From IMG/VR virus record IMGVR_UViG_3300040801_004793, positions 1 to 64,000 of that record: DNA of 64,000 bases, one strand, 5' to 3'. The position numbers and the translations under genes were made by a program. Below are positions 1 to 64,000 of the stretch, one piece after another (the first letter of the stretch is position 1; the number at the start of each line of letters is the position of its first letter). Origin of the DNA: a virus. Under the pieces are notes generated by a model that saw only the letters and a list, made by a program, of their open reading frames with translations, was not told the DNA's origin and searched no databases.

Positions 1-1
1 A

Positions 2-106
2 ATCGGGTCTGACCTGGAATCAGTGGGTGAAACAGGTCCACCAGAGATATCTCCACTTGATGGAGAATATGGGTTACTACTTACCTCAGGGCTAGGGAGT
101 AACTAA
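2..106 (+). CDS. 3' end of a gene entering from the left
   Basis: Frame 2 is open from the window edge to a TAA at 104-106, giving 34 residues ending in GLGSN. The start lies outside the window. The next feature is a strong hairpin directly after the stop, as expected at the end of a transcription unit. No family is recognisable from such a short tail. The open frame could be chance, so confidence is moderate. Confidence 0.45.
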   Translation: MGSDLESVGETGPPEISPLDGEYGLLLTSGLGSN

Positions 107-107
107 A

Positions 108-144
108 AGGAGCCCTAGGGTTATTCGATCACCCTAGGGCTCCT
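108..144 (+). terminator. Perfect 13-bp hairpin
   Basis: AGGAGCCCTAGGG and CCCTAGGGCTCCT form a perfect 13-bp stem around an 11-base loop. There is no T-run after it, so it could be a factor-assisted terminator, an RNA-processing hairpin or an operator. A TATAAT box at 156-161 lies between it and the next ATG (173). Confidence 0.5.
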
Positions 145-172
145 GGCTACTATATTATAATTAAGGGTTAAA

Positions 173-487
173 ATGGATTCAAAAATTGTAAAAATGGTAA
201 GTAATATTCTCGGTAGCTTTTATAGGGCTCCTAGGTGCTCAGACTATAGCGATACGCTAGAGCGTATTCATACCCAAGTCTTAGCGCAGTTTCCCGGCTA
301 TGAGTACATCACCACGTCCCATAATAGCTATTTAGAAGATTTTTTAATTAATCTCGATATTCTCATGTCCGCCAATAAGTCCACTCTAGATAAGTGGGTT
401 ATGACTGCGGAAGAACGAGAAGAAAGAATAGAAGACCTTAAGAGCCAGATTGAAAAGCTCCAACAAGAACTAGAGAAGCTAAGCTAG
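173..487 (+). CDS. Hypothetical protein with C-terminal coiled coil
   Basis: This protein of 104 residues is not recognised. The last 30 residues or so are strongly charged with heptad-like spacing (EERIEDLKSQIEKLQQELEK), which predicts a coiled coil and oligomerisation. The ribosome binding site is weak (AAGG). A possible -10 box, TATAAT at 156-161, lies just upstream, so this may be the first gene of a short transcript with almost no leader. Confidence 0.6.
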   Translation: MDSKIVKMVSNILGSFYRAPRCSDYSDTLERIHTQVLAQFPGYEYITTSHNSYLEDFLINLDILMSANKSTLDKWVMTAEEREERIEDLKSQIEKLQQELEKLS

Positions 488-798
488 TGGGATACAAAAA
501 AGGGGAATGATTAAAAGAGGTAAAAGTCGCTGGGCCGATAGGTGGAACCTGATCATTATTTAGTAATAGGCTCCAACTATACTTTTTGAACTCTACTAGC
601 AGCATGTTTGGGGGATTTAGTGTCAGCCTTCTGACCCCATACTTTAACATCAGTGGCTACACTAAAAGAGCTAAAAGGTAACATCCTGAAGAAACTAGTA
701 GTCACCGCTCAAAATCGTAGTTTGAGGCTTCTTCTGGTGTCTCAAACTACGATTTCGAAGAGTATACGAGAGACTCAGAGTATTAGGAGAGGCGGTAT
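488..798. other. Intergenic stretch without a convincing gene
   Basis: About 310 bases without a supported gene. Two tiny plus-strand frames exist (ATG at 507, 18 codons; ATG at 604, 25 codons), but only the first has a purine-rich site before it (AGGGGA). An antisense frame at 438-650 has no support. The clearest element is the 15-bp inverted repeat at 712-755. A good ribosome site (AGGAGAGG) precedes the next gene. Confidence 0.6.
712..755. repeat. Perfect 15-bp inverted repeat
   Basis: AAATCGTAGTTTGAG is followed after 14 bases by its exact reverse complement. It sits 44 bases before the ATG at 799. It may act as a terminator, or as an operator or RNA structure in the leader of the next gene. 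No T-run follows. Confidence 0.6.
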
Positions 799-1122
799 AT
801 GAACCCGGTACTACACATCTTAGGGGGTATTCCATCGGACTACCTACCCGCCTACAACAGAGTAGTGACTCTAAGAGGCACTAACTCCAAAACTGTAAAA
901 ACCTGGATTAAACAAAGGGGGGCTACAGTAATTAGCCACGTAAGATACGTGGAAACCTGTCAGCTAGTGAGTAAAGACCTGGAGATACAATTCCGCACTT
1001 CCAGAGAAACGGCTCCTAGTATTTACAATGCTCAACCAAATCAATGTTTTCTCGTAGCCCTCCGACAATCCGGGGGTGTTTTAAAGTATTTTTGGATCTG
1101 GGAAGAGGAGGAAGAAGAGTAG
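799..1122 (+). CDS. Hypothetical protein with acidic C-terminus
   Basis: This protein of 107 residues is not recognised. It ends in an uninterrupted run of glutamates (WIWEEEEEE). A strong ribosome site, AGGAGAGG, lies about 6 bases before the ATG. A weak 6-bp hairpin (1135-1158, ACAGGG/CCCTGT) follows the stop codon. Confidence 0.7.
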   Translation: MNPVLHILGGIPSDYLPAYNRVVTLRGTNSKTVKTWIKQRGATVISHVRYVETCQLVSKDLEIQFRTSRETAPSIYNAQPNQCFLVALRQSGGVLKYFWIWEEEEEE

Positions 1123-1205
1123 ACTCAAAATTTCACAGGGTTAAGAAATTCTCCCTGTTAAAACCTAAAAATTTCTTTTCGTAAGTAACTGGAACTGAGG
1201 ATTTT

Positions 1206-1466
1206 TTGATGACTATCGTAGATTACACGGTTTTCCACCGACTCTCTTCCGAAGAGCAGAGTACTGCTCTCAAGGGGTACCTCCATGGAAAGGGACTTCG
1301 TATTCCTGAGAAGGGGTACCTAGATGAGATCGACCTGCTTCAAGAAGTGGGTGACCTAGAGTGGGGGGAAGACCTGTGGGACCAGTGGGCCACTCAGGGT
1401 CTTTACGAAAACGCTTTTCATGAGGGGAAACTCGATCCTCAAATTTGGGATCTTTACAGACCCTAG
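1206..1466 (+). CDS. Hypothetical acidic protein
   Basis: This protein of 86 residues is acidic and rich in Trp and Leu in its second half (DLEWGEDLWDQWATQ). There is no recognised family. The preceding purine stretch (GGAACTGAGG) can serve as a ribosome site. The start could also be the second Met codon, since the frame opens with Met-Thr. Confidence 0.6.
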   Translation: MMTIVDYTVFHRLSSEEQSTALKGYLHGKGLRIPEKGYLDEIDLLQEVGDLEWGEDLWDQWATQGLYENAFHEGKLDPQIWDLYRP

Positions 1467-1523
1467 AAATTTCCGCGACCTGGAGTAAGTCGCTTTAAAA
1501 AAGACTCACCGCTGTTTTTAGCT

Positions 1524-1547
1524 GGGGGGATATTCCCCCCTTTTCTT
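1524..1547 (+). terminator. Rho-independent terminator
   Basis: GGGGGGA and TCCCCCC form a 7-bp GC-rich stem with a 3-base loop, followed by TTTTCTT. It lies only a few bases before the ATG at 1551. This layout recurs at 11669 and 32611. Confidence 0.7.
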
Positions 1548-1550
1548 AGG

Positions 1551-1844
1551 ATGCTTTTAAGAGAGCTTGTTGAGGAATCTCTGGCAGAAATTCCCGAAGC
1601 TATTCGACCCCTCCCTTTCCAGCTTGGCCGCCAGCTAAACTGGGAAATTATGACCGGGGAGACCGTCCTGGGTCATAAGATCCTGTTTGAGATGGACGAA
1701 GAAACTAATTCTTTCTCGATTAAATCCTGGGATCTAGAAGGAGGAGAAAAAACTCTTGCCCTTCAACCGGGAATTCCCCATTCAAGGGATTACCTGAAAA
1801 GCATCATTCTAGAATACTTGTACCCAGAAGAACTAAGAGTCTAA
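1551..1844 (+). CDS. Hypothetical protein
   Basis: This protein of 97 residues is acidic and of unknown family. It starts right after a terminator-like hairpin, so the hairpin sits in its leader or its transcript starts elsewhere. The stop at 1844 is followed within 5 bases by the next ATG, so the two are probably co-translated. Confidence 0.6.
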   Translation: MLLRELVEESLAEIPEAIRPLPFQLGRQLNWEIMTGETVLGHKILFEMDEETNSFSIKSWDLEGGEKTLALQPGIPHSRDYLKSIILEYLYPEELRV

Positions 1845-1848
1845 TCTA

Positions 1849-2148
1849 ATGGTTGTTTTGAACACGCAGGAAAGTCAGGATTTTGTACTGGTACCGGAGG
1901 ATGAGTTTTACAAAGTAATGGGGTGGATGGCTGTTTTCCATCCCTGCCGATATGGTGTACGTCCCAAGATGGGAATGGCAGGCAACACCATTGCCTTTAT
2001 GACATCGAATGGAAACTATCGGTATCCCATCGGAATAATGGGGCAAAAACAATTTTTTGTTCACAGAAGAGCGAAGCAGCTTTTCCAAGAACAAAGTAAA
2101 GTTTTTAATGAGAGTGACTTTAAAAAACACTCTTTATTCGGTGTCTAA
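1849..2148 (+). CDS. Hypothetical protein
   Basis: This protein of 99 residues belongs to no recognised family. It contains a Gly/Met-rich central part (PKMGMAGNTIAFMTSNGNY). Its ATG lies 5 bases after the previous stop. A minus-strand frame covers the same bases, but the plus-strand reading fits the direction and spacing of the neighbours. Confidence 0.6.
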   Translation: MVVLNTQESQDFVLVPEDEFYKVMGWMAVFHPCRYGVRPKMGMAGNTIAFMTSNGNYRYPIGIMGQKQFFVHRRAKQLFQEQSKVFNESDFKKHSLFGV

Positions 2149-2450
2149 AGCACTAGAAATCTGTAATTTACATTCGTGTGGGTAGGGGTTGGCGGAACCA
2201 ATGTAGGTGACACGATACGGATGGAGGTAAGACCGTGTATCGGGGCTAAAGACCCCATTGTTGCAATAGCGTGAGCCCTCGAAGAAACAGGCTGTTGGCA
2301 CAGACACCACCGTTAAGCCCTGGTGAGAGGTAAACGCACGGGCAAGCTCAGCCCTAGCAGCCAAGAGATGTCGATTGGAGTGAAGAAAATGTAATTTACA
2401 TGCCGCTCGTGTGGGTATGTCGCTACCTAGAAACAGAACAGCGACAGCTA
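2149..2450. ncRNA. GC-rich non-coding block, possible structured RNA
   Basis: About 300 bases with visibly higher GC than the surroundings lie between a stop codon and a tRNA gene. They hold several short potential stems, for example CGATAC/GTATCG around 2210-2240 and GGGG/CCCC around 2240-2262. The block is flanked by an imperfect direct repeat (2162-2184 and 2390-2417). No plus-strand gene is supported. It could be a structured RNA, a tRNA-region remnant or the scar of an inserted element. I do not recognise a known RNA family. Confidence 0.3.
2162..2417. repeat. Imperfect direct repeat pair
   Basis: TGTAATTTACAT followed by TCGTGTGGGTA occurs at 2162-2184 and again at 2390-2417. The second copy has GCCGC inserted between the two halves. 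The first half is itself close to palindromic (GTAATTTAC). The spacing of 228 bases suggests a duplicated or inserted unit. Confidence 0.55.
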
Positions 2451-2524
2451 GGGGAAATAGCTCAGTTGGATAGAGCACTCGCCTCCTAAGCGATAGGTCG
2501 TGGGTTCGAGTCCCGCTTTCCCCG
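2451..2524 (+). tRNA. tRNA-Arg(CCT)
   Basis: A full cloverleaf: acceptor GGGGAAA/TTTCCCC, D arm GCTC/GAGC, anticodon loop CTCCTAA and T arm GTGGG/CCCGC with TTCGAGT loop. Anticodon CCT reads AGG. One mismatch sits at the top of the anticodon stem. The 3' CCA is not encoded, so the CCA-adding enzyme at 14628 or the host enzyme must add it. Confidence 0.93.
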
Positions 2525-2544
2525 TTGGTTTTTTTCGTGCCCTA

Positions 2545-2874
2545 ATGAGATTCTCTCCCACAGCCACCGAGTTTATAAGTAGAGGCCTTCTTACTTACTA
2601 TGGGGGAAGGCCTCTTTTTATAGTCTCTCCGTACCGTTTGACGGAGGAACAATCCCTAAAGATCGCTACAAAGTTAGAAACGTCTTTGTCCCTAAACACC
2701 GAGTCTCTTGACCTTTGGAGGGACACCCCGTACTGGCTTCTTTGCGAATTGATTCAGCAGGCGATGGTTCAAAATAATGATTTTCGAGAAACCGTTCTGA
2801 GTATTTTAAGGGACTCAGAATTCTCGAATTTCTACAGTCATAGTTTTTGTAAATTACCTGATTCTTCATCATGA
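2545..2874 (+). CDS. Hypothetical protein
   Basis: A protein of 109 residues from the ATG at 2545. The frame is open further upstream, but only through the tRNA-Arg gene, so that part is not coding. No family is recognised. The stop codon overlaps the next ATG in an ATGA arrangement, so it is probably translationally coupled to the gene at 2871. Confidence 0.6.
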   Translation: MRFSPTATEFISRGLLTYYGGRPLFIVSPYRLTEEQSLKIATKLETSLSLNTESLDLWRDTPYWLLCELIQQAMVQNNDFRETVLSILRDSEFSNFYSHSFCKLPDSSS

Positions 2875-3695
2875 TTAAAACCATTTCCCTTTCTTCCGGC
2901 AAACTAGAATTCTATCTAAGAAGCTGGTGGGAGAGTCCAGAAGGCCAGTCTTCTATAGACGCCCTAGCGGAACATCTAATTCTCATGAGAGAGGATTATG
3001 ATTTCAATATCCGGCCCCAATTTATGGATCTATTTGGAAGAGCCCTCTCCGAAAAATATGATCCCTCTCACTTTTTACTAAGTGAAATACCTGCTCGGTG
3101 GGTTTTACAGGGAACCGCTAAAATAGGCGGTATCACCCGAGAGGTGCAGGCCGTCTTCAAGGGAACTAGACCCAAGAATCAGGAGTTTGTGACTCCCTAT
3201 CTAATTGGGGAATTGCCTCCCCTTTACCCAGCCTTCATTGTTAATAAGAAGGTGTTCTCCGATTTTGAGACTACCCTTTTTCCACGGCCTCTATCGAGAA
3301 AGCCTGTGAAGATGACAGTCAGTATACCGGATTCTTACCCGGTTAGTACGGAGGTACCGTACTTCTTCTTTCAGTGGCTCTATCGAATAGCTGTCGAAGA
3401 AAGCTCAGAGACCGTAGCTGAGAAAGATGGGGTTAATACCTTCTACTCTCAATTAGAAGAAGTGGGGGAAATTAGAACCACTCAATATAAGAAAAGAGGG
3501 GGGCTAAAGGCTGAAATCATCGAAGGGGGTCGGTATAGTCAAAGAAAAATTACCCCTTTTAGTCGGATTCACGATCAAGAAAAATTATTGGATACGGGAC
3601 ATAGGCCAGCCTTTATCGAAAAGAGAATACTGGAAAACCCGTATAAGCCCTCAAAGCCGGTGTCTATTGAGGATCTAGAATCTATTTGGGAGTAG
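2871..3695 (+). CDS. Hypothetical protein
   Basis: A protein of 274 residues with no recognised domain. It has mixed alpha/beta character with a central Pro-rich, aromatic segment (GELPPLYPAFIVNKKVF) and a basic C-terminal third (QYKKRGGLKAEI). Its start overlaps the previous stop by 4 bases and the next gene begins 4 bases after its stop. It therefore sits in an operon-like run (2545-4552) leading into the FGE-fold array. Confidence 0.7.
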   Translation: MIKTISLSSGKLEFYLRSWWESPEGQSSIDALAEHLILMREDYDFNIRPQFMDLFGRALSEKYDPSHFLLSEIPARWVLQGTAKIGGITREVQAVFKGTRPKNQEFVTPYLIGELPPLYPAFIVNKKVFSDFETTLFPRPLSRKPVKMTVSIPDSYPVSTEVPYFFFQWLYRIAVEESSETVAEKDGVNTFYSQLEEVGEIRTTQYKKRGGLKAEIIEGGRYSQRKITPFSRIHDQEKLLDTGHRPAFIEKRILENPYKPSKPVSIEDLESIWE

Positions 3696-3699
3696 ATTC

Positions 3700-4251
3700 A
3701 TGTTTGACTTTCCCCAAGAAACTGTCCAAGAGATAGAACAGGACTGTTGGACACTTTGGAAGACCTTCAGCTCTCGCAGAAAAAAGAAATTTCTGACCCT
3801 AAGAGAAGAAGCCTCCAAGATAGGAAATCGCTCCTATAGAAACACCTGGCTTTCTTTTCGTGAAGAGTGTTTAAATAGAACTCCTCTCACGAAAACACAG
3901 GCCCTAGCTCTATTATCCCAACAAAGTCAGAAGCCCTGCAAATCAAATCTCTACGTAGAGATGCAACCTGAAAAATGGAGTAGATACCTAGTGCAAGAAG
4001 GTCTACTTAGCCATTTGGGTAGTATCTACTATAAAGATCAGAATGGCTTTTACTTCGTTTTTAGAGAGGGAAGTTTTCTAGAGATTTCACCGGAAAAACT
4101 TCGAATCTCTAAAATTTTTGAGTACTCTCTTCGAAGAGGGTATAAAAAAAGGCCTCTTTTTCTTACTACTGAGGAAGAAGAGTTGTGGGATCTTCTGTAC
4201 CGTGTTGTTTACCCTAGAGAAACTAATGAAACTGAATGTGATTTTGACTAA
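3700..4251 (+). CDS. Hypothetical basic protein
   Basis: A protein of 183 residues, basic in its N-terminal third (FSSRRKKKFLTLREEA) and with no recognised family. It overlaps the next gene by 26 bases if that one starts at 4226. It belongs to the same run of closely spaced genes. Confidence 0.65.
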   Translation: MFDFPQETVQEIEQDCWTLWKTFSSRRKKKFLTLREEASKIGNRSYRNTWLSFREECLNRTPLTKTQALALLSQQSQKPCKSNLYVEMQPEKWSRYLVQEGLLSHLGSIYYKDQNGFYFVFREGSFLEISPEKLRISKIFEYSLRRGYKKRPLFLTTEEEELWDLLYRVVYPRETNETECDFD

Positions 4252-4552
4252 ATATTTCTTTGAAGTCGAAGCGTACCAGGTGGAGTGCTGGGGTGAAACG
4301 GCTCGAATCGTTTCCACAGAAGGACCTGTAACGGTTTCTTTCGTAAATAGAAATGATGACTTTCGGGATCTTGTAATAAAAGGCCCGAATACTAAAGAGT
4401 ACATTTTACCTGTCGGTTTTAGGGACAACTTCTGGGTAACAGAGGAAGGGATAGCCCATAGCATTATTAGCGTGACAGATCCCGACAGAGCTAGATCTCC
4501 ACACTGGAAATATGAAGACTGGTGGACTATAGACCTAGCTTCGGAGTTTTAA
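4226..4552 (+). CDS. Hypothetical beta-rich protein
   Basis: A protein of 108 residues from the ATG at 4226. The frame is open to 4118, but the extension is low-complexity and overlaps coding sequence of the previous gene. The composition suggests a beta-rich domain (ARIVSTEGPVTVSFVNRN). It ends 4 bases before the first FGE-fold gene, so it may share a transcript with the array. Confidence 0.6.
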   Translation: MKLNVILTKYFFEVEAYQVECWGETARIVSTEGPVTVSFVNRNDDFRDLVIKGPNTKEYILPVGFRDNFWVTEEGIAHSIISVTDPDRARSPHWKYEDWWTIDLASEF

Positions 4553-4556
4553 CTTC

Positions 4557-5294
4557 ATGATGCAGTATCAAATGCGCTTGATTCCAGGGGGCACCTTCCT
4601 GATGGGTTCTCCTGAGGACGAATTGCATCACTATGAAGAGGAAGGCCCTCAACACCAGGTCACTGTTCCCACTTTTTTTATGAGCCGTTACCCTGTCACT
4701 CAGGCTCAATATCAAAAGGTGATGGGTACGAATCCCGCCGCTAGATATCCTGATCGCTTTGTTGCTCTCAATAAACCCGTTATAGGGGTATCTTGGGTGG
4801 AGGCTGTAGAATTCTGTAAGCGTCTTTCCAACACTCAACAAACCTATCGCCTGCCAACGGAGGCCGAGTGGGAATATGCCTGTCGCGCTGGAACCACAAC
4901 CCCATTCCATTTCGGCCCCACAATTACGACCGACCTGGCGAACTACAATGGATCTTCGTCTTACGACTTTGGCCCTAAAGGGCAGTATAGAAGGCAGACA
5001 ACCGAAGTAGACAGCTTTCCGGCCAATGCTTTTGGTCTGTACGACATGCACGGTAACGTCCGTGAGTGGTGCCAAGATACTTGGCATTCCGACTATGAAG
5101 GAGCCCCTACAGACGGAAGAGCCTGGATAAGCGGTCTTGAAAAAAAAGTGATTCGAGGAGGGGGCTGGTCGTGTTTGTCTATGACCTGTAGATCAAGCTT
5201 CAGATTCTACGGGTTTCCGACTGAAAAGTACAGCTCTATCGGTTTTAGGGTAGTCTCGGATTACATCAGTCCTTTTCAAGCTTTTGGTTTTTAA
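4557..5294 (+). CDS. FGE-sulfatase / C-type-lectin-fold protein, copy 1
   Basis: A protein of 245 residues of the FGE-sulfatase family (PF03781 type). Motifs in order are IPGGTFLMGS near the N-terminus, PVTQAQY, VSWVEAVEFC, RLPTEAEWEYACRAG, FGLYDMHGNVREWC, RGGGW and GFRV, then the tail PFQAFGF. It is the only copy with two cysteines spaced CX4C at the position of the catalytic pair of true formylglycine-generating enzymes (WSCLSMTC). The others have lost the first one. It could keep some chemistry, but as part of a tandem array without a sulfatase a binding or display role is more likely. There is no signal peptide. Confidence 0.9.
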   Translation: MMQYQMRLIPGGTFLMGSPEDELHHYEEEGPQHQVTVPTFFMSRYPVTQAQYQKVMGTNPAARYPDRFVALNKPVIGVSWVEAVEFCKRLSNTQQTYRLPTEAEWEYACRAGTTTPFHFGPTITTDLANYNGSSSYDFGPKGQYRRQTTEVDSFPANAFGLYDMHGNVREWCQDTWHSDYEGAPTDGRAWISGLEKKVIRGGGWSCLSMTCRSSFRFYGFPTEKYSSIGFRVVSDYISPFQAFGF

Positions 5295-5296
5295 TT

Positions 5297-6055
5297 ATGG
5301 ATCTCATTAAAATAACAAGAATTCCGGGTGGATCTTTTTTAATGGGGTCTGAAATATATGAGTATGAATCTCCTAAACACGAGGTCACTGTTCCCACTTT
5401 CTTTATGGGTATCTACCCCGTTACCCAGGCTCAGTATAAAACTGTAATGGGTCACAACCCCGCTACTAGGTACGATGTAGAGAACTTTGTTTCTCCCAAT
5501 AAACCCGTCGTAGGGGTAAGTTGGCATGATGCACAAGTCTTCTGTCAGCGTCTAACCGAGTACAGCGGCAAAAATTACCGCCTGCCTAGCGAGGCTGAAT
5601 GGGAATATGCTTGTCGGGCAGGCACCACAACGCCTTTCTACTTTGGCGAGACCATTACGTCTGAACTCGCCAACTACAATGCTGCCATCAACAGTTATAA
5701 TGGTAGCCCGAGAGGTGAATATCGCCGAACAACTACCTGTGTAGGTCAAGTGGGCGTCGCCAATGCCTTTGGTCTCTACGATATGCATGGCAATGTGTAC
5801 GACTGGTGCCAGGATACGTGGCACGACAGCTATGACGGTGCCCCCGCTGATGGTAGCGCTTGGACGAATACCGATAGCCAAACTTATACAAAAAGCAGTG
5901 AAAACAAAGTGATTCGAGGAGGCTCCTGGATGAGTGCGCCTAGCCTCTGTGAAGCAAATTACCGTTCTTACGAATGGAGTGCCGAGGAATCTGCTTTTAT
6001 TGGTTTTAGGGTAGCTTGTGATTACATTAGCCCTTTTCAAGCTTTTGGATTTTAA
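5297..6055 (+). CDS. FGE-sulfatase / C-type-lectin-fold protein, copy 2
   Basis: A protein of 252 residues with the same motif order as copy 1 (IPGGSFLMGS, PVTQAQY, RLPSEAEWEYACRAG, FGLYDMHGNVYDWC, RGGSW, GFRV) and the tail PFQAFGF. Only the second cysteine of the FGE pair remains, so formylglycine-generating activity is unlikely. The C-terminal loop region differs from the four copies with DGR-like segments in both codons and residues. It starts 2 bases after the previous stop, so the copies are read as one transcript. Confidence 0.9.
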   Translation: MDLIKITRIPGGSFLMGSEIYEYESPKHEVTVPTFFMGIYPVTQAQYKTVMGHNPATRYDVENFVSPNKPVVGVSWHDAQVFCQRLTEYSGKNYRLPSEAEWEYACRAGTTTPFYFGETITSELANYNAAINSYNGSPRGEYRRTTTCVGQVGVANAFGLYDMHGNVYDWCQDTWHDSYDGAPADGSAWTNTDSQTYTKSSENKVIRGGSWMSAPSLCEANYRSYEWSAEESAFIGFRVACDYISPFQAFGF

Positions 6056-6057
6056 AA

Positions 6058-6849
6058 ATGACTAATGATGATATTCCCAAAATGGTACTAATTCCAGGGG
6101 GAAGCTTCACTATGGGCTCTAATAAAAATTCATACGATACTCCTGAAGAAGAGCCTGCTCATAAAGTCAACGTTTCTTCTTTTCTTCTAGGAAAATATCT
6201 AGTTACTCAAGATCAGTACCTTAGCGTAATGCAATCTAACCCCGCTCATTTTAAAATAAATGGGGGCAATCGGCCAGTTGAAAACGTTTCTTGGGAAGAA
6301 GCTAAGATCTTCTGCTTGAATTTATCAGAAAAAACGGGTCAATCATTTCGTCTACCTAGCGAAGCAGAATGGGAATACGCCTGTCGTGCTGGTACCACAA
6401 CCCCCTTTTATTTTGGAAATACAATAAATACCGATCAAGTTAACTTTGACGGTTATTATCCTTTCTTTGATTCCTCTATTAACGAAACCCTCATACACTA
6501 TGGGGGAGAAAGACGGCTAGAAACTACCCCCGTAGGTTCTTTTCCCCCTAATTCTTTTGGTCTATATGATATGCACGGGAATTTATGGGAATGGTGTGAT
6601 GATGTTTGGCATCCAAATTATAAGGGTGCGCCTATAAAAGGAGGTCCTTGGCTTACTAAAGGTATTACAAATAAAAAGGTGGTACGAGGGGGCGGTTGGG
6701 ATTCATTGGGTATGGAATGTAGATCAGCCTCTCGTCGATATGCTCCTTGTACGTATAAGGGTCTTAATGTCGGAATTCGAGTAGCTTGTAGTCTGGACCC
6801 GCTCACTAGCTTTTTAAACCCGATCGCTTTCCAGTCTCTAGGATTTTAA
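6058..6849 (+). CDS. FGE-sulfatase / C-type-lectin-fold protein, copy 3
   Basis: A protein of 263 residues with FGE-fold motifs (IPGGSFTMGS, VTQDQY, RLPSEAEWEYACRAG, FGLYDMHGNLWEWC, RGGGW, GIRV). The tail is longer and slightly changed (AFQSLGF). It has an insertion between the acidic motif and the YDMHGN motif. The first catalytic cysteine is missing. It is more AT-rich than its neighbours and has a distinct C-terminal loop, so it is an older branch of the array. Confidence 0.88.
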   Translation: MTNDDIPKMVLIPGGSFTMGSNKNSYDTPEEEPAHKVNVSSFLLGKYLVTQDQYLSVMQSNPAHFKINGGNRPVENVSWEEAKIFCLNLSEKTGQSFRLPSEAEWEYACRAGTTTPFYFGNTINTDQVNFDGYYPFFDSSINETLIHYGGERRLETTPVGSFPPNSFGLYDMHGNLWEWCDDVWHPNYKGAPIKGGPWLTKGITNKKVVRGGGWDSLGMECRSASRRYAPCTYKGLNVGIRVACSLDPLTSFLNPIAFQSLGF

Positions 6850-6851
6850 TA

Positions 6852-7592
6852 ATGACTAAGTTACCAAGAATGGCACTAATTCCAGGGGGATCTTTTATGA
6901 TGGGGTCTTCCAAAAATGAAGGAGACCCTAATTCAACCGAGTGTCCTCAACGTGAGGTAACCGTGCCGCAGTTCTGGATGGGGAAATATCCAGTCACCCA
7001 AGCCCAATATGAAGCGGTGATGGGTAAGAATCCCTCCAGGTTTTCTAAGAATGGAGCCAACCGTCCAGTAGAAAGAGTGGGTTGGAATAATGCTATGGCA
7101 TTTTGTCAGAAGCTCTCCCAACAAACTGGGCAGAAATATCGCCTCCCTAGCGAAGCTGAATGGGAATATGCTTGTAGAGCGGGAACGGAGACCCCATTTC
7201 ATTTTGGGGAGACTATCACCACTGATCTTGCTAACTATTGCGGCCTTTCAGAGTATAACGGCGGTCCCACGGGAAAGTTTTCAAAGGCCACGACCGAAGT
7301 AGGTAGTTTTCCAGCCAATGCCTTTGGGCTGTACGACATGCACGGCAATGTATGGGAGTGGTGTCTAGACCGTTGGCACGAGAGCTACTATGGAGCACCA
7401 ACTGACGGCAGTGCTTGGACAACAGGAGGTGATCGCTCCAGACGAATTCTGCGGGGCGGTTCGTGGTACGAATATCCTAAGCATTGCCGCTCGGCCTCAA
7501 GGGGGTCTACCTTGGAAGACACAGCTCTTAATAGCGTAGGTTTTCGGGTTGTTTGTCATTACACACCCCCTTTTAGCAGTTTTGGTTTTTAA
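6852..7592 (+). CDS. FGE-sulfatase / C-type-lectin-fold protein, copy 4
   Basis: A protein of 246 residues with the full motif series (IPGGSFMMGS, PVTQAQY, RLPSEAEWEYACRAG, FGLYDMHGNVWEWC, RGGSW, CRSASRG, GFRV) and the tail PFSSFGF. The C-terminal loop has the CRSA core in protein but uses different codons from copies 5-8, so it does not share their near-identical DNA frame. It starts 2 bases after the previous stop. Confidence 0.9.
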   Translation: MTKLPRMALIPGGSFMMGSSKNEGDPNSTECPQREVTVPQFWMGKYPVTQAQYEAVMGKNPSRFSKNGANRPVERVGWNNAMAFCQKLSQQTGQKYRLPSEAEWEYACRAGTETPFHFGETITTDLANYCGLSEYNGGPTGKFSKATTEVGSFPANAFGLYDMHGNVWEWCLDRWHESYYGAPTDGSAWTTGGDRSRRILRGGSWYEYPKHCRSASRGSTLEDTALNSVGFRVVCHYTPPFSSFGF

Positions 7593-7594
7593 AA

Positions 7595-8368
7595 ATGGTT
7601 ACTAAGGATATTCCTGAAATGGTATTTATCCCCGGAGGGTCTTTTATGATGGGGTCTTCCACGGATGAAAGAAAAAGTAGTTCAAGTGAGAGACCTCGAC
7701 ATAAAGTTACGATACCTGATTTTTACATGGGACGGTATCCAGTAACCCAAGCACAGTATAAATTTATAATGGGTAAAATTCCTTCTCCTTTTTCCCGTCA
7801 AGGAGATAATAAACCCGTAGACTTAGTAAGTTGGAATGAAGCCGTAGCATTTTGCCAAAAGCTCTCAGCGGTCACGTCTAAAACGTATAGATTACCTTCT
7901 GAAGCCGAGTGGGAATATGCCTGTAGAGCAGGAACTACTACGCCTTTTTACTTTGGGAAAACTATTACCACTGACCTTGCTAACTATTGCGGTTGCTCGA
8001 CCTATGGACAAGTGCCAAATAGTCTTTACCGAAAGGAAACTACTACAGTAGGCAGCTTTCCGCCCAATGCCTTTGGTCTTTACGACATGCATGGCAACGT
8101 ATGGGAGTGGTGCCAGGATGTGTGGCACGACAGTTATCAGGGAGCCCCCAGCGATGGCCGTGCTTGGACAGAAGGCAACACCTTCACGCAAGAGAGGCGA
8201 GTTTTACGTGGAGGCTCCTGGAGCGACATTCCGTGGTATTGCCGGTCCGCGTGTCGTTCCAGCAACTATGCCGACAACCGCTACATCCTCAATGGTTTTA
8301 GAGTAGCTTGTGATGACCCCAGCACTCTTCTGTTGCCCTTTACTCCCTTTATCTCCTTTGGATTCTAA
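7595..8368 (+). CDS. FGE-fold protein, copy 5, with DGR-like variable segment
   Basis: A protein of 257 residues with FGE-fold motifs from IPGGSFMMGS to GFRV and the tail PFISFGF. The segment 8213-8299 belongs to the set of four near-identical DNA frames in which differences fall mainly on codon positions 1 and 2. This is the expected mark of adenine-directed retrohoming. In known DGR targets this part of the C-type lectin fold is the ligand-binding face, so the protein is probably a binding protein displayed on the virion or host surface. Confidence 0.9.
   Translation: MVTKDIPEMVFIPGGSFMMGSSTDERKSSSSERPRHKVTIPDFYMGRYPVTQAQYKFIMGKIPSPFSRQGDNKPVDLVSWNEAVAFCQKLSAVTSKTYRLPSEAEWEYACRAGTTTPFYFGKTITTDLANYCGCSTYGQVPNSLYRKETTTVGSFPPNAFGLYDMHGNVWEWCQDVWHDSYQGAPSDGRAWTEGNTFTQERRVLRGGSWSDIPWYCRSACRSSNYADNRYILNGFRVACDDPSTLLLPFTPFISFGF
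8213..8299 (+). other. Candidate DGR variable repeat 1
   Basis: 29 codons from GGC TCC TGG to GGT TTT, alignable without gaps to 9071-9157, 9832-9918 and 10581-10667. The A-free codons TGC CGG TCC and GCC are identical in all four. Codons ending in a fixed C or T differ in their first two bases. No template repeat was found in the window. Confidence 0.7.
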
Positions 8369-8419
8369 AAATATCCGCTTCTCGCTGAGATCTTGTAATA
8401 CTTGTTTTTGAGAAAAAAA

Positions 8420-9193
8420 ATGAAGCGCTTTACAGAACAACTTCATGGGTATATTGTGCCCCTGGAAATGATCCATATCCCCGCTGGCATCTTTCTCATG
8501 GGCTCTCCTGAAAAGGAAAAAGACCGATTTGGAGATGAAGGCCCTCAGCATGAGGTCATCGTCCCCACTTTTTTCATGGGGCGCTACCCCATCACCCAGG
8601 CCCAATATGAAGCGGTGATGGGCACCACCCCCGCCACGAAATATGAGGCTGATCGCTTTGTCGCTCTCAATAAACCCGTTGTGGGGGTGAGCTGGAAGGA
8701 TGCCGTTACCTTTTGCACCGCCCTGGCCCAGCGCACGGGTCGCCCCTATCGCTTACCTTCTGAAGCAGAATGGGAATATGCTTGCCGCGCTGGGACTACA
8801 ACGCCTTTCTACTTTGGGAGCACCCTCACTACCGAGGTTGCCAATTACGACGGTAACTACACCTATGGTGAGGGTCCGACAGGTGAATTTCGCAACGCCC
8901 TCACCTCTGTAGACCACTTTGAGGTTGCTAACTCCTTTGGCCTCTCAGACCTGCACGGCAATATCTATGAGTGGTGTCAGGATACGTGGCACGACAACTA
9001 TGAGGGGGCACCGACCGATGGCTCGGCTTGGGTAGACGGGGGCTATTCAGACCAAAAGGTTATCCGTGGTGGCTCCTGGAACAACATTCCGAGGGATTGC
9101 CGGTCCGCGTATCGCCTCAACCTCAACGCCGACAACCGCTACAACGACTTCGGTTTTCGTGTTTGTTGTGCTGCCCCTAGCAATCTTTTGTAG
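8420..9193 (+). CDS. FGE-fold protein, copy 6, with DGR-like segment and truncated tail
   Basis: A protein of 257 residues from the ATG at 8420 (a TTG start at 8402 is possible). It has full FGE-fold motifs with the variable segment at 9071-9157. It is clearly more GC-rich than its neighbours. It ends at a TAG, and reading on in frame would give SFVSFEF before the next TAA, which matches the FxxFGF tail of the other copies. The tail has therefore been cut off by a nonsense change. Its ATG is also separated from the previous stop by about 50 bases, unlike the 2-base spacing elsewhere. Confidence 0.87.
   Translation: MKRFTEQLHGYIVPLEMIHIPAGIFLMGSPEKEKDRFGDEGPQHEVIVPTFFMGRYPITQAQYEAVMGTTPATKYEADRFVALNKPVVGVSWKDAVTFCTALAQRTGRPYRLPSEAEWEYACRAGTTTPFYFGSTLTTEVANYDGNYTYGEGPTGEFRNALTSVDHFEVANSFGLSDLHGNIYEWCQDTWHDNYEGAPTDGSAWVDGGYSDQKVIRGGSWNNIPRDCRSAYRLNLNADNRYNDFGFRVCCAAPSNLL
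9071..9157 (+). other. Candidate DGR variable repeat 2
   Basis: The segment is aligned codon for codon with the other three. It has the most AAC codons (AAC AAC after TGG; AAC and TAC AAC later), so it may be the closest to the template sequence. The core TGC CGG TCC GCG is unchanged. Confidence 0.7.
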
Positions 9194-9219
9194 TCCTTCG
9201 TCTCCTTTGAATTCTAAAA

Positions 9220-9966
9220 ATGATTAGTAAATGTATTCCTGAAATGGTATTTATTCCAGGGGGATCTTTTATGATGGGAGTCTCCACAAATGAAAGAGGG
9301 GAAAGTGAGTCTGAGAAACCTCAACATAAAGTTACTGTACCCGCATTTTACATGGGACGATATCCGGTCACCCAAGCCCAGTATAAATTCATAATGGGTG
9401 AAAACCCTTCTCATTTTTCTCATCAAGGAGATAATAAGCCTGTAGAAAGAGTGAGTTGGAATCAAGCCACGGCATTTTGTCAGAGGCTCTCAGAGGTCAC
9501 GTCTAAAAAATATAGATTACCCTCCGAAGCGGAATGGGAATATGCTTGTCGGGGCGGGACGACAACCCCCTTTCACTTTGGGGAAACTATCACCTCTGAC
9601 CTTGCCAACTATGACGGTAGCGTGATCTACGGAGAAGAGCCACGAAGTACTTACCGAAAGGAAACCACTGAGGTCGGTAGTTTTCCACCCAATGGTTGGG
9701 GCCTTTATGACATGCATGGTAACGTGTGGGAATGGTGTGATGATGAATGGCATGGTAATTACCAGGGAGCTCCCATAAACGGATCACCTTGGTTAGAAGA
9801 CGATGATAGAGGTAGAAGAGTTCTACGTGGCGGCTCCTGGGACTACGGCCCGAGGCTTTGCCGGTCCGCGTTTCGCTACTTCGTCTATGCCGACCAAAGC
9901 TGGGACGATACCGGTTTTAGAGTAGCCTGTGATTACAAACTTCCTTTTCAAGCTTTTGGATTCTAA
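9220..9966 (+). CDS. FGE-fold protein, copy 7, with DGR-like variable segment
   Basis: A protein of 248 residues with the same motif order and the tail PFQAFGF. The N-terminal half is nearly identical in protein to copies 5 and 8 (EMVFIPGGSFMMG), showing recent duplication, while the C-terminal segment 9832-9918 is strongly changed. An Asp/Arg-rich insert (DDDRGRR) precedes the variable segment. The start ATG follows the residual tail codons of copy 6. Confidence 0.9.
   Translation: MISKCIPEMVFIPGGSFMMGVSTNERGESESEKPQHKVTVPAFYMGRYPVTQAQYKFIMGENPSHFSHQGDNKPVERVSWNQATAFCQRLSEVTSKKYRLPSEAEWEYACRGGTTTPFHFGETITSDLANYDGSVIYGEEPRSTYRKETTEVGSFPPNGWGLYDMHGNVWEWCDDEWHGNYQGAPINGSPWLEDDDRGRRVLRGGSWDYGPRLCRSAFRYFVYADQSWDDTGFRVACDYKLPFQAFGF
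9832..9918 (+). other. Candidate DGR variable repeat 3
   Basis: Same frame and length as the other three segments. Examples against repeat 1 are GAC TAC for AGC GAC and TAC TTC GTC for TCC AGC AAC. The third base stays C in these codons while bases 1 and 2 vary. Confidence 0.7.
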
Positions 9967-9968
9967 AA

Positions 9969-10715
9969 ATGACTAATAATGATATTCCTGAAATGGTATT
10001 TATTCCAGGAGGATCTTTTATGATGGGGTCTTCCAAAAATGAAAGAGACGGAAGTTCGTCTGAGAAACCTCAACATAAAGTTACTGTACCCGCATTTTAT
10101 ATGGGACAGAGCCCGGTCACCCAGAACCAGTATCAAGCAGTGATGGGTAAAAACCCTTCTTATTTTTCTCATCGGGGAGATAATAAACCCGTAGAATTAG
10201 TAAGTTGGAACGACGCCATAACATTTTGCCGAAAGCTCTCCCAACAGACAGGTCGGAAATATCGCTTACCTTCTGAAGCAGAATGGGAGTACGCTTGCCG
10301 AGCTGGAACCACAACACCTTTTTATTTTGGGGAAAGCATCACCACTGACCTTGCCAACTGTGCCGGTATCCCAGGCAATGGCGTCATGGCGGCAAAGGAT
10401 AATTACAGACAGAAAACCACTGAGGTCGGTAGTTTTCCACCCAATGCCTTTGGTCTCTACGATATGCACGGAAATGTATGGGAATGGTGTGAGGATGTGT
10501 GGCACAGCAACTATGAGGGGGCTCCTACAGACGGTAGTGCCTGGACAGAAGGCAACAACCAAGAGCGAGTTTTACGTGGAGGCTCCTGGAACGACATTAC
10601 GGGGATTTGCCGGTCCGCATTTCGCTACAGCAGCTATGCCGTCTGCCGCGATGTCGTCGGCGGTTTTAGAGTAGCTTGTGATTACACACCTCCTTTTAGC
10701 AATTTTGGATTCTAA
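9969..10715 (+). CDS. FGE-fold protein, copy 8, with DGR-like variable segment
   Basis: A protein of 248 residues with the complete motif set and the tail PFSNFGF. The variable segment is at 10581-10667. The DNA flanking the segment (GTTTTACGTGGAGGCTCC upstream, GGTTTTAGAGTAGC downstream) is almost identical to that of copy 5, as expected if both were rewritten from one template. It starts 2 bases after the stop of copy 7. Confidence 0.9.
   Translation: MTNNDIPEMVFIPGGSFMMGSSKNERDGSSSEKPQHKVTVPAFYMGQSPVTQNQYQAVMGKNPSYFSHRGDNKPVELVSWNDAITFCRKLSQQTGRKYRLPSEAEWEYACRAGTTTPFYFGESITTDLANCAGIPGNGVMAAKDNYRQKTTEVGSFPPNAFGLYDMHGNVWEWCEDVWHSNYEGAPTDGSAWTEGNNQERVLRGGSWNDITGICRSAFRYSSYAVCRDVVGGFRVACDYTPPFSNFGF
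10581..10667 (+). other. Candidate DGR variable repeat 4
   Basis: Fourth aligned segment. It carries GTC, TGC, GAT GTC GTC GGC where others have GAC, AAC, TAC ATC CTC AAT. These are changes at positions that are A in at least one sibling. The A-free codons are preserved, except for one GCG to GCA. Confidence 0.7.
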
Positions 10716-10720
10716 AAATA

Positions 10721-11428
10721 ATGACTTCTCTGATTGAGGTAGTAACAATTCCTTCAGGTACTTTCCTAGGTAAAGACTCTAATCAAATTTACGTACCTGG
10801 TTTTTATCTTTCTAAATATCTGATAACACGAAAAATCTGGAATTACGTAACACAGTTACCAGAAGTAAACACTCCTTTAGTTTCGACTGTAGATATTCCC
10901 GAGCTTTACCAGAATCCCGTACGAGGGGTGTCTTACTGGGATGTTTTAGAGTTTTGTAATCGAATCTCCAGTAAGACAGATCAGTATAGATTACCTACTG
11001 AAATTGAATGGGAATATGCTTGTAGAGCTGGCACTACAACAGCTTTCTACTTTGGAGGTATAGGAGACGCAAGTATAGAAAAATTTAATCATCTCGATTT
11101 GAAACTCTCTGCTACCTCTCACTTTCAAAGCCATAATAGTATTCATCCACATCAAGTTAATCGTGTTAATTATTACCCTCCAAATCCCTGGGGTTTACAT
11201 GATATGCATGGTAATTTGTGGGAGTGGTGTAAAAATAGTAAAGAAAATAAAACGGAACAAGAATCAGATAACTGGCCTGCAATTCTCAAAGGGGGATCTT
11301 GGAGAAGTCCCGCAAGGTCTTGTCAATCCAGTTCAATAATTTCTTTCCCTAAAAATTACAGGAACACTCACGTTGGATTTAGAGTCGTTCTAGAGAGACC
11401 CACTCAATTTGGTGCTTTTGGATTTTAA
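10721..11428 (+). CDS. FGE-fold protein, copy 9, divergent
   Basis: A protein of 235 residues and AT-rich. The N-terminal motif is reduced (IPSGTFLG), the middle is diverged (RGVSYWDVLEFC), but RLPTEIEWEYACRAG, WGLHDMHGNLWEWC, KGGSW and GFRV remain. The tail is QFGAFGF, keeping the family's C-terminal FGF. The variable-loop region shares no codon pattern with copies 5-8. It is probably a fixed, non-diversified relative. Confidence 0.87.
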   Translation: MTSLIEVVTIPSGTFLGKDSNQIYVPGFYLSKYLITRKIWNYVTQLPEVNTPLVSTVDIPELYQNPVRGVSYWDVLEFCNRISSKTDQYRLPTEIEWEYACRAGTTTAFYFGGIGDASIEKFNHLDLKLSATSHFQSHNSIHPHQVNRVNYYPPNPWGLHDMHGNLWEWCKNSKENKTEQESDNWPAILKGGSWRSPARSCQSSSIISFPKNYRNTHVGFRVVLERPTQFGAFGF

Positions 11429-11433
11429 AAAAA

Positions 11434-11646
11434 ATGACAAAAAAGCGTAAAACGAAAAAAGAATTAGAACAAGAAAACGAGAAGCTTAAAGAAAAAATAG
11501 AAAAAAATCAAAGAGTAGTAGAAGCTGCTAAGGGAGAAGTTGAGGTTTTGAGGGGAACATTACAAAACTTTGTGGCCCCAGAAAACAGAGAGGCTTACCA
11601 CACTCTAGCGGATAACATTAATTCTATACTCGATGAGACTAAGTAG
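11434..11646 (+). CDS. Small coiled-coil protein
   Basis: A protein of 70 residues, very rich in Lys and Glu (KKELEQENEKLKEKIEKNQ), so a long coiled coil is predicted for the first 50 residues. It follows copy 9 of the array within 6 bases and ends before a terminator. It could be a trimerising or tethering partner for the FGE-fold proteins, but this is inferred only from position. Confidence 0.7.
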   Translation: MTKKRKTKKELEQENEKLKEKIEKNQRVVEAAKGEVEVLRGTLQNFVAPENREAYHTLADNINSILDETK

Positions 11647-11668
11647 TTTTTTTTCGTTGGTGAACCAC

Positions 11669-11694
11669 GGGGGTATAAAAATACCCCCTTTCTT
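11669..11694 (+). terminator. Rho-independent terminator after the FGE-fold array
   Basis: GGGGGTAT and ATACCCCC form an 8-bp stem with an AAAA loop, followed by TTTCTT. It ends the array transcript that includes the coiled-coil gene. The tenth FGE-like gene starts 4 bases later. Confidence 0.8.
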
Positions 11695-11697
11695 AAA

Positions 11698-12381
11698 ATG
11701 AAAATTTTTTTAAAAAGCTCTCACTCAAAGGAGTTTTGTAAAATTCCATCGGGAACTTTTCTCCTATTTGAAAAGCAACTTTTTATTCCCGAATTTTACC
11801 TCGCTCTTAATCCAATCTCGATTTTTGATTTTCACTTAATTTTTGATATTCCCTTGAGTCCAAAATATCAGGAGTCTAATGGATTTCTTGCAAAAGTAAC
11901 ACCTTACATTGGAATAAGACCTTTTGAAGCAGAAAAAATTTGCAGCTTTTTAAATTTTCAAACGGGACTTAAAAAATTTAGAGTACCCACAGAAAACGAA
12001 TGGGAATATGCTTGCCGAGCCGGTAGCACTAGCCCTTTTTATTTTGGTGATGAAGACCACCCCGCTGTTGAGGATCTTGTAAATTGCGAGAGTAATTATA
12101 AACTTCCCTGGTCTTTTCTTGCTTTTACCGAAGAGCGTCATCCCTACGGTCTTAGAGGTATGCACGGAAACGTACGAGAGATATGTCTCAGTCGATACCA
12201 CAAATCGCCTGCAAAAAAAGGGTATTGCTGTCGTGGAGGAGATTACACATCTAAAAAAAATATGTGCTACTCTGCATCAAGGCTGCCTTGTCTCGACTTT
12301 GGAAGAAAAGGGAAGCAGGGATTTAGACCCCTATTAGAAAATATAGATCTATTGAATACAGGAAACCCTTCAATTCTGTAG
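11698..12381 (+). CDS. FGE-fold protein, copy 10, degenerate
   Basis: A protein of 227 residues. It keeps FRVPTENEWEYACRAGS, FYFGDED, GLRGMHGNVREIC, CCRGGD and GFRPL, but lacks the N-terminal IPGGSFMMGS signature and the FGF tail. The middle is strongly AT-biased. It is a divergent relative of the array, separated from it by a terminator, and probably under separate control. Confidence 0.8.
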   Translation: MKIFLKSSHSKEFCKIPSGTFLLFEKQLFIPEFYLALNPISIFDFHLIFDIPLSPKYQESNGFLAKVTPYIGIRPFEAEKICSFLNFQTGLKKFRVPTENEWEYACRAGSTSPFYFGDEDHPAVEDLVNCESNYKLPWSFLAFTEERHPYGLRGMHGNVREICLSRYHKSPAKKGYCCRGGDYTSKKNMCYSASRLPCLDFGRKGKQGFRPLLENIDLLNTGNPSIL

Positions 12382-12390
12382 TCAAAAAAG

Positions 12391-12433
12391 CTTGGAGTAT
12401 AAAAGCTCCAAGATGTAAAGCAGCTTCGGCTGC
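12391..12433 (+). other. Two hairpins upstream of a tRNA gene
   Basis: CTTGGAG/CTCCAAG (12391-12412) and GCAGC-TTCG-GCTGC (12420-12433, a stable UUCG tetraloop) follow the stop of copy 10. They precede a third hairpin with a T-run. They may protect or process the transcript ends near the tRNA. Confidence 0.5.
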
Positions 12434-12455
12434 ATCCTCTAGGTAGAAACAGACA

Positions 12456-12480
12456 GGTGTAGATTTTTCTACACCTTTTC
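12456..12480 (+). terminator. Rho-independent terminator
   Basis: GGTGTAGA and TCTACACC form an 8-bp stem with a TTTT loop followed by TTTTC. It ends just before the tRNA-Arg at 12482. Confidence 0.8.
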
Positions 12481-12481
12481 T

Positions 12482-12554
12482 GGCTCCTTAGCTCAGTGGA
12501 TAGAGCACCGGTCTTCTAAACCGTAGGTCATAGGTTCGAATCCTATAGGGGCCG
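12482..12554 (+). tRNA. tRNA-Arg(TCT), first copy
   Basis: Cloverleaf with acceptor GGCTCCT/AGGGGCC (one G-T pair), D arm GCTC/GAGC, anticodon loop CTTCTAA and T arm ATAGG/CCTAT. Anticodon TCT reads AGA, a codon common in these genes. CCA is not encoded. A second TCT tRNA with a different body lies at 30648. Confidence 0.95.
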
Positions 12555-12586
12555 TTTCGAGTTGTTTTCTTTTAAGGAATTCTGAA

Positions 12587-13234
12587 ATGACTATCTCAAA
12601 CCAAGTTTACCAAGCTATTGTCCGATACTACGCTTCTTTAAAAAGCAACTATTCTTTAGTAAGTCGCTTACAAGAATTAAATTTAATTGAAGAAGACCTT
12701 GAACTTCAAGCCACTATCTGGGGGCTAGCAGATCACGATCTCTTTTTAGAAGACCTTCCCCAGAATACAGAAGAGAGCACCTCAGTTTTCCAGCAAAAAC
12801 TAGAGATCTTAAGATCTATTGAAAAACTTCCCTGGTTTCAAGTTGGCTCTATATGTATGAACGAGAGTTTTTTAACTCCGGACATATTAAAAATAAAACT
12901 TCTCAAAGACATTTTTCTGAAAGATCCATTTAACTTGAATCCCTTAAGAGATCTTCTAGATTTAGCAAAAGAAGGCACTTACCTGCAAAAACGATATCGC
13001 CTTGCTTTTGTTAATGAAGTAGAGTCCTACGCTAAGTTAAACCCTAATGTAGGGGATTACTTATTAACGAAAGGAAACATTCTCTATTGCCGTCAGGAAG
13101 ATAAAATGTTTTATCTTACTGAGAAGTCTGAGTCTAACGATTCCGTCTTTAGCCGAACAAGTGAAGGAGAGAAAATACAGGTCTGCAATTTGGAAGAAAT
13201 TCAGATTCCCGTCATTAGCTTTGTCTCAAGGTAA
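12587..13234 (+). CDS. Hypothetical protein
   Basis: A protein of 215 residues with no recognised family and mostly helical composition. The AAGGA upstream is a fair ribosome site. It heads a run of closely spaced genes leading to the CCA-adding enzyme at 14628. Confidence 0.7.
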   Translation: MTISNQVYQAIVRYYASLKSNYSLVSRLQELNLIEEDLELQATIWGLADHDLFLEDLPQNTEESTSVFQQKLEILRSIEKLPWFQVGSICMNESFLTPDILKIKLLKDIFLKDPFNLNPLRDLLDLAKEGTYLQKRYRLAFVNEVESYAKLNPNVGDYLLTKGNILYCRQEDKMFYLTEKSESNDSVFSRTSEGEKIQVCNLEEIQIPVISFVSR

Positions 13235-13239
13235 CAATC

Positions 13240-13791
13240 ATGAAAACTGAAACTCTGCTAGAAAAACTTAGACTTTTTGCCCAAACTAGTTCAGTCTTTA
13301 TCCGGTGCTACCCCATCACTAGAACGATACAACTCATTTTTAGTTCTAGTAAAGAAAAAGAAAGAGCCGCAGTAAACGTAAATGGACATTCCGTTCATTT
13401 TCTTTCGTTTCTCGGTCTTCAGAAGACTGGTCCTGATGATAGCTGGACTGTTCCTAAAACATATGACTTTAAAATGATATGTGTTTTAGTATCAAGTTAC
13501 CTGTTTGATCAAGAACTGCAAGTAGAAACTCAATTTGCACCGGATAGCCACTCTATTACATGGAATTGGGTTGACTGCACTATTTACTTCAGAATAAAGT
13601 ACAACTTGCGAGTCATCCAATACGACCCTTTTGAAAAGACATTGACCGTAAAGAAAGACGATGTTTTACTAGAAAAGTGTCATCGGTCCTGGACAAATAA
13701 CGACTTTATTCAAGATATCGTTAGCTTGCTTAAGTCAGGTGAAAATCTCCAAGAACACGGTTGGATTACTAAGGAGAAAGAAAATGTCTAA
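13240..13791 (+). CDS. Hypothetical protein, paralogue of the next gene
   Basis: A protein of 183 residues. It shares its layout with the product of 13784-14356: an N-terminal helix, a FIRCYPITRTIQLIF-like strand pair, a middle helix region and a C-terminal half predicted to be beta. The two probably arose by tandem duplication. Function is unknown. Its stop overlaps the start of its paralogue. Confidence 0.7.
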   Translation: MKTETLLEKLRLFAQTSSVFIRCYPITRTIQLIFSSSKEKERAAVNVNGHSVHFLSFLGLQKTGPDDSWTVPKTYDFKMICVLVSSYLFDQELQVETQFAPDSHSITWNWVDCTIYFRIKYNLRVIQYDPFEKTLTVKKDDVLLEKCHRSWTNNDFIQDIVSLLKSGENLQEHGWITKEKENV

Positions 13792-14356
13792 CATTTATGA
13801 CACCTTGAAGGCTTTAAACCAGAAAGCTCTAAAAGCGGAGGTCTATATAGACTTCTTTCCAGAAAGAAAATTTGTCCGAGTGTATTATGGGAGTGAAGAA
13901 ATTAGAGAGAAAAGCCTGATTGGTAAAAAGTGTCCTCTTAGTGTGTTGGGGGCTTGTTATTGCATCTCAGAAGAAGGTTATACTATTCCCCCAAACCTTG
14001 ATGCTCTCATCATACTCCATGCTTTCTCCGGCTACTTGATAGATTCGGGCCTGACGGTTATTATAAATAACCGAAAGTACGAACGCCTCCACAAAATGTC
14101 AGATTTCGACTGCCTTCTGTACTTTCAAGAAAAATTTGGTTTTTCAGAGTTAACTTTTTCTGGTGCTAACTCTCATAATCCTGACTTTGGAATTTACACT
14201 CTAAAGTTAGGTGAGCAGACTCTTTATCACTCGCTAGATATTCGAACTAGTATTGAAGTGATAGAGGCTCAAGTCCTTTCTACTCTTCGGCAAAAATCGA
14301 AAGACCAGTCTGCTTTACAAGCTTTACTTGCTGATGGTTGGACGTTAGAGCAATAA
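13784..14356 (+). CDS. Hypothetical protein, paralogue of the previous gene
   Basis: A protein of 190 residues from the ATG at 13784, which has AAGGAG at a good distance. The frame is open upstream to 13739, but without a ribosome site. Segments such as VYIDFFPERKFVRVYY match the corresponding part of its upstream neighbour. Function is unknown. The stop overlaps the next ATG (TAATG). Confidence 0.7.
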   Translation: MSNIYDTLKALNQKALKAEVYIDFFPERKFVRVYYGSEEIREKSLIGKKCPLSVLGACYCISEEGYTIPPNLDALIILHAFSGYLIDSGLTVIINNRKYERLHKMSDFDCLLYFQEKFGFSELTFSGANSHNPDFGIYTLKLGEQTLYHSLDIRTSIEVIEAQVLSTLRQKSKDQSALQALLADGWTLEQ

Positions 14357-14619
14357 TGGTTTCCAAACTAACACTGTCCCAAAAATTTCAACTTCGGTCC
14401 AACATACTTGAATTCGAAAAGTTACTCTCTGAAATAGAGCCTGGTAAAAAAGAAAAGTTGATTGAAATATACTCAGCTTTGTGGGGGGAGGTTTTCTACC
14501 TACAGAATCAGAAGAAATTACTCTGCATGATTCTTGCCAAAACAGGTCATCTTTTGACTACGAAAGAATTGGAAGAGCTTTCTTCTCCGGGAGAGGCTCT
14601 AGATTCTAAAACGGAATAG
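14356..14619 (+). CDS. Small helical hypothetical protein
   Basis: A protein of 87 residues from the ATG at 14356, coupled to the previous stop (TAATG). It is mainly helical and charged, with no recognised family. It lies 8 bases before the CCA-adding enzyme gene. Confidence 0.6.
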   Translation: MVSKLTLSQKFQLRSNILEFEKLLSEIEPGKKEKLIEIYSALWGEVFYLQNQKKLLCMILAKTGHLLTTKELEELSSPGEALDSKTE

Positions 14620-14627
14620 GAGAAAAC

Positions 14628-15323
14628 ATGCATATTTATGAAGTTGGTGGTCACGTAAGGGATAAGCTGCTAGGAATTTGCAGCAAAGATATTGACTACC
14701 TCGTAGTGGGTTTGGATAGTTATCGTGATATGATTCAAACCCTGCGAGATCAAGGTTTTACCATTCTACACGAGTACGCCGACAAGTTTACAGCCGTTGC
14801 TAGGGACAGCTATGGTAGGCCAGTAGACTTTGTTTGGGCTAGAGGCGGGGAAATCTATAAAAATGGAAAGCTAGTTCATGTGAGACCTGGAACTTTGCAA
14901 GAAGACCTATCCCGTCGAGACTTTACCATTAATGCGATGGCAAAAGATTCTACAGGTAAGATTCTTGACTTTTTTGGTGGGCAAAGAGATCTAAAAGAAG
15001 GAGTCATTCGAGCCGTAGGAAAACCAACTGAAAGATTTGAGGAAGATCCACGAAGGATTATTAGAGCCATAAGATTTCGAGTTCAACTCTCAAAGCTTAC
15101 GGAAAGATCTTTCGAGTTTGATCAACCTACTTATTGGGGTATGGTAGAGGCTCTACATCTCTTGGCTGAAACTCGGTATAAAGATAAAATTCGAGAGGAA
15201 CTAAATCGAAGTTTCACGTACGATGCTCTCCTGACTCTTGAGACTTTAAAGCTCGTAGAGGGGCTGCAAGAGTTATTATTCCAACAACTGAATCTGAAGA
15301 TCAAAATTACACAAGAAAAATGA
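14628..15323 (+). CDS. Minimal CCA-adding enzyme (tRNA nucleotidyltransferase)
   Basis: A protein of 231 residues. It has the class II nucleotidyltransferase head: VGGHVRD (6-12), catalytic DID (21-23), RRDFTINAMA (96-105) and the neck motif EEDPRRIIRA (138-147). Known CCA-adding enzymes usually have about 380-460 residues, so the body and tail domains are mostly missing. A trimmed form could still add CCA, or only part of it. None of the ten tRNA genes here encodes CCA, which fits a role in maturing or repairing them. A good ribosome site (GGAG) precedes the ATG. Confidence 0.88.
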   Translation: MHIYEVGGHVRDKLLGICSKDIDYLVVGLDSYRDMIQTLRDQGFTILHEYADKFTAVARDSYGRPVDFVWARGGEIYKNGKLVHVRPGTLQEDLSRRDFTINAMAKDSTGKILDFFGGQRDLKEGVIRAVGKPTERFEEDPRRIIRAIRFRVQLSKLTERSFEFDQPTYWGMVEALHLLAETRYKDKIREELNRSFTYDALLTLETLKLVEGLQELLFQQLNLKIKITQEK

Positions 15324-15529
15324 AGAGAAATAGAAAGCCCGACTTTTGGGACTACTTTACTTCTGTCAATATCTACTTCTTTTTTGTTTCGTACCTTTCT
15401 CTCTTTGTGTATTTTATAGATTGGGCTTTTTGGTCTAAACCCGGTCTAAACATCCTTTTTCTGGTACTTCCCCTGATTCAAACCAATCTGACCTTATTTC
15501 TGTTGTTTATTTCTAGCCTAAGAGACTAG
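15320..15529 (+). CDS. Small membrane protein
   Basis: A protein of 69 residues with two predicted membrane segments (around YFFFVSYLSLFVYFI and ILFLVLPLI) after a basic N-terminus. Its ATG overlaps the stop of the CCA-adding enzyme gene (ATGA). Function is unknown. Confidence 0.65.
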   Translation: MKRNRKPDFWDYFTSVNIYFFFVSYLSLFVYFIDWAFWSKPGLNILFLVLPLIQTNLTLFLLFISSLRD

Positions 15530-15538
15530 AGATTCATT

Positions 15539-15826
15539 GTGTACTTTTCTCCAAAGGCAATTAAAGCTTTTCTAGGTCCTGTAAAAGCACTGCGAAGTAT
15601 TCTTAGAGTATTAGCAATTTTTACTCTAATTTCTTGTGGCGCTGGATTGCTTGTTTTTGTATTCACAAAAAACAATTTGCTCTTGTTCTTATCTGGAACC
15701 TTCCTCTTTCAAGTAGGAATTCTTTACCCCCCGGTAGAAATTCTGTATTGTCTACTGTCCGATGTAAATTATCTCCTGATTCGAGAGAGAAGACGCAATC
15801 GTCATATTGACTCACCAGGACTGTAG
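15539..15826 (+). CDS. Small membrane protein, GTG start
   Basis: A protein of 95 residues starting with GTG at 15539. Two membrane segments (ILRVLAIFTLISCGAGLLVF and LLLFLSGTFLFQVGILY) are followed by a basic tail (RERRRNRH). It is part of a run of three small membrane proteins of unknown role. Confidence 0.6.
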   Translation: MYFSPKAIKAFLGPVKALRSILRVLAIFTLISCGAGLLVFVFTKNNLLLFLSGTFLFQVGILYPPVEILYCLLSDVNYLLIRERRRNRHIDSPGL

Positions 15827-15843
15827 TTAAAATAGGCAAAAAG

Positions 15844-16098
15844 ATGAGATTCAACCCCCGTCTGACAACCCGACAAATGGCTAGATACGCAATAATTCTA
15901 GCTTTCTTTAACTTTGTGAAACTCTTTGCAAGAGTAGCCTTTGTTCTAGTGTTTCCTCTCCGATTCTTGCCCATCCTTCTTTTTGGATGGGAGATTTTCT
16001 CCTTTTCGGTCTTTACTAATCTAATGATGTCTGCCATTTATTTCTGGTGGATTTCGGACCTAGTTATTGACCAAGTACACAAAAAAGTCAGAGTTTAA
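15844..16098 (+). CDS. Small membrane protein
   Basis: A protein of 84 residues with two or three hydrophobic segments (YAIILAFFNFV, VAFVLVFPLRFLPILLF, FTNLMMSAIYFWWI) and a basic N-terminus. It is the third in the run of small membrane proteins. Holin-like action is possible for such proteins but nothing specific supports it. Confidence 0.6.
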   Translation: MRFNPRLTTRQMARYAIILAFFNFVKLFARVAFVLVFPLRFLPILLFGWEIFSFSVFTNLMMSAIYFWWISDLVIDQVHKKVRV

Positions 16099-16102
16099 AA
16101 AC

Positions 16103-16909
16103 ATGATTCCTTTTCATTTCCTACTTGAAGATCGACGCTGGTACGTACAAAAGATTTTGGGATACCAAGATCTTTCTCCTGAAGATCTCGACCTTTTCTG
16201 CAAAGCCTTTGTAATGGAACAGTTTGATTACACAGGCCTTTACGGTTTTACGGGAAAGCTAGCTTACACCGAATGGCTAGATAGATGGTCTTTGGTGACC
16301 GAGCTTGCAGAAAGCGATGTAGAATTTGTCAAATTTTGTATTCAGTCTTTTCGAGAAAAAAGACTAGGAGAGATTTACACGTATCTGTCCAGAGACTATG
16401 ATTTTGACGAAGATAGGTTTAACAGTGAGTATAGACCCTTTACGCAGTGGGATACTGGGAATCTATACCATCCCAGAATGATTCCCCCTTCGTTAAAAAA
16501 GGGAATTTCTCAAAATAACAAGATCTCTGTGTTAAGAGGTAGTTACGCTCAACTGCCTCTGATCTACAACAGCAAAAGATACCGACCGATTCTAAGTGGA
16601 GAACACATTCTACATAACTACCTTAACCGATTTCAACCTCAAATTTTTGGGAGTGAAAAGATAGTAGTTTCTCTTGAAAAGAAGAGACCCCATCCCTCGG
16701 CTTGTGATGGCTGGATTCCCGTCTTGGAGGATGGAAAACTGGTTGTAAACATTGTTTCTGTCAGAATAAACAGCCCAACTCAAATCGAGAATTTCGGAAG
16801 ATTTGTTTTTCCGAAACCCTTTGATTTTTACGAAAGAAAGTACGATTCTTTTCGTACATCTTTTGAGACATCTTGGCAAAAAGCTGTTCAATACGTAGGT
16901 GGTTTCTAG
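16103..16909 (+). CDS. Hypothetical protein
   Basis: A protein of 268 residues from the ATG at 16103. An upstream in-frame ATG lies inside the previous gene. It is rich in aromatic residues and Arg, with no recognised family. It is followed 4 bases later by the 2H phosphoesterase candidate. Confidence 0.7.
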   Translation: MIPFHFLLEDRRWYVQKILGYQDLSPEDLDLFCKAFVMEQFDYTGLYGFTGKLAYTEWLDRWSLVTELAESDVEFVKFCIQSFREKRLGEIYTYLSRDYDFDEDRFNSEYRPFTQWDTGNLYHPRMIPPSLKKGISQNNKISVLRGSYAQLPLIYNSKRYRPILSGEHILHNYLNRFQPQIFGSEKIVVSLEKKRPHPSACDGWIPVLEDGKLVVNIVSVRINSPTQIENFGRFVFPKPFDFYERKYDSFRTSFETSWQKAVQYVGGF

Positions 16910-16913
16910 AAAA

Positions 16914-17306
16914 ATGCTTGGTTACTTATACATCGACGCCTCTCAAGTTGTAAACTTCCCCCAGTTTAATCCGGTTTATCCCAATTTGCCTGACCCTCCT
17001 CATGTCACTCTGGTTTTTAACTGCCCTCATGCAGACGTAAAGAAGTATATTGGGAGAATTGTCCACATTTCTATTGAGGAAATTGTTACGTCGGAAACTC
17101 TTCAAGTCTTGAGAGTTTCTCTAGATAATTTCAGCTTTTTACAAGAGGGCAGAATTCCACACATTACACTTTCTTGGACAGATGGCACTTCTCCAGTAGA
17201 AAGTAATGTCCTTTTAAACGACCCCCTAATTTACGCTAGTTCGATTCTATTTCACCCGCCAATAAGAATCTCTGGTCGCATACAGTTTAAACCTTTTTCG
17301 TCATGA
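16914..17306 (+). CDS. Putative 2H phosphoesterase
   Basis: A protein of 130 residues from the ATG at 16914. It has two HxT motifs, HVTLVF at 30-35 and HITLSW at 83-88, which define the 2H phosphoesterase superfamily (LigT/cyclic phosphodiesterase/Acb1-like). Such enzymes open 2',3'-cyclic phosphates on RNA or cleave cyclic oligonucleotides. The size fits small phage members. With an RNA ligase and a CCA enzyme nearby, tRNA repair is one reading. An anti-CBASS nuclease of the Acb1 type is another. The sequence alone does not decide. Confidence 0.6.
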   Translation: MLGYLYIDASQVVNFPQFNPVYPNLPDPPHVTLVFNCPHADVKKYIGRIVHISIEEIVTSETLQVLRVSLDNFSFLQEGRIPHITLSWTDGTSPVESNVLLNDPLIYASSILFHPPIRISGRIQFKPFSS

Positions 17307-17410
17307 TCTCTAACTATCTCACTCTCTACTTTTTGAGAGTCTTGTGCTTGGTTTCTTTGATTGCAACAGTCTACCTGATTATTGGGAGAGTCTACCTATG
17401 TACGATCTAA
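17303..17410 (+). CDS. Tiny membrane protein
   Basis: A 35-residue frame whose ATG overlaps the previous stop (ATGA). It holds one hydrophobic segment (FLRVLCLVSLIATVYLIIG). The overlap with both neighbours and the clear membrane segment make it a likely real small gene, despite its size. Confidence 0.5.
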   Translation: MISNYLTLYFLRVLCLVSLIATVYLIIGRVYLCTI

Positions 17411-17718
17411 ATCGAAATACAGATCTAATAGATCTACCGCTATCGGTTAGTGAAGAATTTTTTGCTAGAGTTGAGTGGAGCTCAGACTGTTTAGTTCGAG
17501 TAAAGACTCACATGGAAATTCTTGGCTGGAAAGTTTCTTGGGGTGCTCTAAAACAATCTCTGGTAATTACAGAGAAAGGCTTGACCGAAGTTTTTGATCC
17601 CTGGGAAAAATTTAATCTCAATCTATTTGACGATGAAGGAAGCCCTTTAACGTTACCTCATCCGATGGACATCTCTAACGAGTGGAATCAAGAGTTAAGA
17701 GAGAAAACTCATGGCTAA
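17398..17718 (+). CDS. Hypothetical acidic protein
   Basis: A protein of 106 residues from the ATG at 17398, which has GGGAGAG at a good distance. A GTG further upstream (17344) would overlap the tiny membrane gene. No family is recognised. It overlaps the next gene by 8 bases. Confidence 0.65.
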   Translation: MYDLNRNTDLIDLPLSVSEEFFARVEWSSDCLVRVKTHMEILGWKVSWGALKQSLVITEKGLTEVFDPWEKFNLNLFDDEGSPLTLPHPMDISNEWNQELREKTHG

Positions 17719-18040
17719 TTACGGAGACGTTTATTTTCTAGCTCCCCCTCCTTCGGGGGAAGTAGGCTCAAAAGAAAATGACCCTGTAATATTTATCTTC
17801 TTTCTAAGTTCTGTACAGGGTCAGCCTAATAGAGTAATTCTCGATACTGGTGGATTTGAACTAAATTTGCCAGAGATTTGCAAAAAAGCAACTCTGGCCT
17901 TAATTCCTGGCACACCAAAAAATAAGAGTATTAGAATCGGGAGAAGATACCTGGAAGATCTAAACGGTAATTCAATTGGTTCCCTTATTGGGATAGAAGC
18001 TACTAGAGGAGCGTTAAGAAATTGGATTTTGGAACCATGA
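17711..18040 (+). CDS. Hypothetical protein
   Basis: A protein of 109 residues, beta-rich (VIFIFFLSSVQGQPNRVIL; IGRRYLEDLNGNSIG), of unknown family. Its stop overlaps the ATG of the next small gene (ATGA). Confidence 0.65.
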   Translation: MANYGDVYFLAPPPSGEVGSKENDPVIFIFFLSSVQGQPNRVILDTGGFELNLPEICKKATLALIPGTPKNKSIRIGRRYLEDLNGNSIGSLIGIEATRGALRNWILEP

Positions 18041-18186
18041 TTATAATTTTAATTCTGCTGATTGGGCTGGTACTGTGCTTTTTATTTTCTGGTCAACTAG
18101 GATCTACTTCCGCTTCCAACTTAAAAACAAAAGCTCGAAAGAGGGGTAAGAGGTCTAGTTTTAACTCGGAGAAGAAAAACAAATGA
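18037..18186 (+). CDS. Small single-span membrane protein
   Basis: A protein of 49 residues with an N-terminal hydrophobic segment (IIILILLIGLVLCFLF) and a strongly basic tail (KTKARKRGKR). It is linked at both ends by ATGA overlaps to its neighbours, which strongly suggests a real gene. Confidence 0.6.
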   Translation: MIIILILLIGLVLCFLFSGQLGSTSASNLKTKARKRGKRSSFNSEKKNK

Positions 18187-18662
18187 CAAATAGCATTGAT
18201 ACGTCTTTGTCAGCAATTCGAGAGAATCCTTCTCGATTTAAAGAGATTTTACAAGCAGATTATAACTATGTACTACATAAGTTATCTGCTCAAGAGTATC
18301 AAAGTAAGTCTGAAAATACAAGGGTGTGTCTTCTTGAATCGAGATCTCCCGTGTATCCTTTAAAAAAGACTTTAAGATGTGCCGTAGGCCATTTGGTCGA
18401 TGAAGAAGTACTAGAACAGTGCAGAGCTAACAATTCTTTAGGATTATCAGTACATGACCTTCAAGATTACTATGACCTTTATGTGGAAAATGATCCTGAA
18501 ACACAGAAGTTATTAGATGAGTACTTCTTTTTTCTCATTTACCTTCTTAAAATTCATGATAATTCACAAAATTGGAATGGAGAGGGGTATGTAAAAAGGA
18601 ATAAAGACGAGACTTTAATAGAACAGGTCTATAGCTTAAGATCTCCTTGGGAGGAGAACTAA
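18183..18662 (+). CDS. Hypothetical protein, paralogue of the next gene
   Basis: A protein of 159 residues. It shares with the next gene the pattern CAVGHL in the middle and IHDNSQNW-like near the C-terminus. The conserved Cys/His pair and the HD(x)S..W motif suggest a small folded domain, perhaps metal-binding. Function is unknown. Confidence 0.7.
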   Translation: MTNSIDTSLSAIRENPSRFKEILQADYNYVLHKLSAQEYQSKSENTRVCLLESRSPVYPLKKTLRCAVGHLVDEEVLEQCRANNSLGLSVHDLQDYYDLYVENDPETQKLLDEYFFFLIYLLKIHDNSQNWNGEGYVKRNKDETLIEQVYSLRSPWEEN

Positions 18663-19099
18663 TGAATATTACACTAGATGCAATCGTAGAGGAGTATCTC
18701 GAAAGAGGGTTGACACCAGAATTTAAAGAAAAAGTTCTTTCTTTCGTAATAGGTAAACTGGAAAAACAGCCAACTAGAAGTTTTAATACGGCTTTAGAAG
18801 TTTGTGTGTACTTAGATGGGCCATCGGGTCATAAATGTTCTATTGGACATTTAATACCTAAGCGATTTCAAGAAAAGGTTTTTAACACTCAAAGCTTAAA
18901 TCAACTTTCAGTAAGAGATCTTGTTTCTGAATTGTACCCTGAAAAGTTTATTCCTTGTGTTCCTAAAGACCTATGTATTTTCTTGGATGCTTTGCAATGG
19001 ATTCATGATACAAGTCGAACTTGGGGTCCAGATGGTTTTAACCCTGAAAGAGCTAGAGAAGAATATCAAAATTTTTTTGATAGAAAATACTTTTCTTAA
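18662..19099 (+). CDS. Hypothetical protein, paralogue of the previous gene
   Basis: A protein of 145 residues from the ATG at 18662, coupled to the previous stop (TAATG). It has CSIGHL and IHDTSRTWGPDGF, matching its upstream neighbour. The pair arose by duplication. Function is unknown. Confidence 0.7.
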   Translation: MNITLDAIVEEYLERGLTPEFKEKVLSFVIGKLEKQPTRSFNTALEVCVYLDGPSGHKCSIGHLIPKRFQEKVFNTQSLNQLSVRDLVSELYPEKFIPCVPKDLCIFLDALQWIHDTSRTWGPDGFNPERAREEYQNFFDRKYFS

Positions 19100-19120
19100 T
19101 TTTTTGATTTTTGTACATAT

Positions 19121-19165
19121 GATTGAGTAATCTTTTTCGTAAGTTTATTTCTCATTTACTCAATC
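19121..19165 (+). terminator. 10-bp hairpin after the 18183-19099 gene pair
   Basis: GATTGAGTAA and TTACTCAATC form a 10-bp AT-rich stem with a 25-base loop. A second interrupted stem (GGAGC...TTGG / CCAAGCTCC) lies at about 19190-19231, before the HNH gene. It may end the transcript or structure the leader. Confidence 0.4.
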
Positions 19166-19292
19166 AAATGTCTATGTTTGCTAAAATGTAAGGAGCTGTC
19201 TTGGTTATTTATCTTCCTGATCCAAGCTCCAACCGCATTGTAGCATACCTTTTTTCTCAAAGTCAACCTTTAACCGTACATTGGAGGGTCGG

Positions 19293-19769
19293 ATGACCGT
19301 ACATCCTGATATTGAGCTTGAAGTTCCTGGTCTTGACGGCTACTTGGTAGATCCATTTAAGGCTGTTGTATACAGCTATCAGGGAACGTTTTATAAAAAA
19401 CCTCTTAAAGCCTTTTTAGGTTCCAACAATAAAAATTTAGTTGTTCAACTTATAGTTAGGGGAAAGCGAACAACTAGGTCTTTAGCTCTTTTAGTCTACA
19501 AAGCTTATCATGGCTTACCTGAAAATACTAAGATAAGGGTAAAACACATAGATGGTAATTGTCTAAATTGCAGCATTGACAATCTAGAACGAGACCAGGT
19601 GTATGTACCTCTTGGACACAGTATCGTATTGGAGGATTCTCAAATTATAGAGATTCGAAACTTATACCGTTCGGGAGGGGTGACACAAAAACAATTAGCC
19701 CAAAGATTTGGCGTCAGTATAAACACGATTTCGTCCATTGTTCATCGAAGAAAGCACAATCATGTCTAA
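19293..19769 (+). CDS. HNH endonuclease with C-terminal helix-turn-helix
   Basis: A protein of 158 residues from the ATG at 19293, which has GGAGGG in front; a TTG at 19281 is the alternative. The middle matches small phage HNH homing endonucleases (LALLVYKAYHGLP, VKHIDGNCLNCSIDNLE). The C-terminus is a helix-turn-helix (QKQLAQRFGVSINTISSI) that likely binds DNA. It is free-standing, so it may be a mobile gene that inserted between transcription units. The flanks are intergenic. Confidence 0.8.
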   Translation: MTVHPDIELEVPGLDGYLVDPFKAVVYSYQGTFYKKPLKAFLGSNNKNLVVQLIVRGKRTTRSLALLVYKAYHGLPENTKIRVKHIDGNCLNCSIDNLERDQVYVPLGHSIVLEDSQIIEIRNLYRSGGVTQKQLAQRFGVSINTISSIVHRRKHNHV

Positions 19770-19874
19770 TAGTACTTTACCTTTACCAAGCTATTTGCAA
19801 ACTTTACTCAAAGTTTGTTTATAGATGCGGTAGCACTTTTTAGAAATTGGAGATTTACCTGGAGTATAAGTTTC

Positions 19875-20336
19875 ATGAAAAACAATTTTTACCACGGGGG
19901 CGGAGGTGGTCCCCCTTCGAATCCAAAACCCGACAAAGATCCCAAACCTAAGGTGCCGGATGCTCCTCCACCAAGCCCAAGAGAAAAAGGTCTTACTCTT
20001 TTTGACCTGTTAACGATTATTTTGTCGGCCATATTTGTGCTTCACTTGCCTTTTTTAGTATTACGTGGAAAAATGCCTTTTATTGACTGGAGGCCAATTC
20101 GACCAGCCGAAAGAATTAGAGTTGCGGAGGAAAATTTCTTAGACTCTACTCAAGAGACACACGTATTAAAAGGGTGTACCTCTCTAGATTCTGATGGAGA
20201 TGGAAGAGTTTCTTGTGATGCTAAAAACACTTTAGATGGGGGCCGCATTGACACTTTTGAGTGCCCGTATTCTACAGGTTTTCTAGCTGATAAAGGATGT
20301 TCTACTCGAAGAGAGTTTAACACCCAAACTCGATGA
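19875..20336 (+). CDS. Membrane-anchored protein with Pro-rich region and Excalibur-like calcium loop
   Basis: A protein of 153 residues from the ATG at 19875. It has a Gly run, a Pro/Lys-rich stretch (PKPDKDPKPKVPDAPPPSP), one membrane segment (LLTIILSAIFVLHLPFLVL), then a Cys-containing C-terminal domain. That domain carries SDGDGRVSCD, which resembles the calcium-binding loop of extracellular Excalibur domains. The topology would be Pro-rich part inside and Cys domain outside. It may act at the cell envelope. Confidence 0.55.
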   Translation: MKNNFYHGGGGGPPSNPKPDKDPKPKVPDAPPPSPREKGLTLFDLLTIILSAIFVLHLPFLVLRGKMPFIDWRPIRPAERIRVAEENFLDSTQETHVLKGCTSLDSDGDGRVSCDAKNTLDGGRIDTFECPYSTGFLADKGCSTRREFNTQTR

Positions 20337-20344
20337 GTTTTGAG

Positions 20345-20380
20345 AGTAAGAGGTAGTTTCTAAAAAGACTGCCTCTTACT
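20345..20380 (+). terminator. 13-bp hairpin terminator
   Basis: AGTAAGAGGTAGT pairs with ACTGCCTCTTACT (one G-T pair) around a 10-base loop, 8 bases after the stop of the preceding gene. No long T-run follows. Confidence 0.6.
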
Positions 20381-20417
20381 AACTTAAATTAAAGTTTTAG
20401 TGGGAGAAAAAAACTAA

Positions 20418-20753
20418 GTGTCTTCTATTACTTTCAAAGAATTTACAATTGAAATTCCCGAAGCAAGAACTCATATTTCAGGTAAAAAAGACGGTACAAA
20501 AAAAGTAATTTTAAATAACTACTCAAGTTATTCTTTTTTCTTTACTCACTCTTTGCCTGGAACTGTAGTTCTTAGTGTTTTTTCTTATTCTCTTTCTAAA
20601 TCTACGGAGCAGTTAGTTTTCAATAGTATAGTTTTTCCCAGTGAGAATCATATTCTAGAGTTAACTCGGAGGCAACTACCAGAAAGTCTAATTTTTCAAG
20701 TATCGACCGCAACTTCAACACAAGAGTTTACCCTACTTTTGGAGAAAGCTTAG
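20418..20753 (+). CDS. Hypothetical beta-rich protein, GTG start
   Basis: A protein of 111 residues starting with GTG at 20418 behind GGGAGAAA. The composition is Ser/Thr-rich with alternating hydrophobic strands (TVVLSVFSYSLSKS). No family is recognised. It is followed 1 base later by a tiny membrane protein gene. Confidence 0.6.
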   Translation: MSSITFKEFTIEIPEARTHISGKKDGTKKVILNNYSSYSFFFTHSLPGTVVLSVFSYSLSKSTEQLVFNSIVFPSENHILELTRRQLPESLIFQVSTATSTQEFTLLLEKA

Positions 20754-20754
20754 C

Positions 20755-20853
20755 ATGACCGTAATTCTTCTACTACTGGCAGCTTTTGTTTTGTACCTCT
20801 TTTATAGATTTTTGGAGGAAATTTTTAAACATATTTCCGGTCCCTGGGAATAA
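20755..20853 (+). CDS. Tiny membrane protein
   Basis: A 32-residue frame with a single hydrophobic helix (VILLLLAAFVLYLFYRFL). The ATG sits 1 base after the previous stop, and a tRNA gene follows. It is small, so moderate confidence only. Confidence 0.45.
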   Translation: MTVILLLLAAFVLYLFYRFLEEIFKHISGPWE

Positions 20854-20902
20854 AGGACGGCTAAAAGTTTTTACCCCTTCTTTTCTAAAAAGGGGTATAT
20901 TA

Positions 20903-20983
20903 GGGCGGTTGGCCGAGCGGATTAGGCAACCAACTCATAATTGGTGGGGAAACCCTAGACAGGTTCGACTCCTGTACCGCCCA
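20903..20983 (+). tRNA. tRNA with CAT anticodon on a class II (long variable arm) body
   Basis: 81 bases. Acceptor GGGCGGT/ACCGCCC with A as discriminator, D stem GCC/GGC, anticodon stem ACCAA/TTGGT with loop CTCATAA, a long variable arm (GGG-AAA-CCC) and T arm ACAGG/CCTGT. Anticodon CAT would mean Met, or Ile if the C is converted to lysidine. The long arm and A73 are features of bacterial Leu tRNAs. Identity is therefore unclear. CCA is not encoded. Confidence 0.85.
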
Positions 20984-21141
20984 TACAAAACTAGAGAGGC
21001 CACTCTTATGTATTACAATTACTCTGGATATTAGTGAGATTATTACTAGTTGCCCTCAGTTGAAAGACATTAAAGACTTTTCAGGTTTTTATATTTCTTT
21101 AGAAGGGAAATCTTTATTTTTTTACGAACGGAATTAAAGTC

Positions 21142-21603
21142 ATGTTTTATCTGTTTAATTCTCAAAATATTGATTTGAGCCCTCAAGCAGCATTTAGAAG
21201 AAGTTTAAAAACGGACTGGATGACTCTGAATTCTAGTTGTCTAATTTCCACTACAAAAATTTCACACGAATGCCTAAATCTCCCTTTTCGGACAACAACA
21301 TTTGAAATTTATCAGAGAGTTAAAGATTTGAGAGAATTTAATCTCAGGCCGCCAAATTTTGAAGAGGCCTGTGAATGGCTGAAAGTTACAAAAAGATCTC
21401 GGGATTCAGTTCTTATTAATACCTTTTTTAAAGGGTATACTAAACTTTATGTTTTTTTGGTGCATATTGATAAAAATGTGTCTTGCCATTTTAAGACTGA
21501 ACGCCGAAATTCACTAAATCTTGCTACGGGAAGTTTTTCTATTGTTTTAGTATACGATCCAGTTATCGAAAAAAACCCTTTAATCTATAGAACTTTTCCA
21601 TGA
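21142..21603 (+). CDS. Hypothetical protein of a tandem triplet, member 1
   Basis: A protein of 153 residues. Its core (EIYQRVKDLREFNLRPPNFEEACEW) aligns by eye with EIYERFCFLRRFNIRLPTKEEVVYW in member 2 and the GYRLPTYKETA region in member 3. The RLPT-E pattern is reminiscent of the RLPTEAEWEYA motif of the FGE fold, so it may be a remote, stripped-down relative. It overlaps the next gene by 4 bases. Confidence 0.6.
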   Translation: MFYLFNSQNIDLSPQAAFRRSLKTDWMTLNSSCLISTTKISHECLNLPFRTTTFEIYQRVKDLREFNLRPPNFEEACEWLKVTKRSRDSVLINTFFKGYTKLYVFLVHIDKNVSCHFKTERRNSLNLATGSFSIVLVYDPVIEKNPLIYRTFP

Positions 21604-22073
21604 AGAATCACATTTTAGGTTATACAGACTTTAGTCCCTTCTTTGATGGGCCTTTTTCTAGTGAAGCCGTCGGAAAAAACATTTCTTTTTTAAGTTATTC
21701 GGAAAACATTAGTTTAAGTTGTAAGCCCTTTAACCCCCAAGATATTAAGATAGATCCCACTTTTTCAGCGGCAGAAATATACGAGAGATTTTGTTTTTTA
21801 AGACGTTTCAACATCCGTCTTCCCACGAAAGAAGAGGTTGTTTATTGGCAAGAAACTTCTCTACATAAAAGCACTGGTCCCAAACCAGCTATATTTTTAA
21901 CTTACTCTTTTTTAAAGACGCCAGAAAATGTACTTTACCTTCAAGTGTATAGACCAAGCTGGGGTACTAGTCTTTGGAGGCGGTTCCCCCATACCTGTAT
22001 CATGATACTAGTTCACGATACAAAAATAGAAGAGACCCCTCCACAAACAGAAATATACCCTATCTACCATTAA
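21600..22073 (+). CDS. Hypothetical protein of a tandem triplet, member 2
   Basis: A protein of 157 residues with NIRLPTKEEVVYWQE in the middle, similar to its two neighbours. The link to the FGE fold is weak because the WEYACRAG, MHGN and RGGSW motifs are missing. Its start overlaps the stop of member 1. Confidence 0.6.
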   Translation: MKNHILGYTDFSPFFDGPFSSEAVGKNISFLSYSENISLSCKPFNPQDIKIDPTFSAAEIYERFCFLRRFNIRLPTKEEVVYWQETSLHKSTGPKPAIFLTYSFLKTPENVLYLQVYRPSWGTSLWRRFPHTCIMILVHDTKIEETPPQTEIYPIYH

Positions 22074-22081
22074 AAATAAAA

Positions 22082-22654
22082 ATGGCCGACGTTTTTGGAT
22101 TATCAGACCCCAACTTAAACTCTCTTGTAAGATCTTCTGCTCCGGGAGCACTATTTATTAATGTCTATGACGACTTTTATATTTCAGAATCTACCATCTC
22201 TACGTCACATTTAAATTCAAAAGATATTTCTGGATCATTTCAAGAGTTTCAGGAAAAGTTGGGTTGTCTTTTTCCGGGCTACAGACTCCCTACTTACAAG
22301 GAGACTGCTTTATCTATAACTCACGGCTTACTTAAACAAAAAAAATCTTGGGAATTAGTAAATTTTCATGAGGATATGAACTTAATACCCGCAGAGAGAG
22401 CTATGAACTTAATACCTTCTGCGGAGGTAGAAATGGCCGTGTCTTTTTCTCGCAGTTCTCGCGATTATAGTATTCTCAGTAAAATACATTATCTATCCTT
22501 AAAAAGAAAATTCCCAGAAAGAGAGTTTTGGAATGTTCCTTTTGTAATGAGTCTTAATAATTTAGGTGTAGTGGTGCCTCTTCTACCTTCCGTATCGACT
22601 AGCGGTTCTACTATAGGTTTCAGGTTAGCTTATAACGAGAAAGGAAAAAAGTGA
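22082..22654 (+). CDS. Hypothetical protein of a tandem triplet, member 3, FGE-like
   Basis: A protein of 190 residues from the ATG at 22082; the longer frame upstream overlaps member 2. It has GYRLPTYKETA in the middle and ends with TIGFRLAYN, matching the GFRV end of the FGE fold better than its two neighbours. It contains a short internal repeat (NLIPAERAMNLIPSAE). It is probably a degenerate lectin-fold protein, without known function. Confidence 0.6.
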   Translation: MADVFGLSDPNLNSLVRSSAPGALFINVYDDFYISESTISTSHLNSKDISGSFQEFQEKLGCLFPGYRLPTYKETALSITHGLLKQKKSWELVNFHEDMNLIPAERAMNLIPSAEVEMAVSFSRSSRDYSILSKIHYLSLKRKFPEREFWNVPFVMSLNNLGVVVPLLPSVSTSGSTIGFRLAYNEKGKK

Positions 22655-22766
22655 AAAAATTATAGTTTTAGAACTTGCTTCTGAGAGCTGGTACCTATAA
22701 CTTTTTGTAGGGGTCAGTTATCTCTGTTCAATCAACCTCTGAAAACCAATACAGGATTCAAGACTA

Positions 22767-23888
22767 ATGGCTAAACCACAACTCGTAGAACTAGAAGGCT
22801 CTTTCTTTCACCAGGAGCTTCTGCACCCTACAGAACTGGAGCCCGCAATTTATACAATAAAATCCCATCCGAGGCTAGGTTTAGGCCTTACTTTTGCATC
22901 AAATACTTTTTCTCTACCCCCAAAACTCTACGGGGGCGTATCTCTTGCAGACCAAATTATTGAGTCCTGGGTTAAATTAGGGCTCAATAATATGGGAGCC
23001 TTATTTGCAGGACTTCCCGGAACGGGAAAATCTATTATTGCAAAGAAAATTTGCAATCATGCAATATTGAATTTAGGCATTTCCGTGATTGTCGTAAGTG
23101 AGCCTATCGAGGTCTTACAACTTTACAATCTCATCACTCCGTACAAAACACCTTTTGTTCTATTCTTTGATGAGTTTGAGAAAGTCTACTATGAGTCTCA
23201 GGGAGAAGAGCTTCTTAGTCTATTAGATGGATCTCTTACAACTCCCACCTTAAACTTACTTACCTCGAATACGTCTGACATTTCAGAATTTCTAATTCAC
23301 CGTCCGGGTAGAATTAGATATTTGCAAACTTACAACAGTCTTCACAGAGACCAAGTTCTGGATTTTCTGTCAGACCACTTACCAGAAAATTTGGTGCTTC
23401 CTGTGGCTGATTACTTGTTTTGTAAAACATCTGTCATTACTTTTGACATTTTGCAAGCCGTCGCGACTGAAATTAAAATTCACCAACCAGGAATAGAAGA
23501 TCTTATGGATCTCTTAAAACCTCTAAATATTAAACCTGAGTCTGGTTTTTTCACGGCTGTTTTTTCTGAGTTTAGTAATCAACCTGTCATCCCTTTTATG
23601 GGATCTGTAGAAGGTAAGCTTTCAAGAATGCAACGCTACTACATAGGTAGTTCAGTACTGAGAGGAGAAGACATCTTTGTACTTAATTTTTCTAGAAACC
23701 CAGATGACCCTTTAGCTGAAAAAGGTACAATCTACCTAGACTTTTCCCGGTCAAAAACAAAATTAGGGGATTCTAAACTTCATGTTCCTTTTTTCTATGA
23801 ACCTATTAAAAAAGGAATAAAACAACTCCCTGCGGGTTTTGCTTGTTTTACTCGGGAACTAGAAGATTCATCTCAGGGTCATACCTAA
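22767..23888 (+). CDS. AAA+ ATPase
   Basis: A protein of 373 residues. Walker A GLPGTGKS lies at about 83-90, Walker B LFFDEFEK at about 131-138, then sensor 1-like LLTSNTSD and an arginine finger in HRPGR. This is the core of AAA+ ring ATPases. The C-terminal third is unique. There is no protease or nuclease domain. It could remodel a phage protein complex. About 110 non-coding bases precede it. It overlaps the end of a small antisense gene. Confidence 0.82.
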   Translation: MAKPQLVELEGSFFHQELLHPTELEPAIYTIKSHPRLGLGLTFASNTFSLPPKLYGGVSLADQIIESWVKLGLNNMGALFAGLPGTGKSIIAKKICNHAILNLGISVIVVSEPIEVLQLYNLITPYKTPFVLFFDEFEKVYYESQGEELLSLLDGSLTTPTLNLLTSNTSDISEFLIHRPGRIRYLQTYNSLHRDQVLDFLSDHLPENLVLPVADYLFCKTSVITFDILQAVATEIKIHQPGIEDLMDLLKPLNIKPESGFFTAVFSEFSNQPVIPFMGSVEGKLSRMQRYYIGSSVLRGEDIFVLNFSRNPDDPLAEKGTIYLDFSRSKTKLGDSKLHVPFFYEPIKKGIKQLPAGFACFTRELEDSSQGHT

Positions 23889-24072
23889 AAAAGGTTTGAC
23901 CAATCTTGAGTTTGTGGTTGCGATACCCTTTGGTAACCATTTCCCATATAATGGTTTTATTACAGTTTTTAACTGTAACTTGGGGTATCCAGCCCCGCTC
24001 GTCTCCTAGGTATAGGTAGACCGTGCTTTTCCAGGGAATTAGTTCACCAGCGCTTTTTGGTATGACCATCAC
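23848..24072 (-). CDS. Possible small antisense gene
   Basis: A protein of 74 residues, Trp/Tyr-rich and beta-like (STVYLYLGDERGWIPQVTV). It fills a gap (23889-24061) that has no plus-strand gene, which supports it. It starts with GTG-ATG, and the ribosome site is weak. The start overlaps that of the divergent gene at 24062 by 11 bases. It would be one of only two minus-strand genes before the virion region. Confidence 0.45.
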   Translation of the reverse strand: MMVIPKSAGELIPWKSTVYLYLGDERGWIPQVTVKNCNKTIIWEMVTKGYRNHKLKIGQTFFRYDPEMNLLVPE

Positions 24073-24373
24073 AGTTTCATCTCTACTTCAAAGTCTTTGT
24101 TTTTCACCCATTCAAGGCTCTAATCCAATAATAGCAGTAGTGACCCAAAAAACAACGGGAAAAACTTACGCTCTAAAGCTTGCTCTAGCTGATCACTTCA
24201 ATCCAGAATATTATATTCTGCATCTGAATTCTATTCAGAGAGGAGCTCAGTTGGATTTGGTTCAGAGACAGCTAGATTATTTGCGCAAACAGGGAGAGAA
24301 AGAAAACTCGGATGAGATAGAATTTTGGTCATCCATGATAGAAGACTATCTAGAAGAAATTCACGAATTCTAG
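24062..24373 (+). CDS. Hypothetical protein
   Basis: A protein of 103 residues from the ATG at 24062. The middle (VVTQKTTGKTYALKLALADHF) faintly resembles a P-loop region but lacks the GxxxxGK pattern. The C-terminal half is charged and helical. No family is recognised. Confidence 0.6.
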   Translation: MTITVSSLLQSLCFSPIQGSNPIIAVVTQKTTGKTYALKLALADHFNPEYYILHLNSIQRGAQLDLVQRQLDYLRKQGEKENSDEIEFWSSMIEDYLEEIHEF

Positions 24374-24418
24374 TAGTCTGTGGTAAAGTAAGATTTCCAT
24401 TCAGTCATTAAAATCAAA

Positions 24419-25003
24419 ATGAACATTCTAATTGCAGCTTTGAATCTCTCTCTACTTTTGAGCTCGATCCCGAGTGGGGGAGAACCACTTCAAGAATTTG
24501 AACCTTTGCTACCAGAGGCCCGCAGACAGCCTCTAGAGGACTCTTTAGTAAACCGTATACAACAGGCCTCAAGAACTTTAGAGGCCTCTCGTAGCCTAGA
24601 ACAGAGGGGTCTCAGTGTCAGTACAACACTAGACCAACTAACGGATTACTGGACTGAGATGAATCTCTCAGATCAGGAAACGTGTGGCGGAAACACTCTA
24701 ACTGCTCTATCCTCTTGGTATGGGCCGGGATTTCATGGACGCCGAACCGCAAACGGAGAAATTTTTAACCAGAATGATTTTACGGTTGCCCACAAAACTC
24801 TTCCTTTCGGAACTATTGTTTCTGTTTTAAGAACAGATGGTGCAATTGTACATATTAGGGTTAATGATCGCGGACCATATATTGGATCTAGAGAGTTTGA
24901 CTTTTCCAGAGCCGCAGCAAGTGTAATTCAAGTTAGCGGGGGTGGAAGCCTTCTTAACTCCGGGGTTGGAAGCGTATATATTTGTGCAATCACAACACCC
25001 TAA
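24419..25003 (+). CDS. RlpA-like double-psi beta-barrel protein
   Basis: A protein of 194 residues. It has an N-terminal hydrophobic signal (MNILIAALNLSLLLSS), a linker, then a C-terminal RlpA-like domain with SSWYGPGFHGRRTANGE, TVAHKTLPFGTIV and RVNDRGPYIGSREFDFS. RlpA proteins of bacteria cleave glycan strands stripped of peptides, with an Asp in the DRGP motif. Exported by its signal, it could help lysis or local cell-wall opening. No other lysis gene is evident in this window. Confidence 0.82.
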   Translation: MNILIAALNLSLLLSSIPSGGEPLQEFEPLLPEARRQPLEDSLVNRIQQASRTLEASRSLEQRGLSVSTTLDQLTDYWTEMNLSDQETCGGNTLTALSSWYGPGFHGRRTANGEIFNQNDFTVAHKTLPFGTIVSVLRTDGAIVHIRVNDRGPYIGSREFDFSRAAASVIQVSGGGSLLNSGVGSVYICAITTP

Positions 25004-25005
25004 GA

Positions 25006-25230
25006 ATGAAAAACCTCCTGGATTTAGAACTTCAATACCGACGAGATTTTCAAGATGCTTGTTTTAAGCTTCTTTCTCGTTTTAGTGTCATGTCTTCTGA
25101 AGAAGAGGTGCAAAAAGCAATTCGGGAGGTTTGCAAAAGTTTTGAAGAAGGAAATTTTGAAACGACAAAGCTTTTTGAAATGACTGTTCTTTTATACCAT
25201 CTATATAGAATTAGAAATTTTAACGAATGA
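25006..25230 (+). CDS. Small helical hypothetical protein
   Basis: A protein of 74 residues from the ATG at 25006; an upstream in-frame start lies within the RlpA-like gene. It is mainly helical and charged (EEEVQKAIREVCKSFEEG). The stop overlaps the next ATG (ATGA). Confidence 0.6.
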   Translation: MKNLLDLELQYRRDFQDACFKLLSRFSVMSSEEEVQKAIREVCKSFEEGNFETTKLFEMTVLLYHLYRIRNFNE

Positions 25231-25670
25231 AGAAAATTCTGATTTTAAGTCGCCAAACGGCAAATGCAAATTTTACAGATTTGTCTGGTAAGCATCTCAT
25301 TCTTTCTATTACATCTCCTTCAGATGTTTTTACTCCGTACATTGACAATCAAAATAAAAATTGTGTTGGTATTTTAGCTTTAAAGTTTGATGATTATGCA
25401 GAAAATAACTTTGAAAACATTCACCCAGGAACAATACTATTTGATGAAAGAAAAGCAAATCTAATTGCTAATTTTGTTTATTCTCATTGGTCAATTATAG
25501 ACACAATATCAATTAATTGTGATGCGGGAATTTCGAGATCGGCGGGAGTAGCTCAAGCTATTTATGAGCATTTTAAAAATGAAGTAGAACTAACCACACA
25601 ACAGTCCCTATTTTTTCCCAATAATCTGGTCAAGAAAATGATGTTAAAAGCTCTCGCCTCTCAAGCATAG
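25227..25670 (+). CDS. Dual-specificity / tyrosine-phosphatase-like protein
   Basis: A protein of 147 residues. It has the CX5R(S) signature CDAGISRS at 98-105 followed by a helix (AGVAQAIYEHF), typical of cysteine-based phosphatases. It would act on phosphoproteins or on RNA or nucleotide phosphates. The general-acid Asp is not obvious. The 3' end of the gene overlaps the first 15 bases of the tRNA-Thr. Confidence 0.7.
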   Translation: MKKILILSRQTANANFTDLSGKHLILSITSPSDVFTPYIDNQNKNCVGILALKFDDYAENNFENIHPGTILFDERKANLIANFVYSHWSIIDTISINCDAGISRSAGVAQAIYEHFKNEVELTTQQSLFFPNNLVKKMMLKALASQA

Positions 25671-25727
25671 ATGGCGATGCACCCGCCTTGTAAGCGGGAT
25701 AGATCAGTTCAAGTCTGATGAGAGGCT
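25656..25727 (+). tRNA. tRNA-Thr(TGT)
   Basis: Acceptor GCCTCTC/GAGAGGC, D arm GCAT/ATGC, anticodon loop CTTGTAA and T arm ATCAG/CTGAT. Anticodon TGT reads ACA. The 5' end lies within the last codons of the phosphatase gene, so 5' processing cuts into that reading frame. CCA is not encoded. Confidence 0.9.
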
Positions 25728-25734
25728 CTTTTTA

Positions 25735-26346
25735 ATGAATATTTTCTTCGTAGATACCGACCCTTTAGTTGCAGCTTCTAATTTGTGTGATCGCCATGTT
25801 AATAAGATGATTACAGAGACGGCTCAAATTCTTTGTACTAACTACTTTTTAGAAACGGGTAATCATAGCCTGTACAAACCAATAATGCCAAATCATGGTA
25901 GTGTTAGGTGGGCAAGACAAAATTCAGAAAATAGAAAGTGGCTATTATTTCATTTACGGGGTCTTTTAAAAGAATTTGATCTTCGAAAACCTAACAATAG
26001 TAGTCACTTAAAAGCAAGAGAAATTGCAAATCAACTTTTTGATTTGTACGTTGAAAGTGAATTAAATTTAGAAAAGGTTACTCCAATTGCTCTTTGCTTT
26101 TCTTCTCCCCATGAAAAATTAAACTCCATACTAAAAGAAGAAGTTCTTCCTAGATGGTATTTTATAAAAGATACGAGAGGTACTTTCTATGCAGAAAATC
26201 TAGAAAACTCGGTTTTTGCTTATAGAGAGTATTACTCATATAAACTTTTTAAGGATTTCAAACTGCCCGAATGGAACTGGCTTCCCGAATCTAAACCTCT
26301 TTGGTATAGACCCCAGGAATTGCTTAGTCGTAAAGCTCACTCATAA
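25735..26346 (+). CDS. Conserved phage protein of unknown function
   Basis: A protein of 203 residues. The N-terminus (NIFFVDTDPLVAASNLCDRHVNKMITETAQIL) resembles a family that I have seen often in phage genomes, with the pattern D.D...A...CD+H..KM..E.AQ. The function of that family is unknown to me. The C-terminal part is Trp/Pro-rich. It is translated directly downstream of the tRNA-Thr. Confidence 0.7.
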   Translation: MNIFFVDTDPLVAASNLCDRHVNKMITETAQILCTNYFLETGNHSLYKPIMPNHGSVRWARQNSENRKWLLFHLRGLLKEFDLRKPNNSSHLKAREIANQLFDLYVESELNLEKVTPIALCFSSPHEKLNSILKEEVLPRWYFIKDTRGTFYAENLENSVFAYREYYSYKLFKDFKLPEWNWLPESKPLWYRPQELLSRKAHS

Positions 26347-26354
26347 AGAAGTTA

Positions 26355-26428
26355 GCCCCTGTAGCCCAATCGGAAGAGGCAGCAGACTTAAAATCTGTCC
26401 AGTGTGGGTTCGAGTCCCACTAGGGGTA
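26355..26428 (+). tRNA. tRNA-Leu(TAA) with short variable arm
   Basis: 74 bases. Acceptor GCCCCTG/TAGGGGT (G-T at both ends), D arm GCC/GGC, anticodon stem GCAGA/TCTGT with loop CTTAAAA, a 5-base variable region and T arm GTGGG/CCCAC. Anticodon TAA reads UUA. Bacterial Leu tRNAs normally have a long variable arm, which is missing here. It is not an ochre suppressor (that would be TTA). CCA is not encoded. Confidence 0.87.
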
Positions 26429-26501
26429 TTTACAATTTAGGTGTAGAATAGGTGAGAAGACAAAAGAAGCTTTTCATTTTTAGGAGACTTTATAAGTCTA
26501 A

Positions 26502-26551
26502 AAAGACCCCTGGAAAAGTACTTAGTCTTTAATTTAAAAGTTGGGGTCTTT
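26502..26551 (+). other. 9-bp inverted repeat before tRNA-Pro
   Basis: AAAGACCCC (26502-26510) and GGGGTCTTT (26543-26551) could pair around a 32-base loop and end 1 base before the tRNA. It may be a processing or terminator structure. A smaller AGACTT/AAGTCT stem lies just upstream at about 26485-26499. Confidence 0.45.
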
Positions 26552-26552
26552 A

Positions 26553-26626
26553 CAAAGTGTAGCTCAGTTTGGTAGAGCACTCCGTTTGGGGCGGAGATGT
26601 CGTAGGTTCAAATCCTGCCACTTTGA
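26553..26626 (+). tRNA. tRNA-Pro(TGG)
   Basis: Acceptor CAAAGTG/CACTTTG, D arm GCTC/GAGC, anticodon loop TTTGGGG with stem CTCCG/CGGAG and T arm GTAGG/CCTGC. Anticodon TGG reads CCA. CCA is not encoded. Confidence 0.93.
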
Positions 26627-26645
26627 TTGTTTTAAACTTAAAAGC

Positions 26646-26822
26646 ATGTTATACTTTCAACAGTCTCTCTGGATCGCACTCTTTGTGACCGGATTATTTT
26701 TTGCTATGGAGAGAGTATACTGTTTTCTTTTCCGAAAACTACCTCAAGATAACCTGTTAAATATTCTTGTTGCATTTTTCTTTGATATTGCTCTATTTCT
26801 CTTATCTCCTTTTTTACGATGA
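26646..26822 (+). CDS. Small membrane protein
   Basis: A protein of 58 residues from the ATG at 26646. The longer frame upstream runs through the tRNA and is not coding. It has two hydrophobic segments (LWIALFVTGLFFAM and LLNILVAFFFDIALFLL). The stop overlaps the next ATG (ATGA). Confidence 0.6.
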   Translation: MLYFQQSLWIALFVTGLFFAMERVYCFLFRKLPQDNLLNILVAFFFDIALFLLSPFLR

Positions 26823-27154
26823 ACTACCAAGAAGCTCTTCTTTCCATGGGTTATCGACAGCCTAGTACCACGGCTGAAATTTTTTGTAAACCTCTAGGTT
26901 TTTGTGCAATCTTTTACAACCCGGAAACTGGAAGTTTAGTAATCTTAGGTTATGACTCGAAAACAAAAGAAAGTAAAAACTTTCTAACTTGTAAATTACC
27001 TAAAAACAATGTATCTTTTCAGAACGAACTAAAAAAATTCGAATCAAAACTTTTAGCTGAGATCGTTACAACTTTTGGTTTAGGAGAAGAAGATAAACCT
27101 AGAGACCTTAGTTTTACTCCTATAGAAGAAGCCTCTGTTTTTGCAGACACGTAG
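26819..27154 (+). CDS. Hypothetical protein
   Basis: A protein of 111 residues of unknown family, with a beta-rich first half (FCAIFYNPETGSLVILGYD) and a helical second half. It is coupled to the preceding gene by ATGA and ends 10 bases before the tRNA-Lys. Confidence 0.6.
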   Translation: MNYQEALLSMGYRQPSTTAEIFCKPLGFCAIFYNPETGSLVILGYDSKTKESKNFLTCKLPKNNVSFQNELKKFESKLLAEIVTTFGLGEEDKPRDLSFTPIEEASVFADT

Positions 27155-27164
27155 CATCTTTTCT

Positions 27165-27237
27165 GGGTTGTTAGCTCAGCGGCAAGAGCACTCGGCTTTT
27201 AACCGATTGGTCCTGGGTTCGAATCCCAGACAGCCCA
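27165..27237 (+). tRNA. tRNA-Lys(TTT)
   Basis: Acceptor GGGTTGT/ACAGCCC, D arm GCTC/GAGC, anticodon loop CTTTTAA and T arm CTGGG/CCCAG. Anticodon TTT reads AAA, abundant in this genome. CCA is not encoded. Confidence 0.95.
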
Positions 27238-27254
27238 TTTTAATTGGAGATTTC

Positions 27255-27494
27255 ATGGACTTAATTAAATTAAAACAAGGAATAGATGTTGTAAACCTCT
27301 TTCTTTTCTGGGACACTCTTTCTCTCTGCTGGTATAACACTCTGTATTCTAAAGAGGACTGTTATTTCGGTTGCTTTGAGATTGCTTTCTTTTTAGGTTA
27401 CGAAGAGATTTTTAACTTTAGTTGTGGTACTAATCTAAATGAAAAAAAGAATTTTTGGTTTTTTAGATTTCTTGATTTTAGATTCATATCTTAG
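27255..27494 (+). CDS. Hypothetical protein
   Basis: A protein of 79 residues from the ATG at 27255 with TGGAGA upstream. Upstream in-frame codons run through the tRNA and are discarded. It is rich in aromatic residues and Cys (SLCWYNTLYSKEDCYFGCF). No family is recognised. It overlaps the next gene by 56 bases. Confidence 0.5.
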   Translation: MDLIKLKQGIDVVNLFLFWDTLSLCWYNTLYSKEDCYFGCFEIAFFLGYEEIFNFSCGTNLNEKKNFWFFRFLDFRFIS

Positions 27495-27750
27495 TTCAGA
27501 TAGTGGATTTTTTAGTATCTGTTTTTTAGAGAAGTACTCTGTTGGTGACCAAATCTTTGATACGAGTGTTCCTTTTTTTGGTTTTAATTGGAATAATGTC
27601 ACAGACTATCAAAGCAGTAGTTTTTCCTTTTCCTTGTTTTCTCCCTTTTTAAACGCCTTTTCAATTTTTATAAGTTTAGGAATGTCAGGAGCTCTTTTTC
27701 TCACTATTCCTTTTCTTAACATTTACTACACAAAAGTTTGGCGGGTGTAG
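27439..27750 (+). CDS. Hypothetical protein rich in Phe and Ser
   Basis: A protein of 103 residues with a high Phe/Ser content and a C-terminal hydrophobic segment (LNAFSIFISLGMSGALFLTI), perhaps membrane-inserted. It overlaps the previous gene. Its last codons and stop lie inside the first 10 bases of the tRNA-Gly. The start is uncertain. Confidence 0.45.
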   Translation: MKKRIFGFLDFLILDSYLSSDSGFFSICFLEKYSVGDQIFDTSVPFFGFNWNNVTDYQSSSFSFSLFSPFLNAFSIFISLGMSGALFLTIPFLNIYYTKVWRV

Positions 27751-27812
27751 TTCAGTGGTAGAACGTCAGCCTTCCAAGCTGAATGTCGTCGGTTCGAGTC
27801 CGATCACCCGCT
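27741..27812 (+). tRNA. tRNA-Gly(TCC)
   Basis: Acceptor GCGGGTG/CACCCGC, D arm GTTC/GAAC, anticodon loop CTTCCAA and T arm GTCGG/CCGAT. Anticodon TCC reads GGA. CCA is not encoded. Confidence 0.95.
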
Positions 27813-27831
27813 CTTTTACAGAGAACTTGTC

Positions 27832-28578
27832 ATGAATAAGCCACTAAATGGTAAGGCCTACTTTAGTATTCCTCACTGGAAAAACTCCTCTAATATTGCG
27901 GTAAATGATTTAGTACTGTCTAGTTCTAATCCCGAAGAAAAAATAAGACCTACAGATGAGGTTTATGTTCTTGAAAAATTAGATGGGAGTTGTGTTGGTG
28001 TTTTATACCAAAACGAAGAAGTTATCCCTTTAATTAGGTCTGGTTATAGAGCTATTAACAGCCACTACTACCAACACCACCTTTTTCACAACTGGGTCTT
28101 TAGACACTATGAACGATTTTTAGAGTTCTTTAAGTCTCTAAAACTTCAAGAGAACGAGGTTGCTTGGTTAGCTGGGGAGTGGTTAGCTCAGGCTCATGGA
28201 ACTTTGTATGGATTAGAGTCTGAACCCTTTGTTGTTTTTGATCTCTTTACTAGAAAAGGTACAAAGACTACTCGATTAAAGTGGAAGTTAACCCTAGAAA
28301 AAATAAAAGCTTTTTCTTTCATTACTCCTGCGTACTTTAAATCTTCTCCTTCTTGTATTGCAACTGTTTCTAGTGCAAGTAAGTTTTTTGGAAAATTTGG
28401 ATTTCACGGGGCTTTAGAAGAAATAGAGGGTTTTGTATGGAGAGTCGAGAATAAAAAAGAATTTTTGTACAATGCAAAATACGTTAAACCTGGAAAAATT
28501 ATTGGAAAGTATCTCTTTGGGAATTCTGAAGTTTGGAACGAAAATATTAGGCTTTATTGCCCTGAACTAAAGTACTAA
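27832..28578 (+). CDS. RNA ligase-like nucleotidyltransferase
   Basis: A protein of 248 residues. It has the covalent nucleotidyltransferase motif I EKLDGS with Lys49 as the expected AMP acceptor, then LAGEWLA, EIEGFVWRV and NAKYVKP as later motifs. This order matches Rnl2-type RNA ligases of phages. Together with the CCA enzyme and the 2H phosphoesterase it could repair tRNAs cut by host defence nucleases. It starts 20 bases after tRNA-Gly. Confidence 0.78.
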   Translation: MNKPLNGKAYFSIPHWKNSSNIAVNDLVLSSSNPEEKIRPTDEVYVLEKLDGSCVGVLYQNEEVIPLIRSGYRAINSHYYQHHLFHNWVFRHYERFLEFFKSLKLQENEVAWLAGEWLAQAHGTLYGLESEPFVVFDLFTRKGTKTTRLKWKLTLEKIKAFSFITPAYFKSSPSCIATVSSASKFFGKFGFHGALEEIEGFVWRVENKKEFLYNAKYVKPGKIIGKYLFGNSEVWNENIRLYCPELKY

Positions 28579-28591
28579 GATTCTAGGTAAA

Positions 28592-28999
28592 ATGATCAAA
28601 CCCAATTTTTCTGCCCCACTTACACTGGGGGACCTTATTAAGCAATTAGAGCCTTTTCCTTTGTATACCCCAGTATTTGTGTGTGATTTTAATTATACTG
28701 TGGGGGATCTAGTAAGTTACCGAGCTCACTACCAGTATTTAGCTATAGATCCTAAACCAATAAGTTCTTTTAAAGAAGCGAGTACAGTTGAATTCTGTTT
28801 AAAAATTTTTAGAGAGGCTGAAGAAAAAATCTTTGTGGGTTATAAAGGGGGAGAGTTTCTTATGACAAGAGAAACTCCTGTTTTTATATCTCCTTACGCG
28901 AGTTTTATACAAATATATACCTTAAGAGTAGAAAGATTTGATTGGCTATTATCTTCCGAAGCCGTTGTCATTCAAGGGGTAGAATTTAAGGATTTTTAA
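28592..28999 (+). CDS. Hypothetical protein
   Basis: A protein of 135 residues of unknown family. The first part (LGDLIKQLEPFPLYTPVFVCDFNY) has the look of a small beta-rich domain. The start ATG is 14 bases after the ligase stop. Confidence 0.6.
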   Translation: MIKPNFSAPLTLGDLIKQLEPFPLYTPVFVCDFNYTVGDLVSYRAHYQYLAIDPKPISSFKEASTVEFCLKIFREAEEKIFVGYKGGEFLMTRETPVFISPYASFIQIYTLRVERFDWLLSSEAVVIQGVEFKDF

Positions 29000-29003
29000 C
29001 ACT

Positions 29004-29276
29004 ATGATAAATTTACTTTCGTCAATTAAGGAAACTACCCCTAAAGTAGTGTCTTTTATAACTTCCTTTCTCTTGATGATTATACTAGCTTTATCTTTAT
29101 CTTTAGGTGTTTTTTCAATCTTTAAACCTATTGGATTTCATAGTCAACATCTACAAGTTCAGGATAATATTCAATTTACAGAAGATACATCTTATATCTT
29201 TCGTACGGAAATTAGCAAAAAAGAAGGAGTTGAGATATACTATAGTACAAAAACATACAAAAATAAAATTCAGTAG
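29004..29276 (+). CDS. Small single-span membrane protein
   Basis: A protein of 90 residues with one N-terminal hydrophobic segment (FITSFLLMIILALSLSLGVF) and a short, likely exposed domain. Function is unknown. Confidence 0.55.
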   Translation: MINLLSSIKETTPKVVSFITSFLLMIILALSLSLGVFSIFKPIGFHSQHLQVQDNIQFTEDTSYIFRTEISKKEGVEIYYSTKTYKNKIQ

Positions 29277-29336
29277 TTTTCTCAAGTTTTAGTATCTTAT
29301 TGGTAGAATCTCTTACGTAGTCAAAGAGAGGGGGTA

Positions 29337-29627
29337 ATGGACATTCATACAAAGTTGAGTAGTGGGTATTACGAACCTAAAGTGAATTTTTTACCTTACG
29401 TTAAGTATCGTAACCCCCAAGAATTCTATAGTCAGCTTTACTTTGAAGAAAAACAAAGGTTATTTAAGGAGTTTAAAAAAGACGCTCTAGCACACGCTAA
29501 TTTTACAGACCCAGCTTTAAGTGAGAGAGCTTGGGCGTATGTAATAAGTCTTAAACATACATCTTTATTTGTCGATATAATTAACAGTTTAGAGCAGTTA
29601 AATTATGTAATCAAAGGAGATGAGTAA
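29337..29627 (+). CDS. Tandem paralogue family protein, member 1
   Basis: A protein of 96 residues. It shares with the next two genes the pattern Y(Y)EPK.....P, EEKQRL...FKKDAL.. and ..L..L.YVIKGDE. It is similar in layout to a family of short hypothetical proteins common in phages. A strong GAGAGGGGG site lies just before the ATG. Its stop overlaps the next ATG (TAATGG). Confidence 0.7.
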   Translation: MDIHTKLSSGYYEPKVNFLPYVKYRNPQEFYSQLYFEEKQRLFKEFKKDALAHANFTDPALSERAWAYVISLKHTSLFVDIINSLEQLNYVIKGDE

Positions 29628-29920
29628 TGGACATTTATGCAAAGATTGACAGCGGTTGTTATGAGCCTAAAAGTAGATTTATACCCTATAGCAAAGCTGG
29701 TACGCTAGAGGCGTATGAAAATCAACCGTACTTGAAAGAAGAGGAAAAGTTACTTCAAAATTTCAAAAAAGATGCCATTCTTGAAGCTGGGTTAGACCCT
29801 GATAATTCTATGACAGGTAGAGCATGGGATATGGCATGGGAGCTAGGTCATAGTAACGGCTATTCTGGAGTTTACGGATATCTGCGTGATATCGCTTATG
29901 TGATTAATGGAGACACGTAA
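29627..29920 (+). CDS. Tandem paralogue family protein, member 2
   Basis: A protein of 97 residues. It has GCYEPKSRFIPY, LLQNFKKDAILEAGLDP and WELGHSNGYSGVYGYLRDIAYVI. It is close to member 3. The start overlaps the stop of member 1, so the three are translated in a chain. Confidence 0.7.
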   Translation: MDIYAKIDSGCYEPKSRFIPYSKAGTLEAYENQPYLKEEEKLLQNFKKDAILEAGLDPDNSMTGRAWDMAWELGHSNGYSGVYGYLRDIAYVINGDT

Positions 29921-30213
29921 TGGATTTCAATAGAAAGTTAAATACCAGATATTATGTGCCTAAAACTGCCTGCATACCTGGCTATAAGTGTAGTAGTTCT
30001 AAAGAATATCTAGAACAGCCGTATTTTAAAGAAAAACAAAGGTTACTTCAAGAGTTCAAAAAAGACGCTCTTCACGCAGCCGGTTTAGACCCGGCTGATC
30101 CTATGACAGAAAGAGCTTACACTTTGGCCTGGCGATTAGGGCATGATTACGGTCATTCAGCTATCTATAACTATCTGTGGGATATCGCTTATGTAATTAA
30201 AGGAGATGAGTAA
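29920..30213 (+). CDS. Tandem paralogue family protein, member 3
   Basis: A protein of 97 residues with RYYVPKTACIPGY, LLQEFKKDALHAAGLDP and LGHDYGHSAIYNYLWDIAYVI. About half of its residues agree with member 2 by eye. Function is unknown. The stop overlaps the next ATG. Confidence 0.7.
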   Translation: MDFNRKLNTRYYVPKTACIPGYKCSSSKEYLEQPYFKEKQRLLQEFKKDALHAAGLDPADPMTERAYTLAWRLGHDYGHSAIYNYLWDIAYVIKGDE

Positions 30214-30509
30214 TGGGAGTTCTAGAAAATCTCAAAAACGGCAAATACAGTCTAGAGGTAAAAATGCCATATCTCCCTTTTTCTAGTAGCATAGAAGAAA
30301 GGCAGCAATGGACTAAGGATATGGATGATTACTATGAAGCTAGGCGTAATCATGCCCTCGTAATTAAGACCGATTTCATGGAAGAATTCGGGGACACTAA
30401 AACCCATAGAGGGCTATGGGATTATCTCTATAGCCATCATGGTTGCCTAAATGTTGAAGTTCTGTATAAAGAGTTTAAGCAAGCTTTAGATTTCATTAAT
30501 AATGCTTAG
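30213..30509 (+). CDS. Tandem family protein, divergent member 4
   Basis: A protein of 98 residues, more distant from the three before it but with the same size and layout. It has an N-terminal Lys/Tyr pattern (NLKNGKYSLEVKMPYLPF), a central acidic helix and a C-terminal helix (EVLYKEFKQALDFI). It is coupled by TAATGG to member 3. Confidence 0.6.
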   Translation: MGVLENLKNGKYSLEVKMPYLPFSSSIEERQQWTKDMDDYYEARRNHALVIKTDFMEEFGDTKTHRGLWDYLYSHHGCLNVEVLYKEFKQALDFINNA

Positions 30510-30532
30510 CTAATTAACTTTAGTTTCCGCAA

Positions 30533-30604
30533 TCCTCAGTAGCTCAGTGGTAGAGCGGTCGGCTGTTAACCGATTGGTCGTAGGTTCGAATCCTACCTGA
30601 GGAG
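30533..30604 (+). tRNA. tRNA-Asn(GTT)
   Basis: Acceptor TCCTCAG/CTGAGGA with G discriminator, D arm GCTC/GAGC, anticodon loop CTGTTAA and T arm GTAGG/CCTAC. Anticodon GTT reads AAC and AAU. CCA is not encoded. Confidence 0.95.
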
Positions 30605-30647
30605 TATTGATTTCTATACAAATATCGTGTTATATTATCTACTATAA

Positions 30648-30720
30648 TCCCCCATAGCTCAGCGGACAGAGCATCCGCCTTCTAAGCGGAGAGTCGTTGG
30701 TTCAAATCCAACTGGGGGAG
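30648..30720 (+). tRNA. tRNA-Arg(TCT), second copy
   Basis: Acceptor TCCCCCA/TGGGGGA with G discriminator, D arm GCTC/GAGC, anticodon loop CTTCTAA and T arm GTTGG/CCAAC. It has the same anticodon as the tRNA at 12482 but a different body, so it was acquired separately, not by recent duplication. CCA is not encoded. Confidence 0.95.
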
Positions 30721-30746
30721 CCACGACCCTTATATTAAAATTTATT

Positions 30747-31361
30747 ATGTTGGATTTATCAAATGCTACTCTTGATTTAAAAGAAAGAATCTCTCGGTAC
30801 AAGCGAGAAAATTCTCCCGTAGTTTTTGAGGAGCCACAGTATTTATTTCTATCAGGTTTAGTAGCTAGAAATAGCTCTCTAAAGTATTATTTAAATTCTT
30901 TTGGAGAGGACCCACTAGAAGTAAATTTACACAAATTAATGTGTGACCTTTTAAAGGATTTGAAAACTTTAAATCCCGGTTTTTTCCTAGGCCACACCTC
31001 TTCTAACCACATTGAAATTTGTTATCATCCAAAAACAACACAGTATCCAATTCAAAATTCTGGTTTTACTTCTATAGCTGTTTCCCGAGCTGTTAATTTT
31101 ATATCAAACTACTATAAAAACCCCATGGTTCTTTTTACGGCTTATCAAGTGCCAGGGTTAGAGGTACAAAATGTCTTTAAATACTCCCAATTATCTTGGG
31201 AAGCAAGGCGTAATAGAATTCTAGGGGAAATGTATTTAGGCATTCCATCTTCAGACCATAGCCTATCGCATAAAGAAATTCTATCTAGAGTTTTATCTTT
31301 GGGAAGTTTTAAGCTAGAAGATTTACCAGTTACAATGTTAAAAGGGCTTTATATTAATTAG
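30747..31361 (+). CDS. Hypothetical protein
   Basis: A protein of 204 residues of unknown family, mixed alpha/beta. It lies directly after the last tRNA. The next gene follows after 12 bases with AAGGAG. Both lie upstream of the ubiquitin-like cassette, but are separated from it by a non-coding stretch of about 80 bases. Confidence 0.65.
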   Translation: MLDLSNATLDLKERISRYKRENSPVVFEEPQYLFLSGLVARNSSLKYYLNSFGEDPLEVNLHKLMCDLLKDLKTLNPGFFLGHTSSNHIEICYHPKTTQYPIQNSGFTSIAVSRAVNFISNYYKNPMVLFTAYQVPGLEVQNVFKYSQLSWEARRNRILGEMYLGIPSSDHSLSHKEILSRVLSLGSFKLEDLPVTMLKGLYIN

Positions 31362-31373
31362 AAGGAGAAACAA

Positions 31374-32039
31374 ATGTCAGCTTCTAGAAGTTTACAGGAA
31401 ATTTTAAGTCTTATCAGTTCTAATTCAGATTTTCGCGATCCTGAAGAAGTTAAGCCGAAAGTTTTTAAAAGTATTTTCCCTTCTTTTCTTCAAGAGGGAG
31501 AACACACCAGCAATTACGTGTCTAATATTGATTGGTTAAAAAGTCGAAACGCAATCTTTGTCGGCGTTCCAGACTTTGAGACTAAGAATAAGGTTTTTTC
31601 TACAAATAGTTTCTTAGTTTGTATGCTTCTTTTTGTTTCAGGAGAAAAGCTTAATACTTTTCAAAAAATACTGTCTGAAACAAAGTTTTTCTCTCCAATT
31701 TACGAGGCCTGCCAAGAAAAACCGGCTTATGCCCAGGCAGTTCTTAAAACAGAAGAGCTTGCTAGCTATGAGGATTCCATCAGAGTAATAGAAGCTTTGA
31801 TTGGTCATTTAGAACAACAGGGTTTTTTAGTTAGGAGATTTAAACTAGGCATTTCCAATTCTGCCTATCAATTTAAAACTCTTGACATGGAAGACACCTT
31901 TCTCGATTTTAATTTACCGCCAGCAGATAATGGTTCCTTAGCTCTGATAGATAAACCCCTATCTTATTACATAGGGGAGTGGCTAGGAAAAACCTTGTCC
32001 ATTGACTCTACGGAGTCCACTGGCAAACAGTCTTTGTAG
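31374..32039 (+). CDS. Hypothetical protein
   Basis: A protein of 221 residues of unknown family, with a good ribosome site (AAGGAG). It ends just before the leader of the ubiquitin-like cassette. It is possibly linked to the cassette by position only. Confidence 0.65.
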   Translation: MSASRSLQEILSLISSNSDFRDPEEVKPKVFKSIFPSFLQEGEHTSNYVSNIDWLKSRNAIFVGVPDFETKNKVFSTNSFLVCMLLFVSGEKLNTFQKILSETKFFSPIYEACQEKPAYAQAVLKTEELASYEDSIRVIEALIGHLEQQGFLVRRFKLGISNSAYQFKTLDMEDTFLDFNLPPADNGSLALIDKPLSYYIGEWLGKTLSIDSTESTGKQSL

Positions 32040-32091
32040 AGAGGCAATTTAGTTTCTCTACTTAGGGGGCCTATCCTCTTTAGGCCTCGTT

Positions 32092-32101
32092 CGTGTACAC
32101 G
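32092..32101. promoter_or_regulatory. Palindrome in the leader of the Ubl cassette
   Basis: CGTGTACACG is a perfect 10-base palindrome, 21 bases before the ATG at 32123. Another short stem (GGCCTA/TAGGCC) lies upstream at about 32069-32087. Either may be an operator or part of a terminator for the preceding gene. This is only suggestive. Confidence 0.3.
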
Positions 32102-32122
32102 TCTAAAACACAAAAACACATC

Positions 32123-32542
32123 ATGTCTAACCAAAACAACAACTCCGCTGTCCAGAACCTCGCTGAAGCTCTGGCTAACCTGATCTCTACTACCGCTCCG
32201 GCTAACGGCAATGTTGTGCCTACTGTTGTTCCGCCCACGCCCAGCTACGCGGTGAGCCAAACTGCGGCGGTGGCTCCTGTAGCAACTGTTGTGTTGCAAG
32301 GCACCGTTAAGCAGCCATCTCTGAGGACGTTCCAGAGCTGGCAGCATCTAGGCTACACCTTGGGCCGTATCAAGGACGAGACCTTCGGTACGGAAATTCG
32401 CGCCGACGAAGCTTCCTTAAGCATCAACGGCCAAGCTCCTCAGCCTCTAAGCCTGACGAGCCTCCTGCCCGAAGCCGTTAACGCGGAGGGTATCACCTCT
32501 ATCCGCCTAACCTACAGTGTCACCTCTGGCACCAACGGTTAG
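32123..32542 (+). CDS. Candidate ubiquitin-like modifier
   Basis: A protein of 139 residues from the ATG at 32123. The first 60 or so residues are a low-complexity Ala/Pro/Val/Thr-rich linker. The last 75 read as a small alpha/beta domain with strands at each end and the C-terminus RLTYSVTSGTNG. An exposed tail ending in Gly is what E1 enzymes adenylate. From memory, PRTRC-type Ubl proteins end similarly in GTKG. It lies directly upstream of JAMM, E2-like and E1-like genes. The codon choice is more GC-rich than its neighbours, suggesting high expression. The Ubl fold itself is inferred. Confidence 0.55.
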   Translation: MSNQNNNSAVQNLAEALANLISTTAPANGNVVPTVVPPTPSYAVSQTAAVAPVATVVLQGTVKQPSLRTFQSWQHLGYTLGRIKDETFGTEIRADEASLSINGQAPQPLSLTSLLPEAVNAEGITSIRLTYSVTSGTNG

Positions 32543-32559
32543 TAGTTCATAGGGCTGGG

Positions 32560-32640
32560 GCTCCCCTCTAAGAGCCCCACTGTTTAGGTTACGTCAAAAT
32601 TTGACAGTCAGGAGGGGCCTCAAAACCCCTCCTTTTCTTT
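32560..32640 (+). terminator. Two hairpins with T-run between Ubl and JAMM genes
   Basis: GGGGCTC/GAGCCCC (about 32558-32579) is followed by GGAGGGG/CCCCTCC (32611-32632) and TTTTCTTTTT. The second is a typical intrinsic terminator. It would let the modifier be made in excess over the downstream enzymes by partial read-through. Confidence 0.75.
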
Positions 32641-32670
32641 TTGTCAACAACACTACTCACTAAACTGATA

Positions 32671-34038
32671 ATGACACAGCAAGAAGAAGCAAAAATCACT
32701 CCGAAGATTACATCCTCTGGATCTTTCATTCGAAGAGGCGATGAAATTCAACCCCTGATTCAGTACTTTGGGGGCCGTTACTTTTGTCCAATGCAGCATC
32801 CTGTATTTCTGGGCTACACGGAGATGACGGACCAGGATCGCCACATGACTAATGAAGAGTTTTTGACTTTTCAAGATCTCAACTTCTGGAATCTTCAACC
32901 AAGTCCAGTAGATCCTTCCAAAGTAATTACTTCTACGGGAACTTTTCAAAAAGTCCCTAAAGAAGATTGGATCAAGACGATCAAATTATTTGCTCACTTT
33001 TGTAGAAATGATGGATTCCCTAATGAGTTAGAAGTGGGCTTAATTTTGGCTCTTCACAATGAGAGTCAGACCTTAAGGCTTCTTGTACCCAAACAGTCTG
33101 TGACAAAAGCCAGTGTTAACTGGACAATTTCCGACATTAAATCTGATACCCAAGTAATGGACTTGGATGGAAACCTCATCGTAATGTCGGATTATACTCC
33201 CGTAGGTGTTTTTCATAGCCATAACACTTTCGGGGCCTTCCCTTCTTCAGTAGATAACACTTGTGAGGTAAAAGACACTGCGGGAAAGATTATTCCCACG
33301 GGTTTCCATATGATTCTGGGAAACTTCAAAAACTACGAAAACTACGAGTTTGATGAACCCACTTTTGATACTTACAGTAGCTTCTCTCATCTGGGAGTTC
33401 GCCACCAAGTAACAAGTGAAAAAACCTTTGAGTTCTTTGTGAGTGATGACTTTTCAGTGGAGGAGTACCAACAGAATACCTTTAGCACAAACATTCTAAC
33501 AATCATCACCAGGTCAACTGTTTGGTCGGGCAAAGTTTATACAGGTAAGTCTTATGCGACGAGGCCTTACTCGGGATCTGCCAATTACGTAAACTACCGC
33601 CCGTTTAGAAATCCTGAGCATGAGCAAGCGTACAACAGGATTAGTAAAAAGCACAGAAAAGCTTCTGCTGCTAATCAAGCCTGGAGAACTTCTACAGTAC
33701 CCGCTCTTATCAGGACGGATGCAAAAGAAGCTCTGATTGAGTACGCTATTAGTTGCATGTATGACATCTACGCCACGCTCGTAGATGACTTGAGTGCCGA
33801 CCCTGTGGACTTAATGAAAGAGTTCGAAGCTTGGCATCAGGAAAGTCTTGGTTCAAACAATTCTCTAGAAATGCTCTCGTCTGAGATGTATACTCCTTTA
33901 CCATCTGAGATGTATACCCCTTTGGCAAGTGATGACCCTCTATCTAATGAAGACTACTGGACATCTTCTATTGATGGAGGAGGTCTGGTAGACAACTCAG
34001 CGGATGTAGACAATCCTTTTTACTATCGAGGAAACTAA
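32671..34038 (+). CDS. JAMM/MPN+ metallopeptidase (deubiquitinase-like)
   Basis: A protein of 455 residues from the ATG at 32671 (a TTG at 32641 lies in the terminator). It has a complete JAMM motif: an upstream Glu in NELEVGLIL (119-121), then VGVFHSHNTFGAFPSSVD (HSH at 182-184, Asp at 195). This is the HxHx7Sx2D pattern of Rpn11/CSN5-type isopeptidases and bacterial JAB proteins of Ubl operons. It is expected to cleave or trim the modifier. The long C-terminal region is unique and holds a short repeat (SEMYTPL twice). It is followed 1 base later by the E2-like gene. Confidence 0.85.
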   Translation: MTQQEEAKITPKITSSGSFIRRGDEIQPLIQYFGGRYFCPMQHPVFLGYTEMTDQDRHMTNEEFLTFQDLNFWNLQPSPVDPSKVITSTGTFQKVPKEDWIKTIKLFAHFCRNDGFPNELEVGLILALHNESQTLRLLVPKQSVTKASVNWTISDIKSDTQVMDLDGNLIVMSDYTPVGVFHSHNTFGAFPSSVDNTCEVKDTAGKIIPTGFHMILGNFKNYENYEFDEPTFDTYSSFSHLGVRHQVTSEKTFEFFVSDDFSVEEYQQNTFSTNILTIITRSTVWSGKVYTGKSYATRPYSGSANYVNYRPFRNPEHEQAYNRISKKHRKASAANQAWRTSTVPALIRTDAKEALIEYAISCMYDIYATLVDDLSADPVDLMKEFEAWHQESLGSNNSLEMLSSEMYTPLPSEMYTPLASDDPLSNEDYWTSSIDGGGLVDNSADVDNPFYYRGN

Positions 34039-34039
34039 A

Positions 34040-35065
34040 ATGGCGATTGATGACAGTTACACAGTAACGGTTAACCCAAGACCAGACACAATTAAAGGCC
34101 GATTTTGTTTAAGTCACGCACCTACAGCTATTGGTGTACTTCACAGTATTGGGGAACAAGGAACATTCAGTCTTACTGGAGCCTTTATGCCTAGCTATAT
34201 TAGGTATATGGCTTTCCGAGGAATGATTGCTACAGATCTGTTTTGGCAGTTTTGTACTTCTTGTCCTTTGTACCATCAACAAGCTTGTTCTGGAGGAGCC
34301 CCTTTAATTGCTCGGGGAAGAAACGCCCGTCGCAGGTCGGCCAATTTTGTAAATGCAGAAGGCCGTACTCAAACCTGGGACTACGTTGAAGATAATTGCA
34401 AGATGAATTACACGGCCACAGAGCGGGCGGGAAGAACTAATATTACTATTCCCGACCACTTTGCAGCAATTAACGATGGTAGATTTGCGTGGTTTGCAGC
34501 GGAGTATATTCGAAACGAATTTCGATTTACTCCGCTTCGTATGTTTAATACGTACGAATCGGGAAATGTTTGTTTGGGAGAGAACCGTCTTCGGAGCAAC
34601 GCTTCTCTTCCAGAAGTCTATGAAACGTTTCTTAACGGAACAGTCAACAACGATCTCAGACCACTGGCTGCATCTCGGCACTCAAAGACGACTTTAGAGT
34701 GGTGTCAGACCTTTAATTTAGAAGAGCTCAAAGAGGAGGATGACTATCCAGAGAGAACTATAACACAGTTACCTTGCCTTTCCACGACAAACTCAAGAAG
34801 ATTATTTCACGTTTTGCCGCCAAATGTGGCTTTTGTGACTTATCTTCGACTTTCTTCTCCTAACGAATACGTAGACCTATCTCCAGAAGAAAAACAACCT
34901 CGTATTTACCGTGAAAGGTTGTATGTAGCAATTGCAGCTATGTACGATCCCCTCGGAGAAGACCGAGAAGCATATACCTATGTATATGTTCACAACCCCA
35001 CCAAAATAGTGGAAGATGCAGAGCTTCTTAACCGGGTTCAATACGAAGCTGGTAGATCATCATAA
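34040..35065 (+). CDS. E2-like ubiquitin-conjugating protein
   Basis: A protein of 341 residues. The segment TPLRMFNTYESGNVCLGENR around Cys178 matches the active-site context of E2 enzymes (a His/Asn-rich lead, G.(V/I)CL) and, from memory, that of PRTRC protein B (N.Y..G.VCLG). Cys178 would carry the modifier as thioester. An N-terminal cluster (FCTSCPLYHQQAC) might bind a metal. It begins 1 base after the JAMM stop and ends 50 bases before the E1-like gene. Assignment rests on this motif plus context, so fold confirmation matters. Confidence 0.65.
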   Translation: MAIDDSYTVTVNPRPDTIKGRFCLSHAPTAIGVLHSIGEQGTFSLTGAFMPSYIRYMAFRGMIATDLFWQFCTSCPLYHQQACSGGAPLIARGRNARRRSANFVNAEGRTQTWDYVEDNCKMNYTATERAGRTNITIPDHFAAINDGRFAWFAAEYIRNEFRFTPLRMFNTYESGNVCLGENRLRSNASLPEVYETFLNGTVNNDLRPLAASRHSKTTLEWCQTFNLEELKEEDDYPERTITQLPCLSTTNSRRLFHVLPPNVAFVTYLRLSSPNEYVDLSPEEKQPRIYRERLYVAIAAMYDPLGEDREAYTYVYVHNPTKIVEDAELLNRVQYEAGRSS

Positions 35066-35115
35066 ACCGTCGCCACTCTGAAACCAGTCCATCTAAAACA
35101 TAGCAGAGGTCAAGC

Positions 35116-36054
35116 ATGAAAACTTTCGTTCCTGATGAGATCATCCAAATTGGATGCGGAGGCACAGGCTCCCGTTTAGTAGAAGAACTAAAATTTTGGG
35201 TTCGTGGAAATCTAGTTGATCTGCCCAGGTCTTTTTATTACACCTTGGTAGATTTTGATACTGTCGGAGATAGTAATCTAAATCGACAGCTCTTTTATCC
35301 ATGGGACCTGGGTAAGTCAAAAGCTCACGTCTTTGTGGAGCGTTTACGGAATTTGATTAAAATCAGGCAAATTCCAGAACCAATTAACCAAGATACTGTC
35401 AACTTCATCTTTGACGAGGAGCGGCTAAATAAAAAACTAGTGGTTATTTGCTCGGCGGATAACCCTCTAGTTGTTAAACAGGTCATGTTAAAGTTGCTTG
35501 CCGATGCAAGAAACGACTACCTGTGGATCTTTACTGGGGCCAGTCTAGTTAATCACACCTTACATACTGGGGAGTATCTGGAAACGGGGGTTGGACAGGC
35601 TTATGCGTATGGTGTAGTAAACCAAACACCCCTGTTTCCTGTTCCCCCGAATGAGGCCCTGCTAGACATTATGCGGGCTGTGGGTTATGGTCCCACTTCT
35701 ACGGGTAACAACTGTGGGGTAACAACCTCAGGAGGAGCCCAAACGCCCCTCATGAATCACAGTTGTGTAAATGCTGTGTTACAAATTTTCAATGCTCTCT
35801 TTAAGCATGGTAAGTTTATTCCAGCCATCTACTTTGTGGATGGAGTAAGCACCACCTATGCCGAGGCTATTGATGTGGCTACGTTGATGGGTACAGCATC
35901 ACTAGAGCAGCTTTCTGCTTTAGACTCAATTAGTCGGACTCTTTCTTCTCAATCGGCGTCTGAAAATGATGACTATGACTATGAGGACGAGGACGAAGAG
36001 GATGAGGATGAGGAAGAGGAGTACGATGATTACTTCGACGATGATGAGCACTAA
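35116..36054 (+). CDS. ThiF/E1-like adenylating enzyme
   Basis: A protein of 312 residues. It has a Rossmann nucleotide loop IGCGGTGS at 12-19, LVDFDTVGDSNLNRQLF at 44-60 and DLGKSKA at 64-70, the classic E1/ThiF signatures for ATP binding and adenylation of a C-terminal Gly. Cys200 (GNNCGVT) and Cys217 are candidates for the thioester cysteine. It ends in a very acidic tail of about 30 residues (Asp/Glu/Tyr). It activates the modifier at 32123 in the proposed pathway. A hairpin follows the stop. Confidence 0.87.
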   Translation: MKTFVPDEIIQIGCGGTGSRLVEELKFWVRGNLVDLPRSFYYTLVDFDTVGDSNLNRQLFYPWDLGKSKAHVFVERLRNLIKIRQIPEPINQDTVNFIFDEERLNKKLVVICSADNPLVVKQVMLKLLADARNDYLWIFTGASLVNHTLHTGEYLETGVGQAYAYGVVNQTPLFPVPPNEALLDIMRAVGYGPTSTGNNCGVTTSGGAQTPLMNHSCVNAVLQIFNALFKHGKFIPAIYFVDGVSTTYAEAIDVATLMGTASLEQLSALDSISRTLSSQSASENDDYDYEDEDEEDEDEEEEYDDYFDDDEH

Positions 36055-36074
36055 CTAGTGTTGACTTCTAGATG

Positions 36075-36098
36075 GTAGGGGTAGTAAAATACCCCTAC
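36075..36098 (+). terminator. 9-bp hairpin after the E1-like gene
   Basis: GTAGGGGTA and TACCCCTAC form a perfect 9-bp stem with a GTAAAA loop, 20 bases after the stop. No T-run follows. It may attenuate read-through into the next small gene. Confidence 0.6.
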
Positions 36099-36125
36099 TC
36101 GCCTGTAAACCTAAAACAAAAACAA

Positions 36126-36449
36126 ATGAAACTACCACCTGATCTACTGCGAGTGTTACACGAGAATCGGTCCTCTTTACCCCCATCGGTTTTAGAAATG
36201 ATACCGACTCTCTTTGTTAAGGAAGACTTTATTGATCTGGAGGAAGATTCTAGAGAAAAAGTACTAGCACTAATTCGGGATATTTGCTTTATTCTTTTGG
36301 AAGAATTTCCCGAGTCCGATGAGGATAATCCTCAGATGGACAAATTAGCGTCCTTAGAAGATAAGCATCTAATTGCCCTTCTTAAACATTCAATGAAAGC
36401 TGACAGTTTAAAGCTTACAAAGCGAGGCAAAAGAGCTTCCGAAGATTAA
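36126..36449 (+). CDS. Small hypothetical protein at the end of the Ubl cassette
   Basis: A protein of 107 residues from the ATG at 36126. It is helical and acidic in the middle (EDSREKVLALIRDICFILLEEF) with a basic end (KLTKRGKRASED). Function is unknown. It lies between the hairpin after the E1-like gene and a terminator, so it may belong to the cassette. Confidence 0.6.
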   Translation: MKLPPDLLRVLHENRSSLPPSVLEMIPTLFVKEDFIDLEEDSREKVLALIRDICFILLEEFPESDEDNPQMDKLASLEDKHLIALLKHSMKADSLKLTKRGKRASED

Positions 36450-36459
36450 ACTGAAATAG

Positions 36460-36479
36460 GGGGAAGGTTGTCCTTCCCC
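36460..36479 (+). terminator. Hairpin terminator
   Basis: GGGGAAGG and CCTTCCCC form an 8-bp stem with a TTGT loop. A TTCTTTTTT run follows a few bases later, just ahead of the dUTPase start. Confidence 0.7.
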
Positions 36480-36502
36480 TCCTACGTCTATTCTTTTTTA
36501 TT

Positions 36503-37081
36503 ATGACTACACCAGTACTAGAATACGTTAAAACAAGTCAGGCTTTACATCCTGTAAAAGCTCACGAAACAGACGCTTGCTATGATATTTTTGTTGATTT
36601 ATCAGAAGCACCTACTCTAAAAAGTAATGCTTTAAAGGGTATGGTATCTCCGAATTCAAATGCTATAGATTTTTCCTTGGAGTCGAAAGAAATTCCTATC
36701 TATCCAGCGTATAACGGAACTTTGTATGTAGATCTTCCCCCTATGTCTGTGACTATTATTCCAACGGGATTATTTTTTAATATTCCGGATGGTTATAGAG
36801 TAGACATTAGAAGCCGTTCTGGAAGGTCTACTACAGGACAATTTTTAGCTAATGGCGTTGGTACTATAGACCAAGACTACCGAGACGAGATTAAAGTTAT
36901 TCTCTTTAACTTTGGTCTAGAGTCTCGTATTCATCAGGGGGATAAGATTGCTCAAATGATGCTCTGCTCTTCAGAGCCCTCTTTGACACAAAGCGTCCTT
37001 TCTGAGTATAATAGAGGAACTTCTCTTCCCTGGCAAAACTCTAACAATAGAGGTGGAGGTCTAGGAAGCACTGGAAACTAA
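36503..37081 (+). CDS. dut: dUTPase
   Basis: A protein of 192 residues with all five dUTPase motifs: DACYDIF, RSRSGRS, GTIDQDYRDEIKV, RIHQGDKIAQMML and RGGGLGSTG. It hydrolyses dUTP to dUMP, keeping uracil out of DNA and feeding dUMP to the thymidylate synthase encoded next door. An insertion of about 40 residues between motifs 1 and 2 makes it longer than the usual 140-150 residues. Confidence 0.92.
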   Translation: MTTPVLEYVKTSQALHPVKAHETDACYDIFVDLSEAPTLKSNALKGMVSPNSNAIDFSLESKEIPIYPAYNGTLYVDLPPMSVTIIPTGLFFNIPDGYRVDIRSRSGRSTTGQFLANGVGTIDQDYRDEIKVILFNFGLESRIHQGDKIAQMMLCSSEPSLTQSVLSEYNRGTSLPWQNSNNRGGGLGSTGN

Positions 37082-37093
37082 CTCTTAAAAACT

Positions 37094-37264
37094 ATGATTC
37101 TTGGGGCTATTACTTTTTTTATCGTGGGGTGCTTTTTTACAAAAAGTATTCTATTTTCTACCCCAAAAAAGAAAAAAGTAAAAAGCCCCCAAGAAATTCA
37201 AGAAGAATTACTAAACCAGTTGTTATTAAATCACTTTGAATATATAAAAAAAGCTAAAAAATAA
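37094..37264 (+). CDS. Small single-span membrane protein
   Basis: A protein of 56 residues with an N-terminal hydrophobic segment (ILGAITFFIVGCFF) and a Lys-rich tail. It lies between dUTPase and ThyX and stops exactly where the ThyX ATG begins. Function is unknown. Confidence 0.55.
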   Translation: MILGAITFFIVGCFFTKSILFSTPKKKKVKSPQEIQEELLNQLLLNHFEYIKKAKK

Positions 37265-39001
37265 ATGGATAAGAATACTGGTATACGGGTAGTAACCTCC
37301 TGTTCTAACCCTCTAACATTAACCTACCTAGCTGCTCATAGGGATTATTCCGAATGTTTATCGGTTATGGATTCTCCTCCCTCTTATTTACCTAAAACAG
37401 AGGAAGAAGCGGGGGAAAAAATTCTTAGAATGCTTCTAAAAAAGAGGCACTTTGGTCCGTTAGAGCACCCTCACGCTACAGTAGAAGTCGTAGGCTTTCC
37501 CCACAGCGTTGCAGTTCAGGCCAGAACTCATAGAATTGCCTTTTGCCTGGATGAAGATACCCGTATTCAATTTTCTCGCAAGCCTCAAAAAAGAGGGAGA
37601 AGAGTACAAAATTATTCTGTTCCATTAAAAGATCTAGCTAATCTATGGTTTAACGGAATCAAAGATCAACGAGATCCCTACTTTGGAAGGCACTATGTTA
37701 GGGATAAAAGACTTCGGTATTTTAATCCCTCCACTAAAAAGATTGAATACACCAACATTACTAATATTTATAATACGGGAGTTAAAACTCTATATAAAGT
37801 TTCTACTGAAGGAAATAATTTCATTCAAGGTTCTGAAGACCATAAAATTCTAACAACCAACTCTGATCTATCTTCTTTTGAGTGGAAAGAGATTAAAAAT
37901 CTTACAACAGAAGATTATGCAATTCGCATGTCTTATAAACCTAATAATCCACCAGTAAAAGAAGATATTACTTTTACTGAAGAACAGTTGGAATCTGAGG
38001 AGTGGCGTCCAGTAGTTGGTTTTGAAAGATACTACCAGGTTAGTAACTTAGGTCGTTTGCGAAGTTTATTTGATTCGGAGCCTAAACTAAAATCTGTTGT
38101 CACAGGCCCAACGGGTTATAAATATGCTTCTCTTCATAGAAAAGAAATCATCTACTTACATACAGAAGTATTAAAAGCTTTTGTAGGACCTCCGCCGGAA
38201 GGAAAAAATAAGGCTTTACATAAAGACGACAATCGTAAGAATAACTGTCTTTCTAACTTATATTGGGGAGATAGCTCTGACAACCAAGCAGATCTAACGA
38301 GAAATGCCGGAGGCAGATCTTTTCAACCCGTACCGGCTAAAATTATTTCTATTGAATGTGTAGGCGAAAAACAGACCTATGACATTGAAGTAAAAAGTAA
38401 ATATAGAAACTTTTTTGCTAATAATCTCGTAGTTCATAATAGCTTTGATGTACAAAGTCAAAGGTATACGGGAAAAAGAGTAGTTGATTTAATAAATATT
38501 TTTCTAGAGTTATTTCCCGATAGAGATCCCAATGGTGAAGGTAGAAGGCTAATAATTTCAAAACTTCTACAGAACGAAGAACTCTCTGAAAAAGAAAGAC
38601 ACTTTGTAGATCAGTTACAAAAAGTTTTTTACGTTAGACCTGCTGGAAAATATCATAATAGGCAAGGGAAAAGATACGAAGTTAGCGAAGAAGAAGTCTT
38701 AAAAAGATACTTCTTTAACAAAATTTCATCCTCTCTTGACTACTATGATCTTGTTGTTACTAAGGGTGTGGCTGAAGAAGATGCCAGGGATGATCTGCCT
38801 CAAGGAATAAGGCAAGGTTTTTTTATGACCTTTAACCTTAGATCTTTGATGCATTTTCTTGATATGAGGTATAAAGCCGATGCCCAGCCGGAAATTATCT
38901 ACTTGGGAGAACTTTTAATAGAATTTTTTAAGGTCTGGGCAGGGCCGGTAGCAGAGTTCTATATCAAAAATAGGGCAAATAAAAACAATGTTGCACCCTA
39001 A
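37265..39001 (+). CDS. thyX: ThyX thymidylate synthase interrupted by an intein
   Basis: A precursor of 578 residues. The mature enzyme (93 + 186 = 279 residues) makes dTMP from dUMP using FAD and methylene-tetrahydrofolate. The signature RHRxxSxNxxSxRY is split: RTHRIAF comes before the intein and SFDVQSQRY after it. Residues 94-392 are the intein, starting with Cys and ending with VVHN before Ser. It lies downstream of dUTPase in a nucleotide-synthesis block. Splicing is required for activity, because the insertion cuts the active site. Confidence 0.9.
   Translation: MDKNTGIRVVTSCSNPLTLTYLAAHRDYSECLSVMDSPPSYLPKTEEEAGEKILRMLLKKRHFGPLEHPHATVEVVGFPHSVAVQARTHRIAFCLDEDTRIQFSRKPQKRGRRVQNYSVPLKDLANLWFNGIKDQRDPYFGRHYVRDKRLRYFNPSTKKIEYTNITNIYNTGVKTLYKVSTEGNNFIQGSEDHKILTTNSDLSSFEWKEIKNLTTEDYAIRMSYKPNNPPVKEDITFTEEQLESEEWRPVVGFERYYQVSNLGRLRSLFDSEPKLKSVVTGPTGYKYASLHRKEIIYLHTEVLKAFVGPPPEGKNKALHKDDNRKNNCLSNLYWGDSSDNQADLTRNAGGRSFQPVPAKIISIECVGEKQTYDIEVKSKYRNFFANNLVVHNSFDVQSQRYTGKRVVDLINIFLELFPDRDPNGEGRRLIISKLLQNEELSEKERHFVDQLQKVFYVRPAGKYHNRQGKRYEVSEEEVLKRYFFNKISSSLDYYDLVVTKGVAEEDARDDLPQGIRQGFFMTFNLRSLMHFLDMRYKADAQPEIIYLGELLIEFFKVWAGPVAEFYIKNRANKNNVAP
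37544..38440 (+). mobile_element. Intein with NUMOD4-HNH homing endonuclease
   Basis: 299 residues. Block A begins CLDEDTRI. Block B is like GSEDHKILT, with the usual His. The C-terminal end is FANNLVVHN, followed by extein Ser. In the middle are a NUMOD4-like part (EEWRPVVGFERYYQVSNLGRLRS) and an HNH part (VLKAFVGPP...ALHKDDNRKNNCLSNLYWG). Inteins with this endonuclease class spread by cutting intein-free alleles. Insertion in the most conserved motif of ThyX fits that habit. Confidence 0.9.
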
Positions 39002-39353
39002 TACCTGTACCGCATATTTTCAAAATCAGCTAGCTCAATTAAGAATAACCGTAAAGATATCAAATACTTTAGACGGCTATTTTTATCCACCCCTTAATTT
39101 TTTAGAAGAGCTAACTGAAGAGAAGTTGTGGAAGCTTGCTTTTAATTTGATAGAGAAACCTCAAGAAAAAAACAATGAAAAAAATTTCTACTTTATATAC
39201 TATGCTTTAAGTAGAAAAAATAGTATACTTAAAAAGTACTGCAACCACCCTGTTTTCTTTGAACCCTATTTACAAAGTTTAAGAGCTTATAGAAATGCGA
39301 CAAAATCGAGATCTTCCCAACATAATTTTCCTGGGTCCGAGTGGCTCAGGTAA
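38988..39353 (+). CDS. Hypothetical protein
   Basis: A protein of 121 residues, rich in Asn, Lys and aromatic residues, with no recognised family. It overlaps the end of ThyX by 14 bases and the next gene by 59 bases if that one starts at 39295. Confidence 0.55.
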   Translation: MLHPNTCTAYFQNQLAQLRITVKISNTLDGYFYPPLNFLEELTEEKLWKLAFNLIEKPQEKNNEKNFYFIYYALSRKNSILKKYCNHPVFFEPYLQSLRAYRNATKSRSSQHNFPGSEWLR

Positions 39354-39882
39354 AAGCGAGTGTTGTTCTTATTTAGAAAAAAAGTATGGCTATAAAAACT
39401 TTCACCCTTATGGTTTTATGAAACGTTTTTATGAGGATCTCTATCTTCTAGAGCCTGGAGACTTAGACGACCCTCAAATTAAAAACTCTAAAGCCGAAGG
39501 AATGAAAGTCTCTTTTCAAGAAATGATGGTGAAAGAATATTTCTTTCGTAGAGAAACAGATCCTTTCTTTGTTTCTAGAAATTATGCAAGAGAACTTTCT
39601 TCGGAGATTCGACCCGTCTGTTTTCAGGGCATTAGAAATATAGAAGAAGTTCAAGCTATAGAAAATCTCCGTACCGGATCTTTTGTTAACGGTTATATTT
39701 TAGTATATCTGGAAAAAGATAATGTGCCAGAAGTAAATAGTGATGAAAACTTATACCCAATTTTAAATAGATTACGAAATAATGGTCTTCTAAAGAGGTT
39801 TATGAAAATTCAAAATGACGGGCCTCTAAAGAAGCTTTTTCATACTATTGATTTACTTATGGTTGAGCAATCTCCCTTTTAA
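39295..39882 (+). CDS. P-loop kinase, dNMP kinase-like
   Basis: A protein of 195 residues with an N-terminal Walker A GPSGSGKSE and a general layout like phage deoxynucleoside monophosphate kinases (a T4 gp1-type family). Located after dUTPase and ThyX, it would convert dNMPs to dNDPs. Subfamily assignment is tentative because no specific lid motif can be confirmed by eye. Confidence 0.6.
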   Translation: MRQNRDLPNIIFLGPSGSGKSECCSYLEKKYGYKNFHPYGFMKRFYEDLYLLEPGDLDDPQIKNSKAEGMKVSFQEMMVKEYFFRRETDPFFVSRNYARELSSEIRPVCFQGIRNIEEVQAIENLRTGSFVNGYILVYLEKDNVPEVNSDENLYPILNRLRNNGLLKRFMKIQNDGPLKKLFHTIDLLMVEQSPF

Positions 39883-40141
39883 AAGCTCTTTCTAGTACCA
39901 TAATATTAGAAATACTTTTTCTATCATTGGAAAGAAAAGGCGAGTATTTTTCTCTAAATTCTTGATAACTTACTTTGATTAATTTACTTTTTCGTCTATC
40001 ATGTCTAAGTAGACTTAAGAGTACTACCATTGAAGGATTACTGTTGCAAAGAAGAGACCTGCTTTCTATAATATCTTTGAGTTCCCAGGTTTTTCCATCC
40101 AAGTCTAAAAAGTGCTGACCTTTTTTATAGTCTTTCGTCAT
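39857..40141 (-). CDS. Small antisense hypothetical protein
   Basis: A protein of 94 residues, basic, on the minus strand. It fills the gap between 39882 and 40210, where no plus-strand gene exists, and the protein looks folded (GQHFLDLDGKTWELKDII). It overlaps the end of the kinase gene by 26 bases. It would be transcribed away from the promoter at 40156. Confidence 0.55.
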   Translation of the reverse strand: MTKDYKKGQHFLDLDGKTWELKDIIESRSLLCNSNPSMVVLLSLLRHDRRKSKLIKVSYQEFREKYSPFLSNDRKSISNIMVLERAFKREIAQP

Positions 40142-40155
40142 ATTTTTAAAGATAC

Positions 40156-40193
40156 TTGACGGTATAGAAAAAACACGTTAGTATTTAACTAAC
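40156..40193 (+). promoter_or_regulatory. Sigma-70-type promoter with overlapping inverted repeat
   Basis: TTGACG (40156-40161), 17 bases, TAGTAT (40179-40184). An inverted repeat GTTAGT/ACTAAC (40177-40193) covers the -10 box and start region. It could be a repressor site. The promoter faces the gene at 40210. Confidence 0.6.
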
Positions 40194-40209
40194 ACTTCTA
40201 TACTTTACT

Positions 40210-40545
40210 ATGATACCAAAAAATATTCTTTTTGCAAATCTAATTCAAAATACCAAGGAGCTTAATTTAACAATTCCTTGGGTGAGATGCAATCTAAAGT
40301 CGGATAAAAAACTCTATGCTAAGGCAGAAATTTCTAACTTTATTCTTTTAGCTGAGTACACCACTGTAAAAGATACTGACTTTTACGGTTTTATGCTTAG
40401 TACAAAACCAAAGAAACTTCAAGTTTTACCTGGTGTTGAAGAAGAAACGGAAATTTTCTTTGAGTGTGGATTTTTTGAGAACCAAAAAAGAGGGCTTTCT
40501 TATTATGCTGAACTCCGAGACACTTTTCAAAGATTTTCTTTCTGA
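40210..40545 (+). CDS. Hypothetical protein
   Basis: A protein of 111 residues of unknown family and beta-rich. It is the first gene behind the promoter at 40156. It overlaps the metallophosphatase gene by 41 bases. Confidence 0.6.
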   Translation: MIPKNILFANLIQNTKELNLTIPWVRCNLKSDKKLYAKAEISNFILLAEYTTVKDTDFYGFMLSTKPKKLQVLPGVEEETEIFFECGFFENQKRGLSYYAELRDTFQRFSF

Positions 40546-41257
40546 TAAAAAGCCTCTTTTTATTGGGGACATTCACTCCCGTTATTTAAATCTTCTAACT
40601 TTATTAGAGTCATTTCCTAAAGAAGAATATTTTTATATCTTTCTAGGAGATATCAATGACTCTAGGCTAGATGATGATCAAGCTAGTTTTAATTTTGTAT
40701 ACCAACTTATTAGAAATCTTTGTGATCAAAATCTTGCAGTACTAGTTCAAAGTAATCATCAGAAAAAAATTATTCGTTTTTTAGAGGGAAAAATAAGCAT
40801 TAACCAAGAGTCCGAAAAAACTCGACCTTTTCTAAAAACAGTAGAAAGTCTAGAAGAAAAAAATCTTATTACGATTCAGAGAGAGGAGGCAACTCTTTAT
40901 GCTAGATCTTCAACTCAAAATGAAGAAGTCTTGAAATGGTTTCAAGACCGCCCTTTTTATTTCAAATGTTTTTATGGAGGGGTAGAGTATGTAGCTGTTC
41001 ATGCGTATTATTCAACAAGCTTAAAAAACCCTCACCTTTTAAACTCTAAAGAAAAGTCTCTTTGTATCTATGGATTGATGCAAAAAGGAGAGAGAGTTAA
41101 ATGGTGGCCTCATTATCAGCAGAAGCCCTTTATAGTCTGCGGACACTACCATACAGTATTTTTATCGAACTATTGTGCGGTAGTTGATTCCGGTTGTGGA
41201 GAAGGAGGAAAATTAAGTGCTTTTAGTCCCTATCACGAAAAAATACTAGCCTTTTAA
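40505..41257 (+). CDS. Calcineurin-like metallophosphatase
   Basis: A protein of 250 residues from the ATG at 40505. It has the metallophosphoesterase motif set: FIGDIHSR, LGDINDSR, SNHQKK, VAVHAYY and VCGHYHT. These bind two metal ions. Relatives in phages are protein or polynucleotide phosphatases. A GD(I)N.. and SNH replace the usual GDxxDRG and GNHE, so it is a divergent member. The substrate is unknown. Confidence 0.8.
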   Translation: MLNSETLFKDFLSDKKPLFIGDIHSRYLNLLTLLESFPKEEYFYIFLGDINDSRLDDDQASFNFVYQLIRNLCDQNLAVLVQSNHQKKIIRFLEGKISINQESEKTRPFLKTVESLEEKNLITIQREEATLYARSSTQNEEVLKWFQDRPFYFKCFYGGVEYVAVHAYYSTSLKNPHLLNSKEKSLCIYGLMQKGERVKWWPHYQQKPFIVCGHYHTVFLSNYCAVVDSGCGEGGKLSAFSPYHEKILAF

Positions 41258-41260
41258 TCT

Positions 41261-41632
41261 ATGGATCATTTTAACCAGTTTATTGACTCCTATTTTGACC
41301 CCAGGGTTTTTATTTACGAAAGAAAAATAAAACCTAGAGAACAAATCTATGCTCTGAATTTAGACTCTGAGAATAAAATTCGGAGTTTCAGGTTAGATTT
41401 CAATAACCCAGAGAAGTTTAGAGTTTATACAATAGAGTTTGTAGATGAACACTCAATTCGTCTATATCAAATCGGTAATACACAAGATCCTTTAATATTT
41501 CTTAGAAAGGATTATAGGCCAGTGTTATCTTACCGAGGGCCTCACTGGTCTAATTGGAGTGCAGGAGCTTTATTTAATACCCTGCCTCTAACGCCGTTGA
41601 CTGAACAACCTCCTCAAGAACAGGAAGACTAA
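41261..41632 (+). CDS. Hypothetical protein
   Basis: A protein of 123 residues of unknown family and rich in charged and aromatic residues, with a Pro/Gln-rich end (LTPLTEQPPQEQED). The stop overlaps the next ATG (TAATG). Confidence 0.6.
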   Translation: MDHFNQFIDSYFDPRVFIYERKIKPREQIYALNLDSENKIRSFRLDFNNPEKFRVYTIEFVDEHSIRLYQIGNTQDPLIFLRKDYRPVLSYRGPHWSNWSAGALFNTLPLTPLTEQPPQEQED

Positions 41633-42537
41633 TGCTAACACATCTAACAAGCCTAGAAAGAATCAAAAATCGGGACATTCTAAATAACTACGAGATTTCT
41701 CTAATCTACGAGAACTCGCTGCCCTTTTTCAAATTTCACAGAGAGTTTTCTGCTAGTGGTGAGAGCCTATCTTTCATTATCGACCCAATAACTCCTAGTA
41801 TCTATAACCTGTGGAATATTTTAGAGAGTACCTTTTATCCTGCCTCTCTAAGCATTCTTACAAAGCTCGGTAAAAGTATTCAGAGCTGCTTTGAAAACGA
41901 GCAAGAGATGATTCAGCGTTGTTCTAGTGACGCTTCTTTTTTCCAAGCCACGATGGTGTCGGATGCAATTGTAAATGGATTTCGGTACCGAAATCTTCAG
42001 TTTGTTTCCGATACAGAAACAAGCTATAGTAAATCTCTCAAAATGAGGGGTAAAGTAGGTACCATTCCAATCTACAAAAAGCACATTCTTTTTAGTAGCT
42101 TTTTGACTAAAGTGGCTTTAGGTATCTATGACCAAGACCTCTATGATGCTATGGTAGCTGTGTTTCAAAACGCAGCAAATACTGAGTCAGGAGTTCTAGA
42201 ATATCTAGATTCTCTAATCTATAATCCTGAAACTAACCAGCTTGTACTAGGAGGAGTCTTCTTAGTTGAAGAGGATGGAGGTCTTAGACCCTGTAACCTG
42301 GGTCAGGCTCAAAGTGCCGTCTTCCAAGATAAAAAGGTGCTTCATGGTACGGTGTCTTTTTCGGATCTTATTTCTTCGGGCCAAGAAATGGAAAATTTCT
42401 TGACACCCCTGACTAAAGAAGTTATTATGGGTACAGTACCGAAGGGAGTTCTCTCCCCAGAAGAGCTTCAGCAGAGGATGAGTAATCCTGTAACTGAAGT
42501 AAATCAAACTTTGGTTCTGGACCCCTGCTACGTGTAA
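41632..42537 (+). CDS. Hypothetical protein
   Basis: A protein of 301 residues with no recognised domain. It lies directly upstream of the RecA-like ATPase and SSB genes, so a role in DNA recombination or replication is possible by context only. Confidence 0.65.
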   Translation: MLTHLTSLERIKNRDILNNYEISLIYENSLPFFKFHREFSASGESLSFIIDPITPSIYNLWNILESTFYPASLSILTKLGKSIQSCFENEQEMIQRCSSDASFFQATMVSDAIVNGFRYRNLQFVSDTETSYSKSLKMRGKVGTIPIYKKHILFSSFLTKVALGIYDQDLYDAMVAVFQNAANTESGVLEYLDSLIYNPETNQLVLGGVFLVEEDGGLRPCNLGQAQSAVFQDKKVLHGTVSFSDLISSGQEMENFLTPLTKEVIMGTVPKGVLSPEELQQRMSNPVTEVNQTLVLDPCYV

Positions 42538-42549
42538 AAAAAGGAGATT

Positions 42550-43470
42550 ATGGCTGCAACCACGAAAAAAGGTAGTTTCTTTAAAACTTTTGCAGTTCAA
42601 GAAGCTACCCGAGTTCAAAAGAAGGTTAAAGCTCTTATCTCTGGTCCCTCCAACGCCGGAAAAACGTTGGGCTCTTTGTTAATTGCAAAGGGCCTAACAA
42701 ACTCCGGTAAAGTTCTAATGGTGGATTCAGAGAGAGGCAGATCTAGTCTTCATGTAAGAGATGAAAATCTAGGAGACTGGTCTTGGGATGCGGCTTATAT
42801 GGCACCTGAAGACTTTTCCCCAGATACTCTAATCTCCGCTATTAATGAAGCTAAAGCATACGACTACCAAGCTATTATCATTGACAGTTTTTCCCATGAA
42901 TGGGACTATATTAAAAACTGGCAAGTTGAATTAGGGGGTAGATACACAGACTGGAAAATACCTAAGGCCGAACACGCAAAATTTGTTCGAGCTATGATTG
43001 GAGCGGACATTCATATAATTATGACGCTCCGGTCTAAAATGGAGTATGTTCAAAGTTACAACGATAAAAATAAAGCTAAAGTAGAAAAGTTGGGGTTATC
43101 CCCTCAAGGTGATCAAAACTTCCTATATGAAGTAGACTTCCATTTTGCAATTAATGAAAATCATATTGCAACTATGGATAAGACAGCACAAGGCTTGTTT
43201 TCTGACCCCTCTCAGTTTAAAATTACTGAAGATGTTGGTCACCAACTAAGAGCCTTTGCTGAAGAAGGAGAAGATCCCGAAACTCGAACAAAGAAAAAGT
43301 ATATTTCTAAAATAAGAACTATACTTTCTGATTATATGAGTTTGGAAGATCGAGAGATTCCAGATATCCCTGGAACTGATTTTAGTTATGAGAGTCTACT
43401 CAGTATGTCTCTCTCAGAGTTAGAAACCGTAGGTAAACAGTTAAAAGAAGGACTACAAAATGCTAGTTAA
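42550..43470 (+). CDS. RecA-like phage ATPase (AAA_24 type)
   Basis: A protein of 306 residues. Walker A GPSNAGKT, VLMVDSERG and a Walker B-like IIIDSFSHEWDYI match the RecA-like ATPases that phages encode next to SSB and exonuclease genes. In such sets they are thought to act in strand annealing or recombination. An AAGGAG site precedes the ATG. It overlaps the SSB gene by 11 bases. Confidence 0.8.
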   Translation: MAATTKKGSFFKTFAVQEATRVQKKVKALISGPSNAGKTLGSLLIAKGLTNSGKVLMVDSERGRSSLHVRDENLGDWSWDAAYMAPEDFSPDTLISAINEAKAYDYQAIIIDSFSHEWDYIKNWQVELGGRYTDWKIPKAEHAKFVRAMIGADIHIIMTLRSKMEYVQSYNDKNKAKVEKLGLSPQGDQNFLYEVDFHFAINENHIATMDKTAQGLFSDPSQFKITEDVGHQLRAFAEEGEDPETRTKKKYISKIRTILSDYMSLEDREIPDIPGTDFSYESLLSMSLSELETVGKQLKEGLQNAS

Positions 43471-43909
43471 TGGATTGTTCCGAGTAATGTCTAAGTCTCA
43501 AGGGGAAAACCTACCCCTAGAGCCTTCTACAGTATCCACTAAAAATGGGGAAACTAAAGTTCTTAATCTTCAAGTAGTAGATTACTGGACTCCAGACCAG
43601 TATTCTTCTATGAGAATTAAAGTCGCTGTGTGGGGCGATAGGGCTCAAACTTTTGCAGATGTTCTTCAGCATAATGCCGCACTTTATATTGCCGGAGAAA
43701 TGCACTTTGAAGAATATGAAGGAAGAGTGCCCGATAGTGAGTTGACCGTTAAAAAGTTTTCTCCGATTTTTTCTAGGGTGTTTGAAATTCGTCCCGTTGA
43801 CGTTACGAAGACTTCTACTGGAGGGGAAAGGTCTGAACCTGAAACTTCTATCGCAGAAAAAGCGGCTTCCGCTGCAAGAAAAACAGAGGAAGATGACGTT
43901 CCGTTCTAA
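43460..43909 (+). CDS. ssb: Single-stranded DNA-binding protein
   Basis: A protein of 149 residues. The predicted OB fold (LNLQVVDYW, MRIKVAVWGDRAQTF, LYIAGEMHF) is followed by a flexible linker and ends in the SSB-type acidic tip EEDDVPF, which recruits partner proteins. The start may be the ATG at 43460 or an internal Met 9 codons later (43487). A terminator follows. Confidence 0.82.
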   Translation: MLVNGLFRVMSKSQGENLPLEPSTVSTKNGETKVLNLQVVDYWTPDQYSSMRIKVAVWGDRAQTFADVLQHNAALYIAGEMHFEEYEGRVPDSELTVKKFSPIFSRVFEIRPVDVTKTSTGGERSEPETSIAEKAASAARKTEEDDVPF

Positions 43910-43920
43910 GTTCTAATTAC

Positions 43921-43942
43921 AGGGGGAGCTTTGACTCCCCCT
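43921..43942 (+). terminator. Hairpin terminator after SSB
   Basis: AGGGGGAG and CTCCCCCT form an 8-bp stem with a CTTTGA loop, 11 bases after the stop codon. Only a short pyrimidine run follows. Confidence 0.65.
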
Positions 43943-43960
43943 ATCACTTAACTTTTAAAA

Positions 43961-44833
43961 ATGAGTATTGTAAGAAAAACTATTGATCACAATCGGGTCT
44001 ATGTAGACGAAACAACAGGAAGAGGTTACCACAGCGTAACCACAATCATCAGCAAACTAGCAACCGACAAAAAAGCCCTTCAAAAGTGGAAGGAAGACGT
44101 TGGTCATGAAGAAGCCGCTCGTATTTCTCAGTCAGCTAGTAGTTTAGGAACTAAGGTTCATACAGTCAACGAGAGGTATCTCAAAAAAGAACCTATTGAA
44201 GAAAAGTATCAAGAACAAAAAGATGTCATGTCTCGACATCAATTGTATTTGCCTTTTCTTGAAGATGTTAAGCCCATGATGATTGAAGAAAAAATTATCT
44301 GGGAGACACTTTTAGACCATGAAACTGGTGAGTATATTGGTTTTGGAGGAACGCCTGACTTAGTAGGCGTATATAACCGGCCAGATAAAATTATTGGTCT
44401 AGAGAAGGAAAAACCCTTCCCTTTTCTTCTGGATTTTAAAAATTGGAGATCCTCTAAAAGTGCAGATAAATTAGTTTCTTACTGCCTACAACTTGCAGCT
44501 TATACAGCAGCCGTAAATAGAACTATCTTACAAGGGCCACGCATTCAAGACGCTTTTATTTTAGGAACAACACCTAAAAAACTTCACATTTACTATCTAA
44601 GCTCCCGAGAGTTAAATTGGTACTGGGTGTGGTTTAACGAAATTCTTCGCAAGTATTATGGTCACTCTTCTCCCTACGAATTAAAAAATCTAATGGAATT
44701 TAGTGTAGGGTATAAATTTGAAGGGAAAAATGAAGAGGGTAAAAACATTTGGGGATCTAGGGAAGAAAACTACCTACCGAAAAAACTCTCTTTTGATTTA
44801 GATTTAGATGAGGAAGAAATAGAAGAATCCTAA
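43961..44833 (+). CDS. PD-(D/E)XK nuclease (Cas4/RecB-like)
   Basis: A protein of 290 residues. The nuclease motif is FGGTPDLVG followed by FLLDFKNW (D...DxK), then YCLQLAAYTAAVN with the conserved Gln. An upstream Glu lies in MMIEEKI. No cysteine cluster for an iron-sulphur centre is seen, so it is nearer phage RecB-like exonucleases than Cas4. It is likely to pair with SSB and the RecA-like ATPase for recombination. Confidence 0.8.
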   Translation: MSIVRKTIDHNRVYVDETTGRGYHSVTTIISKLATDKKALQKWKEDVGHEEAARISQSASSLGTKVHTVNERYLKKEPIEEKYQEQKDVMSRHQLYLPFLEDVKPMMIEEKIIWETLLDHETGEYIGFGGTPDLVGVYNRPDKIIGLEKEKPFPFLLDFKNWRSSKSADKLVSYCLQLAAYTAAVNRTILQGPRIQDAFILGTTPKKLHIYYLSSRELNWYWVWFNEILRKYYGHSSPYELKNLMEFSVGYKFEGKNEEGKNIWGSREENYLPKKLSFDLDLDEEEIEES

Positions 44834-44872
44834 ACCCATCCGATAAAAATCCCCAAAGTCTCTCTTAAATAC

Positions 44873-44907
44873 GTTGGTAGTATAGAAACACTCTTAAAAT
44901 TACCAAC
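44873..44907. promoter_or_regulatory. Inverted repeat upstream of the primase gene
   Basis: GTTGGTA (44873-44879) and TACCAAC (44901-44907) are exact inverted repeats, the second ending 2 bases before the primase ATG. It could be an operator or a leader hairpin that hides the ribosome site. No Shine-Dalgarno is visible here. Confidence 0.45.
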
Positions 44908-44909
44908 CA

Positions 44910-45839
44910 ATGTTTAAAATTCTTAAATACCTGTCTAGACTTAAAATCGTTAAAGAAAGTGATTCTCACTATACGTGTATCTGCCCCGTCTGTGGAGACG
45001 ATAATTTTAAAATCAATAGAAGAGGAAGATACGTAGGAGCTTATAAGTGTTGGTCTAATCTATGTTCTAACACAGAGGTTAAAGATCATTTAGGCTACAA
45101 AGAATTTGCTCCACCACCTCCAAAGCATAACTATATTACTAAACTTAAACCTCTTCCAGTTTCTTTTCGTGGATCTTCTGTTGTTACATGCCCTAATTAT
45201 ATTCCCATTAAATCAGTAATAACTAGATATATCGGTAATTACTGTACGAAAGAAACCATTTATCAGTACTCCAATACTCAAAGAGTTCTAAGAATAGATA
45301 ATCTAGACACTCAAACAAAGTACGTATTTATTCAAACTAGGCAAGAAGACTTTACCTGGTCTTCTGGTATGGGTTCAGAAACGTGGCCTATTTATAAAAG
45401 AGGTCTGGAAAATATAATCTCAGACCCAAATTTTGACACTTTAATTGTGGTAGAAGGAGAAAAAACAGCAGAAGCTTTAAAAGAAAAAGGCCTTGCGGCA
45501 ATTACTTTTGTAGGCCCTTCTTTTCATAGCCCGTTAAACAAAACTCTCCTCGTATTCAAAAGCCTCTACCCTCATATTAAAAACTTTTTATACTGTCCAG
45601 ATTATGATGAGCCGGGAGAAAAGAAAGCTCAAAGACTTAGAGAAGAATGTTGGAGAGTCGGTTTAGCCTGTGACATTCTTGGTATTGAAGAAATAGTTTC
45701 TTCGCCTGAACCTGGAATGGATCTTGCAGACGTAGACGAAAATACTATTAAAACTTTTATACAATATGTTACAGGAAGATATTCAGTTAGTTTTAGAGGA
45801 ATACAAGAGAGACGTACAGAATTATGCGGAACAAACTGA
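44910..45839 (+). CDS. DNA primase
   Basis: A protein of 309 residues. The N-terminal zinc motif CICPVCGDDNF...KCWSNLC is followed by a Toprim domain with VVEGEKTAEAL and YCPDYDEPG (Glu and DxD metal ligands). It makes RNA primers for the polymerase at 47466. It is split from its helicase, unlike T7 gp4, but the two genes overlap by 74 bases. Confidence 0.85.
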   Translation: MFKILKYLSRLKIVKESDSHYTCICPVCGDDNFKINRRGRYVGAYKCWSNLCSNTEVKDHLGYKEFAPPPPKHNYITKLKPLPVSFRGSSVVTCPNYIPIKSVITRYIGNYCTKETIYQYSNTQRVLRIDNLDTQTKYVFIQTRQEDFTWSSGMGSETWPIYKRGLENIISDPNFDTLIVVEGEKTAEALKEKGLAAITFVGPSFHSPLNKTLLVFKSLYPHIKNFLYCPDYDEPGEKKAQRLREECWRVGLACDILGIEEIVSSPEPGMDLADVDENTIKTFIQYVTGRYSVSFRGIQERRTELCGTN

Positions 45840-47352
45840 AAAGATTCGAAGGGATTATATTCTTCAGTACATTTATGATAAGTATAGAGATACTCTAGGA
45901 TTTTTACCCAGTTTAATTAAGTCTCACGCAGCTATTGTTAGTAGCCCGACTTCAGAAGAAGATAACGAAAGAAAAATCTATTCTATTTCTTCTCTAATTG
46001 GCCTTCATCATACCACCCCTCAGTGGCTAGTACCTAATCTTTTAGGAGACGGGGGAGGGTTATATCTTTGTAGTGGTAAACCAAAAACGGGAAAAACTTT
46101 AATTTTTGGTTATCAATTGGCCTATAGTCTAGCCGTTTCCGGTGAGTTTTTGGGTTTACCTTGTAAAAAGGGTAAAGTTCTTTTCTTTGAAGCTGAAGAA
46201 CCAATAACAACAATTATTAAAAGATTTAGAACTAAGGGCTTTAATCCTAAAGTCCCCAATGAGGATGTACAGAAAGCTCTCAGAGAAGATGCTATTCGAA
46301 TAGAAAGACAATTTAAAATAGATGCGGATTTATCTTATTTACGATCTATTGTTGAAGACTTTCAACCGTCTCTTGTTATCTATGATAGTTTGAGAAGAAT
46401 TACCTCTCATATAGATACTTCTGAAAACGATGCTAAATTCGCATCCTTTTTATATACCCTTCAAGCTGTTCACAATTATCTGGAAGTTCCGGGCGTAGTA
46501 ATTCACCACAATAATAAGAGTGGGGAAGGATTAAATAGTGTCTCTGGTAGTGGTGGTATACCAGGGGCAACCGATGGAATTATTTTACTAAATCCCAGTA
46601 CAGAATATTCTGGACATGCTGTAGATATACAAACTGTACCCAGAGAGGGTTTCCCCATTAAAATGACCGTGCAGCGGGGGAAAGACACTTACGGTTTTTG
46701 GCATTATAAAACTATAGAAGTTAAAGGCGTTAGCCCCGATGTATTAAAGTGGGAAAAAAGAATTCTCAGACGATTAGTACTAAGCCCGGAAAGTAAGTTT
46801 ACCTCTGAGCAACTACGTGAGTGCCTACAAATTACAGATGCTAGTTCTGCTCTGTTTAATATTGCATTAGAAAGACTTTCCGACAGTTATCAAATTATGG
46901 AGGATTTTGATGACGAAATTAGGAGAGTTTACTGGGTCTCTGCTTCTAGTGCGTGGGTCTCTTCTACTTTTGCTTCTGCTGCCCTGGCCCAAGAAATTGA
47001 AGATGCTGAAAAATTATTACAATGTCAAACCGCAAGTGATGTACTATCTCTAACTTCAAACTGGAAAGTAAAAGATCCTTCACATAAACAAAAAGTTTGG
47101 GAATTATTAACTCCCACAGAAAGAAACGCGATAAGAAGTCTTCTTAACCCTCCGGCTTTTAATGAAGGTGATTGGGTAAGAAACGTAGAAACTCAAGAAC
47201 CTTTTAAAATTACTGAAAAAAGGTGGCATCCAGATGAAGGTTGGTTCTATGAAGTTGAAGGAAAATCTGAAATTTTTGCTGAAAACTGTTTTGAAAAGCA
47301 CCCCGATTATGAAGACTCTCGCTCTTTATCTTTGATAGAAACAAATTTTTAA
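45766..47352 (+). CDS. RepA/DnaB-like replicative helicase
   Basis: A protein of 528 residues. It has a RecA-type core with Walker A SGKPKTGKT, a VLFFEAEEP strand, Walker B LVIYDSLRR and a histidine-rich loop (VVIHHNNKSGEG). This is the AAA_25/RepA type found in phage and plasmid helicases. The C-terminal 180 residues are unique. No other Met allows a shorter start before the core, so the 74-base overlap with primase is probably real. Confidence 0.82.
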   Translation: MLQEDIQLVLEEYKRDVQNYAEQTEKIRRDYILQYIYDKYRDTLGFLPSLIKSHAAIVSSPTSEEDNERKIYSISSLIGLHHTTPQWLVPNLLGDGGGLYLCSGKPKTGKTLIFGYQLAYSLAVSGEFLGLPCKKGKVLFFEAEEPITTIIKRFRTKGFNPKVPNEDVQKALREDAIRIERQFKIDADLSYLRSIVEDFQPSLVIYDSLRRITSHIDTSENDAKFASFLYTLQAVHNYLEVPGVVIHHNNKSGEGLNSVSGSGGIPGATDGIILLNPSTEYSGHAVDIQTVPREGFPIKMTVQRGKDTYGFWHYKTIEVKGVSPDVLKWEKRILRRLVLSPESKFTSEQLRECLQITDASSALFNIALERLSDSYQIMEDFDDEIRRVYWVSASSAWVSSTFASAALAQEIEDAEKLLQCQTASDVLSLTSNWKVKDPSHKQKVWELLTPTERNAIRSLLNPPAFNEGDWVRNVETQEPFKITEKRWHPDEGWFYEVEGKSEIFAENCFEKHPDYEDSRSLSLIETNF

Positions 47353-47358
47353 AAGGTC

Positions 47359-47472
47359 ATGAAAAATAATTCTTCTGATAAAAAATTAACCTTTTTAATT
47401 TTAACTCTCGGCTATCTTTTTATTATGACGATGATTGTTGGTTTATATTTCTGGGGTAGTTACTTATGTTAG
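47359..47472 (+). CDS. Tiny membrane protein
   Basis: A 37-residue frame with one hydrophobic span (LTFLILTLGYLFIMTMIVGL). It has an AAAAGG site and overlaps the start of the polymerase gene by 7 bases. It is likely real given the spacing. Confidence 0.5.
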   Translation: MKNNSSDKKLTFLILTLGYLFIMTMIVGLYFWGSYLC

Positions 47473-49709
47473 TAGTAGACAGCCAATACTTAGAAGAGTG
47501 GGAGAATGCCGAAGACGAAGTAGACGAAGATGACAATTACGAAACCGTTATCTATCAGCCTACTCTTTTTGAGTATTTTGAAGAAGATAATACTTCTATA
47601 GATCCGAATATTATCTTTATTTCAGATTCTAGGTGGTCGAGCGCTTTAGAAGAATTCAGGGCTTGCTCTATTTTTGCTTTTGACATTGAGACTTACGGAG
47701 CAGAGTCCTGGCACCCCTTATTTTTCTATAAAAATAAAATAAGACTTCTTCAAGTAGGTCTTCCTAGTGGAATTTGTCTAATGGCAGATCTAGGAGGTTG
47801 GTTAAATGAAAGTCCCAAGGAAACACTAAAAGAATACTCTGAGTTCCTAGATATTCTAGGTCAGAAACTTTTTGATCCCGCTGTGCCAGTAATAGGTACC
47901 AACCTAAAGTTTGACTTTACTACCGTTAGGGAGCATTTTGGGTTTATCGGTCGTCAGGCAAGAGATCTTATGATTTTGAGTCAAATTCTCTGGGCTGGAG
48001 TAGCCGTAGAGAAAGCAAAAGCTGGTGAGAATAGAGCAGAAAGATGCAAAATCTCACACGGTTTTAAAGCTATTGCTGAAAGACTCGGTTTTGGAGAAGT
48101 GGATAAAACACAGCAGTCCTCTAACTGGGGCTGGAAGCTTTCCAATAAACAATTCAATTACGCAGCAAAAGACGTATTGCTGGCCCTTGAAATCTACAAA
48201 AAGATGAAAGACCTAGTTGTAGCTGAAGGTCTAAAATATACGGCTTTTGTTGAGTGCAACGCGGTTTCTGTTTTTTCAGAGATGGAGTTTAGGGGGGCCC
48301 CGGTAAATATAGAACTTGCTAAAGAACTCTATAAAGACTACGAAAAAGAAAGAGACGAGTGGGTAGTTAAATTTCAAGAACATTTTCCAGAAGTTCTTTG
48401 GACAAGCAACAAACAGGTATTAGAGGCTTTTATAGAAAAAATTCCGGGTTTTTTAGATATCTTTAAAGAGGGAGAAAAACCCTCTGTTTCTGCCGAAGTC
48501 CTAAACCAATTAGATCATCCAGCTTGTGTAGCTCTTCTCTATTCCAGAATGCTCACAACCTCGATGAACAATATTAAGATCTACATAGAAAATTCTTTTC
48601 GTGGATCAATTAGAGGCTTCTATAGACAAATTGCTCCCGGTGGTAGTGGTAGAACGACTTGTTCTGCAAAGCTGACGGTTAATAACAGGAGCTATAAATT
48701 AGGAGCACAACTTCAAAATCCTCCTAATATGATTCGTCAGTTTAAGGGTAAATTAAGACCTGTAAGAGAAATTATCCAAGCTCCAGAGGGGTATGTTTTC
48801 GGCATTTTTGATGGGGCTCAGATGCACATGAGAATTGCTAGTCAACTGAGCCGAGACCCCGTTCTAGTAAAAATCTTTCAGGATGATTTTGATGGTCACA
48901 GCCTTCTGGCCTCTACTCTGGCTAAACAAAGTGGTAAAAACTGGACCCCAGAGTTTATATCTGGAGTATTAGGAAAAGGACCGCGAGATGAAAAGTGGAA
49001 TCTAGATAAGGATAGGGCTAAGCCTTCCGATGAAGAAGAGAGTGCTTGGCTACCTAAAATTGTTGGTACTTGTAAGGATTTTCGAGATAAATCTAAAACA
49101 GTTCTATATAGCTGTCTTAACGGTAGTACGGCAGGAAGAATTACTAGTAGTATGATTTCTGACGGTTTGGAGTGGTTTACCTATGATCATGGTAAAGAGT
49201 TGTTTAGTAACTTTAAAAGAATTTATCCAAATCTAGTAGAGTTTATATCTGGTCGATATGACGCTATTAATAGAACGTCCCATGACTTTTCTGGTTTTAA
49301 AACACACGATGGAAAACCAGTAGAGGGTCTGTGGGGCAGAATGAAAACTCTCACAGGTAGAATAATTTACTACAAAAAGTATCCAAGCCGCTTTAAGAAG
49401 GGGCAATTAGAGGTGTCTTACACAGATGCTACAGCTTCTAATTGGTTGCTTCCTGAAGCCGACATGATTAAGGCTTGGTCTGTAGAAGTCTTTAATCTCT
49501 TCTTGGACAACCCCAAATGGGAAGCATATATTTGCAATTTGGTTCATGATGAGATTAACGTTGTTATCAAGGAGGAGTACGCTTTAGAAGCAGCAATTCA
49601 AATACGAGAAAAAATGAGGCAGGTTTTTGGCCGTTGGTTAACAGTCATTCCTCCTCTAGAAGAAGCCGACCCTAAAAGCTTTATTTGTCAAAATTGGAGT
49701 CAGAAATAA
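47466..49709 (+). CDS. Family A DNA polymerase with 3'-5' exonuclease
   Basis: A protein of 747 residues. Exonuclease motifs are FDIETYG, TNLKFDFTT and YAAKDVLLALEIY. Polymerase motif A reads FDGAQMHMR where DYSQIELR is usual, so the steric-gate Glu is His. Motif B is FRDKSKTVLYSCLNG, with R and K kept, Tyr at the position of E. coli Phe762 and Asn for Tyr766. Motif C is LVHDEIN. There is no 5' nuclease domain. It should be the main replicase. The altered pocket is noted as a finding. Confidence 0.9.
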   Translation: MLVVDSQYLEEWENAEDEVDEDDNYETVIYQPTLFEYFEEDNTSIDPNIIFISDSRWSSALEEFRACSIFAFDIETYGAESWHPLFFYKNKIRLLQVGLPSGICLMADLGGWLNESPKETLKEYSEFLDILGQKLFDPAVPVIGTNLKFDFTTVREHFGFIGRQARDLMILSQILWAGVAVEKAKAGENRAERCKISHGFKAIAERLGFGEVDKTQQSSNWGWKLSNKQFNYAAKDVLLALEIYKKMKDLVVAEGLKYTAFVECNAVSVFSEMEFRGAPVNIELAKELYKDYEKERDEWVVKFQEHFPEVLWTSNKQVLEAFIEKIPGFLDIFKEGEKPSVSAEVLNQLDHPACVALLYSRMLTTSMNNIKIYIENSFRGSIRGFYRQIAPGGSGRTTCSAKLTVNNRSYKLGAQLQNPPNMIRQFKGKLRPVREIIQAPEGYVFGIFDGAQMHMRIASQLSRDPVLVKIFQDDFDGHSLLASTLAKQSGKNWTPEFISGVLGKGPRDEKWNLDKDRAKPSDEEESAWLPKIVGTCKDFRDKSKTVLYSCLNGSTAGRITSSMISDGLEWFTYDHGKELFSNFKRIYPNLVEFISGRYDAINRTSHDFSGFKTHDGKPVEGLWGRMKTLTGRIIYYKKYPSRFKKGQLEVSYTDATASNWLLPEADMIKAWSVEVFNLFLDNPKWEAYICNLVHDEINVVIKEEYALEAAIQIREKMRQVFGRWLTVIPPLEEADPKSFICQNWSQK

Positions 49710-49711
49710 TC

Positions 49712-49903
49712 ATGGCTAAAACAGTTCAAAGATCTTCCAGTAAATCTGGCACTACTATTTTTAGGTGCCCTACTTGCATTTCTCGTAAGTCACCTGCTGT
49801 AATCTTTCAGTTGGGTCTTCACGGCGGTATTGTACATAATGTACTAAAAAGTGGAAAGAGACGCTGCACTTGTTGTGGAAACGTTTCGGGTTCACCTACT
49901 TAG
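49712..49903 (+). CDS. Small zinc-ribbon protein
   Basis: A protein of 63 residues from the ATG at 49712, 2 bases after the polymerase stop. It has FRCPTC near the start and RCTCCG near the end, a CX2C...CX2C zinc-ribbon pattern. It may bind nucleic acid or a polymerase partner. Confidence 0.65.
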   Translation: MAKTVQRSSSKSGTTIFRCPTCISRKSPAVIFQLGLHGGIVHNVLKSGKRRCTCCGNVSGSPT

Positions 49904-49918
49904 TCTTTTGTCTTAACA

Positions 49919-49941
49919 AAGAGGGGCCTTAAACCCCTCTT
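49919..49941 (+). terminator. Hairpin terminator
   Basis: AAGAGGGG and CCCCTCTT form an 8-bp stem with a CCTTAAA loop, 15 bases after the zinc-ribbon stop. Confidence 0.7.
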
Positions 49942-49960
49942 AACTATACATCTAAAAATT

Positions 49961-50725
49961 ATGTCCCAGCAAGAAATAGAAAATCTTCTAAATATTCTAG
50001 AGACTTACTCACAAGGCGTTTTGCATTCTTTTGAATCTCGCATAGGATGGGGTTCTTTCCCAACTTCTATAGCAATTCCTTCCTATGCACCCGATGGAAT
50101 GGTTCAGGTGCCTAGTGACTACGCTGAAATGACTGGTGTTGTTTCAGAGTATGCTCGACATCTACATGCCTTAAGAAATGCTGGTGTAGCTTATAATGCT
50201 TTTGCACAAAGCACTGTAGAAACTAATGAAACAGATTTACTGGAAGCTAAACAAACGACTAAGAGTTTATTCGATATTTCTGAAGTAACTTATACTTCCA
50301 ATAACCATAAGATGCTTATTCTTTTTACAAAGAATTTGTTTATTACGGATATTGATCAGGAAGAAGATCTTACAAAAGAACAGATTTTGTTATTTCTAGA
50401 GAATCACCCGCTTTTTAAATTCTTTAGAATATACGAAACTTTTAAAGGTTATAGGGTCTTTTATACTTACGGCCCACTTCCGGTAAATTTGAAATCTCTG
50501 TGTTTACTCGCGGCACTTAAATCTGATTTCAAATATCAGGCGTATGTATCTACGAGCTTTAGATACGCAGCTAGACTCACTTCTAAACATAAAAGAACTG
50601 AGTCTCCGGTATGTAGACTAGTTCATCCGGGATTAATGCCCTCAGACTATGGGTTGCAAATTGTAATTAAAGTACATGATTCATTTACACTTCCTTCTGT
50701 TTATAAGTTTTACCCGGACAAATAG
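49961..50725 (+). CDS. Hypothetical protein, weakly primase-polymerase-like
   Basis: A protein of 254 residues. The central part (LFITDIDQEED and RIYETFKGYRVFYT) has the look of archaeo-eukaryotic primase cores (an hhDhD motif then a G.R.. strand), and the C-terminal part is compatible, but the usual sHxH motif is not visible. I treat it as unknown with a hint toward nucleotidyl transfer. It lies between the polymerase and RNR regions. Confidence 0.45.
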   Translation: MSQQEIENLLNILETYSQGVLHSFESRIGWGSFPTSIAIPSYAPDGMVQVPSDYAEMTGVVSEYARHLHALRNAGVAYNAFAQSTVETNETDLLEAKQTTKSLFDISEVTYTSNNHKMLILFTKNLFITDIDQEEDLTKEQILLFLENHPLFKFFRIYETFKGYRVFYTYGPLPVNLKSLCLLAALKSDFKYQAYVSTSFRYAARLTSKHKRTESPVCRLVHPGLMPSDYGLQIVIKVHDSFTLPSVYKFYPDK

Positions 50726-50778
50726 GGTTTTTAATTTCTGTGTTACTATAGGGTGAAATTTAAACTACTTTTTCTAAA

Positions 50779-51024
50779 ATGCACAGAATCCTCTTTACAT
50801 ATCCGAGTCAACCTGGTAGGATAGCTTTAGCTAATGTATCCTACCAACACCCTAATAAAGCCATCTGGTCTTTTCAAAAACCGCTTACACCACAACAGCT
50901 AGAAAAAATCTATAAGCTAGCTAGGTCTATGTCTCCAATGCCCATAAAACCTTTGCTAGTGGAGCATCAAATATATCAAAATAATTGTTGGCATACAATC
51001 CTTACCACAAAAATAACAAGATGA
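50779..51024 (+). CDS. Hypothetical protein
   Basis: A protein of 81 residues of unknown family (RIALANVSYQHPNKAIWSF). The stop overlaps the RNR start (ATGA), so it may be translationally coupled to it. Confidence 0.55.
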   Translation: MHRILFTYPSQPGRIALANVSYQHPNKAIWSFQKPLTPQQLEKIYKLARSMSPMPIKPLLVEHQIYQNNCWHTILTTKITR

Positions 51025-53651
51025 AACTGAAAACAACTTTTATTCCATCCGAGAAAATTAAAAACTTTGATAAAAAAGGAGAAAAAGATACTCCTTTTGG
51101 CCCTGTAGGACAGCTTGTTGATATTCGAACTTATCGACGCTTTCTTCCTGAGAAACTTAGAAGAGAGACTCTTGGTGAGAGAAACGCTAGAGTTGTTGAC
51201 TACAATATTCAATTAGGTTTGCCTTTTGATAATGTTAGTGATTTATTAAACGATGCTAATCACTTTTACGACTCTTTAGGCACTTTAAAGTATTGGCCCA
51301 GCGGTAGAACAGCCTGGGTAGGAGGCACAAAAACTACAGAACTACATCCCGCAGCAAACTTTAATTGCAGTTTTCTGGCAATTAATAGACTAGAGGCTTT
51401 CATAGATTTAGCCGAGTTACTGATGCTAGGCACGGGAGTGGGATTTCGACTTCATTCCAGAGATTTAGAAAAATTGCCGGATATTAAAAACATTCCATCG
51501 GTACATTTTTCTGAGTATAAGTATATTAAAAATAAAAGCTTCAAAGATACTCAGATTGCTCTAGTACCTTACAATTTAAACCAGGATGCTTTAATTATTG
51601 ATGTTGGTGATAGTAGAAAGGGTTGGCTAGATTCTATTAGAGTGTTGTTAGCTCTAATTTTTCAGAGCGATGAAAGTTTTCCGCATCTAAATCTTTATGA
51701 TGATGCTAAAGAATTTATTCTCTCAAATAAAGAAAATAAAATAGTAGAATTTAACTTTAATTATGTGAGACCAAAGGGCTCTAGAATTAAAGGTTTTGGA
51801 GGAACGGCCTCTGGCCCTCAAGCTCTAAAAGAAATTCTGAGAGATATTTTACAAATTTTAAAAGATAGATTTGATACCGGAACTACAAGAGTTTTATCTA
51901 TTGATGCAATGGATATCGCTTGTGCCTCTGCAAGAGGTATTATTGCCGGAAGTAGCAGTAGATCGGCTCTTATTCCCTTATTTGAACAGGGAGATCTCCT
52001 ATGTAGAAATTCTAAAAAGGGCTTATATACGAATCCAGAGATGGCTTCTAAGTCCTATCGAGCTCAGTCAAATATTACAGAGAACATCGGAGCTGACCCC
52101 GAGAGTCTAGAGAAAATCAGGCAATTTGCAATTAATAACCCTACACTATCTATCCAGGATTTAAAAGTAAGAGAATTTATCAAAACTTTTAGACCGGATA
52201 AAATCGAACTTACTCGCATGTTCGAAACCGTTAGATCAGAGGGGGAGCCTGGGTTTGATAATTGGGCTAGAATGTGTCTTATTCGGTTCTATGCTGCCAT
52301 CCGCAAAAGACCTCAATACACACCAGAACAAATCTGGGAGTATTACTGTGATATCGGTACTAACCCATGCCACGAAATTATTCTTAGTGCGGGATTTCAG
52401 ACTAAAGATCAAGTTAGCTTCTGTAATCTTACGACGATTGCAGTTACGAACCATATTGTTTACATTAATGGTGTTCCAGAGTTAGATGTAGAAAGTCTAA
52501 AAGAAGCTTTTGAGAGAACCGTAAGAATTGCTATTCGACAAACTTGTGTCGATATGCCCTACCCTCACATGGACGAGTGCCAAAAAGAAGAGAGGCTCTT
52601 AGGTGTTTCTTCTACGGGTTGGAGAGATCTTATGGATATTCTAGGCTGGGAAACCAACGGTTCTAAAATTAAAGACCTTCTTCAGAATTGTAAAAAGTGG
52701 GCTAACGAGGAATCGGAAAGGTATAGTAAAAAGCTTGGTATTCCTACTCCTCTACTAGTTACTACTATTAAACCTGAGGGTACGGCTAGTCAGATAATGG
52801 GTACTAGTAGTGGATTGCATTGGGATTGGGCTCCCTACTATTTAAGAAGAATTAGAATGTCTTCTTCGGACGCTCTCGCAAAAACGCTAATTAAGCAAGG
52901 GTTTAATTGGTACCCAGAAATCTATGACCTTGAGACCTGGTACCATACGTATGCAAGATCCCTTTCTACGTATCTAACAGAAATTGGAAAGCATAAACAA
53001 AAGCCCGTTGTCCGAAGTTCCAATGTTCTTCTTGCTTGGTTACAATCCCTGGCATCAATCTTTAGTAGAAAAGACAATTCTTTAGACTCTTTTTATGACT
53101 ACACTACTTTAGAAAAAGAGTGGAGTCGTTTGGATGTAGAGTCTAAACTAAAGGTCTTTTCTAATTTACTTTCGTACGAGAAAGAAGAAATTTTGGATTC
53201 TATTCAATCAGTTGTTTTAGAGTTTCCTGTAAAATCTCCTGCTAAAATTTGCCAGAGCGAAGTTACTGCTCTTGAGCAATTAGAAAATATGCGGAATTTT
53301 ACTCTCTATTACTGTGACCATATGCCTTCTAGTACTATTACGGTAAAAGACGACGAATGGGAGCAAGTGATAGATTGGGTCTATGATAACTGGGATACCT
53401 TTACAACAGCGGCCTTTCTGCCTTACTTTGGAGGTAATTATCCGCTTCTTCCTTTCCAAACGATTGACGAAGAAGATTATAAAAATGCTATTGCTTGTAT
53501 TCCAGACATTTATAAACAGCAGAGAGAGGATGGAAGATGTACCTTTTTAGTAGATCAATTAACTCTGATGGATGAAGAAATTAAATTAGAAGATCCCGAT
53601 GATGTGGATGTTTCTCCGACTTGTTCTACGGGAACTTGTCCTGTAAGATAA
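51021..53651 (+). CDS. nrdJ: Class II (B12-dependent) ribonucleotide reductase
   Basis: A protein of 876 residues from the ATG at 51021. It resembles the monomeric adenosylcobalamin-dependent ribonucleoside triphosphate reductases: WPSGRTAWVGG, FNCSFLAI, GTGVGFR, GTNPCHEI with the catalytic Cys, and TTIKPEGTASQIMG. It ends in CSTGTCPVR, the C-terminal cysteine pair that re-reduces the active site. It makes deoxynucleotides from host ribonucleotides without oxygen, and depends on host cobalamin. Cyanobacteria commonly use this class, which supports the host guess. Confidence 0.92.
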   Translation: MKLKTTFIPSEKIKNFDKKGEKDTPFGPVGQLVDIRTYRRFLPEKLRRETLGERNARVVDYNIQLGLPFDNVSDLLNDANHFYDSLGTLKYWPSGRTAWVGGTKTTELHPAANFNCSFLAINRLEAFIDLAELLMLGTGVGFRLHSRDLEKLPDIKNIPSVHFSEYKYIKNKSFKDTQIALVPYNLNQDALIIDVGDSRKGWLDSIRVLLALIFQSDESFPHLNLYDDAKEFILSNKENKIVEFNFNYVRPKGSRIKGFGGTASGPQALKEILRDILQILKDRFDTGTTRVLSIDAMDIACASARGIIAGSSSRSALIPLFEQGDLLCRNSKKGLYTNPEMASKSYRAQSNITENIGADPESLEKIRQFAINNPTLSIQDLKVREFIKTFRPDKIELTRMFETVRSEGEPGFDNWARMCLIRFYAAIRKRPQYTPEQIWEYYCDIGTNPCHEIILSAGFQTKDQVSFCNLTTIAVTNHIVYINGVPELDVESLKEAFERTVRIAIRQTCVDMPYPHMDECQKEERLLGVSSTGWRDLMDILGWETNGSKIKDLLQNCKKWANEESERYSKKLGIPTPLLVTTIKPEGTASQIMGTSSGLHWDWAPYYLRRIRMSSSDALAKTLIKQGFNWYPEIYDLETWYHTYARSLSTYLTEIGKHKQKPVVRSSNVLLAWLQSLASIFSRKDNSLDSFYDYTTLEKEWSRLDVESKLKVFSNLLSYEKEEILDSIQSVVLEFPVKSPAKICQSEVTALEQLENMRNFTLYYCDHMPSSTITVKDDEWEQVIDWVYDNWDTFTTAAFLPYFGGNYPLLPFQTIDEEDYKNAIACIPDIYKQQREDGRCTFLVDQLTLMDEEIKLEDPDDVDVSPTCSTGTCPVR

Positions 53652-53698
53652 GAATTTCTATCTAGGGGAAAAACGTTAATCTAATTACTATCGACTAT

Positions 53699-54013
53699 AT
53701 GTTAGACCAAATTAACTCTATCAACGACATCCTTGGTACTCAAGGTCTTTTCCTTAGCGAGATTGTAGTACTAATTATTTGTGGCACGTTAGTTTACCAG
53801 CTTAATAAGCTAGCTTCTATTGTTCGTCCGGGTTTATCTAGAACTCTTAAAAATCTAGCTGATGCTAGAGAAAAGGAGGTTGTTGTAATTTTAGAATTTC
53901 TGCTTCGAAAAATTGTCGAAGGAGAAAATTTTAAGTCCCAGGACTTTCTTAGGTATGTAGAACAAAAAGTTCATTCCTACTTGAGTGACAAAGAAGATAG
54001 GGAAGCTAAATAA
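53699..54013 (+). CDS. Membrane protein with C-terminal helix
   Basis: A protein of 104 residues. One N-terminal hydrophobic segment (FLSEIVVLIICGTLVYQL) is followed by a long charged helical tail. A holin role is possible by size, but it has one span only. A terminator follows. Confidence 0.6.
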   Translation: MLDQINSINDILGTQGLFLSEIVVLIICGTLVYQLNKLASIVRPGLSRTLKNLADAREKEVVVILEFLLRKIVEGENFKSQDFLRYVEQKVHSYLSDKEDREAK

Positions 54014-54035
54014 AATAGCCGAGTAGCCGTTTTTT

Positions 54036-54063
54036 AAGAGGGGGAATACTACTCCCCCTCTTT
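54036..54063 (+). terminator. Rho-independent terminator
   Basis: GAGGGGG and CCCCCTC form a stem with a short loop, followed by TTTC. It closes the RNR transcript. Confidence 0.75.
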
Positions 54064-54089
54064 CTAAGGGCAGATGTTACAATGTGTAA

Positions 54090-56057
54090 ATGAATTTTAA
54101 AGACTACTTTCATGAATCTATAGGCCTTGCTGTATGTAACTCTTCTTTTGAGTACTTGTGGCACTCTGCTTCGTGGCCTCAATTATTTGGTAAAAAAGAA
54201 AAATCCTACATAGGAGAATCTCATTTTAAATTTTTAGAAACCGTTCCTTATGCTTGGGAAAAAGATTACAATCAAGTATTGAGTACTTCTGGTTATTCCG
54301 TAACTTATAAACCTGAATGGTTTAATAACCAGGCTCTTCTTCATTCTGTTTCAGTGTTAGAAAATAATCTAATTCTGATTCTTTGCTTAAACGTTTCAGA
54401 AGTTACAAGGTTTAAAGAATCTCTCTATAAATTTCAAGATTGCAGTATGACAGGTAAAGCAATCTTTAGAAAAGAAGGAGAAAATTTTAGAATAGTCTAC
54501 TGGAATAAATATGCCGCTACTAAAAATCCGGGAATAAATCTTGAAGGCTCTATCTTATCTAATACTTTTTTTTCGAATGCTAGGTTAGAGTTGGAAGAAG
54601 AAAAAACTTTTATAGATTTTTGTTTCGAAGTTTTAGAAACTCAAACTTCTGATCTTACAGAAATAAAGTTAGAGGCCTTAGAAAAGTATTATCTTATTAC
54701 GCTCTTTCCCATAAGTGAAACAGAATTGGGTTGTGAATGGTTCGATATAAGTTCTAAAATTGAATTTTTTCAAAAAACACAATTTGAATTAATACATGAT
54801 AACTTAACAGGCCTATTTAATAGAAAACTTTTAGGCAGTCAATCAATAGAGTTTGACTACATTCTCTTTTTAGACTTAGATAATTTTAAAAGTGTCAATG
54901 ATTTTTATACCCACTCTGTTGGAGATAAACTTTTACAAATAGTAGCTCAGAGAATTTCTCAAGTTGCTAAAAACCAAGTTGCAGTTAGAGTTTCTGGTGA
55001 TGAGTTTTTCATTCTAGTAAAGGGTAAAACCGAGAAAGAGGTTTTTGAGCTTGCTGTTGAAATCTGTAGTGTCCTAAAACAACCTTATCTAATTCAAAGC
55101 TTTATTATTAAAAATGTGTCTTGTTCTTGTGGTATAGCTAAGTTTTCAAAGGATGTAGATACTACGGTAAGAAAAGCGGATCTTGCTATGTACCAAAGTA
55201 AGGCTTTAGGTAAGTCTGACAAAGAGGCTTCTGGTATTCCTATTTGGTACGAAGAGAGTATGGGAGACTCCCATACTAGACAACATAAACTTTTAAAACT
55301 TCTTTATCAAGCAATTCAAAAAAATGCTTTTGATATAGTTTTACAACCTTTTGTAAATCTTCAAGAATTAAACGAAGAAAATCCTAAAAAAACACCGAAG
55401 GTAGGATACGAAGTTTTAGTTCGTTGGAATACTCCTTCTGGACCTATTCCTCCGTCTGAGTTTATTCCTATAGCTGAAGATCACGGCTATATTACAGCAA
55501 TCACTCTGTTAGTGTTATCTCAAGCCTGTAAAGCCTGTAAAGAAATAAATAGAGTCTCTAAATACCCTCTTTATCTATCTGTAAACGTATCAGGTCAAGA
55601 CTTGTCTAATAAAAGACTCAAAGATAGCATTGATATGTTGCTAGAAGAGTCGGGATTAGACTATAATCTAATTAAGTTTGAGATTACTGAGTCTGTTATT
55701 CCTTCCATACAAGAGGCAGAAAATACAGTTCAGTATTTAAATTCAGAGGGTCTCAAAAGTTTGTTAGATGATTTTGGAACTAAGGGAAGCTCTCTAACTC
55801 TTATGTTTAGTCTTTCTGTAGAAGGAATCAAAATTGATAGAGATTTCATTATTAACTGGACTGATTCCGTACAACATATTATTGGGCTAGGACACAGTAA
55901 AGGACTGTCTGTTGTTTGTGAAGGAGTAGAGAGTTTAGAAATTGCACAAAAGTTAAAACGCGCCAAAGCCGATATTGGACAAGGCTTTTTATTCGGAATG
56001 CCTTTATCTCTGGAAGATACTATTGAGGAATTACTCGAAAATGAAGAAAACAATTAA
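54090..56057 (+). CDS. PAS-like-GGDEF-EAL cyclic-di-GMP protein
   Basis: A protein of 655 residues. The N-terminal 240 residues look like two PAS-type sensor modules. Next is a GGDEF domain (LTGLFNRK, DLDNFKSVND, RVSGDEFF; the A-site reads SGDEF, a variant seen in active cyclases). The C-terminal EAL domain has YEVLVRW, NVSGQDL, FEITES, LDDFG, KIDRDF and GQGFLFGMP, with the metal residues present. It would make and/or cleave cyclic-di-GMP in the host cell, altering motility, adhesion or development. No membrane segment is seen, so it should be cytosolic. Confidence 0.9.
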   Translation: MNFKDYFHESIGLAVCNSSFEYLWHSASWPQLFGKKEKSYIGESHFKFLETVPYAWEKDYNQVLSTSGYSVTYKPEWFNNQALLHSVSVLENNLILILCLNVSEVTRFKESLYKFQDCSMTGKAIFRKEGENFRIVYWNKYAATKNPGINLEGSILSNTFFSNARLELEEEKTFIDFCFEVLETQTSDLTEIKLEALEKYYLITLFPISETELGCEWFDISSKIEFFQKTQFELIHDNLTGLFNRKLLGSQSIEFDYILFLDLDNFKSVNDFYTHSVGDKLLQIVAQRISQVAKNQVAVRVSGDEFFILVKGKTEKEVFELAVEICSVLKQPYLIQSFIIKNVSCSCGIAKFSKDVDTTVRKADLAMYQSKALGKSDKEASGIPIWYEESMGDSHTRQHKLLKLLYQAIQKNAFDIVLQPFVNLQELNEENPKKTPKVGYEVLVRWNTPSGPIPPSEFIPIAEDHGYITAITLLVLSQACKACKEINRVSKYPLYLSVNVSGQDLSNKRLKDSIDMLLEESGLDYNLIKFEITESVIPSIQEAENTVQYLNSEGLKSLLDDFGTKGSSLTLMFSLSVEGIKIDRDFIINWTDSVQHIIGLGHSKGLSVVCEGVESLEIAQKLKRAKADIGQGFLFGMPLSLEDTIEELLENEENN

Positions 56058-56214
56058 CATTTTACTCCTGACTTTGATAGGTCTTATTTTACTTTCTTGT
56101 AATTCTAGTCCTACAAATGAAGTACCTACGGTAGAAGAAACTAAATCTGCCTTAAATAAAGCAGAGATTATTACTTTCGAATTGCCCTCTACAACAAAAG
56201 AAACAAATGAGTGA
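56041..56214 (+). CDS. Small lipoprotein
   Basis: A protein of 57 residues from the ATG at 56041. It has a basic start, a hydrophobic core and the lipobox-like LILLSC, so the mature protein would be lipid-anchored at Cys. Small phage lipoproteins can act in superinfection exclusion or lysis (spanin-like). It overlaps the GGDEF-EAL gene by 17 bases. Confidence 0.6.
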   Translation: MKKTINILLLTLIGLILLSCNSSPTNEVPTVEETKSALNKAEIITFELPSTTKETNE

Positions 56215-56497
56215 GTCCCAGAATCAGAACTTTGCAGCAGTAGTACACTTGGACAAAATCGGCCAGGTTGTAGTTTGGTGTGACGAGGTAGACGAGCCCG
56301 AAGGTTCTAAACCTGTAATGGTATTTATGTTTAGTCCAAAGGGTCTAGGTGTTTGCACTTTAAAACAAACTCTGATTGATACCGATGAGGCCTGGGAAGA
56401 GGCGAATATGCTTATTCAGGAGAACTCAGAAAAGTTAAAAAGAATGGCAGAAAATTTAATACTCAAAACAACTATAGGAAATTTTTTAAATGTTTAA
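56207..56497 (+). CDS. Hypothetical protein
   Basis: A protein of 96 residues with a beta-rich first part (AAVVHLDKIGQVVVWCDEV) and a helical end. No family is recognised. It overlaps the lipoprotein gene by 8 bases. Confidence 0.6.
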   Translation: MSESQNQNFAAVVHLDKIGQVVVWCDEVDEPEGSKPVMVFMFSPKGLGVCTLKQTLIDTDEAWEEANMLIQENSEKLKRMAENLILKTTIGNFLNV

Positions 56498-56663
56498 TAT
56501 ATTTAGATGGTTACTTAGTTCCAATTCTTTAGAGGAGACAACAACCCTACAACAACTAACTGAAACTTTACAGGGTGTAGAGCTTGACGGGGAAAAGAAA
56601 GATGCTGTATTATTGGAAGAAGAAGAGTCCTCGTGGTGGATTCCTGAAAATACAGCAGATTAA
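56490..56663 (+). CDS. Small acidic protein
   Basis: A 57-residue frame from the ATG at 56490 that overlaps the previous stop. It is acidic with a Trp pair near the end (EEEESSWWIPEN). It fits the gap before the methylase and is co-oriented with tight spacing on both sides. Confidence 0.5.
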   Translation: MFNIFRWLLSSNSLEETTTLQQLTETLQGVELDGEKKDAVLLEEEESSWWIPENTAD

Positions 56664-56671
56664 AATTAAAA

Positions 56672-57478
56672 ATGCTCCGAGAAAATGAATTACCTCTTAA
56701 GTATCCCGGATCAAAGAGGTGGCTTTTTAAATACCTTAAAAAATTAAACTTAGACTTAGACGTTGGGTGGGTATCGCCATTCTGCGGTTCCTGTGCTCTA
56801 GAGTTTTTATTCGGTGTAGAAAAAGCCACTCTCTCTGATATCAACAGTCATCTTATAAAATGTCTTCTCTGGCTAAAGTCTGGTCAGGGTTTAACCTATC
56901 CATATCAACCTTCCCGAGAAGAGTTTTATAAACTGAGGTCTTTTTTTAATCAAATTAGAGATACCGAAGACGAAAGAATAGGCCAACTTTTTTGGCTTGT
57001 CCTTTATTCTGCCCACAGAGGCTCTTGTAGAACAAATCTCAAGGGGGAGATTAATAGTTCTTGGGGAGAGTATAAAGGCCTTCCTTCTAAACCTTTCGAT
57101 AAGTACCCCGCTATAATGGAAAAGTGGAGTATTTCTTGTTCCCCCTATGAAACAGCTCTAGCCAACTGCAATAAAGATTCTATTCTTCTTTTAGACCCAC
57201 CGTATTTAAATACAGGTAAAGTTTATGGTCGCCCCTCTTTTAATCTATCTCAAACAGAAAATCTATTAAAACTGACCTTAGATCATCAAGGTCCAATTAT
57301 TGCAACTAATTCATACTGGTCAGAGGGTCTTGAACTCTATGCCGATTTTGGCTATACTATAATGAAAGCGGAGTCCAACCAGAGCTTTCATCACGGAAAA
57401 AATAAAGAAGGTAAAGCTTCAGAGCTTTTAGCCTTTAAAAATGTAAACCTGCCATCACAATTATTAGATAATGTCTAG
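56672..57478 (+). CDS. D12-class DNA adenine methyltransferase (Dam-like)
   Basis: A protein of 268 residues. Motifs are LKYPGSKRWL (the SAM-binding start typical of the D12 class), PFCGSCALEF, LSDIN and the catalytic LLDPPYLN. It methylates adenine N6, with a target likely short and Dam-like. There is no cognate nuclease beside it, so it is an orphan methylase that may protect phage DNA from host restriction. It overlaps the next gene by 8 bases. Confidence 0.87.
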   Translation: MLRENELPLKYPGSKRWLFKYLKKLNLDLDVGWVSPFCGSCALEFLFGVEKATLSDINSHLIKCLLWLKSGQGLTYPYQPSREEFYKLRSFFNQIRDTEDERIGQLFWLVLYSAHRGSCRTNLKGEINSSWGEYKGLPSKPFDKYPAIMEKWSISCSPYETALANCNKDSILLLDPPYLNTGKVYGRPSFNLSQTENLLKLTLDHQGPIIATNSYWSEGLELYADFGYTIMKAESNQSFHHGKNKEGKASELLAFKNVNLPSQLLDNV

Positions 57479-58121
57479 AATTTCTTCTTCGTACACTGAG
57501 GGTCTTTCCAACGGAGACCTGGGTTTTAGTAATCTTTTAGTGGGAGATACAATTTCTAAGGGCTCTCATTTTAGTTCGGTATATTCTTCTATTGAATGGC
57601 TTCAGCATCGCCTTCAAAATATATCTTATAATGAGCCCTCTTTTGTAGATAATTTTCCAAGAGATGCTGCTTTTATATCCTGGCTCTATGAAGCTCTGTA
57701 TAGTCTAAGTTCCTTTTGTTATCTAAAAGGAATAACTGACGTGAATTATGGACACGTTCCACCTCAAGAATCTATAGAATTTTTAAAAACCCGAATATCT
57801 GAACTAAAAGATTTAGAGGAAAACCTTACAGGAAAGAAGGCTGAATCTGATTTTGTAACTCTATCGGGATCTCTTAACACTATTCGTTTGTCAGTAAGAG
57901 ATGTGGAAAGACACTTTGTAGGCTGGTTTCACAACGAAAGAGTAATAACTCACGAGATTGCAAAGAATCCCGAAATATTAGAAGGTATCTATAGATACGA
58001 AACATTTCTAAATAGACTCAGTAGTTATTTCTACTGGCTATCCCGAGTTTACATTATTAAAAATACTGGCGTTCAGGCTCTTAAGCCTTGGAATGCTAAG
58101 ATCCCACCTTTTAACGTATAA
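57471..58121 (+). CDS. Hypothetical protein
   Basis: A protein of 216 residues, mainly helical, of unknown family. It is coupled to the methylase gene by an 8-base overlap. Confidence 0.65.
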   Translation: MSRISSSYTEGLSNGDLGFSNLLVGDTISKGSHFSSVYSSIEWLQHRLQNISYNEPSFVDNFPRDAAFISWLYEALYSLSSFCYLKGITDVNYGHVPPQESIEFLKTRISELKDLEENLTGKKAESDFVTLSGSLNTIRLSVRDVERHFVGWFHNERVITHEIAKNPEILEGIYRYETFLNRLSSYFYWLSRVYIIKNTGVQALKPWNAKIPPFNV

Positions 58122-58129
58122 AAAATACT

Positions 58130-58711
58130 ATGCTTCCTAAAGAAATTCAGCAATTACTATCTATGCCCGGTACTGTAATCTCTTCCTCGTATCAACCTAT
58201 TGAAATTTACTTAGGCGGGCCTGTAATGTCTCTAATTGCAGAAACTCCTTCGTATGCTCTTCAGTGGAGACAAGTTTTCTTTCCTAAGATGTTGAATACT
58301 TTTTTAGAGGAAGAAAATATTATAGATCCCCCTCTTTTTAAATTTCATAATCCTTGCGAGGGAATGTCTACTAAGGAAAATAGTTTCTCCCTAAATGAGA
58401 GTAATTCTTTTCTCTACAATAGTAAATTTATTTTTGAAAAATGTATTTGGCAAATTGAAAGAAGTTCTATTCTTCTTTTTAATTTTCTAGAAGACGGGGG
58501 CTCTAGTTCTCTAGGTTCTATTTGGGAAGCTGGATTAGGGTACGGGACAGATAAAACAATTATCTATATAATTCCAGAAGAATCTGAGATGAGGTCACAT
58601 CCCATGATTGAACACTCAGCAGATTTTATCTGCCCCGATTTAAAAACAGCTTGTAGAGCTTTACTCTTTTCTGCCCTAAAGATACAAAACTCTAATGAAA
58701 GTTTTATCTAG
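58130..58711 (+). CDS. Nucleoside 2-deoxyribosyltransferase-like protein
   Basis: A protein of 193 residues. It has IYLGGPV near the start, QWRQVFF, HNPCEG in the middle, then SILLFNFLEDGGSSSLGSIWE and AGLGYGTDKTIIYI. This series resembles the deoxyribosyltransferase/MTH538 fold (GGP, WR, NP, D, GT..E..A). It would move deoxyribose between bases or hydrolyse nucleotides for salvage. The specificity is unknown. Confidence 0.65.
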   Translation: MLPKEIQQLLSMPGTVISSSYQPIEIYLGGPVMSLIAETPSYALQWRQVFFPKMLNTFLEEENIIDPPLFKFHNPCEGMSTKENSFSLNESNSFLYNSKFIFEKCIWQIERSSILLFNFLEDGGSSSLGSIWEAGLGYGTDKTIIYIIPEESEMRSHPMIEHSADFICPDLKTACRALLFSALKIQNSNESFI

Positions 58712-59789
58712 TGATCTAATTCCCGCTCTAAATACACTTGTTAGTTTTAGTAATACTAAAGATTATTTGTACTTTTTGTATGACTTAAATAATCCGGGTA
58801 CTTTACTTTTGGAGAAAAAAGATAGTTGGGAATTTCCCGGCCACTTTTGCTTTTATATTCCAGTAGAAGAGCGAGAGGGGGAAACTTTTTCAAGTTGTAA
58901 AATAACTTTTGAAAATATCAAACCGATATCTGCTCTTAAAGCTAGTGTGTTGGAAGAACACGTTTATCTATTCTCTCAAAATAACTCTGTTAGAGTGGAG
59001 TCTGCTGTAGTCTATAATATCCCTTCAGAGGCCGCCACAAGCCAACAGACAGCGCCTAGTGTAACCAGTAGCCCGGTAGTAAGTAACGACAAGATTACTG
59101 CTCTCAGTAAGCTTCTAGCCCGCTTTAAGAAAGATAATTTTAAAGGTTGTTTTACTGTTTTACCAAACAGAATATACTGTCCGGGCACCTATCACCTATC
59201 TATTATTGAAGTAGAGGGTCTTTCTAGTACATGGGACGGAGCGTATTCTTGTAATACTACCCAATTTAATAAACTAACTAAGTTGGGTTTTGATCTTTCT
59301 TTTGGAAGTTCTGGTTGTATTTTAGGAGTTCAAGGGGAAACTATTAGGTATGTAATTTCATTACCATCTGTGTCCTCTTCTGTCTTAAATTCTATAGATT
59401 TTATAGATAGCGAAAGAAAACTCAGAGTTTTACATGAAGATAATACGCCTCCTTTAAAGATACAAAACTGTAAAAGATTTACGTCTTTATTGAACTCGGC
59501 TTCTGCTGATACGAAGTATGATTTATGTCAAGTAGAAACAGACCCTAGTTTATCTAGAATAGCTATCAGCTTTTATCAGGGTAAGCAAAAAACAAATTCT
59601 TTTGTCTATGACGAAGTAGAAATCTCACCAAAATATATTTGTTGTTATTTACAAACCAAACAACTTATTGCAGTAAGTCAACTTTGTGAGAAAGGAGATT
59701 TAGTTCTTAAGATTGTTTCCTCTTTCGATCCCGTTGAAGCTCAGACTCTTTACGGCACGACTTATTTGATGCAAGGCCTAGTAAGATAG
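58695..59789 (+). CDS. Possible sliding-clamp-like protein
   Basis: A protein of 364 residues, beta-rich, with length and general rhythm like bacterial DnaN clamps. It starts VLSSDLIPALNTLVSF and ends KQLIAVSQLCEKGDLVLKIV...TTYLMQGLVR, comparable with the last strands of DnaN ending in a P(M/V)R(L/I)-like tail. A Ser/Thr/Pro-rich linker lies around residue 115-130. Its place among replication genes supports the idea, but no diagnostic motif settles it. Confidence 0.4.
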   Translation: MKVLSSDLIPALNTLVSFSNTKDYLYFLYDLNNPGTLLLEKKDSWEFPGHFCFYIPVEEREGETFSSCKITFENIKPISALKASVLEEHVYLFSQNNSVRVESAVVYNIPSEAATSQQTAPSVTSSPVVSNDKITALSKLLARFKKDNFKGCFTVLPNRIYCPGTYHLSIIEVEGLSSTWDGAYSCNTTQFNKLTKLGFDLSFGSSGCILGVQGETIRYVISLPSVSSSVLNSIDFIDSERKLRVLHEDNTPPLKIQNCKRFTSLLNSASADTKYDLCQVETDPSLSRIAISFYQGKQKTNSFVYDEVEISPKYICCYLQTKQLIAVSQLCEKGDLVLKIVSSFDPVEAQTLYGTTYLMQGLVR

Positions 59790-59826
59790 AGTAGGTTACA
59801 ATATAGTCAGGATTTAAATCGTGACT

Positions 59827-60306
59827 ATGAAAATACTAGGCTTTGATGTTGGCTCTAAAAATTTAGGATATTCTATTTGTGAGTTTGAGAAAGAAAGGTG
59901 TAGCTTACTTTTAGCAGGCACTCTTGTTATGACTCACCCTGAAATATCCCAAAGACTTGTAGTAGCAAACAATCTAATAAGTAATCTGATTAAAGACTAT
60001 TCTATAGAAGCTATAGGATATGAGGCTCCGTATATGAACAAAGGGGCTAACGCTATGGGTTTATACTTTGTAGCTGGTTTAATTAACCTTAAGGCAGGTC
60101 AATTTAATTTACCCGTAGTTCCTTTGAGTCCAGCCACCGTAAAAAAAGAAGTTACGGGAAGTGGAAAAGCTGAAAAAGTTCAAGTCGAGAAAAAAGTAAA
60201 AGAATTATTGCAGCCTTTTACTTCAGAAACTATCTCTTTCAATACAGATCACGAAAGTGATGCTGCTGCAATCTGTATAACTACCAGTAAAAAACTATTA
60301 AAATAA
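59827..60306 (+). CDS. RuvC-like Holliday junction resolvase
   Basis: A protein of 159 residues from the ATG at 59827; a GTG lies 2 codons earlier. It has GFDVGSKNLGY (first catalytic Asp), IGYEAPYM (Glu), VKKEVTGSGKAEKVQV and DHESDAAAI (two Asp), matching RuvC throughout, including its size. It resolves branched replication and recombination intermediates before packaging. Confidence 0.87.
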   Translation: MKILGFDVGSKNLGYSICEFEKERCSLLLAGTLVMTHPEISQRLVVANNLISNLIKDYSIEAIGYEAPYMNKGANAMGLYFVAGLINLKAGQFNLPVVPLSPATVKKEVTGSGKAEKVQVEKKVKELLQPFTSETISFNTDHESDAAAICITTSKKLLK

Positions 60307-60310
60307 ATCT

Positions 60311-60559
60311 ATGCCTATTCAATTTCTTATCAACCGCAGTTCTGGAGCTAAATTTAGAATTGAAGCAGTAAATAAAACTGCTTTGGATAAAGGTCTTATC
60401 CCGCCTTTTGTCATTGACGAGAAAGGTCTTATCCAGACTATTAAAAATAGTCAAAACTACCGCTTTGTTACTAAATTTACTTGGAGCTGGCCTACTCCTA
60501 AATTTGAAGTTATTTATAAACCGGGTTCTGAGGAAGAAGTAAACTTAGGAATTTTCTAA
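60311..60559 (+). CDS. Hypothetical protein
   Basis: A protein of 82 residues of unknown family and beta-rich. It is placed 4 bases after the RuvC-like gene and before a terminator. Confidence 0.55.
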   Translation: MPIQFLINRSSGAKFRIEAVNKTALDKGLIPPFVIDEKGLIQTIKNSQNYRFVTKFTWSWPTPKFEVIYKPGSEEEVNLGIF

Positions 60560-60586
60560 TTAAAACCGGAAAAAGAGTTTATTCTG

Positions 60587-60614
60587 GCCCCCTAGATATT
60601 TAGGGGGCTTTATT
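60587..60614 (+). terminator. Rho-independent terminator
   Basis: GCCCCCTA and TAGGGGGC form an 8-bp stem with a GATATT loop, followed by TTTATTT. It ends the plus-strand replication block. Confidence 0.8.
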
Positions 60615-60635
60615 TGTCTTCTATACAAAAAAGTC

Positions 60636-61484
60636 ATGAATCACACCTTTATTCTTAACACTCCCTCAAAAGCACCCGATCTTTACATTGGTGACTTGGT
60701 AGAAAATACAAATGCTTTGAGAGACGATATTGGACCCTTTCTTATAAATCTGGTTAATCAAAAGAAAGCTAGACTTAGAACAGATTTAAATCACTTTTAT
60801 TTCCCTGCGATGAGGGAAACTTTTCTTTATACTGCTAGAAGCACTAGTGTTATTAATCTAGGATCTAGTAGTGTTGTCTATTACCTTTCAGAAGAAGATC
60901 TAGAAAACGATCATCTTCAGTGGCTTTTAAAAGTTTCCGGGAAAAGTGTGTCGGACCTTTTAACAGAACGGCGAACTAATACTACTGAGTATTCATTAGA
61001 GAGGCTGTATAGTTCTAATCCTGGTGCTCAGTATGGCCTTTATTATATACTTAGGAAATTTTATAATTTTTCTAATTTTTATAACGAGGAGCCGGGTCAA
61101 ATTAATTTTCCGCAAAGGGGTTTAAAAGTACTTAGTACTTTGTTTCCATCTTTAAATTTTCAGCGTATCAGTATTACGAATTACTACGGTGTGTATAAAT
61201 TTTTGTCTGCTCTATTTGCACTTATTTCCCCACGAGGAATCTACTACCTTTCTGAAGGCAACTTTTTAGAGGGGAAAAGAGAAATGTCTAACAGCCTCTT
61301 ACTTTTTAGTAAGACGAGGGGCATATCAAAACTAGGTTATGACTTTTCTAAATTAGAATATGACAGCTTTCCAAATAGTCAAAGAGCAGTTGTGACTTTA
61401 GCCCAAAAATTAAAAATACCAGTCTATAACCTCTACTACCCTGTAGATAGAAAACACATTATTCGTAATGTGTTCTATTGCTGA
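60636..61484 (+). CDS. Hypothetical protein
   Basis: A protein of 282 residues of unknown family. It contains repeated Tyr/Phe-rich stretches (FYNFSNFYNEEP). It is the last plus-strand gene. Its 3' end overlaps that of the minus-strand portal gene by 10 bases, a tail-to-tail junction. Confidence 0.65.
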   Translation: MNHTFILNTPSKAPDLYIGDLVENTNALRDDIGPFLINLVNQKKARLRTDLNHFYFPAMRETFLYTARSTSVINLGSSSVVYYLSEEDLENDHLQWLLKVSGKSVSDLLTERRTNTTEYSLERLYSSNPGAQYGLYYILRKFYNFSNFYNEEPGQINFPQRGLKVLSTLFPSLNFQRISITNYYGVYKFLSALFALISPRGIYYLSEGNFLEGKREMSNSLLLFSKTRGISKLGYDFSKLEYDSFPNSQRAVVTLAQKLKIPVYNLYYPVDRKHIIRNVFYC

Positions 61485-62926
61485 TTTTCTTCTGGCACTT
61501 CTGTAGCTTGCGTGTCTACGGCTGAAGGTTCTTGTCCACTAGAATCAGGTGGGGGAGTATAACTAGTGCCTAACATAGGATGTACTCCCTGATAAACCTG
61601 ATTTTCGTAGTAAGACTTAAGAAGTTGTTCTTGGAGATAAGTCTGAGATTCTTCTTTAGTAACTGTAGGAAGTCCAAGACTATCATACAGAGCATTTTGA
61701 ATATTAATATTTTGTGCCGGTAATATTTGACTACTTACTGCACTAATAATATTTTGAACTCTCAAAGAGATCGACTCTTGATCTTCAATTTCGTCCATCT
61801 TAAAGGTGCCAAAGTTTTTGGTAACACCAAAGTTCCAAATAAGAAGGGGTTTTACTATTTTTTCTACTAGTTGATCTCTAATTTGAGCAACTACACTTTC
61901 AATTTGAGCATCTAGTATAGTTTTTTTCTGTCGAGAAAGATTACTAAAAGAGACACCTTCTCTAAAAGTCATTTCTGGAATTCCATAACTTTTCATAATT
62001 CCGTTTTCAAGAATTGTAATATACATCTGCCAAGTAGCTTCTTTGGTTGTAGGGATGAGAGGCATTACTTGGTTTTTATTATCTGTTACAAGAACGGAAT
62101 TATTTTCAAGATTTAAAAGTTGTTGAGCTAGAGCGTGAACGGCGGACTGAACCATTGGAGTGCCGTCAGAGTTAAAACGAGGATTTCCCTGGGAATCAAC
62201 AATTTGTACAGTTTCATTTGAGTCTGCTTTTCCAAGCCACATACCAGAAGCACTATTTTTTGCAGAGATCATCATCTCTGTAAGAATTGCTTGTTTGGCT
62301 TTATAGTATTGATAAGCTGTACCGGATTCAGGATCTCCATAAACCATGTCGTGTTCTCCGATATTCGAAGAAAAACCATTTACGACATGAATAATTTTAG
62401 GGTATGGAATTTTTTTAACTTTTCCAGTAGATTCTCTATAACGAAGAAAAAAGATCTCACCGTTTTTACCTTCAAAAGAGATACGAGTTTGATCTAAAAT
62501 GTTTATATTCTTTAGACGCCACTGACCTAAAATTTCATCTGTAAAAACAATTTCCCCACCAGAAAACCCCAAAGCCATAGCGGAAGCTAAACGACCTACA
62601 ATATGAGTCAGGCTTCCCCTCATTCCATCAAAATTTTCTTGCACCCATCTTTCTATAAAAGCATCTTCATGGCTATATTTCCCCAACATTAAAGCAGCTC
62701 GTAAACACTTTAATTCTATGCAACTTCTAACAAGAGGATCTTTTCTAGCCATCTTGAGATAGTCAATAAGTTTAGGATCATTATTAGAAACTTCTTGTAA
62801 AAAAGTTTGAGTAATAGAATTTAAACTCGAACTGATTTGACCCGAAACAGGAGCCATTAAGCTAGGATTCCAAGTTTTTACTTTGTCTTGTTTTTGTGTG
62901 TATAAATTTTTAAAGTTAGGGGCCAT
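61475..62926 (-). CDS. Phage portal protein (DUF935/Mu gp29-like)
   Basis: A protein of 483 residues. The middle has GSLTHIVGRLASAMALGFSGGEIVF, then MVYGDPESGTAYQYYKAKQAILTEMM and ASGMWLGKAD, typical of DUF935-type portals. The portal ring at the head vertex passes DNA and joins head to tail. The C-terminus is Gln/Pro-rich. It overlaps its upstream neighbour by 11 bases. It marks the start of the virion gene block, which runs on the minus strand into the sequence beyond the window. Confidence 0.78.
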   Translation of the reverse strand: MAPNFKNLYTQKQDKVKTWNPSLMAPVSGQISSSLNSITQTFLQEVSNNDPKLIDYLKMARKDPLVRSCIELKCLRAALMLGKYSHEDAFIERWVQENFDGMRGSLTHIVGRLASAMALGFSGGEIVFTDEILGQWRLKNINILDQTRISFEGKNGEIFFLRYRESTGKVKKIPYPKIIHVVNGFSSNIGEHDMVYGDPESGTAYQYYKAKQAILTEMMISAKNSASGMWLGKADSNETVQIVDSQGNPRFNSDGTPMVQSAVHALAQQLLNLENNSVLVTDNKNQVMPLIPTTKEATWQMYITILENGIMKSYGIPEMTFREGVSFSNLSRQKKTILDAQIESVVAQIRDQLVEKIVKPLLIWNFGVTKNFGTFKMDEIEDQESISLRVQNIISAVSSQILPAQNINIQNALYDSLGLPTVTKEESQTYLQEQLLKSYYENQVYQGVHPMLGTSYTPPPDSSGQEPSAVDTQATEVPEENQQ

Positions 62927-64000
62927 CGTTAATACTTATTGCTAGTACTTCAATTTTTTCAAATTGGTTTTCGGGTAAGTTATTGAGTGTCTCAAGATTC
63001 GTATCGGGAATTAAATCTATTAAAGCTGGAATACTAACTCTCTTCGTCATGTCAGTATCTAAAGCTAGGTTGTCTGTGTAATTAGTATTGTCTAAATTAC
63101 TAATTGGGTAAAAGCCATATTTTAATTCTACCCCATGAAAGAAGAAGCCTTCTGTTGGTACATCATCGGTTCTCCAATGAAAGAAAGGAAGACTGCTTTC
63201 GTCTGTAAAAATTAGGTGATCTCCTTCTGTACTATAGCCTAAACAGTTTCTTTGCCATGCTCCTCTCACTCTCTGATAAAGGGTAAAAGCTACACTTTTA
63301 GGAGTATTAGGATATTTGTCTACCCAGTTTACTTCATTTTCATAATCATCCGTCATAAAAAGAGATGAAAGAAAATCAAAGGGACCTAGTACTACTTCTG
63401 GGTATATAGCAGCGTCAATTAAAGATGTACTAACATCTGCAATACTTCCAGGAAGTAAATTCCCTTCTACAACTCTATTTCTTTCGTAGACAAGAGTTAC
63501 TCCATTTTCAGAAATTTCGAAGATGCCTATAATCCAAGGTTGATCTAAATCAAAATAAGTCTCAGGATCTTGATTTCTGTCGATATCACCAAAAGATCCC
63601 CCAACGTGAAAAACAACGTAGGCTTTTTCAGAATTGTTAAAAAGTAAAAACTGACCTTCATCTAGAGGACCTTCTCCAGACCAACTAGCTATAAAAGCTT
63701 TTGGAAATTTATGTACTTTTCCTTTCCAAAAAGCATAGTATTCTACAAAGGGTTGGTCCCAGGAGGGATGTATGGGAAGTAAACTTTCGTTTGGAGCTAC
63801 GTAAGGAGAATTTCCATCAAAAACAGTTACAGAAGAAGAGTAGTTGCCACTAGTACTTCCAGGTATAATATTCCCTGTTAATGTTCCCGTAAAAATTATA
63901 TTGCCTCCTGAGTATAAATTTAAGATTGGATCAGGAGAAATAGAACTTGGAGAATCACAGCTTACTGAACTTGAGCTGTTATAGGCCCAAGCTTGAGTGA
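62916..64000 (-). CDS. 5'-truncated virion gene upstream of the portal
   Basis: The minus-strand frame ending at 62916 is open without a stop to the window edge (at least 361 residues). The ATG at 63356 is therefore only an internal Met. The N-terminal visible part is Ser/Gly/Asn-rich and beta-like (SGGNIIFTGTLTGNIIPG), and the middle contains Trp/Phe-rich strands. A structural role is likely from its location beside the portal. No terminase motifs are visible. Confidence 0.7.
   Translation of the reverse strand, partial: TQAWAYNSSSSVSCDSPSSISPDPILNLYSGGNIIFTGTLTGNIIPGSTSGNYSSSVTVFDGNSPYVAPNESLLPIHPSWDQPFVEYYAFWKGKVHKFPKAFIASWSGEGPLDEGQFLLFNNSEKAYVVFHVGGSFGDIDRNQDPETYFDLDQPWIIGIFEISENGVTLVYERNRVVEGNLLPGSIADVSTSLIDAAIYPEVVLGPFDFLSSLFMTDDYENEVNWVDKYPNTPKSVAFTLYQRVRGAWQRNCLGYSTEGDHLIFTDESSLPFFHWRTDDVPTEGFFFHGVELKYGFYPISNLDNTNYTDNLALDTDMTKRVSIPALIDLIPDTNLETLNNLPENQFEKIEVLAISINDGP

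Follow-up and report, generated by a model that had tools for sequence, protein, structure and literature searches.

Bil (BilABCD) and related systems are bacterial anti-phage ubiquitination operons, with a two-domain E1 in the case of Bil. In CBASS, E1 and E2 are fused in one protein, Cap2, which acts on a cGAS-like enzyme. The Bil-type operons are summarised in PMC11354881, and the E1, E2 and JAB activities of CBASS Cap2/Cap3 are treated in PMC10097602. The PRTRC-type operon, the 'type 6d' of Iyer, Burroughs and Aravind (2006), encodes a ubiquitin-like protein (Ubl), a helical protein, an E2-like protein, a JAB peptidase and an E1 (PMC1779556); the Ubl-JAB tail genes TAPI/TAPK of Lambda are described in the same work (PMC1779556). 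Bacterial Ubl conjugation is known as an anti-phage defence. The literature searched contains essentially no work on how phages themselves use it, and the PRTRC-type module of large phages was not found there as the subject of a study.

Here we describe a cassette in a window of 64,000 nt (positions 1-64,000 of IMG/VR record IMGVR_UViG_3300040801_004793) which we consider likely to be a divergent, rearranged, large-tailed-phage member of the PRTRC/type-6d cassettes, encoding a working tagging pathway that would act by the mechanism proposed below.

Results

The complete IMG/VR record containing the window is 121,016 bp long and is from a tailed phage, since terminase, major capsid, portal-type and tape-measure genes are present. 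Its capsid protein is closest to those of the Pseudanabaena phages PA-SR01/Pam2 (31% over 92%), a kinship that backs the label 'cyanobacterial phage' short of proving it; the host is probably a cyanobacterium. A megablast comparison of the window DNA with phage records gave no similarity. A single 72-base match at 79%, located where the E1 gene encodes the acidic tail, was dismissed as low complexity, and an Rfam CRISPR-repeat-like match at 32914 fell below its threshold. The features of the cassette are as follows.

32066-32088, + strand: hairpin 5' of the modifier gene (RNA fold of 32040-32122, -19.7 kcal/mol, z -2.8)
32123-32542, + strand: candidate ubiquitin-like modifier, 139 aa (ORF)
32557-32578, + strand: hairpin directly 3' of the modifier gene (RNA fold)
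32610-32643, + strand: hairpin resembling an intrinsic terminator, T-rich tail included, that separates modifier and enzyme genes (terminator scan, RNA fold)
32671-34038, + strand: JAMM/JAB metallopeptidase, PRTRC_A-like, 455 aa (ORF, Prok-JAB, own JAB profile)
33214-33255, + strand: JAMM motif HSHNTFGAFPSSVD (HxHx7SxxD), residues 182-195 (motif comparison)
34040-35065, + strand: E2-like (PRTRC_B-related) protein, 341 aa (ORF, own E2 profile, hhalign)
34253-34288, + strand: cysteine cluster CTSCPLYHQQAC, E2 residues 72-83 (sequence comparison)
34571-34573, + strand: predicted catalytic Cys178 of the E2 (invariant in 36 aligned relatives)
35116-36054, + strand: E1/ThiF-like activating enzyme, 312 aa, with an acidic tail of ~30 residues (ORF, ThiF, PRTRC_ThiF, own profile)
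35713-35715, + strand: predicted catalytic Cys200 of the E1 (invariant column in E1 alignments)
36072-36449, + strand: 125-aa protein (ORF; 17 bp 3' of the E1 gene, within the hairpin-bounded unit)
36459-36480, + strand: unit-closing hairpin, 3' of the 125-aa gene (RNA fold)

All five genes lie on the + strand in the order modifier, JAMM, E2-like, E1 and 125-aa ORF. A first-pass annotation had reported the first four in this order on a single strand, bounded by hairpins, with an intrinsic terminator behind the modifier gene; ORF calls and RNA folds agree with the layout, and the terminator is present as the hairpin at 32610-32633, an 8-bp stem with a T-rich tail. This site is the strongest in the terminator scan (8 pairs, 6 GC, T tail), which overall found no excess of sites (6 observed against a shuffle mean of 5.6). 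The 125-aa protein had no match in family searches, and its PADLOC matches are weak.

Profiles for the three enzymes were built without the window and run by hmmsearch on 16,238 ORFs. The E1, JAMM and E2 profiles each gave one match in the 121-kb genome, and the three matches are in adjacent genes. For the JAMM protein the E value was 1.2e-10, and Prok-JAB matched at 8.8e-5 with 22.8 bits, just under its 25-bit cut-off. An acidic residue, E119 (codon 33025-33027), lies upstream of the JAMM motif, and an alternative upstream TTG start is possible at 32641. The E1 was recovered at 2.6e-28 by its own profile and at 1.6e-9 by the ThiF model; its best NCBIfam match is PRTRC_ThiF (TIGR03736, 4.3e-17), at 62 bits under a curated equivalog cut-off of 145 bits.

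The E2-like protein scored 24.6 bits (1.4e-5) with the window-excluded profile, compared with a maximum of 7.9 bits among 2,000 shuffles of its sequence, and hhalign gave an E value of 2e-5. TIGR03737 (PRTRC_B) is matched by 27 of the 36 relatives aligned to it, and the window protein itself gave no match to this curated model. Its active-site segment, NTYESGNVCLGENR, contains Cys178, and Asn170 is likewise invariant. Downstream, VNNDL stands in place of the conserved His, at a position where the phage branch has FNxDL. The insertion carrying the cysteine cluster is absent from every other E2 of the set. In the structure model the core reaches pLDDT 85-92, with a four-strand meander ahead of Cys178; against the PDB the model gave no significant match, UbcH7 appearing only at E 1.8-2.5. 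A match of the E2 profile to YopM (7e-4) is unlikely to be real, as the 60 positions it covers do not include the active site. The enzyme motifs reported in the first-pass annotation were all recovered: a perfect HSHx7Sx2D at JAMM residues 182-195, the motif around Cys178 in the 341-aa protein, and GCGGTGS (residues 13-19), DFDTVGDSNLNRQ and DLGKSKA in the E1.

The candidate modifier has an N-terminal Ala/Pro/Val/Thr-rich extension of ~50 residues followed by a domain of ~87 residues (residues 53-139), and its translation ends exactly at SVTSGTNG, in keeping with the SGTNG first noted. This GTNG resembles the GTKG/GNKG C-terminus of the family Ubls, and the end is specific to the family: GT[KNRHQ]G closes 30 of 93 Ubl-family ORFs and, among 19,206 non-Ubl ORFs, the modifier alone. 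The Ubl profile does not detect the modifier, and a profile-profile comparison gave a probability of 0.2%, so we claim no homology from its sequence. A single-sequence structure model has low confidence (pLDDT 47.7) and is uninformative for the full protein; its element order, strand-helix-strand-strand-short helix-strand, is that of ubiquitin. Neither this model nor the profile demonstrates the beta-grasp fold expected of the modifier. Single-protein scans of IMG/VR found no close relatives of the modifier, the JAMM protein, the E2-like protein or the E1.

Complete Ubl-conjugation sets are present, mostly unannotated, in the deposited phages Salmonella Arash, Vibrio D69, Bacillus KLEB27-3 and BgVeeders33, and dozens of IMG/VR contigs also carry such cassettes. 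The module is common in other large phages. The novelty initially suggested for the window therefore fails if taken for phages generally; among cyanobacterial phages our searches found no other complete Ubl/JAMM/E2/E1 set. A large-phage branch is marked by a bare Ubl end, an FNxDL-type E2 motif and a JAMM protein of at least 320 aa; 26 loci, the window included, combine all three traits, and the window E2 is of this type in its motif NTYxxGN[MV]CxGxN and in the NNDL that lies downstream. Several phages have tandem poly-Ubl genes in which every copy ends GTKG or GVKG, which fits a modifier used in quantity. The JAMM gene is broken within the HSH motif in four relatives, and the gap in ME3 holds a group I intron; these interruptions point to a conserved, expressed JAMM gene in the family. 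Only bacterial housekeeping genes surround the moeB of locus L015, a record listed under an Acinetobacter phage, and this locus was left out of the phage cassettes. As an annotation label, and as a lead only, the Arash record calls its E2 and E1 'structural protein'.

The window cassette is unusual in its gene order, the lack of a detectable PRTRC-F, the extended modifier, the E2 cysteine insertion and its extreme divergence. Among 120 loci it alone has the order JAB-E2-E1, with JAMM ahead of E2, compared with Ubl-E2-JAB-E1 in 77. Genes that lie between Ubl and E2 in the relatives gave no match to the genome ORFs when searched for PRTRC-F, and divergence beyond detection is conceivable. In the E1 tree the window groups with L102/L105/L070 on a branch of 4.94 changes per column, a length at which we claim no origin from the tree.

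Discussion

With the catalytic residues intact, the cassette is best read as a pathway for reversible tagging. The modifier would be produced ready for use, ending in GTNG with nothing to trim. The ThiF-like E1 would adenylate its terminal Gly, hold it as a thioester on Cys200 and pass it on to Cys178 of the E2-like protein, which would then join it to amino groups of at least one protein during infection. Because the modifier C-terminus is bare, the JAMM protein is better seen as a tag remover than as a maturase; it would strip the tag and mature no precursor. The terminator behind the modifier gene may raise modifier output above that of the enzymes. Of the complete pathway first proposed, what stands is a PRTRC-type set with its catalytic residues kept, in a phage, with a terminator behind the modifier gene; the beta-grasp fold of the modifier, the UBC fold of the E2-like protein and a surplus of modifier are so far predictions.

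A further reading has a cyanophage with a complete reversible pathway in which the E2 cysteine cluster binds metal and is E3-like, and in which host defence or virion proteins are marked during infection in a mirror image of Bil-type defence. We regard this as unlikely.

Another possibility is that the enzymes form a true conjugation set and the 139-aa gene is an unrelated neighbour of foreign composition. Its GC3 of 0.63, the highest of 123 genome ORFs (median 0.30), would fit, as would the missing profile similarity, the poor structure model, and a length and N-terminal extension atypical of Ubls. Such extensions are nonetheless found in other Ubls (L043, L086), the structure model, though of low confidence, shows the elements in the order known from ubiquitin, and the gene lies directly 5' of the enzymes, as expected, with an end otherwise unseen in non-Ubl ORFs. 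We therefore hold an unrelated neighbour to be improbable.

The C-terminal glycines of Ubls serve in thiolation too, and the E1 is matched by ThiF/MoeB-type models, so that the small protein might instead be a ThiS/MoaD-like sulfur or cofactor carrier, with the E2-like and JAMM proteins as accessories and no protein conjugation. This seems quite improbable: PRTRC_ThiF matches far better (4e-17) than ThiF/MoeB (3e-10), the cassette includes an E2-like protein whose Cys is invariant, the nearest solved relatives of the E1 are the conjugating NEDD8 and ubiquitin E1s, and the neighbourhood showed no genes for thiamine or molybdopterin. A decaying, non-functional cassette acquired from a plasmid or another phage would account for the extreme branch length, the changed gene order, the missing F gene and a GC3 of the E1 and JAMM genes above the genome median, but is very improbable given four open frames, preserved catalytic residues and spacings, and hairpins in place. 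Given the very long E1 branch and the loss of some family motifs (DxGN), function may nevertheless have been lost or changed.

The cassette and the 26-locus large-phage branch to which it belongs suggest that many large phages own a full tagging and untagging set, in some cases with polyubiquitin-like genes. The isolated members, Arash (Salmonella), D69 (among Vibrio phages) and KLEB27-3 (Bacillus), make the targets of phage tagging testable. To judge by the window version, such a system may also do without the usual gene order, the helical partner and much of its sequence, while the catalytic core and the GTxG tail are retained.

Among known systems, Lambda TAPI/TAPK are, as in the window, a phage-borne Ubl and JAB, but they have no E1 or E2 and a role in tail assembly. 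CBASS has E1, E2 and JAB activities that the window enzymes would share; Cap2 fuses E1 and E2, whereas in the window these are separate and no cGAS-like enzyme was seen, and the E1-E2 models of PADLOC give weak matches that are confined to the adenylation domain of the window E1. Bil resembles the window cassette in its compact set of Ubl, E1, E2 and deconjugase and its context of phage-host conflict; by description it is set apart as a host defence with a two-domain E1, the window enzyme being a phage-borne, single-domain, 312-aa ThiF of the PRTRC kind.

The PRTRC/type-6d operons, compared through plasmid examples from Azonexus (L007), Leptolyngbya (L005) and Gloeothece (L006), share with the window separate genes, a Ubl with a conserved C-terminal Gly, an E2-like protein with a conserved Cys, a JAB and a ThiF/E1. 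The three window enzymes are homologous to theirs by profile, with scores under the curated cut-offs. Their order is Ubl-(F)-E2-JAB-E1, in contrast to Ubl-JAMM-E2-E1 with no F gene detected in the window; the plasmid Ubls carry a tail of 57-107 residues that the window modifier lacks, and the type-6d E2 has a conserved His downstream of the Cys where the window has NNDL. The large-tailed-phage cassettes (Arash, L009; D69, L011; KLEB27-3, L013; IMG/VR L045, L051-L055 and L075) differ in that E2 precedes JAMM and one or two genes separate Ubl from E2, and their proteins are only ~20% identical to those of the window. Their common ground lies in bare or tandem GTKG Ubls, E2 motifs of the N.Y..GN.CxGxN-like and FNxDL types, and a long JAMM protein.

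Organization of the conjugation cassette

The four plus-strand ORFs that the first-pass annotation had read as modifier, JAB metallopeptidase (JAMM), E2-like and E1-like genes were recovered by ORF calling, and all of its named motifs are present in their proteins. Hairpins do enclose the unit, and the terminator proposed after the modifier gene corresponds to a strong terminator-like hairpin.

32066-32088, hairpin 5' of the modifier, outer border of the unit
32123-32542, + strand, candidate modifier, 139 aa
32610-32633, terminator-like hairpin with T-rich tail, dividing modifier from enzymes
32671-34038, + strand, JAMM, 455 aa
34040-35065, + strand, E2-like protein, 341 aa
35116-36054, + strand, E1/ThiF protein, 312 aa
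36459-36480, hairpin closing the unit, outer border

A second hairpin also separates the modifier from the enzyme genes, and a fifth ORF (125 aa) starts 17 bp past the E1 gene. The cassette is real and stands well above ordinary annotation.

Homology of the enzymes

Among public family models, PRTRC_ThiF matched the E1 (4.3e-17) and Prok-JAB the JAMM protein (8.8e-5), all matches except Pfam ThiF falling under curated cut-offs. No public model matched the E2-like protein or the modifier. The best E1 matches on plasmids lie in PRTRC operons of order E-C-F-B-A-ThiF. Our own profiles, built from plasmid PRTRC operons and phages Arash, D69, KLEB27-3, ME3 and BgVeeders33 with the window excluded, were iterated across 16,238 ORFs (96 sequences). 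They find the window's E1 (2.6e-28), JAMM (1.2e-10) and E2 (1.4e-5; 4.4e-6 in an earlier round), with no further match in the phage genome. The E2 profile scored 24.6 bits, as compared to at most 7.9 bits for shuffled E2 sequences, and hhalign gave 2e-5. TIGR03737 (PRTRC_B) is matched by 27 of the 36 aligned E2 sequences, across which Pro138, Asn170, Cys178 and Gly180 of the window E2 are invariant. E1 alignments show an invariant nucleotide loop, DxDxV..N..RQ, K69, D115 and Cys200; the C-terminus of the window E1 (about 30 residues) is mostly acidic.

Modeling of the E2 from the 36-row alignment gave high confidence for a core (pLDDT 85-92 blocks across residues 131-200), and the model is otherwise poor (mean 57.8). 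The modeled core runs from a four-strand meander through the Cys178 loop to helices, an order consistent with a UBC domain. Foldseek returned nothing significant against the PDB (UbcH7 ranks 12 and 20, E 1.8-2.5), so the putative UBC fold rests on homology. An insertion containing CTSCPLYHQQAC (Cys72, 75, 83, His79), absent from all other E2s of the set, is possibly metal-binding.

The modifier

Neither hmmsearch nor hhalign linked the 139-residue protein to the ubiquitin-like (Ubl) family, and its candidacy as modifier is based on gene place and C-terminus. The low-confidence single-sequence model predicts strand, helix, strand, strand, short helix, strand, which is the order of ubiquitin. 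Among 19,206 non-family ORFs, only this protein ends in GT[KNRHQ]G, as do 30 of 93 family members; the same C-terminal glycine characterizes the type 6d Ubl (Iyer et al. 2006, PMC1779556). Ubl family domains end in GTKG or GNKG, beyond which plasmid Ubls continue for 57-107 residues, while large-phage Ubls mostly terminate exactly there. Certain phages carry two to five tandem copies, each closing with GTKG, or GVKG in Bacillus phage KLEB27-3 (L013:718-1425; also Vibrio phage D69, L011:2397-3185, and IMG/VR contigs L075:3592-4698 and L051-L055). The window modifier has an N-terminal extension of ~50 residues rich in Ala/Pro/Val/Thr. Extended Ubls also occur at comparison loci L086 and L043, the latter (L043:4889-5278) ending GTKG with a zinc-ribbon-like N-terminal domain (CxxC...CxxC). 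With a GC3 of 0.63, the modifier gene ranks first among the 123 genome ORFs (median 0.30, capsid gene 0.35), which suggests an origin separate from, or more recent than, the rest of the genome.

Proposed pathway

By analogy with family biochemistry, the best reading is that E1 Cys200 would activate the modifier, which would pass to E2 Cys178, be attached to targets and be taken off again by JAMM. As the modifier C-terminus is already bare, JAMM should deconjugate the modifier rather than mature it; both activities would be expected of JAMM where Ubls are tandem, as in poly-Ubl phages, or tailed, as in plasmid forms. In the record of Salmonella phage Arash, both the E2 and the E1 carry a structural-protein label, a tentative lead pointing towards the virion.

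The phage and its host

The 121,016-bp IMG/VR record, whose first 64 kb form the window, is a tailed phage, as it encodes terminase (with a LAGLIDADG insert; large subunit at L004:1268-3988), Mu-F/portal-like, major head and tape-measure proteins. The host is likely a cyanobacterium, given that Pseudanabaena phages PA-SR01 and Pam2 have the nearest major capsid proteins (31% over 92%); neither phage gave a match to the cassette E1.

Other genes include ThyX with an HNH intein (window 37265-39001), a GGDEF-EAL protein with SGDEF and EVL motifs (window 54090-56057), possibly a cyclic-di-GMP enzyme, and, near the terminase gene, a protein of 724 aa containing roughly four PAS domains (record 108037-110208; L004:4037-6208). 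Eight FGE-sulfatase-like genes (window 4557-12381; 46-71% mutual identity, plus two more distant copies) form an array in a GC-richer part. The end region (record 111673-121016) has plus-strand genes with GC3 0.49-0.59, unlike the remainder.

Comparison with related cassettes

Bacteria, cyanobacteria among them, were predicted in 2006 to have this type of operon (PMC1779556). In the open-access literature, to which the search was confined, we found no description of complete PRTRC/6d sets in phages, which is weak evidence of absence. The ME3 and KLEB27-3 records annotate single genes (PRTRC_A, ThiF). The window cassette is not the first of its kind.

In the Arash record (OQ632216), a likely Ubl gene (L009:107-307; 66 aa, GTKG end) is unannotated, gp251c being placed over it in a different frame. 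Four phages have a JAMM gene that is interrupted within its catalytic HSH motif (L014:2718-5843; L019/L020:5484-7923; L021:6243-7925); in Acinetobacter phage ME3 the gap holds additional ORFs as well as a group I intron (Rfam RF00028, 81 bits).

An E1-alignment scan gave 118 IMG/VR relatives (80 kept) and 28 from bacterial genomes. The order Ubl-E2-JAB-E1 occurs at 77 of 120 loci, and JAB-E2-E1 at the window alone. Relatives usually have one or two genes between Ubl and E2, families not detected in the phage genome. In the E1 tree the window (branch 4.94) has no safe position. Twenty-six loci including the window, many of them contigs of at least 100 kb, combine a Ubl with a bare C-terminus, an E2 with an FNxDL-type motif after its Cys and a JAMM of at least 320 aa. 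The FNxDL-type motif stands where 6d has the downstream His noted by Iyer et al. (PMC1779556). The window's E2 motif, NTYESGNVCLGEN, is most similar in kind to that of this branch, such as NTYSEGNMCYGGN in IMG/VR contig L045.
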